Origin: Symbiodinium natans
Taxonomy: Eukaryota > Sar > Dinophyceae > Suessiales > Symbiodiniaceae
NCBI GenBank assembly: GCA_905221605.1
Contig: CAJNDS010002386.1
Span: forward strand, 372,001-436,000
Reading direction: 5' to 3'
DNA length: 64,000 bases
The notes below the pieces were generated by a model. The model worked only from the letters and a program-made list of their open reading frames with translations, was not told the DNA's origin and searched no databases. Both the position numbers and the translations under genes were made by a program. Numbering within the stretch: the stretch's first letter is position 1; each line of letters opens with the position of its first letter. Positions 1 to 64,000 of this stretch are shown here, piece by piece.

Positions 1-302
1 AAGGCTGCAGTTTTTTGAGCCGCGCCCCTTTAACGAAGGCTTCTGTATCCGCGGTTAGGGGGTTCCCCTGTTCTGTCTGTTTTTGCGGGAGCGAGCGGCG
101 CGAGGGCTCTTCTCTTGACTGTTTCAATAGTCATCTTGCTGTCACCATGCCTCGTTATTCTGTCGGTCCCAGTCGCTTTCCGGGACACAAATACTCTCAT
201 GCGGAGAACTTCCCAAGTGCCACGGGATTGGATTGAAATTTGCCCCGAATTGCACGACCTTCACAGGGGATGGTGTCCCATTTGGTCCTGGAGCAAGCTG
301 TG

Positions 303-445
303 CGTTACTTAACTCCCTTACTTACATACTTATTTGCTTGCTTACTTGATTACTTGCTGAAATTTAATGCTTACTTGCTTACTTGCTACTAGTTACTTAC
401 TACTACTTACTACTACAGTACTTGCTACTTCTTCCTACTACTGCT
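303..445. repeat. CTTACTTG / TACTAC low-complexity tract
   Basis: Irregular tandem copies of CTTACTTG-like and CTACTACTTA-like words. It is a degenerate microsatellite with no coding potential. Confidence 0.8.
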
Positions 446-883
446 TGTTGAATGAGAAAACCAGGATCTGGTCTCCTTCCCACTGCCCACCTTTGTCGCC
501 CGGCACGCCAACAAGTATAACAAAAATCTGTGCATGCTGCTTGCCCCTGCGTGATCCAATCGCAGCAGCCAGCATAGGTACAATACAGGGTGCTCTTCGC
601 ACATGCGCTCTTCATGGGCATTAGAGTGGCAGGCATGCATACGGTGACAGTTTCAAGTCAATTCAAGTCTTCCTTTTTGCCGACGACACCTTCCACTGCG
701 AACTCCCTTGAAAATGTCCACACTAACCCATAGAAGATTCATGTCAATCAGTTTCGCGCCTTGCTATTCGGACTCTGGATTTATGTTTTGGCCATGTATG
801 GTTCACATAGCCCTCATCCATCAGGCACATGCTGTGTCGAGAACCGAGCTGGGAGAAGTCTCGCCGATACAGCCCACGCACAG

Positions 884-1030
884 ACAAACACAAACACAAG
901 AACAAACACAAGCACAAACACAAACACAAACACAAACCCTCAGACACACAAACCCGCATGCACGCACACATGCACGCAGGCAGCAGGCACGCAGGCACGC
1001 AGAGGCAGGCGCGCGCACGTGCACGGGCAG
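884..1030. repeat. (CACAAA)n then GCACGCA-rich microsatellite
   Basis: A CACAAA array (to about 946) passes into GCACGCA/GCAGGCA copies. Open frames through it encode Thr/Gln/His or Cys/Val runs on opposite strands, typical of microsatellite shadows. Confidence 0.85.
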
Positions 1031-2572
1031 GCACTACTTGTAGCACGCATGCTCGCTCGCGCAAACAATGCAAGTGCAAGCCATTGCAAGCCTAGCGCAT
1101 CCTCTGCATCTTGAGCTTTGATGAGGAAGTGGCTTCTGCAGCAGAGCTGCAAGAAATCCAGAAGGCCCCGTGGTGTTGATGTTGCAGAGTGGGTTCAATC
1201 TGGAATGCATCAGGACTTGAAGGCATCAGAGGAGGACCGTGTTGGCGCCTCGGCTTCCCAGTCCTTGGTACTTGGGGACTATTACGACGGCTGTCAGGCC
1301 AAGATCACCATGCTGCAAAAGACTGCCGGGGATGCAGCCAGAGTCGTTTCTCCCCAGCATGGATTGCAATGATGTGCCAGACATAGTTGCCACGGAGCCA
1401 CACAGGGCTCCCCATGGCTGCTGCAATCTTCAGGTCTGAGACGATCATCTTACCATTGCGCATACCTACCCACGCAACGAGCGTGACTTTAATTTTGTGT
1501 TCGAGCGGGGCGTGAATGTACTGCGCGCCTCCCGCGACTGCTGAGGCAAGTCCCTCCCCCTAAGGCCCTACTCGCACTCACCTGCACATTTTTACTCTGG
1601 TACTTGCAGCCGCTTTTGATTTCCTACGTTGTGACAGCGAGTCACCAAAAAGTCATGCAGGACTTGACAGAGGGGAATCATGTCTGGCGCACTGGCGCGC
1701 CACCAAGAAAACGTGCACCGCAGACTGCCCGAAGCCTTGGTGCACAAGGCGCACGGCCTAGAAGGAGAAGATGCGCAGCACAAGTGGTGATCACCACTGG
1801 TTTTGCACCAACAATGGCAACGACATGCAATGACTCGGAAGCACAACGTGCGATGTGAAGGCGCTCGCTGAGGTGCAGAAGAAGCATGCGCCCTCATGTG
1901 GCTTTTTCTTCGCGTCTTTATAGGATCCATGCTACACGCTCCGACTGTCGCCACCTGGCAATCTTTCCATGCAACAGGGCACGACTGTAAGTGACTGCAC
2001 AACACTGACGGGCCTGGAGGGCTTATCATTCCACGGACAATTTACACTTTGGCATGGTGGACCAACATCTACAGCGAAGATTTGCAAAGCTTGTTGGCCT
2101 GCGGGAGTAGCCATACTGAGCCAGGGAAAGTGCAGAGCTGGCCTGCCCGTTCCTATCTAAAATGTCCTGCCGGCAACTCTGAGAAATTCACAACTTGGGA
2201 TTGCTGGCCTCCTCATATGACTTATACGCAACATGGCCTCGAGGCAGGGGAAGCCGTTCGGGCGCACTGGGCAAATGCAGTTTTACTTTCAAGTCGCAAG
2301 TCGGGGATGCAATGTCTCTTGACTTCTGAGCATCGCTGAACCATAACTGTCATAACTCTGGACCAAGATACGTCCGAAGCCAAAAGGATCTCGATGTGCA
2401 AATGTTTTGATCACTGTTTGGGACGATGCTCTCAGCCGGAAATGTTGTTGCTGTGAGTGCAGCATGGAAGGACCTGCTATCGTAGCAAGTAACCCCCAAC
2501 CATCTGGGTGTTGATCAAAAGGTCCTTGTAAGGAATTTTATATCAAACCTACATCTCAGATGTATAAGTTTC

Positions 2573-3028
2573 CGCGAAAGATCCGCGAAGAGGGTGTGCG
2601 AAAGGAAATTGCATTTTGGCGAAAGTTTTTACGTAAGGCGCCTGTTTGCTATGTATCTGCATAAGGCTCGCTCTCGTCGCGCACGCCCAGCTGGCTGAAA
2701 GCCTCCGTCGGACCACACAACACACCACAACACGCAGCTCGGGTCTCGGGTTTATTTAGTGTTTAGGTCCGGTCCGTTTAGGTTTTGAGGACTTAGGGTT
2801 TGGGGTTTAGGAAATCCGTTTCCGAAAGCCGAAAATTTTGCGAAAGACTGGCGGAAGCTCTGCGAAAGTCACGCGGCAGTCTAACGTGTCCCATGAAGGG
2901 CCCAGCCCACGTGGCATCTGCTCACGAAGTATGCACTTGCGTAGCTGTAGTACGCAGGCGGCATGGATGTGATTATAGTATAGGTCTTGGAGTTCAAAGG
3001 AAATTTGATTTTGGCGAAAGATACGTTT
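2573..3028. repeat. Recurrent GCGAAAG words, with a duplicated TTTTGGCGAAAG context
   Basis: GCGAAAG occurs at about 2574, 2598, 2619, 2839, 2861 and 3015. Two of these lie in a longer shared context (GGAAATT...TTTTGGCGAAAG, near 2607 and 2999), so the segment probably contains an old local duplication. No function is known. Confidence 0.5.
2738..2812. repeat. Interstitial telomere-like TTTAGGG variants
   Basis: Degenerate TTTAGG / TTAGGG / GGTTTAGG words cluster here. TTTAGGG is the telomere repeat reported for dinoflagellates, so this may be an interstitial telomeric relic. The copies are imperfect and the block is short. Confidence 0.45.
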
Positions 3029-3060
3029 CCGGGACAAAGTAATTTTGATCAGCAGCCGAA

Positions 3061-6000
3061 TCTAAATCCTCCGGGTGACCAGCAGGAGCACCAGAACACA
3101 TACATAAGGTATGGTGGCGATCCGGAAGATTGGCGTGACTGCAAATACCAAATGACTGACCGCTAATGATGGCCCACCACGACCACAACCGCCATCACAA
3201 CCTCGACCACGAAACAAAAAGCAGTAACCAACCATGACCACGCCACGACGACAACTGACCAAGCAGAAAACGAATTACCGGCAAGATCAGCAGCAGGATC
3301 AGAACACCATAGAATACCCACCAGCGGCAGTACCCTGCCACAACAACGTCATTGCCGAATCACCGTATTGGCAGCCATAGCAACCCCCGTCGCAGTAATG
3401 GAGCATCTGTGCCAGAAAGTGCAACAAACAGCATGGGTGCACGTCATCAGAGACGGCATGAGACTAGACAAGTAGGGCATCTCCTGCCCTCTGTGAAGCT
3501 ACACAGCCCCAGCTTCGCTTGTCTATGCTTGTCTGCTCATGCTCAGAAGGGTTTGTGTGACAGGAGCTTGGAAACCCAGCAGCTGCTCGCCACCCAGAGC
3601 CAGGTGAGGTGTCCTTCAACAGACCGGTACGTTTGTTTGACGGGATGAGTCAGCACGATCTGGAAGAAGTGATGTGCAGATCTCGGTTTTTGTTGTGCAA
3701 GGGTGTTGTTCAGTTCTTCCCCGGGGACGAATATCCTGGCAGCGTAGGTTCCTTGGATTCGGATGCACGCACAGCTCCAAAACGGATGTCAATGATGTGG
3801 GCGTGTCGTCCTTTGATCGTGTCTCAGGTCATGCGCGAGCAGCAACAGCAGCTTAAGGACTCCCTATTGCAGCACCCATTGTGCTTCGCGACATAGTTCA
3901 CTCATAGTTCTGTCTTGGGACGGGAACAATCGAGGACGTGCTCCTCCTCCCTCCCGCATGTCACGTAGTCATGCTGGTTCGCATCACAGTCCTGAGGAGA
4001 TTGTTGCGCAAACTCAAGGCGTTCTTGGTTTCAGCTGCTTGGACGAGCATGAGCATGCGAGCAGCTGCTAGTGACCAGTGAACCAGGTTGTGCACATGTG
4101 GCTGGGTGTGTGGCAATCATTCCCGACTTATGGAGGTGCAAAGGCTGCCAAGGAAGCAAGCCAAAAGGCTTTGCAAAGTGCTGTGGCCATCGAGAAGGTG
4201 CCCGAAACCATCTCCACATGCTGCCGAAAGTGCATTGCTAAAGCCTGCAGAACAAACCAAAATGCGAAGCTCCACACCACTTGACGTCAGGCAGCAATGC
4301 ATGCGCAGCACAAAGCTGAGATGCAGCACATGGAGGCGAAGAAGGCCTGAGAACAGCTGTGCTCATGAAACACGCCATAAGCGCCTGATTGGCGCAGGAC
4401 TGGCTGAGGTGATGTTGCGCAAGAAAGGGCTCTCAACGTCAATAGTATCGACTTCTAAATGCATCATCATCATCATCATCATCATCATCGTCAAACACGG
4501 GAGACCAAGGGAGTGTTTCTACATGAGGTTGCTGCAAATCTCTGCATAGCCACGGTGGGCAGCCTTGTCTGCTAGGATTCCAAAGATATAGAATCACAAT
4601 CGCATACAGTAGCCCAGACAAAAAATGCTTCTCTCACCAGCAGATCGAGCAGGGTGTGCCGTTTGATCTTTACAGGATTCTGTTTCGTACAGCTGCAGAA
4701 GCAGACATGACCTTCAAACACGTAGTTGTTCTTGAATGGGCTTGCTGCGCTGGCTGAGTCAGGGCCGAACCAACCGCGTTTCTGAAAGCTTCGAGGGCGT
4801 GTCTAGCTGCGTGTCTAGCTTATCCTCTTTTGAGAGTTGCTCTGGTCTCTAGTCATGTGGCCACCACAGAAACGTTCCGGTCTCCTTGCTTGCCTGCAGT
4901 GCACAAGCCCTCGAAGCCTGCTGCGAAAGCTTCGCTATGCCATGCATTGTCACCCTGTTTTTTGTTTTTCTTTTCATATGTTTCATGATGTTTCATTCCA
5001 GAGTTTTCTGAGCCCTCTTTCATGTTTGTTTTTGACCGGATACCCTTTCATGCTGGCTTTCATCCTATCCAACTTCCTCATTCTGGCTGTCAGATCCTCA
5101 GCACCTCGTACATGCGCTTGACAACTCTTTGCCCGAGCGCTCTTCGGCATAAGTTGCGAAGCACGAGGCTTCTATGTGGCCGGCAAAAAAAACTCCGATT
5201 CTGCTTGGAAATGTTGGGAATGGGGCGGTCGTGAGGCGGCATTCACATGGATTTCTTTAAAACAAGACTTTGTATTACCTACCCCTGCAACCCGCCGAAA
5301 CTGACTTGGGTCCTCCTTACGTGATCTCGGGATGCCATTCCCCCGGCTGGATGCGGGGAGAGGGGAAAGCCCATTAAAATCAGATGATGTATCGAGGAAG
5401 CCTTGCAGGCCATGGCATGTGGCTTGTGATTTTTTGAAGCCAGCAGGCATCCGAGCTGTCTGCCAAGCTTGCCTCGGAGGTGCTGTTTAGCTGTCCAATG
5501 TCACATGAAGCTTTGACGATGGTACTGCATCTTGTCTGCCAGGCCAAAGTGGAGCTGCAACGCGTTCAAGCAGCCATGGTGGGACAGCATTGATGATCAA
5601 AAACACGCAATCCCTAAACTTCAGATGCGAGGCATCACCCGCTGTGAACCAAGACAAGACTGAGCTCGCATCCAGGCGATGACACTGTGAAGGTTACGTA
5701 CACTCCAGCCCACTTTAGTCTGGCAGAACTGCAGGCCAGACAGCCGAGTCACTAATGCTCCGTCAAGGCTTCAGAAAGACGCTTTGCCTGCAAAAAGTAT
5801 GTTAGAGCCCTGCCGATCCCGTGCTATCTCACGCTATAGCTGCTAGCGCATTCTGTTCCGACTCTGATTCCGCAAGGCGGCATTGGTGAGCAAGCCCCTT
5901 GTCCAAAGAGGTAGCTAAGTGAAGGTGACCATCTCCATCCTTATTTCAGTCTGAGCTGGGGCGTAGTTGCCAAAGAATGGGAAAGCGTCACTTCCCCGAC

Positions 6001-7399
6001 ACACCACGTTGAAACCTCGCTCTCCAGGTCCAACACCAGCCTTGTGGAGGAGGCTTCGCACATCTTCGCACACCTTCGCGCAATGCTAGTGCTCTTGCTT
6101 GAGCTTGCTTAAGGCGCTTTGCTTCATCGGTCTGCAGAGTCCGCAAGGATGACAGCGCTGACTCCGACGACGGCGACCTCGACTAGTGACTAGCCCCGTT
6201 TGGTATGTCCTTCTATACATCCTGCTGCGGGCCAGGATCTTTTCCAAAGCTGTCCGGTTCGAAATGACAATTGAGTGACAATTGTGACTCGTGGTCGCTG
6301 GTGTTGGAGAACCCTTGAAGCAGAAGATGATGCAACACTGCGAGAGATCAAAAAGAAACGTCGTCCCGGCGCTAACAAGGTTCGGGAGAGCATTGGAAAG
6401 TTGCATTTGCCTCATCATGTTTCGGCTCAGTTTACAGGGTTCGGCCGCTGAGCCTGACCTGGCATCATGTCGACATCCACACTGGCGCAGTCTGGCAGGC
6501 GCGCGAGGTCGAATACTCCACGTCTACCACAAAAGCCGGAGCCAATGCCAATGCTGGTTGCCTGCAGGCTCACCAGAGCAGGATCGTCGGGAACATTGCC
6601 GGTGGCCGGTATGGCGTCTTGACTGCTGCAGACTTCGGGCTGCGAGAATGCTGGGAGTCGTGATCAACACAGTCAAGACCCAACATGACTGAACATGACT
6701 CAAGGCCGTGCAGACACCAAAGGGTGTGGTGAGGTTGGAGGCACGCCAAGCCAACATGAGCTCACAGGTCACCTTGAGTTGTGAAGATGTGTGAAGGTAT
6801 TCTGGCTTGCAATGTCTGGCCCCCGTTTGGCAAGGATCTGTGCCGCCCACGGCGAAGCCGTGCGAACGTCAAAACCAATGGTCGCGCTGGCCTTAAGTCG
6901 GAGAGCTGGCCGGGACGGAGCACAAAAATGTTGATCTCAGACTCGATGGGTTGGGCATCTTTTAAAGCTTTTTTTCCTGCATTTAGGGTGAGCACGAGCG
7001 GTGACCTCGTGCTCTCTCCAAGTACGTACCTACTTGCAAATGAGATTGCAGCATGCTGCTGCATAGTTGTATTTGTCACGCCTCTTCTCAACCTGCTTCT
7101 TCAAGGAAAGGGCTCCAGCAGACACTGTGCAGGGCTATAGGTCATTAGATGTTATTTGCATTGCGTGCTTGGCACTGGCACCACCTAGGTGCGTTTCACA
7201 AGCCATTCGAGGCAGGCATGGTGCCTATCTACTCGGAGTGTGTGCACCAGCAGAAGCATCGACAACGACTCAAGACCTGAGATCTCCATGCATGACAGGT
7301 CGCGTACCGGGAGATCGCAGAGTTGAGAAACTTCCGAAGATTGGAGGAGGGATGCATGAGAGTTTGGTGGTGCAAGCTCTCTGTGCTGGTTTTTTGCAG
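3061..7399. other. Intergenic, nothing clearly coding
   Basis: No domain-bearing frame was found. A (CAT)n microsatellite lies at 4462-4489. Frames of 60-150 codons overlap on both strands and look like chance open frames. One short frame near 3.6 kb looks protein-like but lacks a recognisable family or clear splice sites. Confidence 0.5.
4462..4489. repeat. (CAT)n microsatellite
   Basis: Nine consecutive CAT units. Confidence 0.95.
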
Positions 7400-7448
7400 C
7401 ACCTCTTCCTGGCGGCTGACGTGGACCGCTCCGGGGAGATGAGTTAGG
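7400..7448 (+). pseudogene. Possible EF-hand exon fragment
   Basis: After a strong acceptor-like stretch (GGTTTTTTGCAG, ending 7399) the plus strand reads HLFLAADVDRSGEMS and then a TAG stop. The D-x-D-x-S-G-x-M spacing matches the first eight positions of an EF-hand calcium loop, including Asp at loop positions 1 and 3, Ser at 5 and Gly at 6. The closing Glu of the loop (position 12) is absent because of the stop. It is either the end of a truncated exon or a decayed relic of a calcium-binding protein. No partner exon was identified nearby. Confidence 0.35.
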
Positions 7449-10195
7449 GCCTCAGGAGTTAAGGCCACAGGAGGGAGAGAGACATTTCCCGACAAGGGAG
7501 GCTGTGTGATGTTGTTTTTTATTGTTTGTTGTGATGTGCTGAGCAGATGATGGGGTGAGTGGCCGGTCCTAGCACCGGGCGAGCTTGCAGCAGTACATGC
7601 ATCGCCGATTCACTTCCGCCCTGAGGCTTGGACGAGTTTCGACAAGCACTGCGGAAACCCTGGTTTCAGAGGCATGTGGGAAGCCCAACAGCCCAATTTG
7701 CCTAATGACAGCTTGGGACCATGTGCTCATTGCTTGAACGTACGCCTTGGACGAGCGGTGGTTCGGACTAATATGGACGAAACTCTCAATAACTCTGAAT
7801 TATGGTTCGATTGGCTGAACAGTGGGGAAAATGCTTCTGCAAGACGCTGCCGCATGCTGCGAGGTCATTCTCGCTACTGGGCGTTCAGCCACATCAGGCG
7901 GAGGTGCTGTTCATTGAATTTCAAGGTAAACTTGCATGGCATGGGCTTTAATTGCTGGCCCCAGGTTGTATTCAAAAAGATGAATACAGCAAATGCAGAG
8001 GCCTGGGTGGTTGGTTTAGCATATTCATTCACCACAGTGTCGCAATTTTCGATGGCAGGTGACTTCTGAGCAGTAATCCTTTGTAGATACCACCTTGCAG
8101 CATATCGCAAACCCTGTCCTTGGCCGTGCAGTTCTTTGCAGGCGCGTCTGTCTCGAATTTCGAGTATTCTCATTGATGCCCGTAAGGGCTCTGTAGACTT
8201 GTGCGAAGACGCGGCGATGTGAAGGCACCAAACACGTCAGCGGCGTTACCGGAATCAGGGCAGAGACGCGCGGACGCAAAGATGCGAATTCCCGCGCGAA
8301 GACGCGAAGGTTCAGAATATTGCGAAGACGTCAATGGCGTCAACGCCTTCACAGCATCACCGGCTTTTCAAACACACGGCTTCAACGGGCGTGAACCAAG
8401 ACTATGTACATGTCGATAAAACTGAACATCTACAACAAAGTGCACATTGCAAGCACTGGCAGGAGATCAGCATCTCGGACTTCATGCAGGGCTTAGAAAG
8501 CCTATTGGGTACAGACCTGGACGGACCTCCTCGTGATCTGGATGTGTCTTTGCTGCTTGGCAAGGATTGCTCACACAGTGGACGGTGCTCATTTCAGAAC
8601 AACAGCAAACGGACTCATCGCTTGCCACGAAGTTTCACTTGCATTTTGTAGTGCACCGAGCAGTTTTAAGCTGAAGAAATGTGTTAACTGATGTTCCGTG
8701 TCTCAAGACAAGTACAGCAGTGATGGCCTGAGCCTGAAGAGACAAGCGCCTGAATCTCCCTTTCTAGAACATCCATCAATGGCCATGCATCTAGCTTCCA
8801 CAATTGTAAACGCTTGCGCGCGCCGCCTCGGCAGCCGGGCCGGCCCAATGCAGGGGCGTCCAGGGGCGTCCCAAGAAAGGTCCCAAACATCTCTGTGGAG
8901 GGGCGGAAACCCCCCGCTGAGTCGGATTGCCGCTCCTCCAAGAGGCTCGGGCAGGTCCCTCAAAGGAGGGTTTTCCGGTGGGGGGGGGGGTGTCTGCTTG
9001 GTCTAATTTGTATATCCAAGTTACCACAAACAGGTAGACGTGTTTTTCTTGATTTGTTTGTAATTGTTTGTTGTCACCTCGGCCGTCAACACCATACCAC
9101 TGTAATGCAACTGACAGGCACTGCTACTGTAGTGTTTGCAACCGTGCACCCAAGGCTGAGCTCACGATTCAAGGCTGGCATTGTGTTTCTACTTTGGTCG
9201 CCCATGCTTGGTCCATACACGTTCTTTCGACCATGGAAGCTTTCATGTCATGTGTCTTCCAGCTGATTGCAGCCGACCAAGCGCCAATTTTTCAGCAAGT
9301 TGCATGCTGAACGCCTCAAGGTTTGCTTGAATAGAGACGAGACGAGACGAGTTTCATCTGCGTTGATGTGGATGTTGCGGTTGCAGGCCAAGACGAAGCT
9401 TACAACCTCAAGAAGTGCAAAGCCCAGCTCTTCACTCCAGCAGCACATTTTGGAATGTCCTTGTCGGTGCTAGCGTATCAGGTTCTGGGAACGCAATGGA
9501 ATGACAAACTCAGGTGAGCCAGCGCTGCTCGACTTCCAAGCAGACGTCACATCAAGTCCGCCCGGCTGAAGAATCTGAAGATGCATTCTGCAAGATGCAA
9601 ATCTTCCTACAGACGTGGTTGGCAACCTCACCAAACCATGACCATGTGATGACCATAGATGGCTGCAAGTCGAAAATCCAGGGTATGTTGCAGGCCCCGG
9701 GTGTCGGTTTGCGACATAAAGTTTGTGACAAGGCTGCTCCCTTACAAGCCGCCTCTGCGACAAGCCGCCTCTGCGACACGCCTCCCCGACAAGCCCCGAT
9801 TCGTATCTCCTCTTCAAGACAAGCAACCGCAACGCCGACGCCATACCTATGAAACAAGTGGGTGCGACAAACGTACGCAACGGAGGGATGTGCGGTGCCC
9901 GGACACAGAGACATACCCCTGTGTAGACCCTGCTGCCGGCCTCTGCTAGGCTATTTTGTGTTCAGGTTGAGAATATTGCTCTTCAAAGACTTGCTTGCAA
10001 AGGCTTATTTTGCTACTGCTCTCGACTTGTTGGGTCGGCCCAATATGTGGCTTTTCAGCAGCCACGAGTTGGGCCAAAGCAGCATCTGCCAACTTCGCAC
10101 ATCATTCTCCACACACTACATATCATCAAACCATATCAAACCCAATCACATCCGATCGCGTCCAATCACGTCCATCCTCCAATTGCGCAGCTTCC

Positions 10196-10242
10196 TTCTC
10201 GCTCTCTCCCTCTCTCCCGCTCTCTCTCTCTCTCTCTCTCCC
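10196..10242. repeat. (CT)n microsatellite
   Basis: Nearly pure CT array with a few CCC interruptions. Confidence 0.9.
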
Positions 10243-11162
10243 TTGGTGAGCCCTCCCCTCCCCTCACCCAAAGTCCTGCCGCTTTCAGTGTTTAGTGGCC
10301 AAAGCGATCTGCCACATCTGATCATAAGCAGCATTAAGCAGCCGTTGCCGCCGCCGGTGGAGGTAGTAACTTAAGGTGTATCATTTCACACATACTGACA
10401 TGGCAGGGCCGGAGCACGGGCAGCTTGGTCGCGATTGCGGTCAGCAGCACGTGGAAGCGCCAGCGCGTCCGGGGTGATAAGTCGATGAAAAGCAGTATTT
10501 GCTGGTAAAAAATTGCTGATATCCCTTCGCAGTCAATGATGCGGTCTCAGGAAGCACATATCAGCAGCCTTGGCTGTATTGTCACCGACATCTTCTGTGT
10601 CAAAGAAGGCCCATTGTAATGCCTGCGGTTGAAGATGAAACTACTTGCACCAAATGCTGAATGGATGCGCTGACCATGGCTGGCTGTTGTTTGGCTTCAG
10701 GCATCACGCAATCGGCAAGCTAGTCAGCAGACGCAGGCCTTGCTTGCTTGTATGAAGGATGCAAGGAGGAGAAGATGTGCCGTGATGCATCTACGCCTTA
10801 CTTGTCCTCCAGTATGAAGATCTGGTTTGATCTTTTCTCGAGCAGATACCTTGACAGGGAACTGCTGCGGGAATGGATGGTCACAAGCTTAGCTTGTTTA
10901 TCCTCTGTTCTTTTTCTTAGCATTGCACAGTAAGCCAGATTCCACCCAGATGTGCTGGCTCGCGAGATCTCATGAGTGCTCCGCTTCCGCACAGTGAGTT
11001 TGTGCGCCGAGCGGGAAAGCTTGTCAAGCGACGGTGGTTTTGAGCTGGGGCCTCCGGTTCCCGATTTTCACAACGAAGGAGCAGTGCGGCCCTGTTGTCT
11101 TTTATCTCTTCTTGCAGGCAACGGTATCGAAAGGTGAAAGCAAGTCCATGACGCCCGGAAGC

Positions 11163-11240
11163 CACCTGAAGCCTGACGAAAGAAAGAGAGACAGAGCGAA
11201 GGAGAGTGCGAGAGAGAGAGAGAGAGAAGGAGAGAGGTAG
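11163..11240. repeat. (GA)n microsatellite
   Basis: AAAGAGAGACAGAG-type words lead into a pure GAGAGAGA run near 11210-11227. Confidence 0.85.
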
Positions 11241-11454
11241 AACGAGACCCAAGCGTGGGAGGGTCCTGCAAAACTCGTCAAGCCCGGAAGAAGAAGAATA
11301 GAGAGACTTGCGCCATCATCCCACGACTCATGACAGTCCAACTCCTTGAGCTGCCATACTTCTCTGGGATAAGATGCCACGCGACCTTTGTCGTATAGGT
11401 ACCAAGTCTCACGGACGAGACCCGGGGTGGCTCCTTCGGCAGCAATGCCTGCCG

Positions 11455-11498
11455 CCGGAAGGAAGGGAGGGAGGAAGGGAGGAAGGAAGGGAGGACCT
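11455..11498. repeat. GGAAGGGAGG purine repeat
   Basis: Tandem GGAAGGGAGG/GGAAGGAA words. A poly-G tract follows at about 11587-11605. Confidence 0.85.
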
Positions 11499-11886
11499 GC
11501 GCTTGCCCCTTCAAGTAATACAGTAATACGCCACTATCCATTCGTTACCCCATAAAACAGCGCTCGAATGCCCCCTCCCTTCAGGTGGGGGAGGGGGGGG
11601 GGGGAGGATATGTAGAATACATTTCGGCCCCCCCTGGGCATGGCCCAGCATAAATGTAGAAGAACAAGCGTCTGGAATCATCGGAAATTGCACGAACAAC
11701 GGAATTGCAGTCGTCACCCAGCCATAAGTTTCACCCACTGACCGGTGATTACGCGACCTGTCGAGGGCGGCCGGCCTTGCGTCAGAGTGTGCTGACGCAA
11801 GGGAGGGAGATGAGTTTTACTCCTTCTTGCCTTGGGTGATGAAGATCATTATCGCTCACTCTAGCAGTAAAGGTCAAGGGACTTAC

Positions 11887-12129
11887 GTAGAAGAAGCCTT
11901 TCCAGTCAGTTTGTGTGCGGGTGTGCATCACTGACTCATTGTAGCGAACTGCGCGGTCACAGTTAGGATGAGGAGGTCCGAGCTTGGTTGCCTGAACCCT
12001 TATCTGCTCAACATCCGGTCCAGCAGCACAGCAGATAAGATCTGAAGCATCTGTTGAGTCCTGCTTCCGAGACTCCGGACGCTTCCTCTGACGCTTTTTG
12101 GGATTGGGAAGCGGCTCGTTCACCATGCC
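11887..12129 (-). CDS. Candidate internal exon of an unknown minus-strand gene
   Basis: The minus strand reads an uninterrupted 81-codon segment starting GMVNEPLPNPKKRQRK and ending TDWKGFFY. Its boundaries are unusually good: a pyrimidine-rich stretch ending CATCTCAG directly before it (acceptor AG at 12131-12130) and TAC/GTAAGT directly after it (donor at 11886-11881). Both junctions fall between codons, so the exon is symmetrical. The N-terminal part is Lys/Arg-rich and could be a nuclear targeting patch. No family was recognised, and neighbouring exons on either side were not resolved. Confidence 0.5.
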
Positions 12130-12132
12130 CTG

Positions 12133-13840
12133 AGATGGGAGATGAAGGGAGAGGGTGGGGCAGGACCGGGCAGGAGGGACCCGGGGAACGGGTGAGCGAG
12201 GGAAGGAGAGCGAACAAAAGAGAGAGAGAAGCCACGTGAATCTCTGCCTCATGCCGTCTGTTTCCGTAAATGGCAAAAGTGGCAAGAGTGCCCAAACAAT
12301 GCAAGCAATGACGCCCGAGAGTTTGCGAGTGAGAGTCGCGCAGAGAAACTCCGGTCAGAAATTTTCTGCATGTGTTTACAACAAAGCAGGCTGGTTTTCC
12401 CAAGCCACCCGAAGTTTGCATGTGCAGAAAGGCCCGGATGCGACGACCTCGAAGATCTCTGCTGCCGATGGCGGGTCACCGGCCACAACGGAGAGGCGGC
12501 AGGCAGGGCAACGCAAGTGTGGGGAAAGCTTCTGTTCGTCATTTGAGCGTCAGCGCATGCACCTGCTGGGCTGCCCATGTTTGGGGGCGATGCGACGATG
12601 TTGCAGTGAGTTCATCCCGAAAAGCACATAAAGTTGCTGTCTTGTTCAGGCAGCCGGTTATGCATGAGAAGCTCACCATGAGACGAAGGAGTCAGAGCTG
12701 AGCCAGTAGAGAAAGTAGATCATCGCACCACGGGCGCGAAAGCATACTGAGCCTGCATGAAGGTCGTCTTGCATCTAACCTCAACTCGACATTACTCTTC
12801 ATCTAGCGGAGAGCATGAGAAAGGTCAGTTTTTGCCAGACAATGCTCGTCCCATGCCCGCACTGCTCGAGGTGCGGTGGAATGTCCGTTGTAACACTGTA
12901 ACTTATGTAGGAGCGTTCTAAGTTGTTGAGAAGTAGCGTTCGTTTTTGCTTCTGCATTCCTTTGCCTTCCTGTGTACATATACTCTCTCGGCCGTCCAAG
13001 TCAGCTTCAGGGCAAACATTGAGTAAAGGCTGAGACTACCCAATGTAGCAGAATGCAGGACAGCTGCTTAAAGCAGAGGGATGTCCTGATCTGCGCTCTC
13101 GCCGTCGAGTGCATGCTGGTGCCCATTCTGTGCAGTGAAACCCCCTGAGATCCCCTCATCGAAGTTTAAAGTGCCTTGAATTTCTGGCCATCATCCACTG
13201 TTTGCGTGCAAAGCATGGGCATGCAGTCTCTGTGTCATCACCATGCCACATCGCGATTGCTGATTGAATCGGCTAGCAAAACGAATCCCAGTTCGCATCG
13301 TCCGGCAACATGGCATTCACTCACATGGGACAACCCAGTAAGTCGAGTCATTTATCACGCGATTCGGCAACTCGACTACAATTTCAGCTTTCATGGCAGG
13401 TCGCTTGTTTGAAGCCACACCAGCATGGCATGTGCATTCACGTGCCCATGTTACAGTCTCCACAAATCAAAAGGTGCAGTCAACATGAATGGAAGAAGGT
13501 GGAGGCAATGAGCTGTACATTCCGAGGCCAAGAGGAGCCAGAATGGAGTGGACGTTGCCAATGAGCTTGTACGCTGAGCACTGCCTGAAACGACCTAGAA
13601 AGTAACAAAGCAAATATTGATAGTATTGACAGGCTTGACAGTCTTGAGATTGCTGGGTGACTGCATTGAGGCTCAGTCGCAGTGTCGGGAAGAGACCGCC
13701 GCAGGCACATCTCATCCAGCGCAGTACACAAACATGCAGGAGTTTCCGTGGCTCCAGCGATAAAAGTTCAGACACGCGTTTCACAGAGACAGCTTCACAC
13801 TCAGTCATAGTCGCTCACTGCAGCCACGCTTTCATCATCC
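12133..13840. other. Upstream region of the light-harvesting gene
   Basis: No protein with recognisable domains was found. Part of 12.2-12.7 kb may belong to introns or upstream exons of the minus-strand gene ending near 11.9 kb. The last few hundred bases would hold the 5' leader of the plus-strand light-harvesting gene. No TATA box stands out. Confidence 0.4.
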
Positions 13841-14878
13841 ATGGCTTTTGTTGCCGAGCCTATCCCGAGAGGTGCTGCATCCGCCGTGTCACCCTCGTTG
13901 GGGGCAGGCGTGTACAGCACCTATGTATTGACTTCTTCGCCTCCGCGGCGAAAAGTCGACAATCACAGTCAACGCGGGCTCCTGCTCACTTTGCTCTCTA
14001 CCTCTGTCGCTGTTGTGGTGCACAGGGGACGCAGGCAATCGCAGAGGTCTTGCATGACCCTGAGAAGCAAGCCAGACGTTGATGTTGAGGAAAGGCTTCG
14101 AGAAGTGGAAAGCACCATGTCCATGGACTCTGTCGAAGACAATATGCTACAGGCAGAGTTGGAAGGCATCGAAGCCCAGAAGGGATCTGCAGGCCTTCGT
14201 TATTCAGAGACACGAAGTCTACCACGCTTCTTGTTCCTGCGAGAGCCCGGTTACCGTGCATTTGCCGCCAACGTGCCTGGGGATCTGGGCTTTGATCCGC
14301 TTGAACTATGCACAGACGTGCGCAAGTTTGTCGAGTATCGTGAAGCAGAGCTCAAGCACGGCAGGTTGGCGATGTTCGCAGCAGTTGCTTGGCCACTGGC
14401 CGAGATCGTGGATGTCAACATTGTTGGCTCTGACACGAATGCTGTAGACTTCCTTGCAGAGACCGGTGGAAAGATGCTTCCGCAATTTGGAGAGAATGAC
14501 ACGTTCGTTGAAGTCTTTGGGGCCATAGTCTTGGCAGTAGGCGGCGCAGTAGAACTATTTCGTGGCGAAGGGAAGGATGGAAACGAGCCAGGAGACAGTG
14601 GATTCGACCCGTTGAAGCTGAAAGCCTGGCAACCACCAGCCGTTCTTCGCAGTTTCCTTCCAGAGAATCGACCTTGGATGGGTGAGGCAGAGATTCAACA
14701 TTCACGTTTGGCTATGTTGGCCGTTTTGTATGACATTCTCGTGGAGCTCTTTACACCGAACCCAGTGGTGGAGGACACAGAGTACATCTTCCACAAAATC
14801 GATGCCCGACTCCTGAGGTGGGATTACTGGGCCTTGCAGCCAAGCACCCTTGAAGTTGGGCCAGATGTTCAGATTTGA
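13841..14878 (+). CDS. Light-harvesting chlorophyll-binding protein, plastid-targeted
   Basis: This 345-residue intronless frame encodes a chlorophyll a/b-c binding family antenna protein that would sit in the thylakoid membrane and pass excitation energy to a photosystem. Residues 1-70 form a leader with a hydrophobic stretch (LLLTLLSTSVAVVV) and basic residues, as expected for a bipartite signal/transit peptide. Helix 1 carries the generic motif ELKHGRLAMFAAVAWPL (about 168-184), with the chlorophyll-ligand Glu and Arg. Helix 2 is EVFGAIVLAVGGAVELF (about 222-238). Helix 3 carries EIQHSRLAMLAVLYDIL (about 285-301), where Gln-His-Ser replaces the usual Asn-Asn-Gly but Glu and Arg are kept. 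Two PGDxGFDPL-type motifs precede helices 1 and 3. Length exceeds classic antenna proteins because of the leader and a long N-terminal segment. Subfamily (peridinin-chlorophyll a-c type) is an inference. Confidence 0.93.
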   Translation: MAFVAEPIPRGAASAVSPSLGAGVYSTYVLTSSPPRRKVDNHSQRGLLLTLLSTSVAVVVHRGRRQSQRSCMTLRSKPDVDVEERLREVESTMSMDSVEDNMLQAELEGIEAQKGSAGLRYSETRSLPRFLFLREPGYRAFAANVPGDLGFDPLELCTDVRKFVEYREAELKHGRLAMFAAVAWPLAEIVDVNIVGSDTNAVDFLAETGGKMLPQFGENDTFVEVFGAIVLAVGGAVELFRGEGKDGNEPGDSGFDPLKLKAWQPPAVLRSFLPENRPWMGEAEIQHSRLAMLAVLYDILVELFTPNPVVEDTEYIFHKIDARLLRWDYWALQPSTLEVGPDVQI

Positions 14879-15975
14879 GCTATGCCGGCAGCACATGCTG
14901 GCATACGCCTCTCGGCACGGCCTCTTCTGTCAGCCGTTTCTGGTTCTACAAGTCTACAGACAAGAAAGGCAAATGAGGATAAAAACTCGTGCATGAAGAT
15001 TCTGCGCACCACGGAAACAACTTTGTGTCGCCGTCACAGGCTTGCATCTGTGAGCATTCGGCTCAGAGAGACCCTGTCAGACCACTTCAATAGCGTCAAT
15101 AGAGGACCGCATACGATTCAACCCCAAACAACAACCGGCACGACTCATTTTGTTACACACCACCAAGAGACCAAGAGGCACCTGGGGTTGGAAGAACCTG
15201 AGGAACCAGAGACCAAGCCAGGGGAACAGGCCTTAAGTAAGATGGCTTCAGCGTCAAATTAGGCTTGCCACATCTTGCCATGCAACTCCTGTTCAGCGTC
15301 GACAATGGGCCGAAGTTGATTGAATGCGGGTGAGGGGATGACGATTCAAGCATAGTAGTCTTTCGTCTCTTATGCATCAAGAGTTTCAACAAAACTCTCG
15401 GCATGGAAGCAACTGTGTAGTTGACAGGTGCAGTATGTCGGTCGAGAGATGTTCCGGCATAGACTAAATCCTTTTCATGAGTTGAGCATGCAGGCGTGAC
15501 GTAAAATAAAGTCCTGAAACCACATGAGTCAGGCATGAACTGAAGTGTTGCTGGGAGACATTCCTGTTGACGATAGTTTAGACCGAGGCAGTAGCAGTTC
15601 AGCATGTGATTGTCAGCGATGCTTCAGCCCATGACAGCAGCTTCAGCCATGCAATGCCATGCACCAGCACAGGCACGTCTCGCTTCACAACAGGCATCTC
15701 AGTAGAGTAGGGTGCATCTGATATTGCGTCAGTGCTGCAGGCAGTGCTTCAAAACTTCAAGCATCCCAGATAGAGGAGTTTTGACTCAGCAACTCCATAC
15801 GGTAATTATTGACAGAGTAGTGCTTTGACGTCACGTGGAGCTTTCACGTAGAACTCTGCCAGTATTTGGTGCTCAGCATGTTTTCTGGATGCAATCTGAT
15901 TCCGTGCTGGAGGTTGCTGGACAACTGCCAAGACCAGCATTGAAGTTTCCTGCTCGCTCATTAAATGCATGAAAG
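14879..15975. other. Intergenic between antenna and RCC1-like genes
   Basis: 3' flank of the light-harvesting gene and 5' flank of the next gene. No supported reading frame or RNA gene was seen. No canonical AATAAA-dominated end was found, which is unremarkable for dinoflagellates. Confidence 0.5.
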
Positions 15976-17346
15976 ATGCAAATTTCCGTCAAGGTTGCCT
16001 TGCTAAGTGGGCAGCAAGTTGTGATGAACGCGGCTCCTGAAATTTCAATCGATGATCTCAGAAACTCAGCAGAAGAGGAACTGGGACAGACCTTGAGTCA
16101 CTTGGTCGCTCCCTCTGGGAAAGTATTATCTCGAGCCAGCACAGTGGAGGAAGCTGGCTTGCAAGATGGAGAGACACTGACAGCTGTGATCTGTGGTGAC
16201 CGGATAGTGTCATCTTGCCGATCGAGGGCTTTCGCCCTTATTCGGAGCGATGGTTCTTTGGTGACCTGGGGGCATCCAAGTTTCGGAGGCGACAGTAGCA
16301 CGGTGTCTTTGTCGGATGTTCGGGATATTCAAGCATCCCACGGAGCTTTTGCAGCTCTTCTCTCTGATGGGTCTGTTGAAACCTGGGGACATGCATTCTT
16401 CGGAGGCAGCACTGCCCGAGTACAAGCTCAACTCCTGAACGTTGTCAAGATCGAAGCATGCTTTTGCGCTTTCGCGGCCATTCTGGCAAATGGCTCCGTG
16501 GTCACTTGGGGGTACCCCGAGGTGGGAGGGGACAGCTCTGCAGTGCAGGACGAGCTGAAAGATGTTTGCGAAATCACAGCATCAAATGGTGCCTTTGCGG
16601 CACTTCTGGCAAATGGTTCTGTCGTCACTTGGGGTAATGAAAACCTAGGTGGCGATAGCACCGCCGCCAAAAGCCAACTTCAGAACATTCGAGAGATTCG
16701 AGCTTCCGGAGGTGCTTTCGCTGCCATCACGACGGAAGGTTCCGTGGTGACCTGGGGTTCGCCAAATCACGGTGGTGCCGGTGGTGCATCAGCGGTCCAG
16801 GAGCTGACAACCGTACAGAGCATCCAGGCGACGAACGACGCATTCGCTGCAATCCTGGCAGATGGGACTGTAGTGACGTGGGGTGATCAGGCGCACGGCG
16901 GTGACAGCAGTGCTGTCCAACGGGAGCTGAGAGATGTTCAGCAGATTGAAGCCACCGGCGGCGCCTTTGCCGCAATTCTGGCAGACGGTTCCGTGGTGAC
17001 GTGGGGCGATGCAGATGCCGGTGCAGATTCATCCGCAGTCCAGGCATCACTTCGTGGAGTACGTCATGTCCGGGCTTCACGTTATGCCTTCGCTGCGATT
17101 CGATCCGATGGATCCGTCGTGACCTGGGGCAACCCTGAACACGGAGGCGACAGCAGCAAAGTTCAAGACCAATTGAAAGATGTCTTGCAAATTGAAGCCT
17201 CGCAGCGGGCATTTGCTGCTTTACTGGGAGATGGGTCGGTCATCTCTTGGGGAAATCCAGCATTTGGAGGTGGGGGCATCCCAGTCGACGAGTTTGGAGA
17301 AGCACCCCATGGACTTCGAGATACTTGGCAATTACCACTCTCGTAG
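15976..17346 (+). CDS. Ubiquitin-like plus RCC1/HERC-like repeat protein
   Basis: 456 residues in one frame. Residues 1-75 (starting MQISVKVALLSGQQ) resemble a ubiquitin-like fold, with alternating strand residues and a DGETLTAVI end. From about residue 80 there are nine degenerate repeats of roughly 40-45 residues of the form FAAILADGSVVTWG-x-P-x-x-GGDSSxVQxxL. The invariant TWG/SWG tripeptide and Gly-Gly resemble the blades of RCC1/HERC propellers. Such proteins are often labelled HERC-type E3 ligases in dinoflagellates, but no HECT domain is present, so a ligase role is not supported. It could be a scaffold or regulator. The ATG lies just after AAAGATGC; an earlier in-frame start was not preferred because the ubiquitin-like fold begins here. 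Confidence 0.85.
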   Translation: MQISVKVALLSGQQVVMNAAPEISIDDLRNSAEEELGQTLSHLVAPSGKVLSRASTVEEAGLQDGETLTAVICGDRIVSSCRSRAFALIRSDGSLVTWGHPSFGGDSSTVSLSDVRDIQASHGAFAALLSDGSVETWGHAFFGGSTARVQAQLLNVVKIEACFCAFAAILANGSVVTWGYPEVGGDSSAVQDELKDVCEITASNGAFAALLANGSVVTWGNENLGGDSTAAKSQLQNIREIRASGGAFAAITTEGSVVTWGSPNHGGAGGASAVQELTTVQSIQATNDAFAAILADGTVVTWGDQAHGGDSSAVQRELRDVQQIEATGGAFAAILADGSVVTWGDADAGADSSAVQASLRGVRHVRASRYAFAAIRSDGSVVTWGNPEHGGDSSKVQDQLKDVLQIEASQRAFAALLGDGSVISWGNPAFGGGGIPVDEFGEAPHGLRDTWQLPLS

Positions 17347-18755
17347 TGCGCGTGAGCCTGCCACGGAAAAGCAAGGCAAGGCGGATGCTACGCCGGATGT
17401 GCCCGCTCTCGCCAGCCTGCATCGTGTCCAGCGGAGCAAGCACTTGCCGCAGCTGCTTCAACATGCATTGAACGGTGTCAAGAGCACGTCCCGCCCGGCT
17501 AGACGTCCATCCCAGGACTTCTTGAAAGACATCGAGTTTGCGGCCTTTGACAAGCCAAGGCATCGACTCGAAGTGGTGTTTCTCAACATGCGCCATGTGA
17601 AGTGGAGTACCAGCACAACAGAACAATAGGGGACATGCCGGACGAAGACAGCCAAGCAGACATAGCTCATGGCGAACATCAGGGATATCAGGGGGCCAGC
17701 AAATGGACACAGGGACCAATCTGATTGTCGAATCTACCGAGGTCCCCGCGTGAATGATGGAAAGCGCCGACCTCCGAGGCTTAGAGAGGACCTGGACAAC
17801 AAGAGGGGCGCCAGGAAATGGACAAGCCGCCCGGCAAGAAGTTCAGAAGAAAGTTCCGAGTGGCTGAGCTGTCTCCTGGGGCCTGCGGATGAGCCGGGCT
17901 ACAAGGGGAGCTTGGACCCGTCGCATGGACGTCATCGGAGCAGCAGCAGCAGGAACAGCAGCAGCGCTACTGATGTAGTGTTATTTCAATGCAACGTTGA
18001 GGGAGCCTCTGAACCGGAAGACTGGGCGAGCGAACCGGAATGAGCCGAACATGCCATCAGCGAGAATAAGATGGACATCGACGAGCCGGAGGATGAGTCA
18101 CAGGTGATCGATGAGAGGGGCAGCCTTTGTCACGAGTGCCAACACTTTTGAGGAGGCCGCCGCCCCCTCACGAAGGAGACGCAAGAATGGTCCTCACCAC
18201 CATGATCAACCCATTGGAGGAGACTGTCGACCCCGCCAATGCTGCAGACACCGACAAAACGGAGATTCTCCGACTTGAGACGGTCCGAAAACCGAACCCC
18301 CTGAGAGGGCCATAGGCCGCGGGCCCCCTGGGGACCCTCTTTGCTTCGCAGAAGAAGAAGAAGAAGACGACGACAACAACCACAACACCACAACGCCACA
18401 ACAACCACAAATACAAGAACTACAACAAATACAACAAATCAACAAATCCACAAAGAGCCATGTCTGCTTCGCACACATGTCCCGTGCGCCGCGCGCCATT
18501 CTCTGCATCTTGCCCACGAGAGATATCGTCGAGAACCCACAGATAGCACATCTACGCGAGCTTTGACTTGGAAGACTCGGATGTTCGCAAGCCTGTTGCT
18601 ATGGCCACAACCTTTGGCTCCCAAGGTAGCAGTGAGTTTTAAAGCGCCTTGAAGTTCTCGCGGCGTGTATTGAGGCCCTTGCATGCCAGGCCCCAGTATG
18701 AGCCAGAACGCTGAGGAGCTCTCTTCGAGTTGGAAGTTGTTTAGTTTCATGACTC
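17347..18755. other. Intergenic, one weak open frame
   Basis: A frame at 17669-18043 (124 codons, Arg/Ser-rich) and another at 18127-18315 carry no recognisable domain and have biased, low-information composition. 18350-18451 is an AAG/ACAAC-type simple repeat. The remaining sequence gives no support for a gene. Confidence 0.45.
18350..18451. repeat. (AAG)n / (ACAACA)n low-complexity tract
   Basis: GAAGAAGAAG followed by GACGACAACAACCACAAC-type words. It is a degenerate relative of the much longer CAA array at 23.2 kb. Confidence 0.85.
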
Positions 18756-19116
18756 ATGACTCCTTGGGGCAATGTTCATGAAAGCAAAGAAAGCTGTGAG
18801 GAGACCGTGATGGCAAGCGTCGCAAATTTCGAACCCGTTCCAGCTCCTGGAGAGCAGGCCCCAAGAGTTGCGGTAGAAACAGATCCGAATTTCTGTGCTT
18901 TGCTTGCCCATAGAGAAAGCGGTTGCCCCTACGCCAAGGCCGTGGTGGACATCAACGATGAAAACGAAGGAGAAGGAGAAGGAGAAGGGGGAGAAGAGGA
19001 CGAGGAAGCGGAGGCTGACAAAGCGCGATGGGAGGCCATGTTCCACCATGCTGATCCCGGCTCTGATCATGGACCTCTCCATGCCTTCCTTGACTTCCTG
19101 GATCCTGGGAACACGC
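18756..19116 (+). CDS. Probable first exon of the Patched-like gene (cytosolic N-terminus)
   Basis: Opens with ATG at 18756; a second in-frame ATG at 18810 (MASVANFEPVPAPGEQ) is an alternative start. It is about 120 residues long, hydrophilic, with an acidic GEGEGEGGEEDEEAE block and no membrane helix, consistent with a cytosolic leader before the first helix of the next exon. The frame runs into a stop at 19119-19121. A GT at 19117 and an AG ending at 19196 define an 80 bp intron that keeps the frame into the next exon. A stronger-looking acceptor (CATCTCAG, ending 19222) would need a different donor. Linkage to the downstream gene is inferred from spacing, strand and composition. Confidence 0.55.
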
Positions 19117-19196
19117 GTTAAAAGAGCTTTTCTCCGTTTTCGGATCGCGATGTTTTGGTATTTGCGATAGTTTTGCGATACTAGTAGTTTTCTGAG

Positions 19197-22100
19197 CCGT
19201 TGTGCTCTGCTTGGCATCTCAGGATCATGTCAGCGAGAAAATACGCAACGAGATCGAGTCAACTTTCGCTCATATGGGTCTCCTTCTTGCTGATCATGCT
19301 TGCAAGTTTTGCTTCGCAGGCATCGCATTCGCACTTCTTTGCATGACCGGGCTGCCGTTTGTTACCTTCGAACGGGACATCAATGAGATGGTCCTGGAGC
19401 AAAACTCGCAAACGTCAAAGGACTACTTTGAAGGAGAAGACATCTTCAAGGCCACCCTGCCGGAGTTGGATCGTCGCCTGACGGTCCTGTACTCGGTGCC
19501 AGGTGGCAAGAACCTGTTGGATTCCCCGTACTTTGAACAAGCGCTAGCAATTCACTACGAAATTCTGACGAACGTGACTTCCGACGTGGACAAAGACGTA
19601 TATCAGAAGCATTGCAACCGCTTCTTCGACAATCCAAATGAAAGTTGCATTGTTTTTTGCGCGTTGGATCCTCCTTACCAGGTTGAGCTGCACAAGGGTG
19701 GACGAGGCTTCCGCAACTCGACCTATTCAATGATGGGTGCACGGGCACGTGTCGAGCAGGGCCTGAATCCAGAGGATGATGATGGGCACTTTGAATATAC
19801 GGACAGCTTCCTTTGCAGGTACGAGTCGGTCTCAGACGATTGGAAACTTGGAGCGGTCCATTGGGTAGCCGAGCATCGCAAAACATCCTCACTCGACGTT
19901 CGAATCTCCGGGTCAAGTTCGGCGTTCAATTATGAGGAAGCTCTGCGAGGCACCTTCTCGGAGGCTCATTTGTTTCTGATCGGAGGAGTGCTGGTATGGT
20001 TGTTCTGTGGTTTCGCAATGCACTTCATTAACTTCGAGAACCACGCGTGGTGCAACGCAACGAACTGGTTCACGGCCACAATGTGCATTGCCAGCGCAGT
20101 GCTTGCTATGTTGGCAGCGGTGGGCCTGGGCGGCTTCTTAACCGTACAGGGGCTGAGGCTTACAGCTTCATCTCTGTACGTGTCGTTCTTAATCTTGGGC
20201 ATCGCGGTCGACGACATGATGATCTTGGCCGGACTCTTCTTCGAAGCTCCAAAAGATCATACCTTGGGTGAGAGGCTTGCAGCCAGCTTCGGCTCAGCTG
20301 CAGCTTCTATCACACTGACAAGTGTCACCACGCTGGCTGGCTTTCTGGCAGGGAGCGCCGTGGACATGATCTGGATCAGTTCCTTCACCCAAGTGGGGGT
20401 ACTGGCGGTCCTTGCGGACTATATCATCCAGCTCACTTTCTTCGCAGGAGCGTTTGCCGCCTTTCAGCGAGGCTGTGGCAAACTGGAGACATCCACGCAA
20501 GATCGTGGCCATGCCCATTCGGCCTTGGAGAAGTATGCCAGGTGGTCGGCACACAGCGGGCTATGCAAGGGCATCACATTTCTGCTGTTTGTCGTGCTGC
20601 TCTTCGTATCGCTCTATGGAACTCAGAGTTTAGAGGCTTCCTTTCATGCGAAGGTCCAGATCCCTGATGACTCGCATTATCATACTTTCTTGCAGGATGG
20701 AAAGGACTACATGGGAGAGTTTGGACCCAACACGGTGTACTTGATGATGGAACATCAAGTTCTCCCAAGCCCGGATGTCCTGAGAGCCACAGCAGAATAC
20801 GCGCAGCGTATCAGAGAGCTGAACGGCCAAAAACCCTACCTGTCAGCTTCCACAGATTGGACTGTTGCGATGCAGCTTTGGATGGCCATCCAGCCGCTTC
20901 CAGAACGCTTGAGAGTTCGCACAAATGCGACAGCCTTCGGTGTAGCGATTGAGGAGGCCCTTGGTGGCACACTTCGAAATCAGTATGGAGGATTGGCCAG
21001 GCAATTTCAAGAAGTTGGCATGGCCTATGCTGCAAGCGGGCTTGCTGTGCAGGCTGCTCTAGCCGAAATACATGGCATGGCTCAAGATTTACACATGGGC
21101 CCACACCAATCGCTTGCAACCACAAAGGCCACACTGCATGCAGTTCAGCTTGCCCTCAACACAACCCGGCACGCTTATGGCAATTTTACCCAGGAGCTTG
21201 GCTTAAGCTTGCAGACGGCGCTTGGTGATGGACTTGCTCACATCTATGCTGCAGCGGATGCATACGAGTCTGGACCTGCGAACTTCTCCGCGGCAGAGAC
21301 TCTTCTGCAACAGGCTGCGGCCGCCTTCGCATCGCCCACTCCAGTCACCTCGTTGAATTGCACGGCCATCGAACATTTAGAGGAGGCATCAGCTCAACTC
21401 CTCCAGTCGGTCTACGCTTTCAACTCCTCCCTGAAAGTGCGGATTCTGCGCGCAGCGGCTTCTTTGAAGTTCGCGGCTACCAACTTCCACAACGCTTTGC
21501 CAAGTGATGATCGCCTTCTGGTGAAGTACGACATTCAGTTCTTGCAACGAGAGTTCTTGAGAAGACTTGGCGATCTGATGTCATACATGGCTGATCCGTA
21601 TGTGGAAGTAGTTCTAGCACAGTGGTGGAACAACACCCTCTTTCCGATGGAGCTTGTGGGCATCCACGCAAGAAACACAGCATTGACATTGCGAGCAATG
21701 CAGCAAACCGCGGGAACTCTAGCTTCCCAACCTTTGGCTCCTGTTGCTTCCGCTTGCACGGAGCTCCGGAATGCTTTGAGTGCTTCCCTGGATGGCTCCT
21801 TTAACTCCGCTGCAACCCGCGCATTTGGGCATCTGGTGGCATCCGCGGCCGCTTATGCAGGAGATGAGACCAACTTGGCTCACCTTGAGCAGCACTACGA
21901 GTCTGGAGCTTTCGGAGATCCAGGTGCAGATGACAAGTGTTCCCCACAAGAGGTCACCTTGGAAAGCCTGCGTCGCGGCATGGCTTATGGAGTTGCTCAC
22001 TACCGTTCTACTGTGGTGTGGAACGCTTTTTCCAACTATTCCATGGCAGACGCAAGGAGGTGGTTGACAAACATCATGGGCCGCTCTGTCGACATGAACA

Positions 22101-22383
22101 CACCACAAACAGCCAGCGCCATCAGGAGGTTCGTGGGCCATCAGTGGCTTTCTTTAGCAGGCGAACGGGAACAGGTCACGCGGGAGCGAACAGCAGAGCG
22201 CAAAGCAGATCAGGCCCGCAGAGCTGTTGCTGCTGCTCGCCGCATGCGCGTGGCGAGGGAGGCATCTGCAGAAGTGTGGGAAGATGTAGACAACTATGAG
22301 GAGAGCTTCGGCACAGAAATGGAGACCGTTGTGTACGACGAAGATCTGAAGCCAGGCTGGTTGGGCGGAGGGGGCTTGAAGTG
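19197..22383 (+). CDS. Patched/RND-family sterol-sensing-domain protein, N-terminal half
   Basis: A ~1,060-codon exon. Helix 1 (CFAGIAFALLCMTGLPFVTF) precedes a ~200-residue lumenal domain with several Cys and Asn-x-Ser/Thr sites. Five closely spaced helices follow and form a sterol-sensing-domain-like block (about residues 250-425), including LGIAVDDMMIL, the conserved Gly-x-x-x-Asp-Asp of RND/Patched permeases. Helix 7 (FLLFVVLLFVSLYGTQSL, about 459-476) leads into a very long second lumenal domain. The exon ends without the remaining five helices of this family. The apparent stop (22385-22387) lies inside GTGAGC, a consensus 5' splice site starting at 22384, so the frame most likely continues in another exon. 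The missing half, in the same strand, is at 45.3-47.6 kb. Proteins of this family move sterols, lipids or lipid-modified ligands using ion gradients; the substrate here is unknown. Confidence 0.85.
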
Positions 22384-22389
22384 GTGAGC
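22384..22389 (+). promoter_or_regulatory. 5' splice site containing the apparent stop codon
   Basis: AAGTG/GTGAGC: the TGA that closes the long frame is positions 2-4 of a consensus donor. Splicing here removes the stop and leaves two bases of a codon, which requires an acceptor of matching phase. Confidence 0.65.
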
Positions 22390-22876
22390 ACTTCTCATAC
22401 TATCATACTATTTACTCATAGCTTGCATGAATGATGCTTGTGATTCGAACAGCCTCACTCTTTGAAAGCTCTTTTGGAACCGCACGAGCAGCTCCCATCA
22501 AGTGGAATATGTATGCTTTCCATGCCATTATCCGGAATAAGCTGTTGCATGGACTGGAAACTACAGCTGACTAAACCAGGACAGTCCCGAGTAGATGCGT
22601 CTCTTGATTCATTTTAAACACTATGCGACCTGCCTCGGAGGGGGAGGGTGTGGGGGTGGGGTGAAAAAATTGGAAAAAGGCTGGTTCTGAGGTGTTGCAG
22701 GGCTAGGGCTGGGGCTTGTATCAGGGTATGTTCTGGGGATTGTATCATACCATATTCCGACCCTTATTCACTCCATAATCTCGTCCCCTGCTTCGTTTTC
22801 ATCATCATCTTCATCTTATCCGTTTTCATTGTTTTGTCACCCTCTCTCGTTTCGTCCATTACCATTCCATTACCTC

Positions 22877-22902
22877 ATCATCATCATCATCGTCGTCGTC
22901 GC
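22877..22902. repeat. (CAT)n/(CGT)n microsatellite in a T-rich stretch
   Basis: Short trinucleotide array within a pyrimidine-rich 22.8-23.0 kb segment. The surrounding 22.4-23.1 kb has no supported gene. Confidence 0.8.
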
Positions 22903-23160
22903 CTCTTTCGTTTCTCATCACCATTTTCATTTAAGTAGTTTCTCACCCTCTTTTTTCATTATCGTAAACCTCCCCCTCCTTCGTTTCATAATTCCTATTG
23001 TCGTCTCCTTCGTTTTCTGGGGCGTTGCCACCTCACACGCTTTTTAAAAGATATTCACAATTATTATTATTTACATTACCTCATTCATTATAATATCTAA
23101 CGGGCTGTCGCCCACAGCCGGGCACGCCCACCAGCAGCAGGACAACGGCAGCAAGCACAG

Positions 23161-23667
<507 letters not shown>

Positions 23668-23744
23668 GGCGCGCGCGCGCGCGCGCGCGCGCGCGCGCGC
23701 GCGCGCGGGAACTGGTGCGTTTTCCGCGCGCGCGCGCGCGCGCA
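23668..23744. repeat. (CG)n tracts, potential Z-DNA
   Basis: Two alternating CG runs (about 38 bp and 18 bp) separated by GGGAACTGGTGCGTTTTC. They directly follow the CAA array. Confidence 0.95.
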
Positions 23745-23759
23745 TGTCGAGTGCCATGT

Positions 23760-24410
23760 TATGGAGTTATGCCAGCATCCTTCGAAATCCTGCCGCCCGA
23801 AACCCTTTCCGGAGCCGCTGATGCTGCTGATGCTCGCCCCCCGGATCCCCAAAGAGAAACGAAGCCTCGATGATGCGCACCCTGGCCCCCCGCCCGGCCG
23901 CGCATCATGAGCATCAGCGGCTCCGGCCTCCAGGCATGCATGGCTTATAGGGGCATATGCCGGCCTCAAAACGGAAATGTCCGCAACAGCACGAAAACCA
24001 CGGTATTTACAGCGATTTCTGTGTTTTCCAAGCTCTCAGCCGCATCCGAAACCCGAGACCCAACCCGCTGATGCTCATGATGCGCGCTCTTGTGGGGGTC
24101 CTTCGGGGTGGCCGATGCCACCCAAAAAACATCAACAACGCGTATTTGGCCAAAGTTGAAAAAGAGAGCCGATGAGGCCCTCCGGGGTCGTTTTTGGGAC
24201 CTTTCATGGGGCGCCCAAAAAAATGCGTCCAGGAGCCCAAATTCGGTGGGGAATAGCGCGTTTTTCGCGATAAAAAATGTACCTGAAACATGATGCCCTT
24301 CGGAAGCCGCATTTGGAGCCGGATGTTGGGGAGCCAACCGGGTCGGCGGCATATGCCCCCCCCGGGGTAGCTAAAGCTAGGGCTGGCGCCTAACGGCGTC
24401 GGACCACGGG
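23760..24410. repeat. Dispersed repeat family with GCATCATGAGCATCAG core
   Basis: GC-rich sequence containing copies of a near-palindromic word (GCATCATGAGCATCAG or its complement) at about 23905 and 24068, plus a CGGTATTTAC copy at 24001. The same words recur at 27.2-29.05 kb. Open frames here lack recognisable domains. Confidence 0.6.
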
Positions 24411-24419
24411 CGTGCCCGG

Positions 24420-24598
24420 ATTTAAGGGGCTGCGCCCATGGGCGGGCAGCGCAGGCAGAAGCGCAAGGCGAGCAGATCCGTCACAAGCATTTTGAGGCCC
24501 CTAAACTCCCTTAAAATCTCTCAGCGTTGGAGGCTCCTGAACTCCCTTAAAGTTTCTAAGCATTTTCAGGCCCCTAAACCCCCTTGAAATCTCTAAGT
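24420..24598. repeat. Left arm of a ~178 bp inverted repeat
   Basis: TTTAAGGGGCTGCGCCCATG... matches, with very few differences, the reverse complement of 28609-28787. Inside the arm are about three ~40 bp subunits built on AGGCCCCTAAACTCCCTTAA. The arms enclose a ~4 kb block holding the minus-strand LINE. Confidence 0.85.
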
Positions 24599-26900
24599 GT
24601 CGGTGTGGGCCCCATGCTGGGGCGTTGCGGGTTGTTGTGCGCCCAGCATTCTGGGTGCTTCCCGCGGTGGAGCTTCGGGCAGTGCTGGTTGGAGGTCCGT
24701 CGCCCCCGGTGGTGTTGGTGGTGCTTTAGGTTTAGCGGCCACTGGCTCATACCCTGTGCGGCCCCCCCTGTGTGGTGTTGTGCTGCCGTGAGCTGGCTGA
24801 CCCCGTGGTGGGGTTGCAGTGCGTGGTGGGGATCTTGGGCGGCGGCTTGGAGCGTGGCTTCCAGGAGGGCTTGTGCTGCTGCGAGGTGACTCGTCGCCCC
24901 CATTCTGGTCGCTGTGAGTGTGGGCTGCTGTGGCGCGCGGCTCCCCCCGCCCCCTTGGTATAGCTGTTTGCGGCGTTGGGTCGCTTGGTTGTACGTGTCT
25001 ACTGGTGCTTCTTCACTCGGGTGGTGCGCTTGGGATGGTCGGGTATCGCCCCCTTCCTGGCTGGCCCCAACGTTCTTGCCCTCCGTCTCGCCTTGCCAAT
25101 ATCACGACCTTGTACTTCTCGGTGTCCTGCTGCGGCGTCTTGGGTGTTGGGCTGCGGTCCTGGGTCGGCATCTCCTGGTTGGGCCCGGCGTGGTCTGGAC
25201 CCCCCAGGTTGGTTCGGTGGCTCCGGCGGGTCGGCCCCGGGTTGCATCTGGCTCCGGACCCATTGCCCCCCCACCAAACAAGGGCCGTCTTGCGTAGCCC
25301 CCTCATGTTCACTGCTGAGCGCTGCTGGGTTGTTGCTTCTGCTTGAGAAACGGCTTTGTGGCTGCATCCTGCCTGCGGGTCTGCTTTGCTTAGGGCGTAG
25401 TGACTGGGGACTGCTCACGGCTCTCTCACTCTCACATGTTTGTGCAACTGTCCGCCCCGGCTCAGGGGTGGCATTGGGCCCCCATCCCCCATCCCCCCCC
25501 ATCCCCCGGCCTGCCCTTCCCCCACCGCGCGCGATGCATCCACACCGCTGGCCCCGCTGCCCCCCGCGACCTCTGCTGCTCTCCCTTGAACGCGGTCATC
25601 CGCGCAGTGCCCGCGGGCATGGCTTCCGCTTCTTGGCTGGCTGCGGTCTGTTGGGCGCTAGGTTTTGGATTGAGGGCTGCCTGCCTGTCGCCCATTTCGG
25701 GTCAAACTTTCTGACAAAAGAGTGCTGGAGCGCTTGCCAATGCGTGCGGTCTTGCGCCGCCTGCACCCAATCATCCCCCGCCACACTCGCTATCTGCCTC
25801 TGCGTGTCCATGTGAGGGTTAAAGCGCTTGGGACGCCTCGCCCCCTGTGGGTGCTGCTGCTGTGCCCGCCACCACTTTTGTCCCCTCCACTCAAGCATGT
25901 CTATGGCGGCCCCTTCCTGGCGCGCCACATGTCCATGCAGTTGCCATCATATACGCTCCAAAGCGTGCGTCGACCACCTCTTCACCCCTTCCCGGTGCAT
26001 AATCGCCCTTGCTAGCCGCACGGTGCGCTTGTGCCACTCTTCCCACCGTTCCCCCTTTTTGCGTTTGTGCCCCACCATTGCAGCTGCTGCGTGTTCGCCA
26101 TTTTGAGCAACGTTTCCTGCGCCGGCCACGCCGAGCAGCCCCACACCCTTGCCCCCCATTCCCCTTTCTGCTTGGTCAGTGGCTTTGGCCAGGACCTCCC
26201 CTCCCTCCCAGCCCCCGATGATGAGCGCCGGTTGCTTGGGCGCCCCCACTGCGTCCACTTCTCCAGTTGCGGTGCTTTGCGCCGAACCTCCCCACCCCGA
26301 CTGCATCCTGAGCTCCATGGCTTCCACGCGCTCCCGCAAGGCCTTGGTTTCCGTAGCGAATCGCTGCTCCAGCTCCGCTTGCCCCGCCTTGACGGTGCTG
26401 AGCTCCTCCGTGTGGCGCGTGTGCTTGTCCGTCAGCGACTCCAGCATGGCCAGTGTGGTCTTGAGCTGTTTGGTCACTTCCGTTTCAACAATGCCAATCC
26501 TCACCGCCACCTCGTTTCCCACCGCCTGCTGTATTTCCTTCTTCATCCGTTCGTTGTTCTGACTGAGCTCGGCTTTGAACGCCTGCTTGATGTTGTCCAG
26601 CGTGACGCCCCCCACCGTCTCCACGACGTGCGCTTCATCATCTTCTTCCCCGGCTTTGCGTTTGGCGGGCGACCCCCTGCCCCCCCACATAGTGCGAGGT
26701 TTGCCGTCGTCATGTCCCTGCCACTATCACGAACACCGAGCTCACAAAGTCCCTGGCGGGAGCTGGATCGCCCCCAAGACGTAGGAGTCCGTAGGCTCGC
26801 TATGCCTTTCAGGTAGCTGGGCACAATGTCCCCCGCACGCCTCGCAGCAGCGGTCACGTCCTGCTCCGATCTTGCCGATGTCCCCCTTCAGAACCTCGAT
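24599..26900 (-). mobile_element. Internally deleted LINE-type retroelement, minus strand
   Basis: Read on the minus strand, a coiled-coil ORF (26690 downward) passes straight into a C-terminal LINE-like segment and then a Pro/Gln/Asn-rich tail (25.5 to about 24.9 kb). No reverse-transcriptase core or endonuclease is visible, so the body of the element is missing. Plus-strand open frames across this GC-rich block are shadows. The left inverted-repeat arm lies just past its 3' side. Confidence 0.6.
25596..26690 (-). pseudogene. LINE ORF relic: coiled-coil N-terminus fused to ORF2-type C-terminus
   Basis: Starts MWGGRGSPAKRKAGEEDD. Residues ~30-135 are heptad-rich (QNNERMKKEIQQAV, LEQRFATETKALRERVEAME), typical of LINE ORF1-like oligomerisation regions. 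KQPALIIGGW follows. From about residue 215 the text changes to GERWEEWHKRTVRLARAI, then an in-frame TGA (25947-25949), then WQLHGHVARQ and MLEWRGQKWWRAQQ in the same frame. That pattern (H-G-H-V-A-R, then L-x-W-R-x-x-x-W-W) is characteristic of the region behind reverse transcriptases in many LINEs. The join therefore skips the whole catalytic part. It is non-functional as a retrotransposon by itself, but could be a non-autonomous derivative. Confidence 0.55.
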
Positions 26901-27021
26901 GCAGCGCCGTAGGTATCACGGACTGGTAGGGCAGCTCGAATGGCACACGGGCGAGTCTCTCACTGAGACTCTCACACCCCCCCCTCAGAGGTGGCTCGGC
27001 CGACGGGGGTGCCAACTCGCG

Positions 27022-27157
<136 letters not shown>

Positions 27158-27204
27158 CCTCCCTCTCGCTCTTCCCCTTCCCCCGCGCGCGCGCGCGCGC
27201 GCGC

Positions 27205-28282
27205 ATCCGCATCAGGAGCATCATTGGGGTTGGTTTGGGAGCCCAAAAGACATTCTAAGCATGCGTTTTGCCTTCGAAAAACCTTCAGAAAACGCTGCAA
27301 ACACGTGTTTTTGAGCTTGGGAGCCTTTTGGAACCGAGAAAAAGAGAGCATCATGAGCATCAGCGGCCTCCCCCAGGCCATCCGAAACCTCCTGAAACAC
27401 GCCGATTATATGTGCTTGAACGCTTGCGTGCCCACCAAACCCCCAGAAGCAAGACCCCGAACGCCCTTAAGCGCATTCGGGGTCCTGCTGTTCGGGTGTT
27501 TTGTAGGCACGAAGCCGTTCGAGCGCGTAAAATGAGCGATTTTAGGGGTGTTTTTACGTAGACCCACAAAACACTCGGTATTTACGAGGTTTTCTGCTGT
27601 TGGAGCACCCCCCCAAACCGAGCATCATGAGCATCAGCTGGGTCTCTGGGCCGTGGGCCCGGAGGCCCACGAAGCCTCATGCGAAACGATGGCTCAACGA
27701 AGCGCCGGACCCCCACGCATCAGCAGCATCAGCAGACCCCCCCCCCCCGGACGTGGGTTTCGATGATGCACACTTTCGGGGCGGGTCAAGGGCAACAGGG
27801 GTGGGGGTCGGAGGCACGCGTGAAAAACCTCAAAAAAACACGGTATTTACGGCGTTTTTCAGCATTTTTTGTTGCCTTGGGGCCGCGGGCCAGGGCTGCT
27901 GATGCTCATGATGCTCGCCTGGTTTTGGGCTTCCGGTACCCCCCCCAAACCTTGAAAAACGTGGTTTCGGCCTGGCGCGTGCCCCATGTGAAAAGCTAGG
28001 GCTAGGGCCGATGATGCACGCCCGTGAGGGTTTAATGGGGTGCTGCGGGTGTTTTGTGGCCTCGGTTTTTCGTAAAAACCCATGGTTTTTACGAGGTTTT
28101 CGTGCTTTTCGCACCACCGCGTGTTGCATCCCCTTGGATGCCGTTTTGGAGGCCTCCCGAAGGGCCCCGCGCGAATTTGAAGCAATTTTGGGCAGGGTCG
28201 GCGGCTCGGGCACTCGCCCCTTAAAGCTAGCGCTTGAGTGCGACGCGGGCTCCGCCCTGGACCACGCGCGTCGCGGGGGCCG
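27205..28282. repeat. Second block of the GCATCATGAGCATCAG repeat family
   Basis: Copies of the core word or its complement lie at about 27347, 27620 and 27897, with shortened forms at 27209 and 27717. CGGTATTTACG-type copies lie at 27575 and 27840, with a diverged one at 28084, each followed by a TTTTC-rich stretch. No domain-bearing frame is present. It appears to be several diverged copies of one unit of a few hundred bases. Confidence 0.6.
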
Positions 28283-28608
28283 GATTGGGCCGGACGCCAG
28301 TGCCGCCGACCCCCGCGCGCCGCCGTTGAACGGTTCTGTTTTTCGTGGTTTTTTGCGTCGCCACGGAGGCCCCCAGAGGGCGCGCATCATGAGCATCAGC
28401 GGGTCCAGCCCGGGACCCCCAGGCGCGCATCAGGAGCATCAGGCGGCTCCCGGGCGGGACCTGGGGGGCGCATCAGGAGCATGACGCCCCCTTAAAGGCG
28501 GGCATAAGCGACGTGTCTATAAGGTCGGGGCTGGAAAAAGGGAGCTTCGGGGCCTTAGGGGCCTTGTGAAATGCGTAGAAACTTGAAAGGAGTCTAGGAG
28601 CCTCAAAC
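28283..28608. repeat. Direct repeat copy 1 (~325 bp)
   Basis: Runs from GCCGGACGCCAGTGCCGCC to GGAGTCTAGGAGCCTCAAACG. Nearly identical to 28877-29209, differing by small indels such as a longer T tract in copy 2. It contains the GCATCATGAGCATCAG word and its GCATCAGGAGCATCA variants. Confidence 0.9.
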
Positions 28609-28787
28609 GCTTCGAGATTTCAAGGGGGTTTAGGGGCCTGAAAATGCTTACAAACTTTAAGGGAGTTCAGGAGCCTCCAACGCTGAGAGATTTTAAGGGA
28701 GTTTAGGGGCCTCAAAATGCTTGTGACGGATCTGCTCGCCTTGCGCTTCTGCCTGCGCTGCCCGCCCATGGGCGCAGCCCCTTAAAA
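28609..28787. repeat. Right arm of the ~178 bp inverted repeat
   Basis: Reverse complement of 24420-24598 with only a few differences. It sits between the two copies of the 325 bp direct repeat. Confidence 0.85.
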
Positions 28788-28876
28788 TCGGGCAGCGCGA
28801 GGTCTTCAAGGACCGAGCATTGGCGGACCGTTTAACCTGGGTCGTCGCGGGAATAGCCTTGCTAGCTGCGAAGCAG

Positions 28877-29209
28877 AATGGGGCCGGACGCCAGTGCCGC
28901 CGACCCCCGCGTGCCGCCGGTGAACGGTTTTTTTTTCTTTTTTTCGTGGTTTTTTGCGTCGCCACGGAGGCCCCCAGAGGGCGCGCATCATGAGCATCAG
29001 CGGGTCCAGCCCGGGACCCCAGGCGCGCATCAGGAGCAGCAGGCGGCTCCCGGTACGGGACCCCGGGGGCGCATCAGGCGCATGACGCCCCCCAAAAGGC
29101 GGGCATAAGCGACGTGTCTAAGGTCGGGGCTCGGAAAAAGGGAGCTTCGGGGAATTAGGGGCCTTGTGAAATGCGTAGAAACTTGAAGGGAGTCTAGGAG
29201 CCTCAAACG
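28877..29209. repeat. Direct repeat copy 2 (~330 bp)
   Basis: Second copy of 28283-28608. It ends exactly where the plus-strand LINE frame becomes recognisable, so it may be part of that element's 5' region. Confidence 0.9.
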
Positions 29210-29225
29210 ACGCCACCTCACGGAT

Positions 29226-29849
29226 GTGGATGCCAAGCTGAAGCGGGAGGGGCTGGAAATACACAGCAAAAAGGTGGCCATCATCACCAAAGGTGGGCAA
29301 GGAGTGGGTCAAGCCCGGGGGCCCGAGGACCACTTCGCGGTTTTGGGGTCGCCGGTTGCTTTTCGGGGGCAGGCGCACTTGCTGGGAGGGGAAATGGCGG
29401 CCAGGGCGTGCAGGGCTTTCTGGGTAAGGAAGGAAGAGCTCAAAACACCAACGCCCATTAAGCCCAGACTGGCCCTGCACCTCGCGTATGTCAGGCCGGC
29501 GGGTGTCCTCAAAGACGAGGACATGGTGGCGGCCGCGCTCCAACAGCACACGGAGGGAGACCCACACACCCAGCTGGCAAACATAGCCAAGCAAATCACA
29601 CGGCCGGCTCCGGCGCCCGGCGAGCCATGGCAAGAGAGCCCTGAGCTCAAACAACTCCGAGTGGACGCGCATGCCGCACCAGCAGCGGGGAGGAGGCAAG
29701 CGTGGAAGGCGGTGTGGAAGCAACTGCAGGCGGAGCGCAAGGCATGGCGCAAACGCAAGGTGGAAGCGGCATCCCAAGCCAACTGGGGGGAACTCAGGTC
29801 CCTAGCCAACCACCGCAGACGCACGCGCTGGGATGGCAAGCAGCGCTAA
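29226..29849 (+). pseudogene. LINE polyprotein segment before the RT domain
   Basis: About 207 codons, Arg/Lys/Ala/Gln-rich, with alternating basic and acidic helices (RRQAWKAVWKQLQAERKAWR). In LINEs this kind of sequence links the endonuclease to the reverse transcriptase. The frame is lost near 29840 and the story continues in another frame, so at least one frameshift is present. No endonuclease motif was recognised upstream. Confidence 0.5.
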
Positions 29850-30740
29850 AACACCACTTTGAGGGCATCTTCGCCAAGGCCCCGGCAGCACAGGTGGAGG
29901 CGGCAATGGGGGCACTGAGACACAAGTTGAGGGGCATGTGCAAACACCAGCCCTGGAAACCCTTCACACAAGAAGAGTTGGAGGCCACATCAGAAAAATG
30001 GGGGAAGCGCAAAGCCACGGGTATGGATGGGGTGGCGCTGGAAGCTCTTCGTGAGCTCAAACAGCACCAGAACTGGCGGGGGAAATTGCAGTGGATGCTG
30101 GATGACTTGCTCAGGGGGGAGGTGGGGCGTGGGGTCACCGTGCTCATACCCAAAGTGCGCACACCGCAACGAGACCAATCACACTGTCCACCACCATGCT
30201 GAAGTGGATGTCACAGCTGCTCCTCAATAGGGGGGCGCACCACCTCACACCACTGACACAATTCCAATGGGCATGGAAAGGGAAGCAAGCGGAGGAGCTG
30301 CTGATGCTCATGCGCAAACTCACACGCACCGCCGAGGACTGGGGCATCCAGTTCTGGATAGTTAAGCTGGACATACGCAGCATTCGACAGTGTGCTGCAG
30401 CAGTCTCTGGGGGCCATGGTGGCGTCTTGGGTGGGGGAACAAGGGAAAATGCCTTGGGAAGCGCACGCGTGGCTCAGCCTGCTCCAGGCACAGCACATTC
30501 AGGTGGCGGCGGGGGGGGAGCTGGTGGATGTCAGGCAAACCACGGGAGTAAGACAAGGGCACCAGATTCGCCGCTGTTGTTTTCGGCACTCATAGGGCGC
30601 ATACTCCAGCTATGCCTCCCACCACTTCCCCCCAAAGGGGAAGCACACCAGCGAGCACCAGAGTGCCCGACAACCGGGGGGGCCTTCATGGATGATACCT
30701 ACCTTTGGGACACGGACCCCGACAGGTTGCAAGCCGTCCG
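29850..30740 (+). pseudogene. Reverse transcriptase remnant of a LINE
   Basis: Ordered RT landmarks are spread over frames: KRKATGMDGVALEALRELKQ near 30010, GRGVTVLIPKVRTPQ near 30128, LTQFQWAWKGKQ near 30256, KLDIR at 30364, TTGVRQGHQIRR near 30543, SPLLFSALIGRILQ near 30570, and the catalytic box FMDDTYLWDTD near 30688 (the family's [FY]xDD with both Asp kept). Frame changes between these blocks show that the enzyme is not encodable from this copy. After the DD box the thumb and later domains are missing. Confidence 0.8.
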
Positions 30741-32366
30741 CCGTGAGAGAGGCGTCCGACCCAACCGGCGGGGGCACTCACACGCCCGCAACAGTGCAGG
30801 CAGCGCAGCCGCAGCAGCACCCACAACACCCAGCAGACCCGATCCACCAGGCGACGCAACCACCACCACAGAAGCAAAAGCCGCCGCCGAAGCAACCACC
30901 ACCAAAGCAGCCGCCACCACGCTCACAACAGCAGCTGCCAGCGAGCAGCGGAGATGCGCGGCAACAAGCGAGCATCCAACCACAGCCGCCCCTGCCACCA
31001 CAACCACAACAAGGATCCCCAGCAGCAACCGCGGGGGACAAGCAGCTGCAGCAGGGGCCAGGCGGAGCATACCAGAACACGGGGGCCAAGCAGGACGGCA
31101 GCGGTGGCAGTAGCAGCAGCAGCAGCAGCGGGAGCAGCGGGGGGGCAGGACACACAAAAGGATGAGGAACCGAGCTGAAAAAGCTTGGCAGCGGAAGGAG
31201 GGGGGCCGACGCAGGAGACACACAGCCCACTGACTGGGCAGAACTGCTCAAACAGACACCTCAGGCGCCCCAGCACCCAGCAACCAACGCAGGACGGACA
31301 AGGAGGGAGCAAGCAGGACACAGCAGCGCAGGCAGCGCACGAGCAGCGACAGCAGATGAGGGAAGCGACAGCAGAGGAGGATGACAGGCACAACGAAGGA
31401 GGGGCCATAGCAGAAGCAGAAGCCCCACATGCCAGCGGAGGAGTCGTACCAGGCTCCAAACAAGATACAGCAGACAGAGCCAGATACGAGGAGAGGCTCG
31501 CAGCCGAAGCAACACAGCGCCCAGGGAGCACCCTGAAGGAACTCCGAGCACCCTCACCCCGAGGAGCGCCCGCTCCAAAACCAAGCCGAAAAAGCAGCAC
31601 AATCACAGAAGACGGCTCCGAGACCCATTGGAGTAGCAGTGACCACAGCAGCAGCAGCCAGTCAGGAGGACCTCAAGAGCAGGACGATGTGGGGCTGGGG
31701 AGGAAGAGGATTGGAGTAGTATGGACGGACCTCCGATAGTCCCCATGCTCCCAGAATCGCATCTTGGTGTCAGGGGCCAAGCGATGTGGACCCTACGCAT
31801 CAGGCCGAGCAACGAAAGAGTTTTTAGGGGGCACAGGGTGGTCCAGCGCGCGGAGGCCACACCGCAACACACACAACAGGCAGGGAGGGGGTTGCCGTTG
31901 CCCACAAAGCTAGAGGGGGAACTACGCAAGCTGCGGGGGCATGACACCTGGATACTTGTGGTCACCCACATTGACCATGAAGCGGGGGCAGCAGCAGCAG
32001 CAGCCCTAGCAGATGCGGCAGGCAAGCCACAGCAGAGCGCCACACCACTCCACATCGGGGACTTTGCCAGGCTCGACCCCGATGTGCCGCCGGTGGGGCG
32101 GCGCATACAGCCCTCAGTCGTAACCAGGCTCCCAGCACAGGGCGAAGACGCAGAACAACAGGAGGGGGGGGGCAGGAGGAGGGGACAAGACCGCGGTCAC
32201 CACCACCACCTCCGCCGCCATCACCACCACATGAGGAGGAGGTGGACAGGACGGAGCTCATGCAAACCACGCGTGGAGGAACACGGCCAGCACCATCACC
32301 ACCAACACCACCTCCACCACCGCCGCCAACACCAACACCACCACCGCCACCACCACCACCACCACC
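30741..32366 (+). pseudogene. Low-complexity C-terminal region of the LINE
   Basis: Pro/Gln/Thr/Ser-rich frames (KQPPPKQPPPRSQQQ) are followed from about 31721 by a more ordered segment (RKLRGHDTWILVVTHIDHE) and finally a His-rich CAC run. No known domain is recognised. The frame 31721-32842 continues without a stop into the viral ATPase fragment, making a chimeric open frame whose His-rich part is only microsatellite translation. Confidence 0.4.
32196..32366. repeat. (CAC)n-type microsatellite at the LINE/virus junction
   Basis: CACCACCACCAC words with CGC interruptions. Base composition switches abruptly from GC-rich to AT-rich immediately after it. Confidence 0.9.
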
Positions 32367-32373
32367 GCTTCAA

Positions 32374-32842
32374 ACCTTCTGATTTGCACAATATTTTAGA
32401 CAAACAAAAGAAAGTAATTGAATACCAAAAGAAAAACAATGAAAAGAATTTGTTCAGTATATGCGTAGTCATTGATGATCACAGTGACGACCCAAAATTT
32501 ATACGATATTCAAATATGCTACACGGTTTATTTACAAGGGGAAGACATCAAGCGGTGTCTTGCCTCCTCTCTTTACAGAAGTATTCCTCAACAGCTCCAA
32601 TTTGTAGGTTAAATGCCAGTTCTTTATATATTTTCAAACTTAAAAACATGACCGAAGTCAATAGTTTTATAGATGAGAATAGTGCCCTCGTAGATAAGAA
32701 AACATTATACGATATGTATCAACAGGCTGTAAACGATGCTCCCTATTCATTCTTTTATATAAACTGTAATAGTCAAGACCTTAATAGAACATTTTATATT
32801 AGATTTGAAAAAGAGTTTATTATTGATGATGAAGATATTTAA
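32374..32842 (+). pseudogene. Packaging ATPase (FtsK/HerA-A32 type), C-terminal fragment
   Basis: About 155 residues of a DNA-packaging ATPase. Walker B is ICVVIDDHSDDP (two acidic residues after a hydrophobic strand), followed by LFTRGRHQAVSCLLSLQKY and APICRLNASSLYIF, the sensor/arginine-finger-like stretch conserved in ATPases of Polinton-like viruses and virophages. The Walker A loop and everything before it are missing. The upstream frame is LINE and CAC-repeat sequence, joined without a stop. In an intact virus this enzyme pumps DNA into the capsid; this copy cannot hydrolyse ATP. Ends with DEDI and TAA at 32840-32842, 33 bp before the next gene. Confidence 0.8.
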
Positions 32843-32875
32843 AGAATAAATTAAAATAGATGCTTATAGCCATAA

Positions 32876-33530
32876 ATGGACTATCAGAATGGCAAGATCT
32901 ACTGTGTAAGAAACTCTATCACTGATGATATATATGTCGGCTCAAGTTGTCAGCCGTTATACAGGCGGTTAAGTTGGCATAAATCAAGTTTGAATAAGAA
33001 AGGAAAACAACACTTACCGCTATACATCAAGATGAAAGAACACGGTAAAGAAAATTTTTTATTGAGCTATTGGAAAACTACCCATGTAATACTAAAGAAG
33101 AGTTAAGAGCCAAAGAGGGTGAATACATTCGGAAAATATCCACACTTAATACATATATCGCAGGTAGAACTCTACAAGAAAGACTACCGCAAAAGTATGA
33201 ATATAAAAGCAAGATAGAATAAATAATCCCGAAAAATACAAAGTTATAGATCGTGCAAAGTATGAAAAGCATAAGCAAAATATATTAAAAGAGCGAAAGC
33301 ATATTATGAGTTAAAAAAGGATGAAATCAACGGAAACAAGAAAGAACGTATAAACCATTGTATATGTGGTTCTGTTTATCGTATTAATGTGATAAGAGCC
33401 AACACGAAAGGACCCAAAAGCACCAAGAATATTTGAAAGACCAAGCAAACAAAGAACACACCGAAGAATTCTTGAAACACATTCAGCCAGATTATTTATC
33501 ATATTTTTTAGATTTTATTATTTATCATTA
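32876..33530 (+). pseudogene. GIY-YIG homing-type endonuclease, frameshifted
   Basis: Begins MDYQNGKIYCVRNSITDD. The catalytic module is recognisable: GKIY (GIY position), IYVGSS (YIG position), Arg in LYRRLSWHK and Glu in HGKENF. The frame breaks in a TTTTTT run at about 33055-33060. The expected continuation (IELLENYPC, then STLNTYIAGRTLQERL) is in another frame up to 33222, and a zinc-ribbon-like tail (INHCICGSVY) plus a helical end (HIQPDYLSYF) follow after further breaks. Such nucleases are common in algal giant viruses and Polinton-like viruses, where they may act as selfish elements or in replication. At least two frameshifts make this copy inactive as read. Confidence 0.8.
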
Positions 33531-33743
33531 AAATAAACTCGGATTACAACAATGTAAATGAGTAAAACCAAAGCAGGGGCATTTCTTTTTCTTTTGCAGT
33601 GCCTCTACTTTCTTCTCTTCTTGTTCAAGTTTTGCTAATAAATCTTTCATCGCTTTTAATAAAATATCAGTTTCAGGTATTTCTTTGCTTTTCTGTTTTA
33701 TTAATTCCATACATGCGGCATATTCAGTCTGAAAATCTGTCAT
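33528..33743 (-). CDS. Small coiled-coil viral protein
   Basis: 71 residues starting MTDFQTEYAACMELIKQKSK. Residues 15-55 are heptad-like (LLKAMKDLLAKLEQEEKKVEALQ), followed by a Cys/His-containing tail (CPCFGFTHLHCC). ATG follows AATAATATATA closely, like other genes of the element. It lies head-to-tail after the fibre gene on the minus strand. No family recognised; a fibre-associated or regulatory role is only a guess. Confidence 0.5.
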   Translation of the reverse strand: MTDFQTEYAACMELIKQKSKEIPETDILLKAMKDLLAKLEQEEKKVEALQKKKKCPCFGFTHLHCCNPSLF

Positions 33744-33763
33744 TATATATTATTATTTAGATT

Positions 33764-36152
33764 TTAATCTTTACTTTTCGCTTTAGGTTTTGCTTTTGTT
33801 TTTGGTGATGTTTCACCCTTCAATTTCTTAACCTCCTTTTCTAAATCTTCTACTTGCTTTTGTAACTGTTGCACAGCCCCCCACAATACAACTGCTGTTT
33901 TATTATACGCTAATAATTTCATGCCATCATCATTATAATATATTATGTTGTCCCATTCTCTTGGCATTTTGGCGTCTTTTATATCATCTGCTATAAATCC
34001 AATATGGCTTTTTCTGTCTTCATCGTTAACAAAATTATCTGTTTTAGGTTTAATACATTTGACTGCTTTATAACATTCTTAAATATTTACTTCTTTAACG
34101 TTTTCTTTTAATTTTGAGTCTGATGTTTCTGTTAAAGCAACACACGTTAAATTTCCTCCAATATCAGCGTTATTAGTTGTAGTAAAGAAACCATAAACAT
34201 CAACACCTGTGTTTGTGGCGGCTAATCTTGATAAATTAGTATTGCTTAATCAAATCAATCCATCATCGTCTGATTATTAATTAACACTCTTTGTTGTCCT
34301 GAAACGTCAGTATTTGTAAGTTCCAGTTGCCCAACTAAAGTTACTTTTCCGTCTGCTAATTGTATTTCTGGTGTGCTACTTTCTAAACCCATTATTAAAT
34401 TCATTTCTCCCGCTTGATCTCCATTTCTGATATATAACTTATACTGAGTATCTAATACTTCTCTAAACTCTGATGAATTTTGGAACTTCATTTTTCCCCA
34501 AGTTCTTAAATCTGCTTCCGCTGTTAAATTACCAATGCTATTAAATGTTAAATTATTTGGAACTGCCCAATTTAATGTAATTCCGTTAGTGTCATTCAAT
34601 TGGACTGCAATAGTGGCAGTTGTTGGATCGGTTGTTCTATTTGATTGTAATGAAAAGTTAATCTCTTCTGTTGATATTACATTTCATGAATTATTAGCAT
34701 CGATACGCTGAAATATTCTACCTGAATTATTAACATAAATATCTCCGTTAAGTGTTGATGTATTTTGAAACGATGCTGTCCCGCCGAAATTTGCATTTCC
34801 ACCCGATACATTTAGTTTATTTGCACCTTGGATAACTCCAATACCTAAACTTAAACAATAAACGCCATTACCATTAGCAGTATTCAATAAAAGTAATGAA
34901 GAACTGTCGTTGCTTGCGTTATAAGCATTAATATTAAATGAATTAAATTTCAAATACCCTTGTGCATTTTTAACTGTCATAACATTAGAAGCGCCCGTTG
35001 TATGTTTATAAAATGTTAATCCATTAGTATCATTAATATTAAAACTTTCACCATCAAAATTTAAATCATTTGTTAAATCTAAATTAACATCCACTTTTAA
35101 ATTTTGTCTAACAATAGCACTATCAACAACATCTATTGTATAACCGCCTGTTAATGTTTCTGCCCCACTATCTACTAATAATGAATGTGATTTAACATAT
35201 TGATTAGCACTACTATTTAAATGTAAAATCCTACCTGTATCACCAACTGAATTCTAACAATCAATATTATCATTATTAAATGTACTATAATTATCAGTAT
35301 TTCTAACGGTAAATGATAAATTAGCATCTGCTGTATTTTCTACAACAAAACCACCTGTTGGTGTTTCTATTTTACCACTCATTTTATACCCTGCATTATT
35401 ATTTGATAAATCTAATTGTTTAATGGCGTCGTCTGGTGTATTATTACAAAATATTTTATCACCTTGTAAAGTTATATAACTCGTCGCGTTTTTAAACTCT
35501 GCTAAAACTTTATCACCTCCTCCTGTTTGATTGCTAAAGAATAATCCTTCTACTGGTGATATATTTATAGTTGAATTGTTTAATGTTAATCCGCTATGAA
35601 TAACAGTTGGGGCACTACAATCAATTATAGGATTGGCGCTAAATCTATCAGTAAAATCTGATTTTGGAACTCGTAGATCTAATAAATTATCAATTTCTGT
35701 ATCTGTGTAACCGCCAGATCCAGCCCCCGCTAGTAATGTATCTACCTCGCCCTTGTTATAATAATTGGTTGCCAGTTGCGTGTTAGTTTGAAAATTAGTT
35801 GATAAATTTGTATCAATCTCACTTTTATTATAATAATGAACCCCTAATTTGGCATTAGTTTGGTAATTAGTTGATAAATTTGTATCTATTTGGGTTGATG
35901 TGGAATAATTATTAAGTGTTGAATCAATCTCTGTTTTATTATAAGAATTCGTGGCTAGCGCGGCGTTAGTTTGATAATTGTTAGTTAAATCAGTATTCAG
36001 AACATCAATAGCGTCAGTGTTTGATTGTATTTCTACTGCGTTGGTTGTGATGTCTTCACTTGTTGCGTATAGTTGCGATAATTCCGTCCCTTCTAAATGA
36101 AACTTATCTGCATTTACGGTTTGCAGCCTGTTAAAGTAACTGGAACATTCAT
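33764..36152 (-). pseudogene. Fibre/spike protein with YNK-EID repeats and S74 chaperone domain
   Basis: A ~795-codon gene starting MNVPVTLTG at 36152, broken by an early frameshift and in-frame stops: TAG near 35256, TGA at 34684-34686 and TAA near 34082. Residues ~60-165 carry repeats of the type TNYQTNAKLGVHYYNKSEID, the phage tail-fibre YYNK-x-E-[IV]-D repeat. The middle is beta-rich with many Asn/Thr/Gly (TNDLNFDGESFNINDTNG). The C-terminus is a peptidase S74 (endosialidase-type) intramolecular chaperone: SDSKLKENVKEV, KSHIGFIADDIKDA, then LLAYNKTAVVLWGAVQQL and a terminal coiled coil. Such domains trimerise fibres and then cleave themselves off at the Ser. In the virion it would be a receptor-binding spike. 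It is the longest gene of the element and the most damaged. Confidence 0.8.
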
Positions 36153-36198
36153 TAGTAAATATTATTTAATTAGATAGTAATATTTTCGAATGTTTTAA

Positions 36199-36399
36199 TT
36201 AAGTATGAACCATTGGTGTATCTGCCATAATTTCAAGAATATTTGAACTGACTAGGCATGTTGTAATTTCTTCAATTGCTTCTTCTGTTCCTGTTAAATT
36301 AGCATTAGTTCCACGAATATTTAATGTTAATAATGCACCAAGTTTAGAATTTACCCCAGTTAAATAATTTTGATCCATCTTTTGGAAATTAATACCCAT
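36199..36399 (-). CDS. Small hypothetical viral protein
   Basis: 66 residues starting MGINFQKMDQNYLTGVNSK. It overlaps the last 11 bases of the capsid gene, suggesting co-transcription with it. No helix or motif clearly identifies it. It sits between capsid and fibre genes, so a small structural or accessory role is plausible but unproven. Confidence 0.5.
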   Translation of the reverse strand: MGINFQKMDQNYLTGVNSKLGALLTLNIRGTNANLTGTEEAIEEITTCLVSSNILEIMADTPMVHT

Positions 36400-37720
36400 A
36401 ATAAATTTTTTTTGCTCTGTATTGATTATATTTAATGCTCATACTATCTTGATCGGGATTGAGTAAAGATACAAATCTACGAAGATAATACATATGCTCA
36501 CTTAATGAAGAAGAGGCAACTTCTGGATATCGTTTATTACAAAGTAAAACATCAAAAGCTAAATCTAAATTTTTATTAGCGTATCCATAACCAACTTCAT
36601 TACCAGTTGCCCCCGTTCCATTAGAGAAAACGGTGTAATTAATCATCGGATTGTAAAAATAGTTCCATTTTTTGAAAACGTAACGGTCAAATCGTGATTC
36701 ATTATTCATACTGAATATACCTTCTGTTCTTGGCTTACGATAAAGTGTAACAAACATGCCATCTAAACGAGTAGCAGATTTAACAACATTAAGATTAATT
36801 TCACCTGTTCCATTTGCTATTGTTTGACTTGTCATGTGATATGATTTATATAAAATTTTCATTGAACCACCGCTTAATAGTCCCTCCGTGTGTTTTTCTG
36901 AAACTTTTGGATCTAAAACAGCGATATCCGCTTTCAGTGCTAGTGAATTCAATTCCCAATCTACTCCAGTATTACCTTCCGTGAAAAAATAATTTTTGGC
37001 ATCGGTATTTGTTCCACCTGAAGCAACTGGCACAATAATCGGATTAGCATCATTAACAAGGGTTAATTCAATTTCTAAACCAGAAGCATGGCGAAGAGGC
37101 AAATAATACCCAGAATTCAAGAAGCCTGAACAACACTGATGCCCAAGTCGCACCCATGTTTGAGGGTAAATACCTGCCATCGTGTGCCTTGTGAATTTCT
37201 GTCGTAAATCACCGAACTTGTTCCAGTTTCCAGCACCTGCCACATCTTCTTGTAATCCAGTAGCATATGTATGTGCAAGATCATCATCGTATCTCGGATT
37301 CATACCACTTTCAATGTCATCTAAATCACGAGCGTCAGGGGATTTGAAGCAATTCCAAATCTCACAGAATCTATTGTAATCTGTTATATCTTCTACAATC
37401 TGCCCACCAACCATAACTCGTAGTCGTGAGAAGCATGAATGTAGTTGTCCAATAAATCTTCAATATCTTGTTGTTCCCGCTTCATTGTTTTTAAGATTAG
37501 CAAGAATACGAATACTTGATAAATCTAAATAAGAATTAGTGTCAGAGGCAGGTAAATGAAATTTAATTTGTCTATTACCCGCCCCTACTGAATAGATATT
37601 TGAACCAGATGGGGCGTAGGATACTTGACGTCTATCAATACCATATCTGCCGAGGTTCTCAATGCCATATTCAAAACCACCAACAACATTTGGCTCACTT
37701 TCAGCAATAATATTTTCCAT
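36389..37720 (-). pseudogene. Major capsid protein (double jelly-roll), one in-frame TGA
   Basis: 443 codons from MENIIAESEPNVVGGFEYGI. N-terminal landmarks are YAPSGSNIYSVGAGNRQIKF, LPASDTNSYLDLSSIRI, and RLRVMVGGQIVEDITDYNRF, a pattern seen in capsid proteins of Polinton-like viruses (SG-Ni, s-xx-ldl, R-l-x-v-x-x-GGQ-v-E). LPLRHASGLEIELTLVNDAN is the inter-jelly-roll strand region, and the C-terminus (SMSIKYNQYRAKKIYYGY) is typical. A single TGA at 37460-37462 interrupts an otherwise continuous frame, between TTRY and RFIGQL. It could be a nonsense mutation (from Trp or Arg), an assembly error or, least likely, a read-through codon. The ATG follows AATATATACTA closely. Confidence 0.85.
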
Positions 37721-37751
37721 TAGTATATATTATTTATTAGATAAAAAATTA

Positions 37752-37948
37752 TTATTTTTTTAATTTGTTTAAACTTTTTAAATTTAAATTAATATCTTTA
37801 TTATTCTTAATATTTGGTTTATTAATTGTTTCATTGACATTTATTTTATTCTCTCCTTCTTCAACAATTTCTCTAATCATATCATAACCTTTTGTTTAAT
37901 AATTCTTTTTGGCTTTACCTCTTGTTGTTTCTTATTTTGCTTTGCTAT
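37752..37948 (-). pseudogene. Small Lys-rich viral protein, frameshifted
   Basis: A 42-codon frame starts MIREIVEEGENKINVNE at 37880 and ends at 37752. Immediately upstream the same strand reads AKQNKKQQEVKPKRIIKQK in another frame, and the two would join if one A were present in the short A run near 37891. The true gene was probably ~65 residues. No family recognised. Confidence 0.4.
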
Positions 37949-37986
37949 AATTATATTATATAATATATTACATATTTTTTTACTGG

Positions 37987-38670
37987 TTAAGTATTATTAG
38001 CAGTATTAAATTCACTTCTACCTTGATCAAAGAAATTAAAATAACTGTGTGGGTTTAATGTTCCTTGTGGAACTGTTATACTACCTGTATCCAAAACAGC
38101 CACTGGATCTAACGCCGTCCTGAAATTTAACTGATTGTCATCTCTGGCAGTTGATGAAGGTAAAGATGTAATAGGACTTGAATATGAATTTTCAGCATAT
38201 TTATCATTAGAATTCTTATTTAAAACTTTAACAACAGCCGATCCAAGACTGTGTCCAACCAAACGCGTAACCTCTGGTGAAGTTTGAAGCATTTCGTAAG
38301 CATCTTTATATCGTTCGCTTTCTTCAAGTCTGTTAAACGGAATATGAAAAATATCACTAAAAATATCGTTTGCTAAATTTTTACCAGAAGTGCCACTTAC
38401 ATATAATGTATTACCAAATTTATATAGTCCTGTTCCAGTTCTATAACTTTTATACAAACCTTCAGCGTCACTAATTAAATTAACATTATTGATATTATTA
38501 TTATCTCTCATATGTTTTTGAATCTTTTGTATTATTCTTTCCCTATCGCTATTTACTTGTGACGTTGTGGGCGTTTCTGTTCTTTGTGTAGATGGTGGCG
38601 GTCTTCTGTTGCCTCTTGCTAAATTTGGGTAACGTTGCCCTCTTATTAACAGTTCTAAATCTTTCCGCAT
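37987..38670 (-). CDS. Class 3 lipase-like protein of the virus
   Basis: 227 residues, intact. An Arg/Pro/Thr-rich N-terminus (to ~45) precedes an alpha/beta-hydrolase core. The nucleophile elbow is RLVGHSLGSAVV (GxSxG, Ser near residue 143), preceded by YVSGTSGKNLANDIFSD, matching the [FY]-x-G-T strand of class 3 lipases. The likely acid is in RTALDPVAVLD and the likely His in LNPHSYFNF near the C-terminus, giving a complete Ser-Asp-His set. Lipase genes are known from several Polinton-like viruses and could help membrane penetration or release; that role is inferred. It shares a divergent 52 bp promoter with the minor capsid gene. Confidence 0.75.
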   Translation of the reverse strand: MRKDLELLIRGQRYPNLARGNRRPPPSTQRTETPTTSQVNSDRERIIQKIQKHMRDNNNINNVNLISDAEGLYKSYRTGTGLYKFGNTLYVSGTSGKNLANDIFSDIFHIPFNRLEESERYKDAYEMLQTSPEVTRLVGHSLGSAVVKVLNKNSNDKYAENSYSSPITSLPSSTARDDNQLNFRTALDPVAVLDTGSITVPQGTLNPHSYFNFFDQGRSEFNTANNT

Positions 38671-38722
38671 ATTATACTACTATTTTATAAAATATTAAAA
38701 ATCTAATTAAATATATACATTA
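38671..38722. promoter_or_regulatory. Divergent viral promoter region
   Basis: 52 bp, almost entirely A/T, between the start codons of the minus-strand lipase and plus-strand minor capsid genes. It contains ATATATACATTA just before the plus-strand ATG and TAGTAGTATAAT just before the minus-strand ATG. Confidence 0.5.
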
Positions 38723-39655
38723 ATGAGTAGTAGAGTTTTAAAATACAAAAAGGTATTCGTAGATAGTGGCAGAAGACTAACCTCATCTAATTCATCAACT
38801 GATTTTGAAATTGGATTACAAGAAAATTTTGAATGTCCCGCTAATACTCAATGTTATGTAACAGAAATAGCAATACCTAATTCATTTTATACAGTAGAAG
38901 AGGGTCATAATGATTTTTTATATATTGAATTAGAAAATGCAGTTACACCAGTTGATAGTTTTTATGAAAAACGATCACTACAATTAGATCAGGGCATTTA
39001 TACCCCATTGGGTTTAATTGAGCACATAATAACAAAGGCAAATAACTTATATGCTGGAGCTGGTATAACTAATTTATTTACTGGTTCTTATGAAGAGAAA
39101 CTTAACATTTATAAAATTCAAGCTAAACTTAATTACAAAGCGAAATTTTTAACTGATGATGACATATATGAAACAACCGATTCTGTATGGAGCATAGTAT
39201 TTAGAGGGGATAAGAGAATACGTCCCCAATCAATAAATAAAATGATAGGTAATTATTCTGCGACTCAAACTGTTATAACAACTAGCAGTTTATGGACGGG
39301 CTTCCCTATTGATCTCAACCCGTATAGGATACTATATATATCTTGCCCTGAATTATCAAATTATAATCAACATATACCAACTGAGTATTCTTCAAGTATA
39401 ATTAAAAAAGTTTTAGTAAATGCTGGACAAGGCGGTCAGATAACGGACGAATACCCTCTGGTTAGTGACTATGTTGATGTAAGCCATAAAAATCTTAAAA
39501 GGTTGCATTTCAGAATTGTTGATGATACTACTAAAGTTGTGAATTTGCATGGTGTTGCTATTTCCTTCTCATTGATTTTTCAAAAATCAAGCATTGACCA
39601 AGATAAAAAACTAAAGCAACAACAATATCTAAAATCATTGAACCAACCAATTTAA
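38723..39655 (+). CDS. Minor capsid (penton-like) protein
   Basis: 310 residues, intact. The N-terminus (KVFVDSGRRLTSSNSSTDFE, then FECPANTQCYVTEIAIPNSF) matches the pattern of penton/minor capsid proteins of Polinton-like viruses: a F-x-V-D-S strand, an S-x-S/T-x-F strand, then a V-x-E-I-x-I-P-N-S strand. ITKANNLYAGAGITNLF and VNLHGVAISFSLIF are later beta/helix elements of a probable single jelly roll. It would form the five-fold vertices of the capsid. It has no stop or frameshift, unlike most neighbours. It is the first gene of the plus-strand set and ends 78 bp before the next. Confidence 0.7.
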   Translation: MSSRVLKYKKVFVDSGRRLTSSNSSTDFEIGLQENFECPANTQCYVTEIAIPNSFYTVEEGHNDFLYIELENAVTPVDSFYEKRSLQLDQGIYTPLGLIEHIITKANNLYAGAGITNLFTGSYEEKLNIYKIQAKLNYKAKFLTDDDIYETTDSVWSIVFRGDKRIRPQSINKMIGNYSATQTVITTSSLWTGFPIDLNPYRILYISCPELSNYNQHIPTEYSSSIIKKVLVNAGQGGQITDEYPLVSDYVDVSHKNLKRLHFRIVDDTTKVVNLHGVAISFSLIFQKSSIDQDKKLKQQQYLKSLNQPI

Positions 39656-39733
39656 AAACTGCCCTAACCAATTATTAATAATATTATTTCTATTTTACAT
39701 AAAAATAGAAATAATATAAACTATTATATATAA

Positions 39734-40257
39734 ATGTCAGCCGATGAAGTTAATACAACTATTGAAGCAGATACAGAAGTAAAGAATGAAGAAGCGCCAG
39801 AAATAACTGTTGAACAACCAGCTGAAGCAGTTGAAAACAAAGTAGTGACACCAAAAGCAAAACCAAAGGCAACACCAAAACCGGAACCTAAAGAAGTATC
39901 CCCTGGTGATTTCCAAACTAGGGCAGAAAGGATTAAACATAAAAAAAAGTTAAATGTGAAGGCTGTGATGCTGTTTTGAATCTTAAAACTTACAGATGTA
40001 CCCACAAATGTAAGGGCAAGTTAGAAGATAAGGAAATTAAACCAAAGCCAAAAGCAAAAGTCAAAGCAGTAGCAGTAAAGCCACTGACCAATTCATCGCC
40101 AATAAATGATATTACCAATATTGAAGAAAGAATACAACAATATCAACATCAACAACCAGTTCAAGCACCGCCAGAACCAAAACCATTTAGCATACAAGAT
40201 TACTACAAACAATTAAGGCAAGACGCTGTTAATAGAAAAAAAAGCAGAGGTGGATAA
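39734..40257 (+). pseudogene. Lys/Pro/Glu-rich viral protein with Cys-His cluster, frameshifted
   Basis: Starts MSADEVNTTIEADTEVKNE (ATG right after TATTATATATAA). The first ~65 residues are acidic then Lys/Pro-rich (KAKPKATPKPEPKE). An eight-A run near 39940-39948 causes a frame change. In the second frame the text reads CEGCDAVLNLKTYRCTHKC, a compact Cys-x-x-Cys...Cys-x-x-x-Cys metal-binding candidate, then another Lys/Ala/Pro stretch and PFSIQDYYKQLRQDAVNRKK to a stop at 40255-40257. One original ~174-residue protein is likely. Basic tails suggest DNA binding in the virion. Confidence 0.6.
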
Positions 40258-40340
40258 TCTTACTAAAAATATTTTTAAAGGTTGTCGTGCCAAAAAAAGA
40301 TTTTAGTAAATAATAATAAAAATATCACTAGTAATATATA

Positions 40341-40676
40341 ATGATTTCGCCATACAAAAGACCTAAAATGAAAAAGAAAATGAGGGGAGCAATTCATGCA
40401 GTATTACCATTAAGTTATACTAGTTCAGGTTATTCACCGTTTGAATTCCATGATCCAACTTATTTACAGCATTTACGAGAAATGTTAAAATCACAAGAGA
40501 CTAAAGAATTTACAAGAGCACAACGTGAGGCATTAATAGAACAGTCAAAGCGTGATAATTACCGTCAAGAATTGTTAAGGCTTCAAAATGAAATTCCTAG
40601 ATATTCTACAGGTCACCCAACAAAAGCACATTTAGAACAAAGAACTAAAGAACTTGAAAATTTAACTAAAATGTAA
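40341..40676 (+). CDS. Hypothetical viral protein, 111 aa
   Basis: MISPYKRPKMKKKMRGAIHA, a very basic start, then a His/Pro/Tyr-containing segment (YSPFEFHDPTYLQHLREMLK) and an amphipathic helical C-terminus. ATG follows AGTAATATATA. No family recognised; a basic virion core or packaging role is possible. Confidence 0.5.
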   Translation: MISPYKRPKMKKKMRGAIHAVLPLSYTSSGYSPFEFHDPTYLQHLREMLKSQETKEFTRAQREALIEQSKRDNYRQELLRLQNEIPRYSTGHPTKAHLEQRTKELENLTKM

Positions 40677-40705
40677 AAACTAAATTCTAATTTTAAATAT
40701 ATATT

Positions 40706-41690
40706 ATGATGAAACGATTAAGTCCTAATGCTTATGGATTACGAAGGCAATTAGCTTATGAAGAAGTGGCGGGGATGCTTGATAATTCTAAATTATTTAC
40801 CCCTTTACCAGAATACCCTTATACAGAATATAAAGATAGTTTTGAAGGTAGTTATTTTGATAATATAACTGAAAGAATAGATTTACTTAAAGACCAACAA
40901 CAGAGAATTCTTGACAGGCAAATGACTGAAGCAATGTTAAGAAAAGAAGCAACAAGTAGAGGTGTTGATATTAATGTTTTAAGAGCACAAACAGCACCGA
41001 CTTATTATGATATTGGAGATCAAGGACGGACTGAAGAAAGCGAAATGATGAGCGTAATGAGTTTTGGGAGACAAAGGGAAGGCATTGAAGAAAGGATGAG
41101 AGATTTTGAAGAACAAGAAGCAAGAGATAGAGAACAATCAAGGTCAAGCGTATCTAGAATAATTGGTGGAGGTTTGAATACAGCATTTCACGGATTAACA
41201 AGGCAATTTCTGGGATCAAGTGGATCAGCACCTGCTACTGGATCAAGACTAGAAAGAGAAAGTGGAGTGGCAAGTGAATCAATACCCCCTGTAGAACCAA
41301 GATTAGAAGGGCAAAGTGGAGTAGCAAGTGAAACAGTGCAACCTTCCCAACAAGAAGTCCAAGCAGTCGGCAGAACGAGAATGACAAGTGATTATTCAGA
41401 AAAAGATGCAGATGACTTACCTTTTGCACGAATTTCAGAATTCTTTAAATCAGTAATAAGAAATAATGAAGTATCTGAAAGGGGCAAAGAAATGTATTCT
41501 GAAATAGAAGAAGACAGAAGATTAAGCAGAAAGCCAAATAGTCAAACATTAGAACTCATAAGAAGTTTATTTAAAAAAATTTCAAGACACTGAAAAGATA
41601 CCCAAACAAATGAGAAGAAATGTTTCAAGATATACTCAAGATCTAATCACTCGTGGAGGTATGCGAAGTTCAGGAAGTAGAAGCACATAA
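40706..41690 (+). pseudogene. Hypothetical viral protein with internal duplication, C-terminal frameshift
   Basis: The main frame (40706-41593, 295 codons) begins MMKRLSPNAYGLRRQLAYEE. It is helix-rich (ERIDLLKDQQQRILDRQMTE; GIEERMRDFEEQEARDREQS). A ~54 bp duplication at 41246-41334 gives two copies of RLExxSGVASEsxxP. A seven-A run at about 41575-41582 appears to have lost or gained a base: after it another frame continues FQDTEKIPKQMRRNVSRY to a basic end at 41690. ATG follows AAATATATATT. Function unknown; the composition suits a virion-internal protein. Confidence 0.5.
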
Positions 41691-41711
41691 AAATATCTAA
41701 CATAAAAGAGT

Positions 41712-42421
41712 ATGTTTCACGCTAGATACAAAAAGAAACGGATAGTGAAAGATGATGATGATTTATTACTGCCTCATTATTATAATCCTTATCATTCAGG
41801 ATATTATAGAAGCCCGTTTAAATCTAGCAATTATTATTTTAGAGATGCTACAACACAAAAAGATTATCAAATACAGAATCACGATATATTTCCACATATG
41901 TATGATATTATTGATGCCCATGCCGATTTAATTAAAACTAATCGTGAAAATAAAGGCGATGCGATTTTACAAACAATACAATATATGTTTAAGAAGAATC
42001 AAACCCCATACAGTTCAATAGCATCATCTAAAAAGAGTAGCAGTAGCAGTAGTAGCGATGACAGCAAACCTTCACCAAATCAACAATTACTAAATGATTT
42101 AGCAACCGTAGCAAGAATAGGAGGTAAAGCATTGTATTACGGTGGCAAAGGTGTTTATAGAGGAATTAAAGCAGGTGTGGATACTTATAATTGGTTAAAC
42201 GAAGAAGAAGGTGAAGAAGTAAAACCACCTATGAATGAAGAAGTATTTAATAGAACTCAACGAATAGTAAGACGAGGGGCAAGTCGTAGCAGATCACCAG
42301 AAATTACTAGAAGAGAAAGAAGTAGAATGACGAAGAACCATCAGGCAGTAATGACGCTATGAGAATAATTAGAAGAGGAGCGCCACGAAGTCGCAGTAAT
42401 ACACCACCTAAAAGAAAGTAA
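41712..42421 (+). pseudogene. Ser/Arg-rich hypothetical viral protein, C-terminal frameshift
   Basis: MFHARYKKKRIVKDDDDLLL begins a 216-codon frame ending at 42362. Notable segments are a Tyr/His-rich stretch (HYYNPYHSGYYRSPFKSSNY), a Ser run (SSKKSSSSSSSDD), a Gly/Tyr helix (IGGKALYYGGKGVYRGIKAG) and Arg-Ser repeats (RRGASRSRSPEITRRERS). Near 42327 one base seems missing; a second frame then gives MRIIRRGAPRSRSNTPPKRK to a stop at 42419-42421. The two Arg-Ser tails resemble each other (RRGAxRSRS), suggesting duplication. An RS-type basic tail could bind nucleic acid. Confidence 0.5.
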
Positions 42422-42593
42422 TCATAATAATATTAAACATCTAAATAATACTATTATGACTGGAGCAGTTGCTGATGTAAATAAAAATACCCAAATTTGA
42501 ATGTAAAATTAAGTATTAAAAGAATAGATTTTCATAGATCACATTAAACTGTCTAAAATAGTATTAAAGAAATATTTTTATATAATATAAATA
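42422..42593. other. AT-rich viral spacer
   Basis: Contains a 14-codon frame starting MTGAVADVNK at 42456 that ends in TGA. It is probably the remnant of a small gene. The last 30 bases (TTTTTATATAATATAAATA) act as the upstream region of the next gene. Confidence 0.4.
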
Positions 42594-42917
42594 ATGACTG
42601 AAACAAATAAAACAGATATTGATGATGAAAATATTACAACAAGTGAAGAAGAAATAAGAATTAATTTAAGAAAGCAAATAAAAGAATTACGGCAACAATT
42701 GAAAGACCATTCAACATATAAGGATAAACTCCCAAAAGATCCAGAATATTTTAAAAAGTATCAAGCAAAATTATACAAAGAAAATTTATGTGAAAGAGTG
42801 CCGTGCGAATTATGCGGAAGATTACAAACATTGAAACATATGAAACATCATCAGGGGTTGCCAGTTTGTTTAAAAAATAGGAAAGTTCCTAATTTCATGT
42901 CTAAAACAATGTTTTAA
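42594..42917 (+). CDS. Coiled-coil/zinc-finger viral protein
   Basis: 107 residues, intact. Acidic N-terminus (TDIDDENITTSEEEIRINLR), a short coiled coil (LRKQIKELRQQLKDH), then CERVPCELCGRLQTLKHMKH-H-x6-C with Cys-x-x-Cys and His-x-x-x-His spacing, a C2H2-like zinc-binding site. Proteins of this build are frequent in Polinton-like viruses and algal large viruses. A transcription or packaging role is possible. ATG follows TATATAATATAAATA. Confidence 0.65.
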   Translation: MTETNKTDIDDENITTSEEEIRINLRKQIKELRQQLKDHSTYKDKLPKDPEYFKKYQAKLYKENLCERVPCELCGRLQTLKHMKHHQGLPVCLKNRKVPNFMSKTMF

Positions 42918-42924
42918 AAATGTA

Positions 42925-42966
42925 TTAAAGAATTATATTATAATATTATATATATATATATATTAT
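42925..42966. repeat. (TA)n tract between viral genes
   Basis: TTATATTATAATATTATATATATATATAT, within an intergenic stretch before the replication-protein relic. Confidence 0.85.
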
Positions 42967-42975
42967 ACTGTTATC

Positions 42976-43890
42976 AACTGACTTTGGCGAGACTTTCAAC
43001 TTTAATTTAAAACCATTCAAACTACAAAACAATATTAAATGTAAAGATATTATAAGTTTAAGTATCTTTAATACAATTAAATATGATAAAAATTTAAGCA
43101 GTGAAAATAAACATAAATTGAAATATTATTATGAAAATTTTATTAAAAATAATGGTATTTATGAATATAAATTAGGTAAAGATGAATAATATAATTATGG
43201 CAGATTATCAGTAGAAGATAATAATGGATTACAAGATTTAGAAAGAAAAATAAGAAATTCAATTTTTCGAACTGGTGATAATAAAAGTTTTACTCATACT
43301 GATTTAGATATTCAAAATTCAGTTCCTACAATATTATATAATTTTCTTTACAACAATAAAGCAGAAGTATTAGATTACGTGGAAAGCAGAATAGCGCGAG
43401 CACGACATGAAGCACCATACGAAAGCGATTTAGTAGCAAGTAGAATATTAAATACAGTTAAACCATATACAACCTTTAAAAAAGTTTTGTAACATATTTA
43501 ACTGAATATATTCACAAACGAGAAGAAATATTTAATAAAGTTATTAGTTATTATAATGTCAATAAAGAACAAGCAAAGAAGTTATTTATTAGTATATTAA
43601 ACGGTGGAACTTATAACGGATGGTTCAAGCAAGTAAAACAGGCTGATAATATAAGGGATACTGACATAAAGAGTATTAGAAATTTCTTGTTAGTTTTGAA
43701 GATGAACAGAAAATGATTACAGACATTATAGAAGATAATCGGCATTTACAACATTTAAAAACTGGCATTACATCAGATAAACTAAATCAAATAACAAATT
43801 TAGAAACGAAAATTAATGATTTAAAAGAAGAAAATAAGAAACGAGGTAGGGGTTTCCTTCCTCCCGACCTTCCTACTATACCTTTTTAAA
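42976..43890 (+). pseudogene. Replication protein remnant (TV-Pol / primase-like N-terminal part)
   Basis: No long frame survives, but adjoining frames give coherent text: TDFGETFNFNLKPF, a TAA near 43187, then YGRLSVEDNNGLQDLERKIR, HTDLDIQNSVPTILYNFLYN and VLDYVESR, then in another frame NKEQAKKLFISILNGGTYNG and finally ITNLETKINDLKEENKK. The order GRL...IR...D-x-D-I-x-N-x-x-P-T-I-L...Y-V-E-x-R...AKKLF-x-x-I-L-NGG matches replication proteins of Polinton-like viruses and virophages that carry a polymerase-like (TV-Pol) or primase module ahead of a helicase. The helicase part is absent; the frame ends with LPTIPF at about 43890. The precise family is uncertain. Confidence 0.45.
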
Positions 43891-43912
43891 ATTCAGGTAG
43901 CCAGTCACCACT

Positions 43913-43956
43913 CCACCACAGAATTATATAAGGTTATGGTTTATAGTTTGTGGTGG
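43913..43956. repeat. Inverted repeat CCACCACA / TGTGGTGG
   Basis: Perfect 8 bp arms separated by 28 bp, in the spacer after the replication relic. It may be a terminator-like hairpin or a leftover recombination site; function unknown. Confidence 0.5.
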
Positions 43957-44033
43957 CTCAAAAGTCGCCACAAAATATTTAATAATATGTTAAAAAGGTC
44001 TTAAAGAAATAATAACATATATTATTAATCAAA

Positions 44034-44375
44034 ATGGAAATTATTAATAAATATTATGATGAATTAAATAAACTACTGAGAGGCAACGGCGAGAAATTAG
44101 CGGATATATTCGTAAAGAGAGCCCAACACAAACATTTATTAGAAAAGTATAATAATACATTAAATGAAAATGATAAAATATTTTTTGATAATCATATGAC
44201 AGAAATTGAAGATGAATTTAATAAAATTAATAATGATATTGATAATTTAAAAGATCTTATTAATGATTTAGAAGAATTTTTTAATATTGAACACGATGAA
44301 GATAGAATGAAAGCAATATTTCACGGCGATATAAATGATGAAGAAGAAGAAGATGATGAAGATGGAAGAAAATGA
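44034..44375 (+). CDS. Acidic coiled-coil viral protein, 113 aa
   Basis: MEIINKYYDELNKLLRGNGE, then long heptad-like helices (HMTEIEDEFNKINNDIDNLK) and a strongly acidic end (NDEEEEDDEDGRK). Intact. It overlaps the next small frame by 14 bases. ATG follows CATATATTATTAATCAAA. No family recognised. Confidence 0.5.
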   Translation: MEIINKYYDELNKLLRGNGEKLADIFVKRAQHKHLLEKYNNTLNENDKIFFDNHMTEIEDEFNKINNDIDNLKDLINDLEEFFNIEHDEDRMKAIFHGDINDEEEEDDEDGRK

Positions 44376-44487
44376 TATTAATGGAAATATTAAAAATGAA
44401 TGGGAACTAAAAATGTCGATGATGAGAGCAGAACACAAAGAAGAAGAAACAAGAAGCGAAACACCAAGCGAAGAATTAATAATTTAA
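44362..44487 (+). CDS. Very small viral frame overlapping the previous gene
   Basis: 41 codons starting MEENDINGNIKNEWELKMSM, rich in Glu/Lys, ending SEELII. It is either a separate overlapping gene or the true C-terminus of the preceding protein after a frameshift. Support is only its composition and open frame. Confidence 0.3.
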   Translation: MEENDINGNIKNEWELKMSMMRAEHKEEETRSETPSEELII

Positions 44488-44544
44488 AATTATAAAATTA
44501 TTTTTTGGAAAATTCCTTGATATATATATACAGGAAAAATATTT

Positions 44545-44775
44545 TCTCGCCAAAATAATTTTCTTAAGTTTATTCAAAAATATTTAGGGCAAAATATTAA
44601 AATATTCAGGGCAAAATAGTTTTTTTATTACACTTATTCAAAAAATAATATTCTCGTGCGAAATTTTTTTTGATACTTATTGAAAAAATATTCAGGGCAA
44701 AAATATTAAAATATTCAGGGCAAAATAATTTTATTACACTTATTGAAAAAAAATATTTCAGGCGAAATCAAAAAT
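44545..44775. repeat. AT-rich tandem repeat near the viral right end
   Basis: Diverged copies built on ATATTCAGGGCAAAATA and TTACACTTATTGAAAAA, at about 44575-44620, 44640-44725 and 44730-44770. This is the last viral-type sequence before the G-rich host tract and could be a terminal or origin-type region. No matching copy exists at the truncated left end. Confidence 0.7.
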
Positions 44776-44825
44776 GGAAAAGGTGGAAAACTTTTTCTAC
44801 TAATTTTTATTGATATATGAACGGG

Positions 44826-45165
44826 TGATGGGCGGGTGGGCGTGTTGGGCGGGGGGGGGCGGGGGGCCGGGGCGGGTCCGGGCATGCATTGGAGCCCCTA
44901 AAACACTTCATTTCCAAGTAAAAGGTTAGGGGGGAGGTGGGGGGGCATGCACTGGAGGGGTGAGGGCGGGAAGGTGAAGGGGTGAGGGGGGGCGGGGTGG
45001 GTGGGCGGGGGGGAGCAAGGTAAAAGGTTGGGGGAAAAGGTGAAGGGGCGGAGGGGGTCGGGGGTGGGGCATGCCCTGAACCCAAGGTTGGGGGGTAAGG
45101 GGTGAGGGCGGGGGGGGGGGGGGGGGGGGGGGCGGGGGGGGGCGGCGGGGGGCGGGGGGGTCCGG
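44826..45165. repeat. G-rich tract (plus strand), G-quadruplex-prone
   Basis: Over 300 bp dominated by GGGG/GGGGC words, including uninterrupted runs of more than ten G near 45110-45131. It starts about 14 bp after the viral AT-rich sequence stops. The minus strand gives artefactual poly-Pro frames. Confidence 0.9.
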
Positions 45166-45344
45166 CATGCACTGCAGGCCCTCCCATTCCAGGCAAAAGA
45201 AGGGGGGCCGACTGCCTGTTCTCACAAGGCCTCGGCGGATTTGCCAAGCTCAATGTTTTAGCCTGCGCCTGTACCTGTGCCCGTCCTGTGCGTGCATGCG
45301 TGTGGGTGTATGTCCTATGTTCGTTGTTTGTGTGTGTCTGTGAG

Positions 45345-47331
45345 TCCGCGCAACACCCTGGTAGGTCTGCTAAAAGCACAAGAAGTGAGGCGCCCGGGGT
45401 TCCCACGGAGCGTGAACGCGAACCAATCTTGGCAATTGTTCCAACAATTTTTGAGCAAGGACTTCCAAACGATGCTACTCGATGATTTGGAAGAAGCAGA
45501 CCCAAGAGAACAAGGGACTGTGATGCTCAACAGCCAACATGCCGCGGAGATGAGGAGGATTCAAAGAGCGAGTTCACGCACACAAAGTTTTGGAAACCGC
45601 ATGTGGAGCTGGTCTGCGGCCACTTGGGAAGCCAAGGAGTCCTTCCTTTCGGCGTTCAATTTGAATGGCATGTTGCAGGAGAGGCAAGCTGCAAGAGATT
45701 CTAGATATGGCGACAGAAGCGAAACCTATCTGGATTCAATACATTCCTATGGAGTGGCCGATGGCAGTTTGCCCGGTGAGTTTCTTGCAGCTGATGTCGA
45801 GAGGGTGAGGTCCACGCGCCATCTCGCAATGGAAGCTGGAGTTTCGCAGGAGGCTTGGCAGAACATGGAGGACCAGGCGAACCAGGCCAACGAAAGCCAA
45901 CAGAAGGGGCAAGAATCGAAGGACACTAATTCAAACTCAGATCAAGACACCTCTTCTGCAGCGACATCTTTGCTGCGTCTTCTTGAAGCTTTTGTCCATG
46001 GCAAAAGAAGTACCCCTGCGCCTGATGACATCAGGATTCAGATTGCTGAGCTTCACAACGACGACTTAAAGCGGAGTGCCACTCGCCGCGAGGAGCTCGA
46101 GGATCTCCGTGACGCCACTCGATTGAACCAAATGGAGGACGAGCTCGTTTATGATTACTTTGCGCAAACAGGGGCCTGGCTCCAGTCCTTGGGATTGCTC
46201 GACAACTTGACATCCATGTCTCCGCTTTATCCAGAGCTATATCTGGCATTTCTAGGTCAGGCGAGGAGGCATCTGGACGAACTGGAGCAAGATGTGAGAT
46301 ACAAGTCTGGCACCTTGAACGACATGGATTTCGATGTCTTGGCCATGGATCTTGAGCGAGTGGCTTCCAACTTGACGCAATCAATTGTGACCCTCTTGTT
46401 CAACCAGTCTGCTCTCGACACGTTCGACACCGCCAAGGTCTTTATGGATGGTGCAGTAGTGAATCAGGCCATGGCTGCTTATGTCAAGCCAGACATTGTT
46501 TTGGATCAAGATGGCGGCCGTGATCGGCAGGGCTTGATGCGAGTTTACTGGACGCGAATCCAGATCCCATTTCGAGCGAAGGCTACTTGGACAGAAGAGG
46601 GCTTCGAGGAGGACTACGAGGCAAGCGTGGAGGCTCGCCGCTTGGCTCATGAATGGGCCTCGGTTGTGAAAGACATGCAAGATCGCCACACCAACTATTG
46701 GAAGGATGTCTCCATGGGCGACCCTTGGGAGATTCAGAAGTCTTTGGTCTCGGGATACATTTTCAGAATCCTGGACTCCAAGCAATCCTTGCTGAACAAC
46801 ACCATGGCGAGCTTGATTTACGTGAACATCCTGGTGGCAGGGTTCAGCTTCCTGTTCTTGGGCCCACGCCTGGGACTTCTGTTGGCTCCGTGCATCGCTT
46901 TGATGACCGTGGTCACCTTCGGCCTTTACGGCCTGCTTGGCTTCAAGATCAACCCGATCTTGTCCCTGTCCTTGCTCATTGCCTCGGGCACGACCATTGA
47001 CTTCGTCCTTCACTTCCTCGTGGCGGCTGCAGCCTGCACGCCCGCCAATCCCAAGATCCACATCTCAGGCTCCCAGCGCTACATTGTCGCAATGAAGAGC
47101 GCGGGTGTTGGCATCTTTGCTTCCTACGTTACCACATTAGTGGGCATCACGCCCATGGCCTTCGCAAAGCTGAGTTCCATCCGCGCGCTCTTCATGTCGT
47201 ATGTCATCAGCCTGAACGTCGGAGTCTTCTTTGGCCTGGTGTTCATCCCTCTGGTCTCCATCTACGTCTACGGCGTTGATCTTGCTCCACGAGGTACCAA
47301 AAAGAAAACCCAGAAGGCAAAGAGCTTCGAA
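45345..47331 (+). CDS. Patched/RND-family protein, C-terminal half (exon)
   Basis: About 660 codons continuing the second lumenal domain (QSWQLFQQFLSKDFQTMLLD, NMEDQANQANESQQ) and then five clustered membrane helices: IYVNILVAGFSFLFLGPRLG, LLLAPCIALMTVVTFGLYGL, ILSLSLLIASGTTIDFVLHF, VGIFASYVTTLVGITPMAFA, and ISLNVGVFFGLVFIPLVSIY. These correspond to helices 8-12 of Patched/NPC-type transporters. The GTTIDFVLH segment matches the family's second repeat. There is no plausible start ATG or signal before the domain, so this is not a free-standing gene. With the seven helices of 19.2-22.4 kb it makes the expected 12. The exon most likely ends GAA/GTGCAAG at 47331/47332. Confidence 0.8.
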
Positions 47332-47434
47332 GTGCAAGCCCCCGGCGCGCGTTTGGTCCAAAAAAGGGACTGAGGAGCCGCAAGGCTGAGCCGATGACTA
47401 AAAGTAGTGATGGAGCAGGAGCGCTTTTTTTCAG

Positions 47435-47647
47435 TTCCCAAAGCCGGACGTGTCACCACGCAAAATCTTGCCAACACTGGGTATCCAGTATGGCTATACG
47501 ACTGATCCACATGAATTGAAAGCATTCCAAGCATCTGCAAGACGTGAAGAAAATGTGATGCGCTCAACCCTGCGAGAACCTGCTTCTGCAATGCCTGCCG
47601 ATCTTGAGGCGCAAGCTTGTGATTTCCTTAGAACTTATGGTTCGTGA
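47435..47647 (+). CDS. Last exon of the Patched-like gene (cytosolic tail)
   Basis: Preceded by CGCTTTTTTTCAG (acceptor AG at 47433-47434). It reads FPKPDVSPRKILPTLGIQYG through to ACDFLRTYGS and TGA at 47645-47647. The acceptor phase matches the donor at 47332, giving a 103 bp intron and removing the stop at 47371-47373. The tail is hydrophilic and helical, without a membrane segment. The joining is inferred from splice signals and phase. Confidence 0.65.
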   Translation, partial: FPKPDVSPRKILPTLGIQYGYTTDPHELKAFQASARREENVMRSTLREPASAMPADLEAQACDFLRTYGS

Positions 47648-49403
47648 TTGAGACTCCTCGGCTTTGAAGGTGCCACGTTTCTGTCTCAGCCACCAACAGA
47701 CACGACAATATTGACATGTGGTGGTGTCATGTTGCGCATTACTTGCTGCACTTTGTCTGCTGTGTTTCTGTCTGAGAGGAGATTGAGAGAATACGTACTA
47801 CGATTATGATAAATAATGCCGCTGTGCGTTCTGTCTCTTGCCAAGCGTGTTGACGCCACCTGAAGAAGGGTTCGCATGAACATTCTGAAGTCATTTCAGA
47901 GCCATGGCCCAAGCTTGCTCAGGGTAGGCGGCCTGCCCGCGCTCTGTCGCCATGCCGAATACCTTTGTATGCTCTACTCTTGTGCACATGATCCAAGATG
48001 TTCTGTCTCGCCGTATGTGCGTTTGGCATGGGATCCTCCTCCAGCCAAAGACCCAGCCTCGCGCGGCGGCAAGCTCGCTAAGAACTGATGCCAGCAGAGA
48101 GATAGCTTAACCCAAGGGTCAGTCCAGCAATGACAGTGGTGAACTTTGCTTCCTTCACAGACTGTTCTTCCTGAAGCTGGTCAACAGCTTGAGTTTGGGG
48201 TTCCAACCAACATGTTCAGCCCGTGCTCCCCCAGCCTGTGAGGACACATCATGCTGGGGAAGCCCATTGACGTTGAACAAATCGTCAGCCGAAACGCCGT
48301 AACCGGAAACAAGGGGACACCCGTCGCCCCCGTTGAGAACCAGATGATCAGAAGCTGCCGACCGTGTTGCTCTTGAAGCAGTTGTGTCTAATCGCGGCCT
48401 AAACATGATGGCGGCCTTCCGCTAAGTTGGCACAACAACCTTTGTGCTAGACAGGTCGCAAAAGGGCCGCCCGTCACCCCCCTTGGGCATGAAGCGGCTT
48501 CGGGCACACAGGCGTCAATGGGTCTCAGACGAAGTGGTTGTACCACCCGACTCTTGTAAACAGAGGGAGGCAGGGTCTGAGGTCCTGATGTCTCGCTTTT
48601 CCTGCCTCCCACGGAAGGTGATCGTGTACGGCGCTTGCTTCTGCCGCTTCGGTGGTGCTTGACATAAGAGCAAGGTCTGGCATGGTCGGGCAAACCCTGA
48701 AACGCTTATTTATGGCAACCATAGCAGACACATAGCCCTCCAGAGGGACACCCAAAGCGACGCCACAGCGGCCATGGCGACACCCATTTAAGTATCTGAC
48801 TTCAACACTTCGCCTCTCCGTAGCTTTTTGTTGGTGGCCTTCGGGCTTTGCACGCAAACCCCTGTAAAGCGATGGCCGAGAGGGGTGCTAAGATAGCCAG
48901 ATGATCAGAAGCTGCCGACCGAAGCATGTGTTGCTTATGAAGCAGTTTTCTAGTCGCACTTGAAACATTTTTCAAGACCTCTCACACAATTTCACACAAG
49001 AAGCCATCTCAAGCACTTGACTGCGGGCTTGGAAGGTGCCACGCCAAGCAGAAACAGGTACGGGGGAAGGCCGCTTATGCCCATAACCAGGCACGCAGGA
49101 GTCGATGCGGTCCCGCGACGACAATTACCCCGGACGAAGTGATTGCCACAGGTGCCGCAGACGAAGTGGTTGTACCATCCCCAGGGTCTGGGGTCCTGAT
49201 GTGCCAATATCCGTGCCCGTTTGTTGGTTGGCTTGGCTGGTTGGTCTTACGTGGCCAGCAGGACCGCCGATGCAGGGAAGTCCATTTTCCTTTCTTCGCC
49301 TGTGCATCCTGACGTTGGCCCAGTTGTCTGGCCATGTGAAACGCCGCAGTGGCAGCGTTTCGTAGCTATTATGACGGCTTCCAGGGACGTCAGGCATTGG
49401 CAG

Positions 49404-49615
49404 CTCCATTTTCCAGCCCCCTAGTCAATGGCCCTAGTCCTATTGGGGATATTGTACCTGCCTAAGTTACCCAAGCTCATGGGCAATGATCTGGACAAAG
49501 GCGGGGTGTTCCTCAGCAAGGAGACAGGAGGCAACATGTAACATCAACAAAGACCGAATGCCTATCAGGGAAGGCAAGCCCATCCACGAACTGTGTAGCG
49601 CAAAGACTACCTCCC
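49404..49615. repeat. ~210 bp duplicated block, copy 1
   Basis: Matches 49848-50055 nearly exactly (TTACCCAAGCTCATGGGCAA through AGCGCAAAGACTACCTCCC). Copy 1 has an 18 bp insertion early and a GCGGGGTG insertion later. Confidence 0.9.
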
Positions 49616-49847
49616 AGCACTCCTCGTGGTTGCGCTGTGTCAGCCGTGGCTTGACGGCCAGAACGACTTTGCGGCCTTTGCGTGTTCAGGCTGCCTGTGA
49701 GAGCCAGCGGGTTGCAGTTGGGCAGCAAAACCATCCAAAACCCTTGTAAAGCCACTGGGAACACTGAAAAGCGACGCCCCCCATTGCGCGACCTAGGCCC
49801 GACATCTAGGGTTTTGACGGTCGCTCATATTATGACAGCTCCCAGGC

Positions 49848-50055
49848 ATTGGCAGCTCCATTTTCCAGCCCCCCAGTCCTATTGGGGATATTATTGTACC
49901 TGCCTAAGTTACCCAAGCTCATGGGCAATGATCTGGACAAAGGTTCCTCAGCAAGGAGACAGGAGGCAACATACAACATCAACAAAGACCGAATGCCTAT
50001 CAGGGAAGGCAAGCCCATCCACGAACTGTGTAGCGCAAAGACTACCTCCCCACGC
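49848..50055. repeat. ~210 bp duplicated block, copy 2
   Basis: Second copy of 49404-49615. The spacing between copies is about 440 bp, and related text extends on both sides, so a longer diverged tandem unit is likely. Confidence 0.9.
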
Positions 50056-50692
50056 TCCTTGTGGTTGCGCTGTGTCAGCCGGCTGCCCGCTCCGATCTAG
50101 CTTTGCAACAAAGCACATTTACGTTAGGTTGTCTGAAGTGACACGGGAGTTGATGCGCCATCGATGGCAGCAACTACCTCACGACCTCAAAGCAAGGCAG
50201 AGAGCGTAAAAGCCCGCCGGTTGTGCCCCAGGTCATGGACATCGAAGCAGCCGTTCGCGGCCAACTGGGGCCATGCGCTAAGGCTTGCCGCCCCACGAGA
50301 GGCATAACAAAACCCGCGTGCCCTTTAAGGAGTGCACTGAAAGCTGGGGGAGACTCAACTTAAAAGGGCTTGTGGTAGCATGCCGACAGCACGTGCCCTT
50401 CCTATCTGGCTCATTCGCCAATATGTGTCGCCGCAAGTTGCGTCGCGAGTTGGAGCCTTCGGAGCCCTGAGGCTCTCGGAGGTCTGGGAGGCCGGGCTGA
50501 GGCGCAGGTTGGATACTCAGAAGCTAGATTTGAAGGCTGAGGGTGCGGGTTGCTGAAACATATTCATGGAAGAGGGTCTTGGTAGCACTGATCGCCGCGA
50601 ATCAAGTCCACCCCCCGTAAACTGCCCGACATCTAGTAAGCAGTCACAACCCACGTGCATTGCCGGGACTTCCGTTGTCCAAGCACAAGACT

Positions 50693-50830
50693 TCACATTC
50701 CTGACTGTTTGCCTCGAACCTGCGTGCACTTGGGGTTTGACATTCAGTCTTGTGCCTTTTGCCACATGGAGTGCCTCTGCGTAATGCCCTGTGCCAGGGC
50801 GGTGTTGTGCCTTTTCACACATGTTGTGCG
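50693..50830. repeat. ~140 bp dispersed repeat, copy 1
   Basis: CCTGCGTGCACTTGGGGTTT...GCCCTGTGCCA...GTTGTGCCTTTTCA is shared with 55910-56050. Confidence 0.8.
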
Positions 50831-50942
50831 TTAACACGCCTCCCAAGTACGCGTAGGGTTGGTGTGGCTGCTGCTGCTGCTGCTGAGGCGCATGCCCACC
50901 CCTAACTATAATGACAGATTGAACTTCGGTGGCACCCTCACT

Positions 50943-51103
50943 ACTTGACCCTAAACCCTACACCCTAAACCCTCCCATGGTGCCATGTGGCCTGCGAAGC
51001 CCAGGCGTAGGCCACGACGGACTCGCCGAGATCACATGGGTACGCAAGATCCGGCGCCTTAGAGGGTGGATGAGTTCAGGGTTTTGGCTTTAGGGTTTAG
51101 GGC
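50943..51103. repeat. Inverted pair of telomere-like tracts
   Basis: CCCTAAACCCTACACCCTAA at about 50945-50965 faces TTTAGGGTTTAGGG at about 51085-51103. These are perfect or near-perfect TTTAGGG-type repeats in opposite orientation, ~110 bp apart. Confidence 0.7.
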
Positions 51104-51976
51104 TGCCGGGTCGGAACTCCTGTGGAATGGTGGGATGTTCAACCACTTCCTAAACCTACATGGGAAGCTCGGCGCTCCCGGCTTGAAAGGTGCCGCACCA
51201 AGCAGACCGCCGACCCTGGAACGAACAAAACGGCTGTAGATGCGTCGGGAACTTGCCTTTCAACCTCATTCACTGCCAGAAGACCTTCACATGTGTGATC
51301 TGTGGCTGTCCTGCTTGCTGCTTTTATCCTGCATCACATGTAGCACAATTGGAGCGGTGCCGTAGCAAGTTGCTCTTGCCTGCCATGTGTTTCTCGAGAA
51401 ACCTGACAGCTGCTAAAGCGCAAATCGATCCGAAAAGGGACTTCGCAACAACTGTTGCGCACGCACGCGTTGAAGATCTCATGCCGTCAAGCTGGCTGTC
51501 AAACTCATGAGCACAAGAACGACTCGGCCAAGCTGTTCGAGGTGTTAATCATTCCTCCACTGGCCGGCACCCTGCTGAGTAGCTGAATTGTTGCACGCAG
51601 TCATAAGTCATTCTTGTGTGAGTTCAAGTGAGTGACAGCTAAATCCCGCACCTCTCCAGGTAGCCTTCCTTGGGGGACATTTGCAAAATACCCCCAGATC
51701 GCGTCAGGCCTTCCTCACAAATTGAGTTAATTACCTTGGTGACGCAGTGCATTTGGCCTGACATCGGCCGGTAAGGGTTTTATTGTGAAAGCGACACCTA
51801 ACCCCAAAAAAGCGATACCCTCCATGAATGTCCCAGCCGTGGCCTCGGTTTTGCCGCGCGGTCCAGTGACGACGAAGCGTCTGAACACTTTGCACACACG
51901 AAAAGCAGTTGCATAGCAAACTACGATTCTCATATCACTCCTTCCTAGAGAATGATTGCGAGAGGGGGAGGGGGCC

Positions 51977-52004
51977 AAATGATTGCGAAATACCACAATC
52001 ATTT
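51977..52004. repeat. Perfect 9 bp inverted repeat in an ATGATTGC-rich segment
   Basis: AAATGATTG at 51977-51985 and CAATCATTT at 51996-52004, with a 10 bp loop. ATGATTGC occurs several more times between 51950 and 52115. Confidence 0.6.
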
Positions 52005-53276
52005 CCGTCCCCCAGAAATGAGTGCAAGGGGCCACATGGTGTGCGTTCCAATGGGGGTCATTGACTTAAAATGATTGCACTTCTGTTAAGGGATCCCCAA
52101 GAACATGATTGCAACGGGGGAGGGGTAAACATTCTGAGTGAGACATGATATTCTCATGCAAGTGCCGGCGATCGACTCTAGACATCCCCCGCTTTTGCTA
52201 CGCGACATGAGGGGGGGACCTTCCCAAGTGCAACATTGCAGTCCGCCGTCTGGCAGCGGTGGAGGCAAGCAAACCTGCAATTTCAGAGGAAGCGCACTCG
52301 CCGCGAAACAGCAATCTGCTTTCGTGTGTTCTTCCTCCTTGGCTTCTAGGCCTCATCAGAAATCCTGAGGCCAATGGCGAGCTGGTCCCGTTTCGATCCT
52401 CTTCGAGGGCTACAGCTATAGCCTAGCAGCCTGCCACGGCCAAGGCTGTCCGACAGCAGCCCAGCAAAGAAGACCTCGGGAAACTAGCGGCTGTTTATGA
52501 GCGGGGCTCCTGACGCCATCCCACTCCCGAAACCCTCCCAATGTCACGTGCCTCGGCAGGCAGGATGCTTTTTGCTGTGGGTTGCCCATCATCTCAAACA
52601 TCCAAGACCTCCATTAATGCTGACAGCTTGTGGTCTCTTCAACGTTGGGCCACAAGCAACCCTGCGCGTAAGAGCACCTTTCCGCCCCACGGTGCATCAG
52701 AGCATGCGGTGCATTGTGGTCACCCCAATCTTAGTCTTGCCTCCGACTGGATACCTGTCATGCTGCCTTCTCGGGTAGGTCGCACACACAAAACTGGAGC
52801 TTGGAATACGCAGTGCTTGCCGGACATGCTCCAGAACTACTGTGTGGGGTATTAGATTCACAGGCTAATGGACGCCATGTCTATCTGCGGGCCCTTTCTC
52901 ATTCCCCTTCAAACATAACAGCCGATACCTTCCCAGGAGCCAGGGCCAGGGCATCCCATGCCCCCTCCAGCGTAATGGTGCACACATATTTCAAGGAATA
53001 GAAACTTCCAGCTCCCGCAACCGGCTTAGAAGCATGTGCAGCGCATGCTAAGCAAGTGCCTGCTCCACACTTCTTGCATCTTTTTGTAGGCACACCGTAC
53101 ACCGTCTACAGAGTGTCACAAGCGGCGAGGCGCTTGTGGAGCAGCTGGGAGGAGCCACGGTGCACCTGCAAATCCGCCAGCAGGACCTGCAGGTCTACCG
53201 GTAGATGCAGGCATGGGGAGCCGGCCAGCCCACAGCGTTTCGGGCCCGTCCCGCATCGGCAGCCTCCTTTTCGGAG

Positions 53277-53326
53277 CCCACTTATTAAACTTACAGGACT
53301 GCCCACTTATTAAACTTACAGGACTG
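53277..53326. repeat. 25 bp perfect tandem duplication
   Basis: CCCACTTATTAAACTTACAG plus GACTG occurs twice back to back (53277-53301 and 53302-53326), just upstream of the hydrolase gene. It contains a TTACAG acceptor-like word in each copy. Confidence 0.95.
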
Positions 53327-54253
53327 AGCGTTCGGAGAGGTCGAGGCAAGGCATACGTTTCATTCCTTTCACATTATTCTGAGCGAAGTGAAAGTGCCAG
53401 TGTTGATGCCAAGCCGACACAGCCAATCTTCAGCCTCGCTGCCTCGAGCGGGGCACCAACGCACGAAGCGAATTTCCACACACTGATGCTCCATGGTGGC
53501 TTCCGCGTCGCCGGCAATGAGTTCGAAAGTTTTATGGCTCTGTGCCAGACGGCTGCAAGCAGAATGGCTCCTGTGGAAGAATCGTTGCAGACAGGGAACC
53601 CCTGCACTCTGCTGACGCGTGCCGTCCGTCTTTTGGAGCACGGCCAGGATTTGATCCTCTGCGGCCAGAGTCTGGGAGCCACAGTTGCGTGGACCCTCAC
53701 TGTGCGGCTGGAGACATGTGGCCTCAACGTCCGGGCCATTGTCAGCATGGACTGCCGCAACGATAGCATCACCTCACTACATAGGGTCTCTGTTGCCCCA
53801 CGGAGCCTCTTGCAGTCCATTGCGCCTCAGCATGTGCGACTTTCCCTCGTGGACGTGGATTTCGTTGCACCGCTGGTGCCACGCGGCCGCTTGCAGGCCC
53901 GGTTCCAAAGAAAGGACGCAGTGGCCCCGTGGCAAGCTTCCCGGCTGTCCCCATGCTGGACGCGGCGGCTTCAGGACACGGACCACTTCGACATTGCAAG
54001 CTCCCACTCCTGGGACATTCAACGTTTCATTGAGCAATGCTGCATCCGCAGGCGCAGGCGTTGCAAGAAGCGGAGGCAGCGTTCGGGGTCTTGGCCCACG
54101 TTTGCACTGGCAGTTCCGGGTAGGGGCTGTGTAGTCTCTTGCTTGCATGAGTGCTCGAAAGACACTGCGCTCAGGAGTAAGTGCCAACATGGCCCAACCA
54201 TACGTGGTCTGCCAAGTCACGTCTGTCATCCAAAGCCGCGAAATGACCCATGA
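53327..54253 (+). CDS. Alpha/beta-hydrolase, thioesterase-like (copy A, complete)
   Basis: The frame is open from 53213, but hydrolase-like text begins around 53395 (SASVDAKPTQPIFSLAASSG). Landmarks are FHTLMLHGGF (HGG oxyanion region), LILCGQSLGATVAWTL (GxSxG nucleophile elbow at about 53662), LSLVDVDFVAPLVPRG (acid candidate) and LQDTDHFDIASSHSWD (catalytic His in a T-D-H-F motif). The order suits a thioesterase domain, such as those that release fatty acid or polyketide chains, but no carrier protein or synthase domain is adjacent. A basic tail (RRRRRCKKRRQR) follows. The true start and exon borders are uncertain. Two damaged relatives follow downstream (copies B and C). Confidence 0.6.
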   Translation, partial: SVRRGRGKAYVSFLSHYSERSESASVDAKPTQPIFSLAASSGAPTHEANFHTLMLHGGFRVAGNEFESFMALCQTAASRMAPVEESLQTGNPCTLLTRAVRLLEHGQDLILCGQSLGATVAWTLTVRLETCGLNVRAIVSMDCRNDSITSLHRVSVAPRSLLQSIAPQHVRLSLVDVDFVAPLVPRGRLQARFQRKDAVAPWQASRLSPCWTRRLQDTDHFDIASSHSWDIQRFIEQCCIRRRRRCKKRRQRSGSWPTFALAVPGRGCVVSCLHECSKDTALRSKCQHGPTIRGLPSHVCHPKPRNDP

Positions 54254-56220
54254 GCAAAATCAAAGCACTTGATAACACCTGCGAGTCAATCCCTCTTGCA
54301 GTCTTCCAGCCTCGCTTCTCAGAGAAGCGCCCGTTCAACTATTGCTCAGCTAATCTCAGCTAGGATCACCCTAATGCCTGAGATGGTCTGAGTTAGAACG
54401 CTCGAGGCCCTGTTTTTGCCGATTTCTCAAATACTCAACATGCTGTGTTTGTTCGCCTGCCTTGCGGTGAGCCCTTTGAGTGAGAGCCTTGCCAGCTCTG
54501 CTTCTTGTGAAGCAGTCCAATGCAATCACAGCTTTCCAGGAGTATGCGAAAGAGCCTTGCCGACCTCGCATTTTCTGAATGAACCAGCCAGTCATGAACA
54601 GGCACCACAACCACGAGAATGAACCAGCGTTGGATGGAAGTGCCATCGCAGCATCCTTCCTAACTGCCGACTGCTGCACAGGAGCGCTTCCGAGTGACTT
54701 TTCTGCAAGGCCCGGCCATCATCTCAGAAGCCTGGTTCTTGTTCTGCTCCGGGCGTGGCACCACTTCCCGCTTATGTGGACTCGTCTTCCCAAGTGCGAC
54801 TCACTTGCGCTTGCTCATTTGGCCTTCGGCCATTCTCACAAGCCTGCTTGCAACACTTCACCATGCTCGTTCTTGGCGCAAGGTTGTTGGGCTTCCTGCC
54901 ATGCAACCTCGTGAGGTCTGAGCTTGCATCCTGCGTGCATACGCTTGAAGCAGGGCTTCTGGCAGTCACGAAGGGGGGGGGGAGTTGCGTGTGCCCAACG
55001 CTATGTTCGAAACTGCTCGGAATGTTGAAAACAATGCGACGGAGCTGACCAGCTAGTCTTCAGACTAGCTGCGTTGATCGGGTGCACACTGATGGCCGAA
55101 GTGCCACATTCAGCTCCGCTTATCGAGCACCCGAGCCACTTCAAATCTGAGTGGGCACGCTATCTTTAAACGATTGTTGCCAGTTGGCCCATCTCTTCAT
55201 TCCTGTCGGCCCGCCTTTGTGTGTCACAACGCTGATGCGGCGAACGGCTAAGAGGCTGAACCTACATGTTTTCGTGGTGAGTGCGCTGTCAGGAAGCCCT
55301 CCCAGCAGTCTTCGCTTGAGCCATTTAAATCTTGATGGTACGGATGCGCTGCCCCATAGTGAGATCCTTGTCAGCTCTGCTTCTTGTGATCTCAACAATG
55401 CGATGTGTCTGTTGACACGGCATTCCACTGCGGCTGCTACACTTCAAGGCCCCAAGCACACAGTCCAATGCCAACCAGGCAGCTTGAGGTAGAAACACTG
55501 GTTGGTCCCTGAACCTCTTTCATTGTGCTAGTTGACCCATGTCATGCCAAATTAACCCAATTGCAGGAGAGTCAAAGCATGTGAAGTCGTACGGCACTAG
55601 AGTCACTAGAACGGTCTTAAAGATTTGTCTGCGACGGCGTGGTCTGAACGTCAGAAGGTTCCGGAATTTCACCGGCCATTCCGGGGTCGAGGGAGAGCTG
55701 CTCGCGCGTATCTACCCAAGACAGCTTCCTCATGTCTGCAACTGTTCTCCCGCGTTGTTGCCGGGAAGTGCAAGCCATCGAGCTGAGGGTACCACTTTCC
55801 GACACGTTCGCAGCTGGCGACGGTGGACGAGCTCTACGGCCAGCACGTTCTTGCTCCTGACGGTTAGTGGGTTTAGCCTGAGCCTGCGTTGCTGATTTTT
55901 TTCCTCACAGCTTGCCTCAAACCTGCGTGCACTTGGGGTTTGACACTCTTTGTTGTGCCTTTGCCACATGGGGTGCCTCTGCATAATGCCCTGTGCCAAG
56001 GCGGTATTGTGCCTTTTCAACCTCGTTGCGCCTTAGTACTTCCAAGTACGCTGTGTTAGCCAGCTGCTCCTTCCGATCTAAGCTAGCTTCGTAGGCTTGA
56101 AAAGGTGCACGTCATGATTCAGGGGGGCCTTTCACAACCCTTTGCGAGAAAAGGAGATCACCAAGGGCCAACGCTCAGTTTGCCTCCAGTCAGGCCCCTC
56201 CTGAAGAAGTTGCACCAGAG
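54254..56220. repeat. First part of the diverged tandem repeat array
   Basis: Contains GAGAGCCTTGCCAGCTCTGC and AGCCTTGCCGACCTCGCATT words that recur through 61 kb, plus the 55910-56050 copy of a dispersed repeat. No complete gene. A short segment near 55820-55860 (TVDELYGQHVLAPD before GTTAGT) looks exon-like but could not be extended. Confidence 0.6.
55910..56050. repeat. ~140 bp dispersed repeat, copy 2
   Basis: Shares long identical stretches with 50693-50830, with scattered substitutions and short indels. It is preceded by an acceptor-like TTTTTTTCCTCACAG. Confidence 0.8.
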
Positions 56221-56221
56221 C

Positions 56222-56842
56222 ATATACCGGGTTCCATGCAATAATGATGCTCCATGAAGTTTCATGGCTCTTTGCAAGACGGCAGTGAGCAGAGTGGCTC
56301 CCGTGGAAGAGTCGTTGAGGACGGGGAGCCCGTGTGCTCTGCTTGCATCTGCCATTCGCCTTTTGCAGCATGGCAAGGCCTTGGTCCTGTGCAGCCAGAG
56401 TTTCGGAGCCACAGTTGCTCGGTCCCTCGCTCTGAGGCTGGTGACTTGCGGCCTCGAAGTCCGGGCCATCGTCAGCATGGATTGCCGCCCCGTTAGCATC
56501 ACCTCGCTGGATGTAGCCTGGTGCATCCCGCGAAGCCTCTTGCAGGCCCTTGCGGCTCAGCATGTGCGACTTTCTCTCGTGGATGTGGATTTTGTTGCAC
56601 CACTTGTGCCGCTCGGCCGCTTGCAGGCCCGGTTCCAACGAAAAGACGCATTGGCCCCATGGCAGGCCTCCCAGTTGTCCCCATGCCGGACACGGCAACT
56701 TGCGGACACTGACCACTTCGAGCTTCCAAGCTCCCACGTGTGGGACATGCACCGTTGCATCCAGCAGTGCTGCAGGCGCATGCGCAGGCGTTGTAAGAAG
56801 CGGAGGCCGCGTCCGGGATCATGCCCACTTCACTGGCAGTGA
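56222..56842 (+). pseudogene. Alpha/beta-hydrolase copy B, damaged
   Basis: Closely related to copy A from GTTTCATGGCTC onward (MALCKTAVSRVAPVEESLRT to the basic RRRCKKRRPRPGS end). Compared with copy A about 30 bp are missing just after ATGCTCCATG, removing the HGG oxyanion segment and shifting the frame. The nucleophile elbow reads LCSQSFGATVA, so the first Gly of GxSxG is Ser and the next position is Phe. DVDFVAPL and ADTDHFEL are kept. It is probably inactive. Confidence 0.65.
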
Positions 56843-57151
56843 GGGGTAGGGGCTGTGTAGTCTCTTGCTTGCATGAGCGTTCGAAGGCCGAAAGAGACGC
56901 GGTGAGTCCAAGCCTTTGAACCAATCCCTGGTCAGTCAACGTCATGTCCGACATCCAGAGCCCCGCATTTTGCCTTTGTTAGTCGATCGTGCCAAAGTCT
57001 TCCAGCAAGTCCTTTCGGAGAAGCATCCGTTCAACTACTGCACTTCCAGCGCCTGACCGGAGGCGGCCAACAACTGTCTCGTCAGCCAAAGGCCTAAACT
57101 GATCTGAGTTGAATCACTCAAGTCTTCATGCTTGCTGCTTTCTCGCACGCT

Positions 57152-57181
57152 CAAGAGCACACACACACACACACACACACA
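57152..57181. repeat. (CA)n microsatellite
   Basis: About 14 CA units within the repeat array between hydrolase copies B and C. Confidence 0.95.
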
Positions 57182-57371
57182 GCGTGCTGTGTCTGTTGGC
57201 CTGCCTTGGGGCAAGAGTGAGAGCCTTGCCAGCTCTTGTGATCTCAGGGCGATGTGGCTGTCAACATCGCAACTGCTGTTGCTACACTTCACCCCAAGCA
57301 CGTAGCAATTTCAAGCTGCCACCTTTCACGGGCGCATGTCGTGCCTAATCAGATCATTGCACGAACCGAGA

Positions 57372-57946
57372 GTTCGGAGACAAGGCATGCCAAAGAGTCA
57401 TGCCGACCTCGCCCCTTATGATGCCAATGCGACAGAGAATCACAAAGCTAATCTTCAGCCTCTCTGCCTTGTGCGGTCAAAGTCTTGGAGCCGCAGTTTC
57501 GTGGACCCTCGCTATGCGGCTGGCGACTTGCGGCATCAAGATCCACGCCATCGTCAGCATGGACTGCCGCACCGTCAGTATCACCTCGCTAGATGTGTCC
57601 TTTGCTATCCCGCGAAGCCTCCTGCAGGCGCTTGGCACCTCAGCATGTGCGGCTGGCGCTGGACGTGGATTTCGTTGCACCTCTGGTGCCACGCGGCCGC
57701 TTGCGGGCCCGGTTCTTGCAACGAAAGAACGCCTTGGCCCCATGGCAAGCCTCCCAGCTGTCCCCGTGCTTGACGCGGCAACTGGCCGACACTGACCACT
57801 TCGACCTTCCAAGCTCTCACTCATGGGACGTACATTGTTGCATCCAGAAATGCTGCATGCGCAGGCGTTGCAAGAAGCGAAGGCCACGCCCAGGATCGGA
57901 GGAAACATTGCCGGCAGTCTGGGGGAGGGAGGGGGGGGTTGCGTAG
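57372..57946 (+). pseudogene. Alpha/beta-hydrolase copy C, internally deleted and frameshifted
   Basis: The leader text (KLIFSLSAL) jumps directly to CGQSLGAAVSWTLAM, so about 200 bp between the leader and the nucleophile elbow, including the HGG region, are missing. GxSxG itself is intact. A further base loss near 57640-57660 moves DVDFVAPLVPRGRLRARF and ADTDHFDLPSSHSW to another frame. The basic end (RRRCKKRRPRPGS) is still recognisable. Not functional as read. Confidence 0.65.
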
Positions 57947-58538
57947 TCTCTTGCGTGCTTCTGAAAAGCAGCCCAATGCAATCACAGCTTGCCAGGAGTT
58001 TGCGAAAGAGCCTTGCCGACCTCGCATTTTCTGAATGAAGTGAAAGATGCAGTCATGAACAGGCGCCACAACCACGAGAGTCACGTGCAGTACGTCCACG
58101 AGTCAGGAGTGAGAATCTCAGCCTGCTGTCTGCCACACATTTCCACGCTCAACATGCTGTTTGATCTTAGCAATGGGATTGGCTGCTATCATGGCATTCA
58201 CTTCACAGCCCCAAGCGCGCAGACTCGTTAGTCGGGCCCTCTTCGAGAGCCCTATGCAGTCTCAATATGCCAGAATAACTGTTCTACATCGCCAATTTCT
58301 TCAAGAAACTGGCAGGTCCTGTTTCTTGTTCGGCCCCTGTTCGGCCCGTCTCCACATGCCTGCTTCCGACCCTTTGCCATGTTCGTTCTTAGCATCAGCA
58401 CAGGTGTCGGTTGTCAAGCCTTGGCTTCGGAGCTTCTCCTAAAGCGCCGCCTCCTTCGCCCCTCTGGCTTGCAACTTGCAGCAAGCTGCACACTCGCAGT
58501 GCGATCGTGAGCCGGTCATCCTGGCAAGCTCGTGAGGC

Positions 58539-58777
58539 AGGAGCTTGTCAGCTTGCGTGATCGTGCGTCGCTTGCCGCGGGGCCTCCTGCCGTCGTGACA
58601 CGCGGTGGAGGGGGAGGGGGAGGCGGGGACTTTGCTACTTTCCTGTAGCCGGAGGTCGCCGCTTTTGAGCAAGAGCCTTGCCAGCTATCTTGTAATCTCA
58701 GCAATGCGATGTGGCTGTTATCATGGCATTCCACTGCTGTCGCTACGTTTCACACCGCCAAGCACGCAGACGAGTCG
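58539..58777. repeat. 239 bp near-identical repeat, copy 1
   Basis: Matches 59451-59689 without length change; only a few substitutions were seen (for example GGAGGTCGC versus GGGGGTTGC). Confidence 0.95.
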
Positions 58778-59450
58778 GCCATGTGTGCCTCAGTTGCAGA
58801 TGTAAACATTGGCTCGTGAACTCCAGCCACGCAGGCTTTCACTACGCTAGCTGACCCATGAATGTCATGCCTACTCAATCCAAATCACAAAGACCGATCG
58901 TTCGGAGAGGTGGCGTGTCAAGGAGCCATGCCGACCTCGCGCATTCCGCATGAAACTGTGAGCGCCACTGTTGATGCCAACACGTCACAGCTAGTCTACA
59001 GCCTCGCTGCCGTGGCAGGGCGCATGCTGATGGCCGAAGTGTGCCACATCCATTTCCGTTTGACGAAGGGGTATTCGTTCGTTGTCATGTGGACTGCGCA
59101 TTTGTGATTGTCAGCCGGTTTGTCCGTCTGTTTTCTGTTGCTTGTGCAACCAAGGAAACTGGAGCGATGACACTGATGCGCCGATCGGCCAGTAGGCTGA
59201 ACCTGTTTTCTTGGTGCTGGCAGGAAGCCCTCGCTGCAAATAATCCTTGCGTGTGCCGAAGCCGACTCGTTCCTTGATTGCACGGATGCCGCTCTTAAGG
59301 CCCCATGCTTGCGGCAACTCTTGCTGCTTTCTCCCACACTCAAGAGCACTTGCGGCGAGCCCTTTTGAGCGAGAGCCTTGCCAGCTCTCTTGTAGTCTCA
59401 GCAAGGCGATGTGGCTGTTATCATGGCATTCCGCTACCTTTGCCTCACTT

Positions 59451-59689
59451 AGGAGCTTGTCAGCTTGCGTGATCGTGCGTCGCTTGCCGCGGGGCCTCCT
59501 GCCGTCGTGACACGCGGTGGAGGGGGAGGGGGAGGCGGGGACTTTGCTACTTTCCTGTAGCCGGGGGTTGCCGCTTTTGAGCAAGAGCCTTGCCAGCTAT
59601 CTTGTAATCTCAGCAATGCGATGTGGCTGTTATCATGGCATTCCACTGCTGTCGCTACGTTTCACACCCCCAAGCACGCAGACGAGTCG
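59451..59689. repeat. 239 bp near-identical repeat, copy 2
   Basis: Second copy of 58539-58777, offset by 912 bp. Confidence 0.95.
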
Positions 59690-59866
59690 TGCCCTTTTCG
59701 AGAGTTGCCACCTTTCACCGGCCATGTGTGCCTCAGTTGCAGATGTAAACATTGGCTCGTGAACTCCAGCCACAGAAGCATGTTCAGGAGCCATGCCGAC
59801 CATGCGCATTTAGAATGAAAAATGAATCTGAATCACTAGGACACAGCGTTCGGAGAGGTCGAGACC

Positions 59867-60080
59867 GGAAGCGCTCTAAAGGCCCCATGCTTTGCACCTC
59901 AAGAGCATTGTTTTCTTGGCCAGCCTTGCGGCGGAGAGGCGAGCCCCTTTGAGCGAGAGCCTTGCCAGCTTGTGGCTGTTAACATGGCAACTGCTGTTGC
60001 TACGCTTCGCAGCCCCAAGCACGCTGGCTGCTGTAGTCGGGCCCTTTTCGAGAGCCCAATGCGGCTTCAAGTTGCCACCT
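59867..60080. repeat. 214 bp near-identical repeat, copy 1
   Basis: From GGAAGCGCTCTAAAGGCCCC to TTCAAGTTGCCACCT; matches 60464-60677 with the same length and few substitutions. Confidence 0.95.
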
Positions 60081-60463
60081 TTGACCGGCGATGTGCATTT
60101 CAGCTGGAAATGTAGACATCGGGCTTCCACGATGCTGGCTGACCCATGTCTCAAGGTCGAGGCATGCCAAAGAGCCATGCCGACCTCGTGCACTATGAAC
60201 CATGTGAAAGCGCGAGTGTCGATGCCAATGCGACAGAGCCAGGTGCTGATGGCCGAAGTGTGCCACATCCATGTCAGTGTGACGAACACCCACGTTGCCC
60301 TCAAATCTGATTGAGCACGTTGTCTTGAAAAACTGGAGTTCATTGTCATGCGGACATCGCAGGGACATCGCATTGCCATTGTCACGGTTGGCGCGTCTGT
60401 TCCTGTTGCGTGCGCAACCACAGAAACTGCTGGAGAGAAAGCCTACTTGTTTCTTGATTGCAC

Positions 60464-60677
60464 GGAAGCGCTCTAAAGGCCCCATGCTTTGCACCTCAAG
60501 AGCATTGTTTTCTTGGCCTTCCTTGCGGCGGAGATGCGAGCCCTTTTGAGCGAGAGCCTTGCCAGCTTGTGGCTGTTAACATGGCAACTGCAGTTGCTAC
60601 GCTTCGCAGCCCCAAGCACGCTGGCTGCTGTAGTCGGGCCCTTTTCGAGAGCCCAATGCGGCTTCAAGTTGCCACCT
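60464..60677. repeat. 214 bp near-identical repeat, copy 2
   Basis: Second copy of 59867-60080, offset by 597 bp. Confidence 0.95.
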
Positions 60678-61289
60678 CTCACTGGTGATGCGGAGCCTGT
60701 TGACACCCCGGGGAAGCCGGATGCGGAGCTGCAAACACTGGCTCCTCAACCAAAGCCACAGACGCTGTCATTGCGCTGACGCATCTCATGCCAAACTAAA
60801 TCCATTGGCAGGACCGAGCGTTCGGAGAGGTCCAGGCAGATCCAAGAGCCATGCCGACCTCGCACAGTGTGAACGAAGTGAAAACACCGCAGTCGCGCCT
60901 GCTTTCATAACCGGGCAGACGATGTTCTCACAGCAGGCATCACAAACGTGCTTGAGAACGAAAGGGCGCAGCCCACGCATATCTGCGCCAGAGCCTATCA
61001 GCGCCAGATGAAGCATTGTGTGTTCAGCACTTCGTGAGTTCATGGCCAGCGAGGACCTGCTTCTGCATGTGTGTCGGCGCTCGACGCACTGATGACCTCC
61101 GGACGAGACCACCGCTCTGCTGCTTCATTCATTGGAGGTGCAAACTCGCCATATACGCTCGAATGGACCAGCCATGACCAGCCTGTGGAACACAGAGATC
61201 CATGCGTCGAAAAGACACGAACGTTGCCAGATCTTTGTCAAGCAAAGTGTCAGCGGCATACAGTTAGGGTTTCGGGCCTAGGGCTGATA

Positions 61290-61560
61290 GGGTTCAGCAG
61301 ATCCTGTACTAGCTTTCACAAGTCGCCTTGCCTTTATATATCCTTACCACGATGGCTTCTAGCCAGTTGGGTGGGACCTCTGCAGACATAAGTATTTGGT
61401 TATAGTATTCCAATAATGTGCTTACAGTGGAGTGGTCAAGAAGGAGGAATACGTCTGCAGGTATGTCATCTGGCCCTGGGGCCTTTCCTGGCTTGAGGGT
61501 GCTTAAGACCTCTTGGATCTCTTCTAGTGAAAATGGGGTCTCGTCTTCTGCTGTGGGGAA
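61290..61560 (-). pseudogene. Reverse transcriptase N-terminal fragment
   Basis: ETPFSLEEIQEVLSTLKPGK, APGPDDIPADVFLLLDHSTV, then VPPNWLEAIVVRIYKGKAT and a TAG. This is the fingers region of LINE reverse transcriptases (F-x-x-x-E-[IV]...L-K-x-GKAPGPD...W-x-x-x-x-V-x-x-I-[YF]-K-G-K). The catalytic palm with the DD box is not present, so the element is truncated. Confidence 0.85.
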
Positions 61561-61703
61561 ACATGAGGGGCCTAGAGATTAATGTGTTGGCGTCGGGGTC
61601 GGGGATACTTTCCCTAAAGGCTTCATGAGTACGGGGCCAGGGAACTGGTCTTCCGTGCTGTATGAGGTGTGATCGCTTACCTACAACCCACGTTTCTGTC
61701 TTC

Positions 61704-63390
<1,687 letters not shown>

Positions 63391-63559
63391 ATGCCTCGCG
63401 GGCTCGTTATAATATAATGAATAATGCACTCTCTACGTCTTTTAGTATTAATATAGTGAGCTCGTGAATGGGGGTTTTTGTAATCATAATATAGTGAGCC
63501 TGCGAACGAAGGCCCTGATAAATTGGAAGATGTCCGGGCAGGGGAGCAAGCTTCGAAGG
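63391..63559. other. Spacer after cox1 with repeated ATAATATAGTGAGC words
   Basis: TAATATAGTGAGCTCG (about 63450) and TAATATAGTGAGCCTG (about 63488) recur, with GGCTCGTTATAATATAATGA at about 63399. AT-rich and possibly also of mitochondrial origin; no gene. Confidence 0.4.
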
Positions 63560-64000
63560 GCTCTACTTGGCAACTTCAATCACCGCTGCAACAGGCGCAA
63601 GGGAGCCGTCGTACTTTGACTTGACGCCCAGCAGTGAGCAGGCACCGACCTTTGGAGACCAGGATACGACTTCTGCTTGGTGGTATCAGAATGGAGACGA
63701 GCCTGAGAATTGGGGTTCGTGGGGACAAGGGAGAAGGGAAAGAGATCCTAGCAATCCTTGGGGCCTCACGATGCCACCACCTGGTCTTGGATCCAGACGA
63801 CAGACATCTTCGGGAAGGCCAACGAGTCCAGGCGAAACGCCGGGCACCAAGCGAGTGGCGCCTGAAATTGCAAATGGCAAGTGGAAATGCTGGACGGATC
63901 TTCCGAAATACCATCGGGAGCCGGGGGAACCTTGGGAGCTTGGAATGGCTTTTACAACTTGGAAGCGACAAATCTTGGCAGTTTGCACTACCGTGGCGCC
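63560..64000 (+). CDS. Probable copia-type gag N-terminus, continues past the window
   Basis: An open plus-strand frame without a clear start ATG: REPSYFDLTPSSEQAPTFGD, WWYQNGDEPENWGSWGQGRR, MPPPGLGSRRQTSSGRP, IANGKWKCWTDLPKYHRE and GEPWELGMAFTTWKRQILAV. The Trp-rich, Pro/Gly-rich lead followed by a W-x-x-L-P-K-[FY] segment and a W-x-x-Q-[IM] helix resembles gag regions of copia-like elements that are abundant in dinoflagellates. The frame is still open at the last base. Family assignment is tentative. Confidence 0.45.

Follow-up and report, generated by a model that had tools for sequence, protein, structure and literature searches.

An AT-rich viral remnant inside a Patched-like gene

The window analysed here is a 64,000-nucleotide stretch of a Symbiodinium natans contig, and part of it hardly resembles the rest. 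GC content per kb is 26-35% over positions 33001-45000 and 52-64% in the flanking DNA up to about 7 kb away, a sharp drop which bears out the initial annotation of an AT-rich island unlike the surrounding host DNA. The borders given then (32367..44812) were in place but slightly shifted, and now stand at 32369 and 44819. The GC profile and the alignment to the copies C740, C901, C2401 and C1218 delimit a remnant of a Polinton-like virus (PLV) of about 12.45 kb (32369..44819) whose left arm is missing. The left junction lies at 32369/32370, and the right terminus coincides with that of the full copy C740.

What does the island interrupt? A host exon on the plus strand (19196..22355) encodes the N-terminal half of a Patched-like protein (PF02460, E 8.1e-19) and aligns to residues 74-1120 of the Effrenium voratum protein P0086; a second plus-strand exon (45365..47370) encodes the C-terminal half of the same protein (residues 1118-1769 of P0086, 72%). 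Between them we place a GC-AG intron of 23.0 kb (22356..45364, plus strand) holding the island, its limits deduced from the sequence together with the alignment to P0086. Integration in a dinoflagellate nuclear gene, as first proposed, is upheld by these two halves of one protein. Could viral or contaminant DNA instead have been fused to host DNA during assembly? Low-complexity sequence does occur at or close to both edges, in the form of a (CCA)n tract and a G-rich stretch. However, the alignment of both flanking exons to a single E. voratum protein counts against a chimera, as do the lack of any N within the window, a right edge that is a true element terminus, the decay carried by the island itself and the location of sister copies in other host contigs. 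We regard such a chimera as very improbable.

From its left end, the island opens with the C-terminal 157 aa of a packaging ATPase (32369..32839, plus strand), which matches PF04665 (Pox_A32) above the Pfam cut-off (E 9.5e-6), an ATPase of the FtsK/A32 type that characterizes PLVs; its aa identity is 59% to C740 and 39% to both C2401 and C1218. The adjoining GIY-YIG nuclease gene (32876..33219, plus strand) is broken in frame: PF01541 passes the cut-off on 32876-33103 (E 5.3e-7), and the reading seems to continue in another frame from about 33049. On the minus strand, a fibre gene (33767..36165) with an S74-type chaperone end (Peptidase_S74, E 0.027, weak and below the cut-off) is broken by three stops in frame and changes frame at least twice; its intact homologue in C740 matches the tail-fibre family phrog_1980 (E 1.9e-14). 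It is followed by a major-capsid-type gene (36202..37729, minus strand) with a single in-frame stop and a change of frame near the end, 94% identical in aa to the intact C740 gene. Capsid_N matches are sub-threshold in the window piece (E 0.01) and in the intact copy (E 0.0034); the profile was found at E 0.01 in 3 of 32 capsid relatives, the example displayed lying below the cut-off, and the capsid-type protein, a candidate for the double-jelly-roll capsid protein expected of PLVs, had no sequence match in the PDB.

An open ORF (37990..38676, minus strand), whose codons were compared with those of C740, has no Pfam match and carries a GHSLG sequence, recognised by eye, which we take to be a lipase motif. 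Next to it lies an open penton-type (minor capsid) ORF of 310 aa (38723..39652, plus strand) with seven homologues at 29-94% identity; its identity to an ORF of the environmental element L051 is 29%. It is a candidate for the single-jelly-roll minor capsid protein of PLVs; the window protein has no Pfam match, and a PDB search gave no useful one. Four ORFs of no assigned function, with no Pfam match above the cut-off (40335..42914, plus strand), keep the order seen in C740. They precede a primase-helicase remnant in pieces (42944..43889, plus strand) that has lost the helicase domain. Two segments of it (43190-43489 and 43480-43713) align at 33-36% with the N-terminal part of the C740 ORF, and over the full copies the identity to this part is 32-36%; the DNA of the remnant had no other match in a genome search. 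The island closes with the right terminal inverted repeat (43977..44819, plus strand; terminus GATATATG), which contains a shortened ORF (44016-44372) and aligns with C740 and C2401 at each of their inverted ends, and partly with those of C1218. Of the gene set listed at the outset, the ATPase and GIY-YIG genes pass Pfam cut-offs and the capsid- and penton-type genes both have relatives in other elements; the 'lipase' is a motif seen by eye and the 'replication-type' gene a helicase scrap only.

Cut off inside the ATPase and interrupted by in-frame stops in capsid and fibre, the window copy is dead and truncated, and no full virus. It is a left-truncated, pseudogenised member of a PLV family that the dinoflagellate genome holds at low copy number. 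An alternative genetic code was ruled out because the stops are a mixture of TGA, TAG and TAA and are accompanied by frame changes. How was the left arm lost? The junction abuts a (CCA)n tract (32287..32369, detected with TRF) that belongs to a GC-rich repeat, and four ORFs of the GC-rich left flank have no Pfam match at E 0.01. The 3' tail of a LINE ending at this tract was considered as the cause of the edge and rejected: a relative in contig C1986 does not stop at the tract but goes on into different DNA that is also GC-rich, therefore the junction interrupts repeat and virus alike and a deletion is the better fit. The left arm was probably lost by one deletion between the tract and the middle of the ATPase gene, and further mutations would have followed.

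Sister copies and the kind of virus

The same 759-Mb genome holds three other loci of the family, with capsids 93-100% identical. Matches at 94-100% to the capsid protein of C740 lie on five contigs (the window's own among them, and two representing the same insertion), so the island is not a product of chance. The full copy C740 (3234-23644) is 20.4 kb long with inverted ends of 1,676 bp that are 99.2% identical, within the 14-40 kb genome size with terminal inverted repeats typical of PLVs; the window copy retains one end only. A 4-bp target-site duplication was found at the one site tested. A satellite-unit repeat was also noted, its units being 98-100% identical by blastn. More distantly, the C740 capsid shows 41-42% identity to three proteins of Skav (kawagutii). 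A 418-aa ORF of the full copy, absent from the window copy, has neither a Pfam match above the cut-off nor a PHROG match; by eye, from its motif, it resembles a tyrosine recombinase, the enzyme expected in PLVs that lack rve.

Assignment to the PLVs, already made in the initial annotation, is supported by the ATPase profile match and by a full copy with terminal inverted repeats. Might the family rather be a classical Polinton, with pPolB and an rve integrase, or a true virophage (Maveriviricetes)? The relative L051, the single one confirmed of 97 in an alignment scan of viral contigs for free-virus relatives (a single-protein scan confirmed 0 of 5 pattern matches), has similar morphogenesis genes beside an rve integrase. 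It also carries a 1286-aa ORF resembling pPolB by eye, and an ORF taken as a lipase relative by position and eye that gives sub-threshold hydrolase matches only. Against this, scans of 20 window ORFs with Pfam, and of C740 ORFs with Pfam (10) and PHROG (9), gave no match to pPolB or the rve integrase, a comparison of replication and integration genes alone. Moreover, the replication gene is of the primase-helicase type: the C740 ORF matches DUF5906 (E 4.8e-15), VapE-like proteins and phage primases. We therefore keep the family among the PLVs and consider either alternative highly unlikely.

The suggestion that this is a poorly described lineage fares less well: PLVs of dinoflagellates are already in print (PMC10120064, PMC12721341), so the lineage is of a known kind. 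The 'Dino group' EVEs of Bellas et al. 2023 (PMC10120064), likened here by description, share dinoflagellate hosts, a capsid-type gene, terminal inverted repeats and the GC contrast, and also resemble our elements in length (15-30 kb); they have a tyrosine recombinase or rve, to which the 418-aa ORF would be a candidate counterpart. The account, in the portions consulted, makes no mention of ATPases being exchanged among the elements of a single genome. OmPLV from Oxyrrhis marina (PMC12721341) is likewise an AT-rich endogenous dinoflagellate PLV with ATPase, GIY-YIG, a recombinase (in our family a candidate one), terminal inverted repeats and decayed copies. As far as the excerpted account goes, its helicase SF1 is fused to pPolB, a minor capsid has not been recognised and target-site duplications are lacking, whereas the S. 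natans family has a DUF5906 primase-helicase in which that fusion was not found, penton-type and lipase-like genes and the 4-bp duplication at one site. The PLVs and PgVV group as excerpted from Yutin et al. 2015 (PMC4642659) share MCP, mCP (here the capsid- and penton-type candidates), ATPase and the absence of a protease, and subsets have a lipase, GIY-YIG or an OLV11-like tyrosine recombinase; the recombinase here is a candidate. Unlike that group, the S. natans elements are endogenous, with one of them lying in an intron, and they form a mosaic inside a single host genome.

Selection on the capsid

Has the family lived as a virus? Between the intact capsid-type genes of C740 and C2401, dN/dS is 0.015 at a dS of 0.18, which means that strong selection preserved the capsid protein during the divergence of the copies. 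Pairs that include the window copy give 0.19-0.26. For its penton-type ORF the ratio is 0.28 at a low dS of 0.06, a value that decay alone does not explain. The low capsid ratio is compatible with passage as a working virus and is an indication that viruses of this type have been infecting the alga. PLV- and virophage-type capsids have been reported from Symbiodinium-related genomes; the literature searched held no report of a PLV isolated from these algae. A transposon-like lifestyle, in which the family is now without virions and its copies spread inside the nucleus, has been proposed for the Oxyrrhis PLV (PMC12721341, in the part consulted) and would agree with several copies per genome and with the inverted ends of C2401, identical over 855 bp. 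The strong selection during divergence speaks against it, as do the 81 stop-free loci among the 85 capsid loci scored, although these were the best of 403 candidates and the scoring favours intact ones. We find this lifestyle rather unlikely. In the preferred reading the PLV family would have circulated as a virus and integrated several times, probably via its own tyrosine-recombinase-like enzyme.

Exchange of the packaging ATPase and its neighbour

The copies do not share all of their genes equally. Their backbone is mostly 92-99% identical where aligned and their capsids 93-100%, whereas their packaging ATPases are 39-59% identical. Conversely, C740 and C369 have ATPases that are 96% identical and capsids that are 38% identical. 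Across the genome, 147 of 427 ATPase candidates were scored. The replaced block spans 8426-9900 in C740 coordinates in the comparison with C1218 and 8419-9901 with C2401; the ATPase stretch shared with C369 stops at 9144, the start of the GIY-YIG ORF. This gene stands between ATPase and fibre in 8 of the 9 loci read (C2502 has none there), and all eight pass the Pfam cut-off. Joining the C740 and C369 capsids was rejected in an AU test (p 1.2e-97); joining the ATPases of C740, C2401 and C1218 was weakly rejected (p 0.033, with long branches meeting in the tree), the groups having been picked after the identities were known. These alignments show that the ATPase and adjoining GIY-YIG gene were replaced together, in one block, while the backbone around them stayed largely similar; one of the ATPases is shared with an element of a different capsid clade. 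Such a pattern suggests that the viruses exchange their motor gene in cassette form, beside the gene of a DNA-cutting enzyme.

What sets the edges of the block? In T4-type phages, free-standing homing endonucleases set exchange edges by cutting, followed by repair on the other genome. The block was probably exchanged between different PLVs that came together in the same nucleus. By analogy with the phages, its edges may have been set by GIY-YIG cutting next to the ATPase gene and by repair on the other genome; we hold this step less surely than the exchange itself, as a tentative reading. The link of GIY-YIG to exchange is a correlation in few elements. Equally tentative is a wider proposal for dinoflagellate PLVs: their packaging ATPase would be a cassette open to exchange and tied to a putative GIY-YIG homing endonuclease, whose cuts beside the gene would enable distant capsid lineages in one nucleus to swap motors. 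Ordinary homologous or homeologous recombination, with the GIY-YIG gene merely travelling with the ATPase, is marginally the more probable, at a little under even odds. Blocks lacking this gene are replaced too (helicase, fibre parts, and also TIR ORFs and several ORFs of unassigned function), only 62-73% of C740 aligns to two near-full copies, and Cafeteria virophages show several primase/helicase versions (PMC10945749, as excerpted). Yet the edges of the ATPase and GIY-YIG block are nearly equal in the two near-full comparisons, the edge in the C369 comparison coincides with the beginning of the GIY-YIG gene, and C2502 has an ATPase-fibre junction without the gene. To the overall explanation, a truncated PLV copy in a Patched-like gene together with block exchange between copies and viral circulation, we assign a probability of about 0.8.

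The mosaic exchange of packaging ATPases is a more novel point than the lineage itself, and no report of different packaging ATPases within a largely similar PLV backbone, or of a near-identical ATPase in elements with such different capsids, was found in the literature searched. As described in the excerpted accounts, Cafeteria virophages (EMALEs; PMC8547959, PMC10945749) are also endogenous and mosaic, with replication genes replaced within types and one type with exchanged capsid genes; they swap a primase/helicase or capsid module, whereas the S. natans PLVs swap packaging ATPase and GIY-YIG while the capsid block stays. Phage homing-endonuclease islands (PMC10448857, in the part consulted) share the nuclease genes at exchange borders, near essential genes, but belong to phages, while ours are eukaryotic PLVs with a predicted nuclease. 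Capsid protein and packaging ATPase are named jointly as the core morphogenesis module of the virus class (PMC4642659, PMC8547959, as excerpted). Within one genome, however, the two have different histories, so trees combining both can mislead; if the wider cassette proposal is true, motor and capsid would lack a single shared history in the PLV class. The set of copies makes nuclease-driven exchange directly testable.

A degraded virus inside a host gene

Per-kilobase GC content is 26–35% between 33 and 45 kb of the window and 52–64% around the island, the AT-rich Polinton-like virus (PLV) remnant at 32369-44819; the window has zero Ns. Two island domains pass the Pfam cut-off, an A32-type packaging ATPase (E 9.5e-6) and a GIY-YIG nuclease (E 5.3e-7). 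The capsid and S74 matches are both sub-threshold, and the right-hand ORFs gave nothing above the cut-off in Pfam. This copy is dead. Its ATPase is reduced to the last 157 aa. One in-frame stop interrupts the capsid gene, whose frame also changes close to the end, and the fibre gene contains no fewer than two frame changes besides three in-frame stops. The reading frame changes in the GIY-YIG gene as well, and the helicase survives as scraps only; the lipase-like and penton-type ORFs are open. Could it be a recoded virus, read with an alternative code? The mixture of stop codons and the frame changes speak against this. Intact capsid, ATPase and fibre genes are found at other places in the genome.

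How does the island sit in host DNA? The ORF at 19196-22384 encodes a Patched sterol-sensing domain (Pfam) and a first group of membrane segments, and the ORF at 45262-47370 a second group. The latter by itself matches no Pfam family, and blastp between the two ORFs gave no overlap. A 1783-aa protein of Effrenium voratum matches the left ORF with residues 74-1120 and the right ORF with residues 1118-1769, at 72% each. We infer a GC-AG intron (22356-45364) that would connect them; a random chimera joining two halves of a single gene is unlikely. At the left junction, the relative of the GC-rich flank on contig C1986 runs beyond the (CCA)n tract into different GC-rich DNA, whereas the window switches to the ATPase directly after CCGCT, common to that relative. 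Repeat and virus are therefore both broken here, and one deletion would account for this. A (CAA)n tract of 504 bp (23164-23667) lies inside the same putative host intron as the island.

Sister copies and the full element

A search of the genome (759,417,921 bases, 2543 contigs) with the window capsid DNA (1026 bases) matched contigs C740, C901, C2401 and C1218 at 94–95% across the whole length, plus six additional sites at 70–71% over 130–139 bases. C740 and C901 share stretches of 99.4–100% identity and have satellite flanks alike, so that they look like one insertion seen twice, which would make four loci in total, window included. The C740 element (3234-23644, 20.4 kb) has inverted ends of 1,676 bp at 99.2%. 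Those of C2401 reach at least 855 bp at 100% and adjoin a gap, and those of C1218 measure 1,294 bp at 98.8% plus 183 bp at 97.8%. The window terminus at 44819 agrees with that of C740. The C740 element is inserted in a 1.58-kb tandem satellite (flanking pieces L011 and L013; also L010), and comparison with an empty unit shows that 4 bp (GAAA) are duplicated and that the left side has one additional base.

The full copy carries capsid, lipase-like and penton-type genes, a 690-aa primase-helicase (DUF5906; phrog_1156, E 1.1e-22), an ATPase matching a terminase (phrog_2666, E 1.4e-8) with no Pfam match of its own, a fibre ORF of 814 aa (phrog_1980, E 1.9e-14), a GIY-YIG gene between ATPase and fibre that passes the Pfam cut-off, an ORF with a GIY-YIG domain in the terminal inverted repeat (TIR), a 418-aa ORF that is tyrosine recombinase-like by eye only, and several unknown ORFs.

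Exchange of the packaging ATPase

The capsids of C740, C2401 and C1218 and the capsid piece from the window are 93–100% identical, but the ATPases of those copies are 39–59% identical. The reverse holds for C369, a contig whose capsid belongs to a different clade: compared with C740, its capsid is 38% identical (36% in protein by tblastn) and its ATPase 96%. In DNA the ATPase stretch is 87–88% identical, the GIY-YIG gene that follows falls to just 30% in protein, and the fibre is again at 84–87% over 1.6–1.8 kb. Forcing C740 and C369 together in the capsid tree (11 rows) was rejected at p 1.2e-97. In the ATPase tree (10 rows), forcing C740, C2401 and C1218 together was rejected only at p 0.033, where two long branches meet and the test groups were named after identities were known. 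The mosaic argument is carried by the capsid tree and the 96% ATPase identity.

C1218 covers 73% of C740, C2401 62% and the window 46%. The ATPase plus GIY-YIG block is replaced at C740 positions 8426-9900 in C1218 and 8419-9901 in C2401. The C740 helicase is kept in C1218 (100% covered) and replaced in C2401 (0%), the C1218 recombinase-like ORF is 78% identical to that of C740, and replacement between copies also affects fibre parts, TIR ORFs, the ORFs at 4920-5893 and some others. Four more loci (L053-L056), read in part and without their capsids, have ATPases 87–93% similar and were left out of the evidence for exchange. For the C2401 ATPase, scoring 147 of the 423 candidates in its own genome (114 matches at E 1e-70) gave no relative above 58%. 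Seventeen loci, including C1213, C1276, C2213 and C2220, agree in ATPase score and in the length of the ORF (293 aa), and two of these contigs carry pairs spaced by about 9 kb, pointing to a second, recently expanded element type. The Walker-A-like stretch, judged by the usual motif rule, ends in GKG in six ATPases (C740, C369, C1819, C1181, C2502, C400), against GKS or GKT in C2401, C1218 and the environmental L051.

Is the nuclease gene involved? Nine loci were read (window, C740, C1218, C2401, C369, C400, C1819, C1181, C2502), and in eight a GIY-YIG gene above the Pfam cut-off lies between ATPase and fibre. In C2502 these are about 100 bases apart without it, and a partial GIY-like match lies on the far side of the fibre, at the limit of the sequence read. 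In C369 a further GIY-YIG gene is placed between capsid and fibre. One paper describes phage nuclease genes at borders of exchange (PMC10448857), and another reports homing endonucleases, as well as capsid-polymerase incongruence, in cryptophyte PLVs (PMC12220804). GIY-YIG genes would be candidates for the cause of exchange. A packaging ATPase exchange tied to a GIY-YIG gene was not found in the literature passages searched, those of PMC11071308 among them. Other work already covers dinoflagellate PLV-type elements, with thousands of Polarella capsids and a 'Dino group' (PMC10120064), an Oxyrrhis PLV (PMC12721341), Maverick repeats in Breviolum (PMC11071213), a Karenia brevis virus paper that also names PLVs (PMC13037468) and mosaic virophages of Cafeteria (PMC8547959, PMC10945749).

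Selection, relatives and neighbouring genes

By our own Nei-Gojobori script, capsid dN/dS is 0.015 for C740–C2401 (dS 0.18), 0.08 in both intact-copy pairs involving C1218 and 0.19–0.26 in the three pairs involving the window. The lipase-like ORF gives 0.08 (dS 0.17) between window and C740, and the penton-type ORF 0.28 (dS 0.06), a value that decay alone does not explain. The low values fit divergence as a functional virus, and the high window capsid values fit later decay. Between C740 and C2401 the left arms are 99% identical against about 96% for the capsid block, hence parts of the element separated at different times.

The C740 capsid protein found 403 candidates in the genome; the best 85, which were scored, fall at 94–100% (5), 47–49% (11) and 37–39% (69) identity, and 81 of them are free of internal stops, figures that are lower bounds with a bias towards intact genes. 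Among 8000 scored candidates from 5.8 billion proteins, 84 capsid relatives passed, three being F. kawagutii proteins named Skav. The 17.4-kb IMG/VR contig L051 has penton-type, lipase-like, GIY-YIG, capsid (29% identity over its best segment), fibre-like and ATPase genes. It also encodes an rve integrase (E 6.4e-8) and an ORF of 1286 aa, pPolB-like by eye only. Its morphogenesis genes are similar but its integrase and polymerase-like ORF differ, and replication genes may thus have been exchanged at a deeper scale.

Elsewhere in the window lie a chlorophyll a/b-binding (light-harvesting) protein gene (13811-14872; PF00504, E 4.6e-35), after it an RCC1-repeat ORF (15973-17340), and an RNase H domain ORF (61710-62417; PF00075, E 1.5e-9) that is probably what remains of a retroelement. 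A COX1 fragment (62817-63332; PF00115, E 4.2e-23) on this nuclear contig is probably a mitochondrial sequence copied into the nuclear genome.
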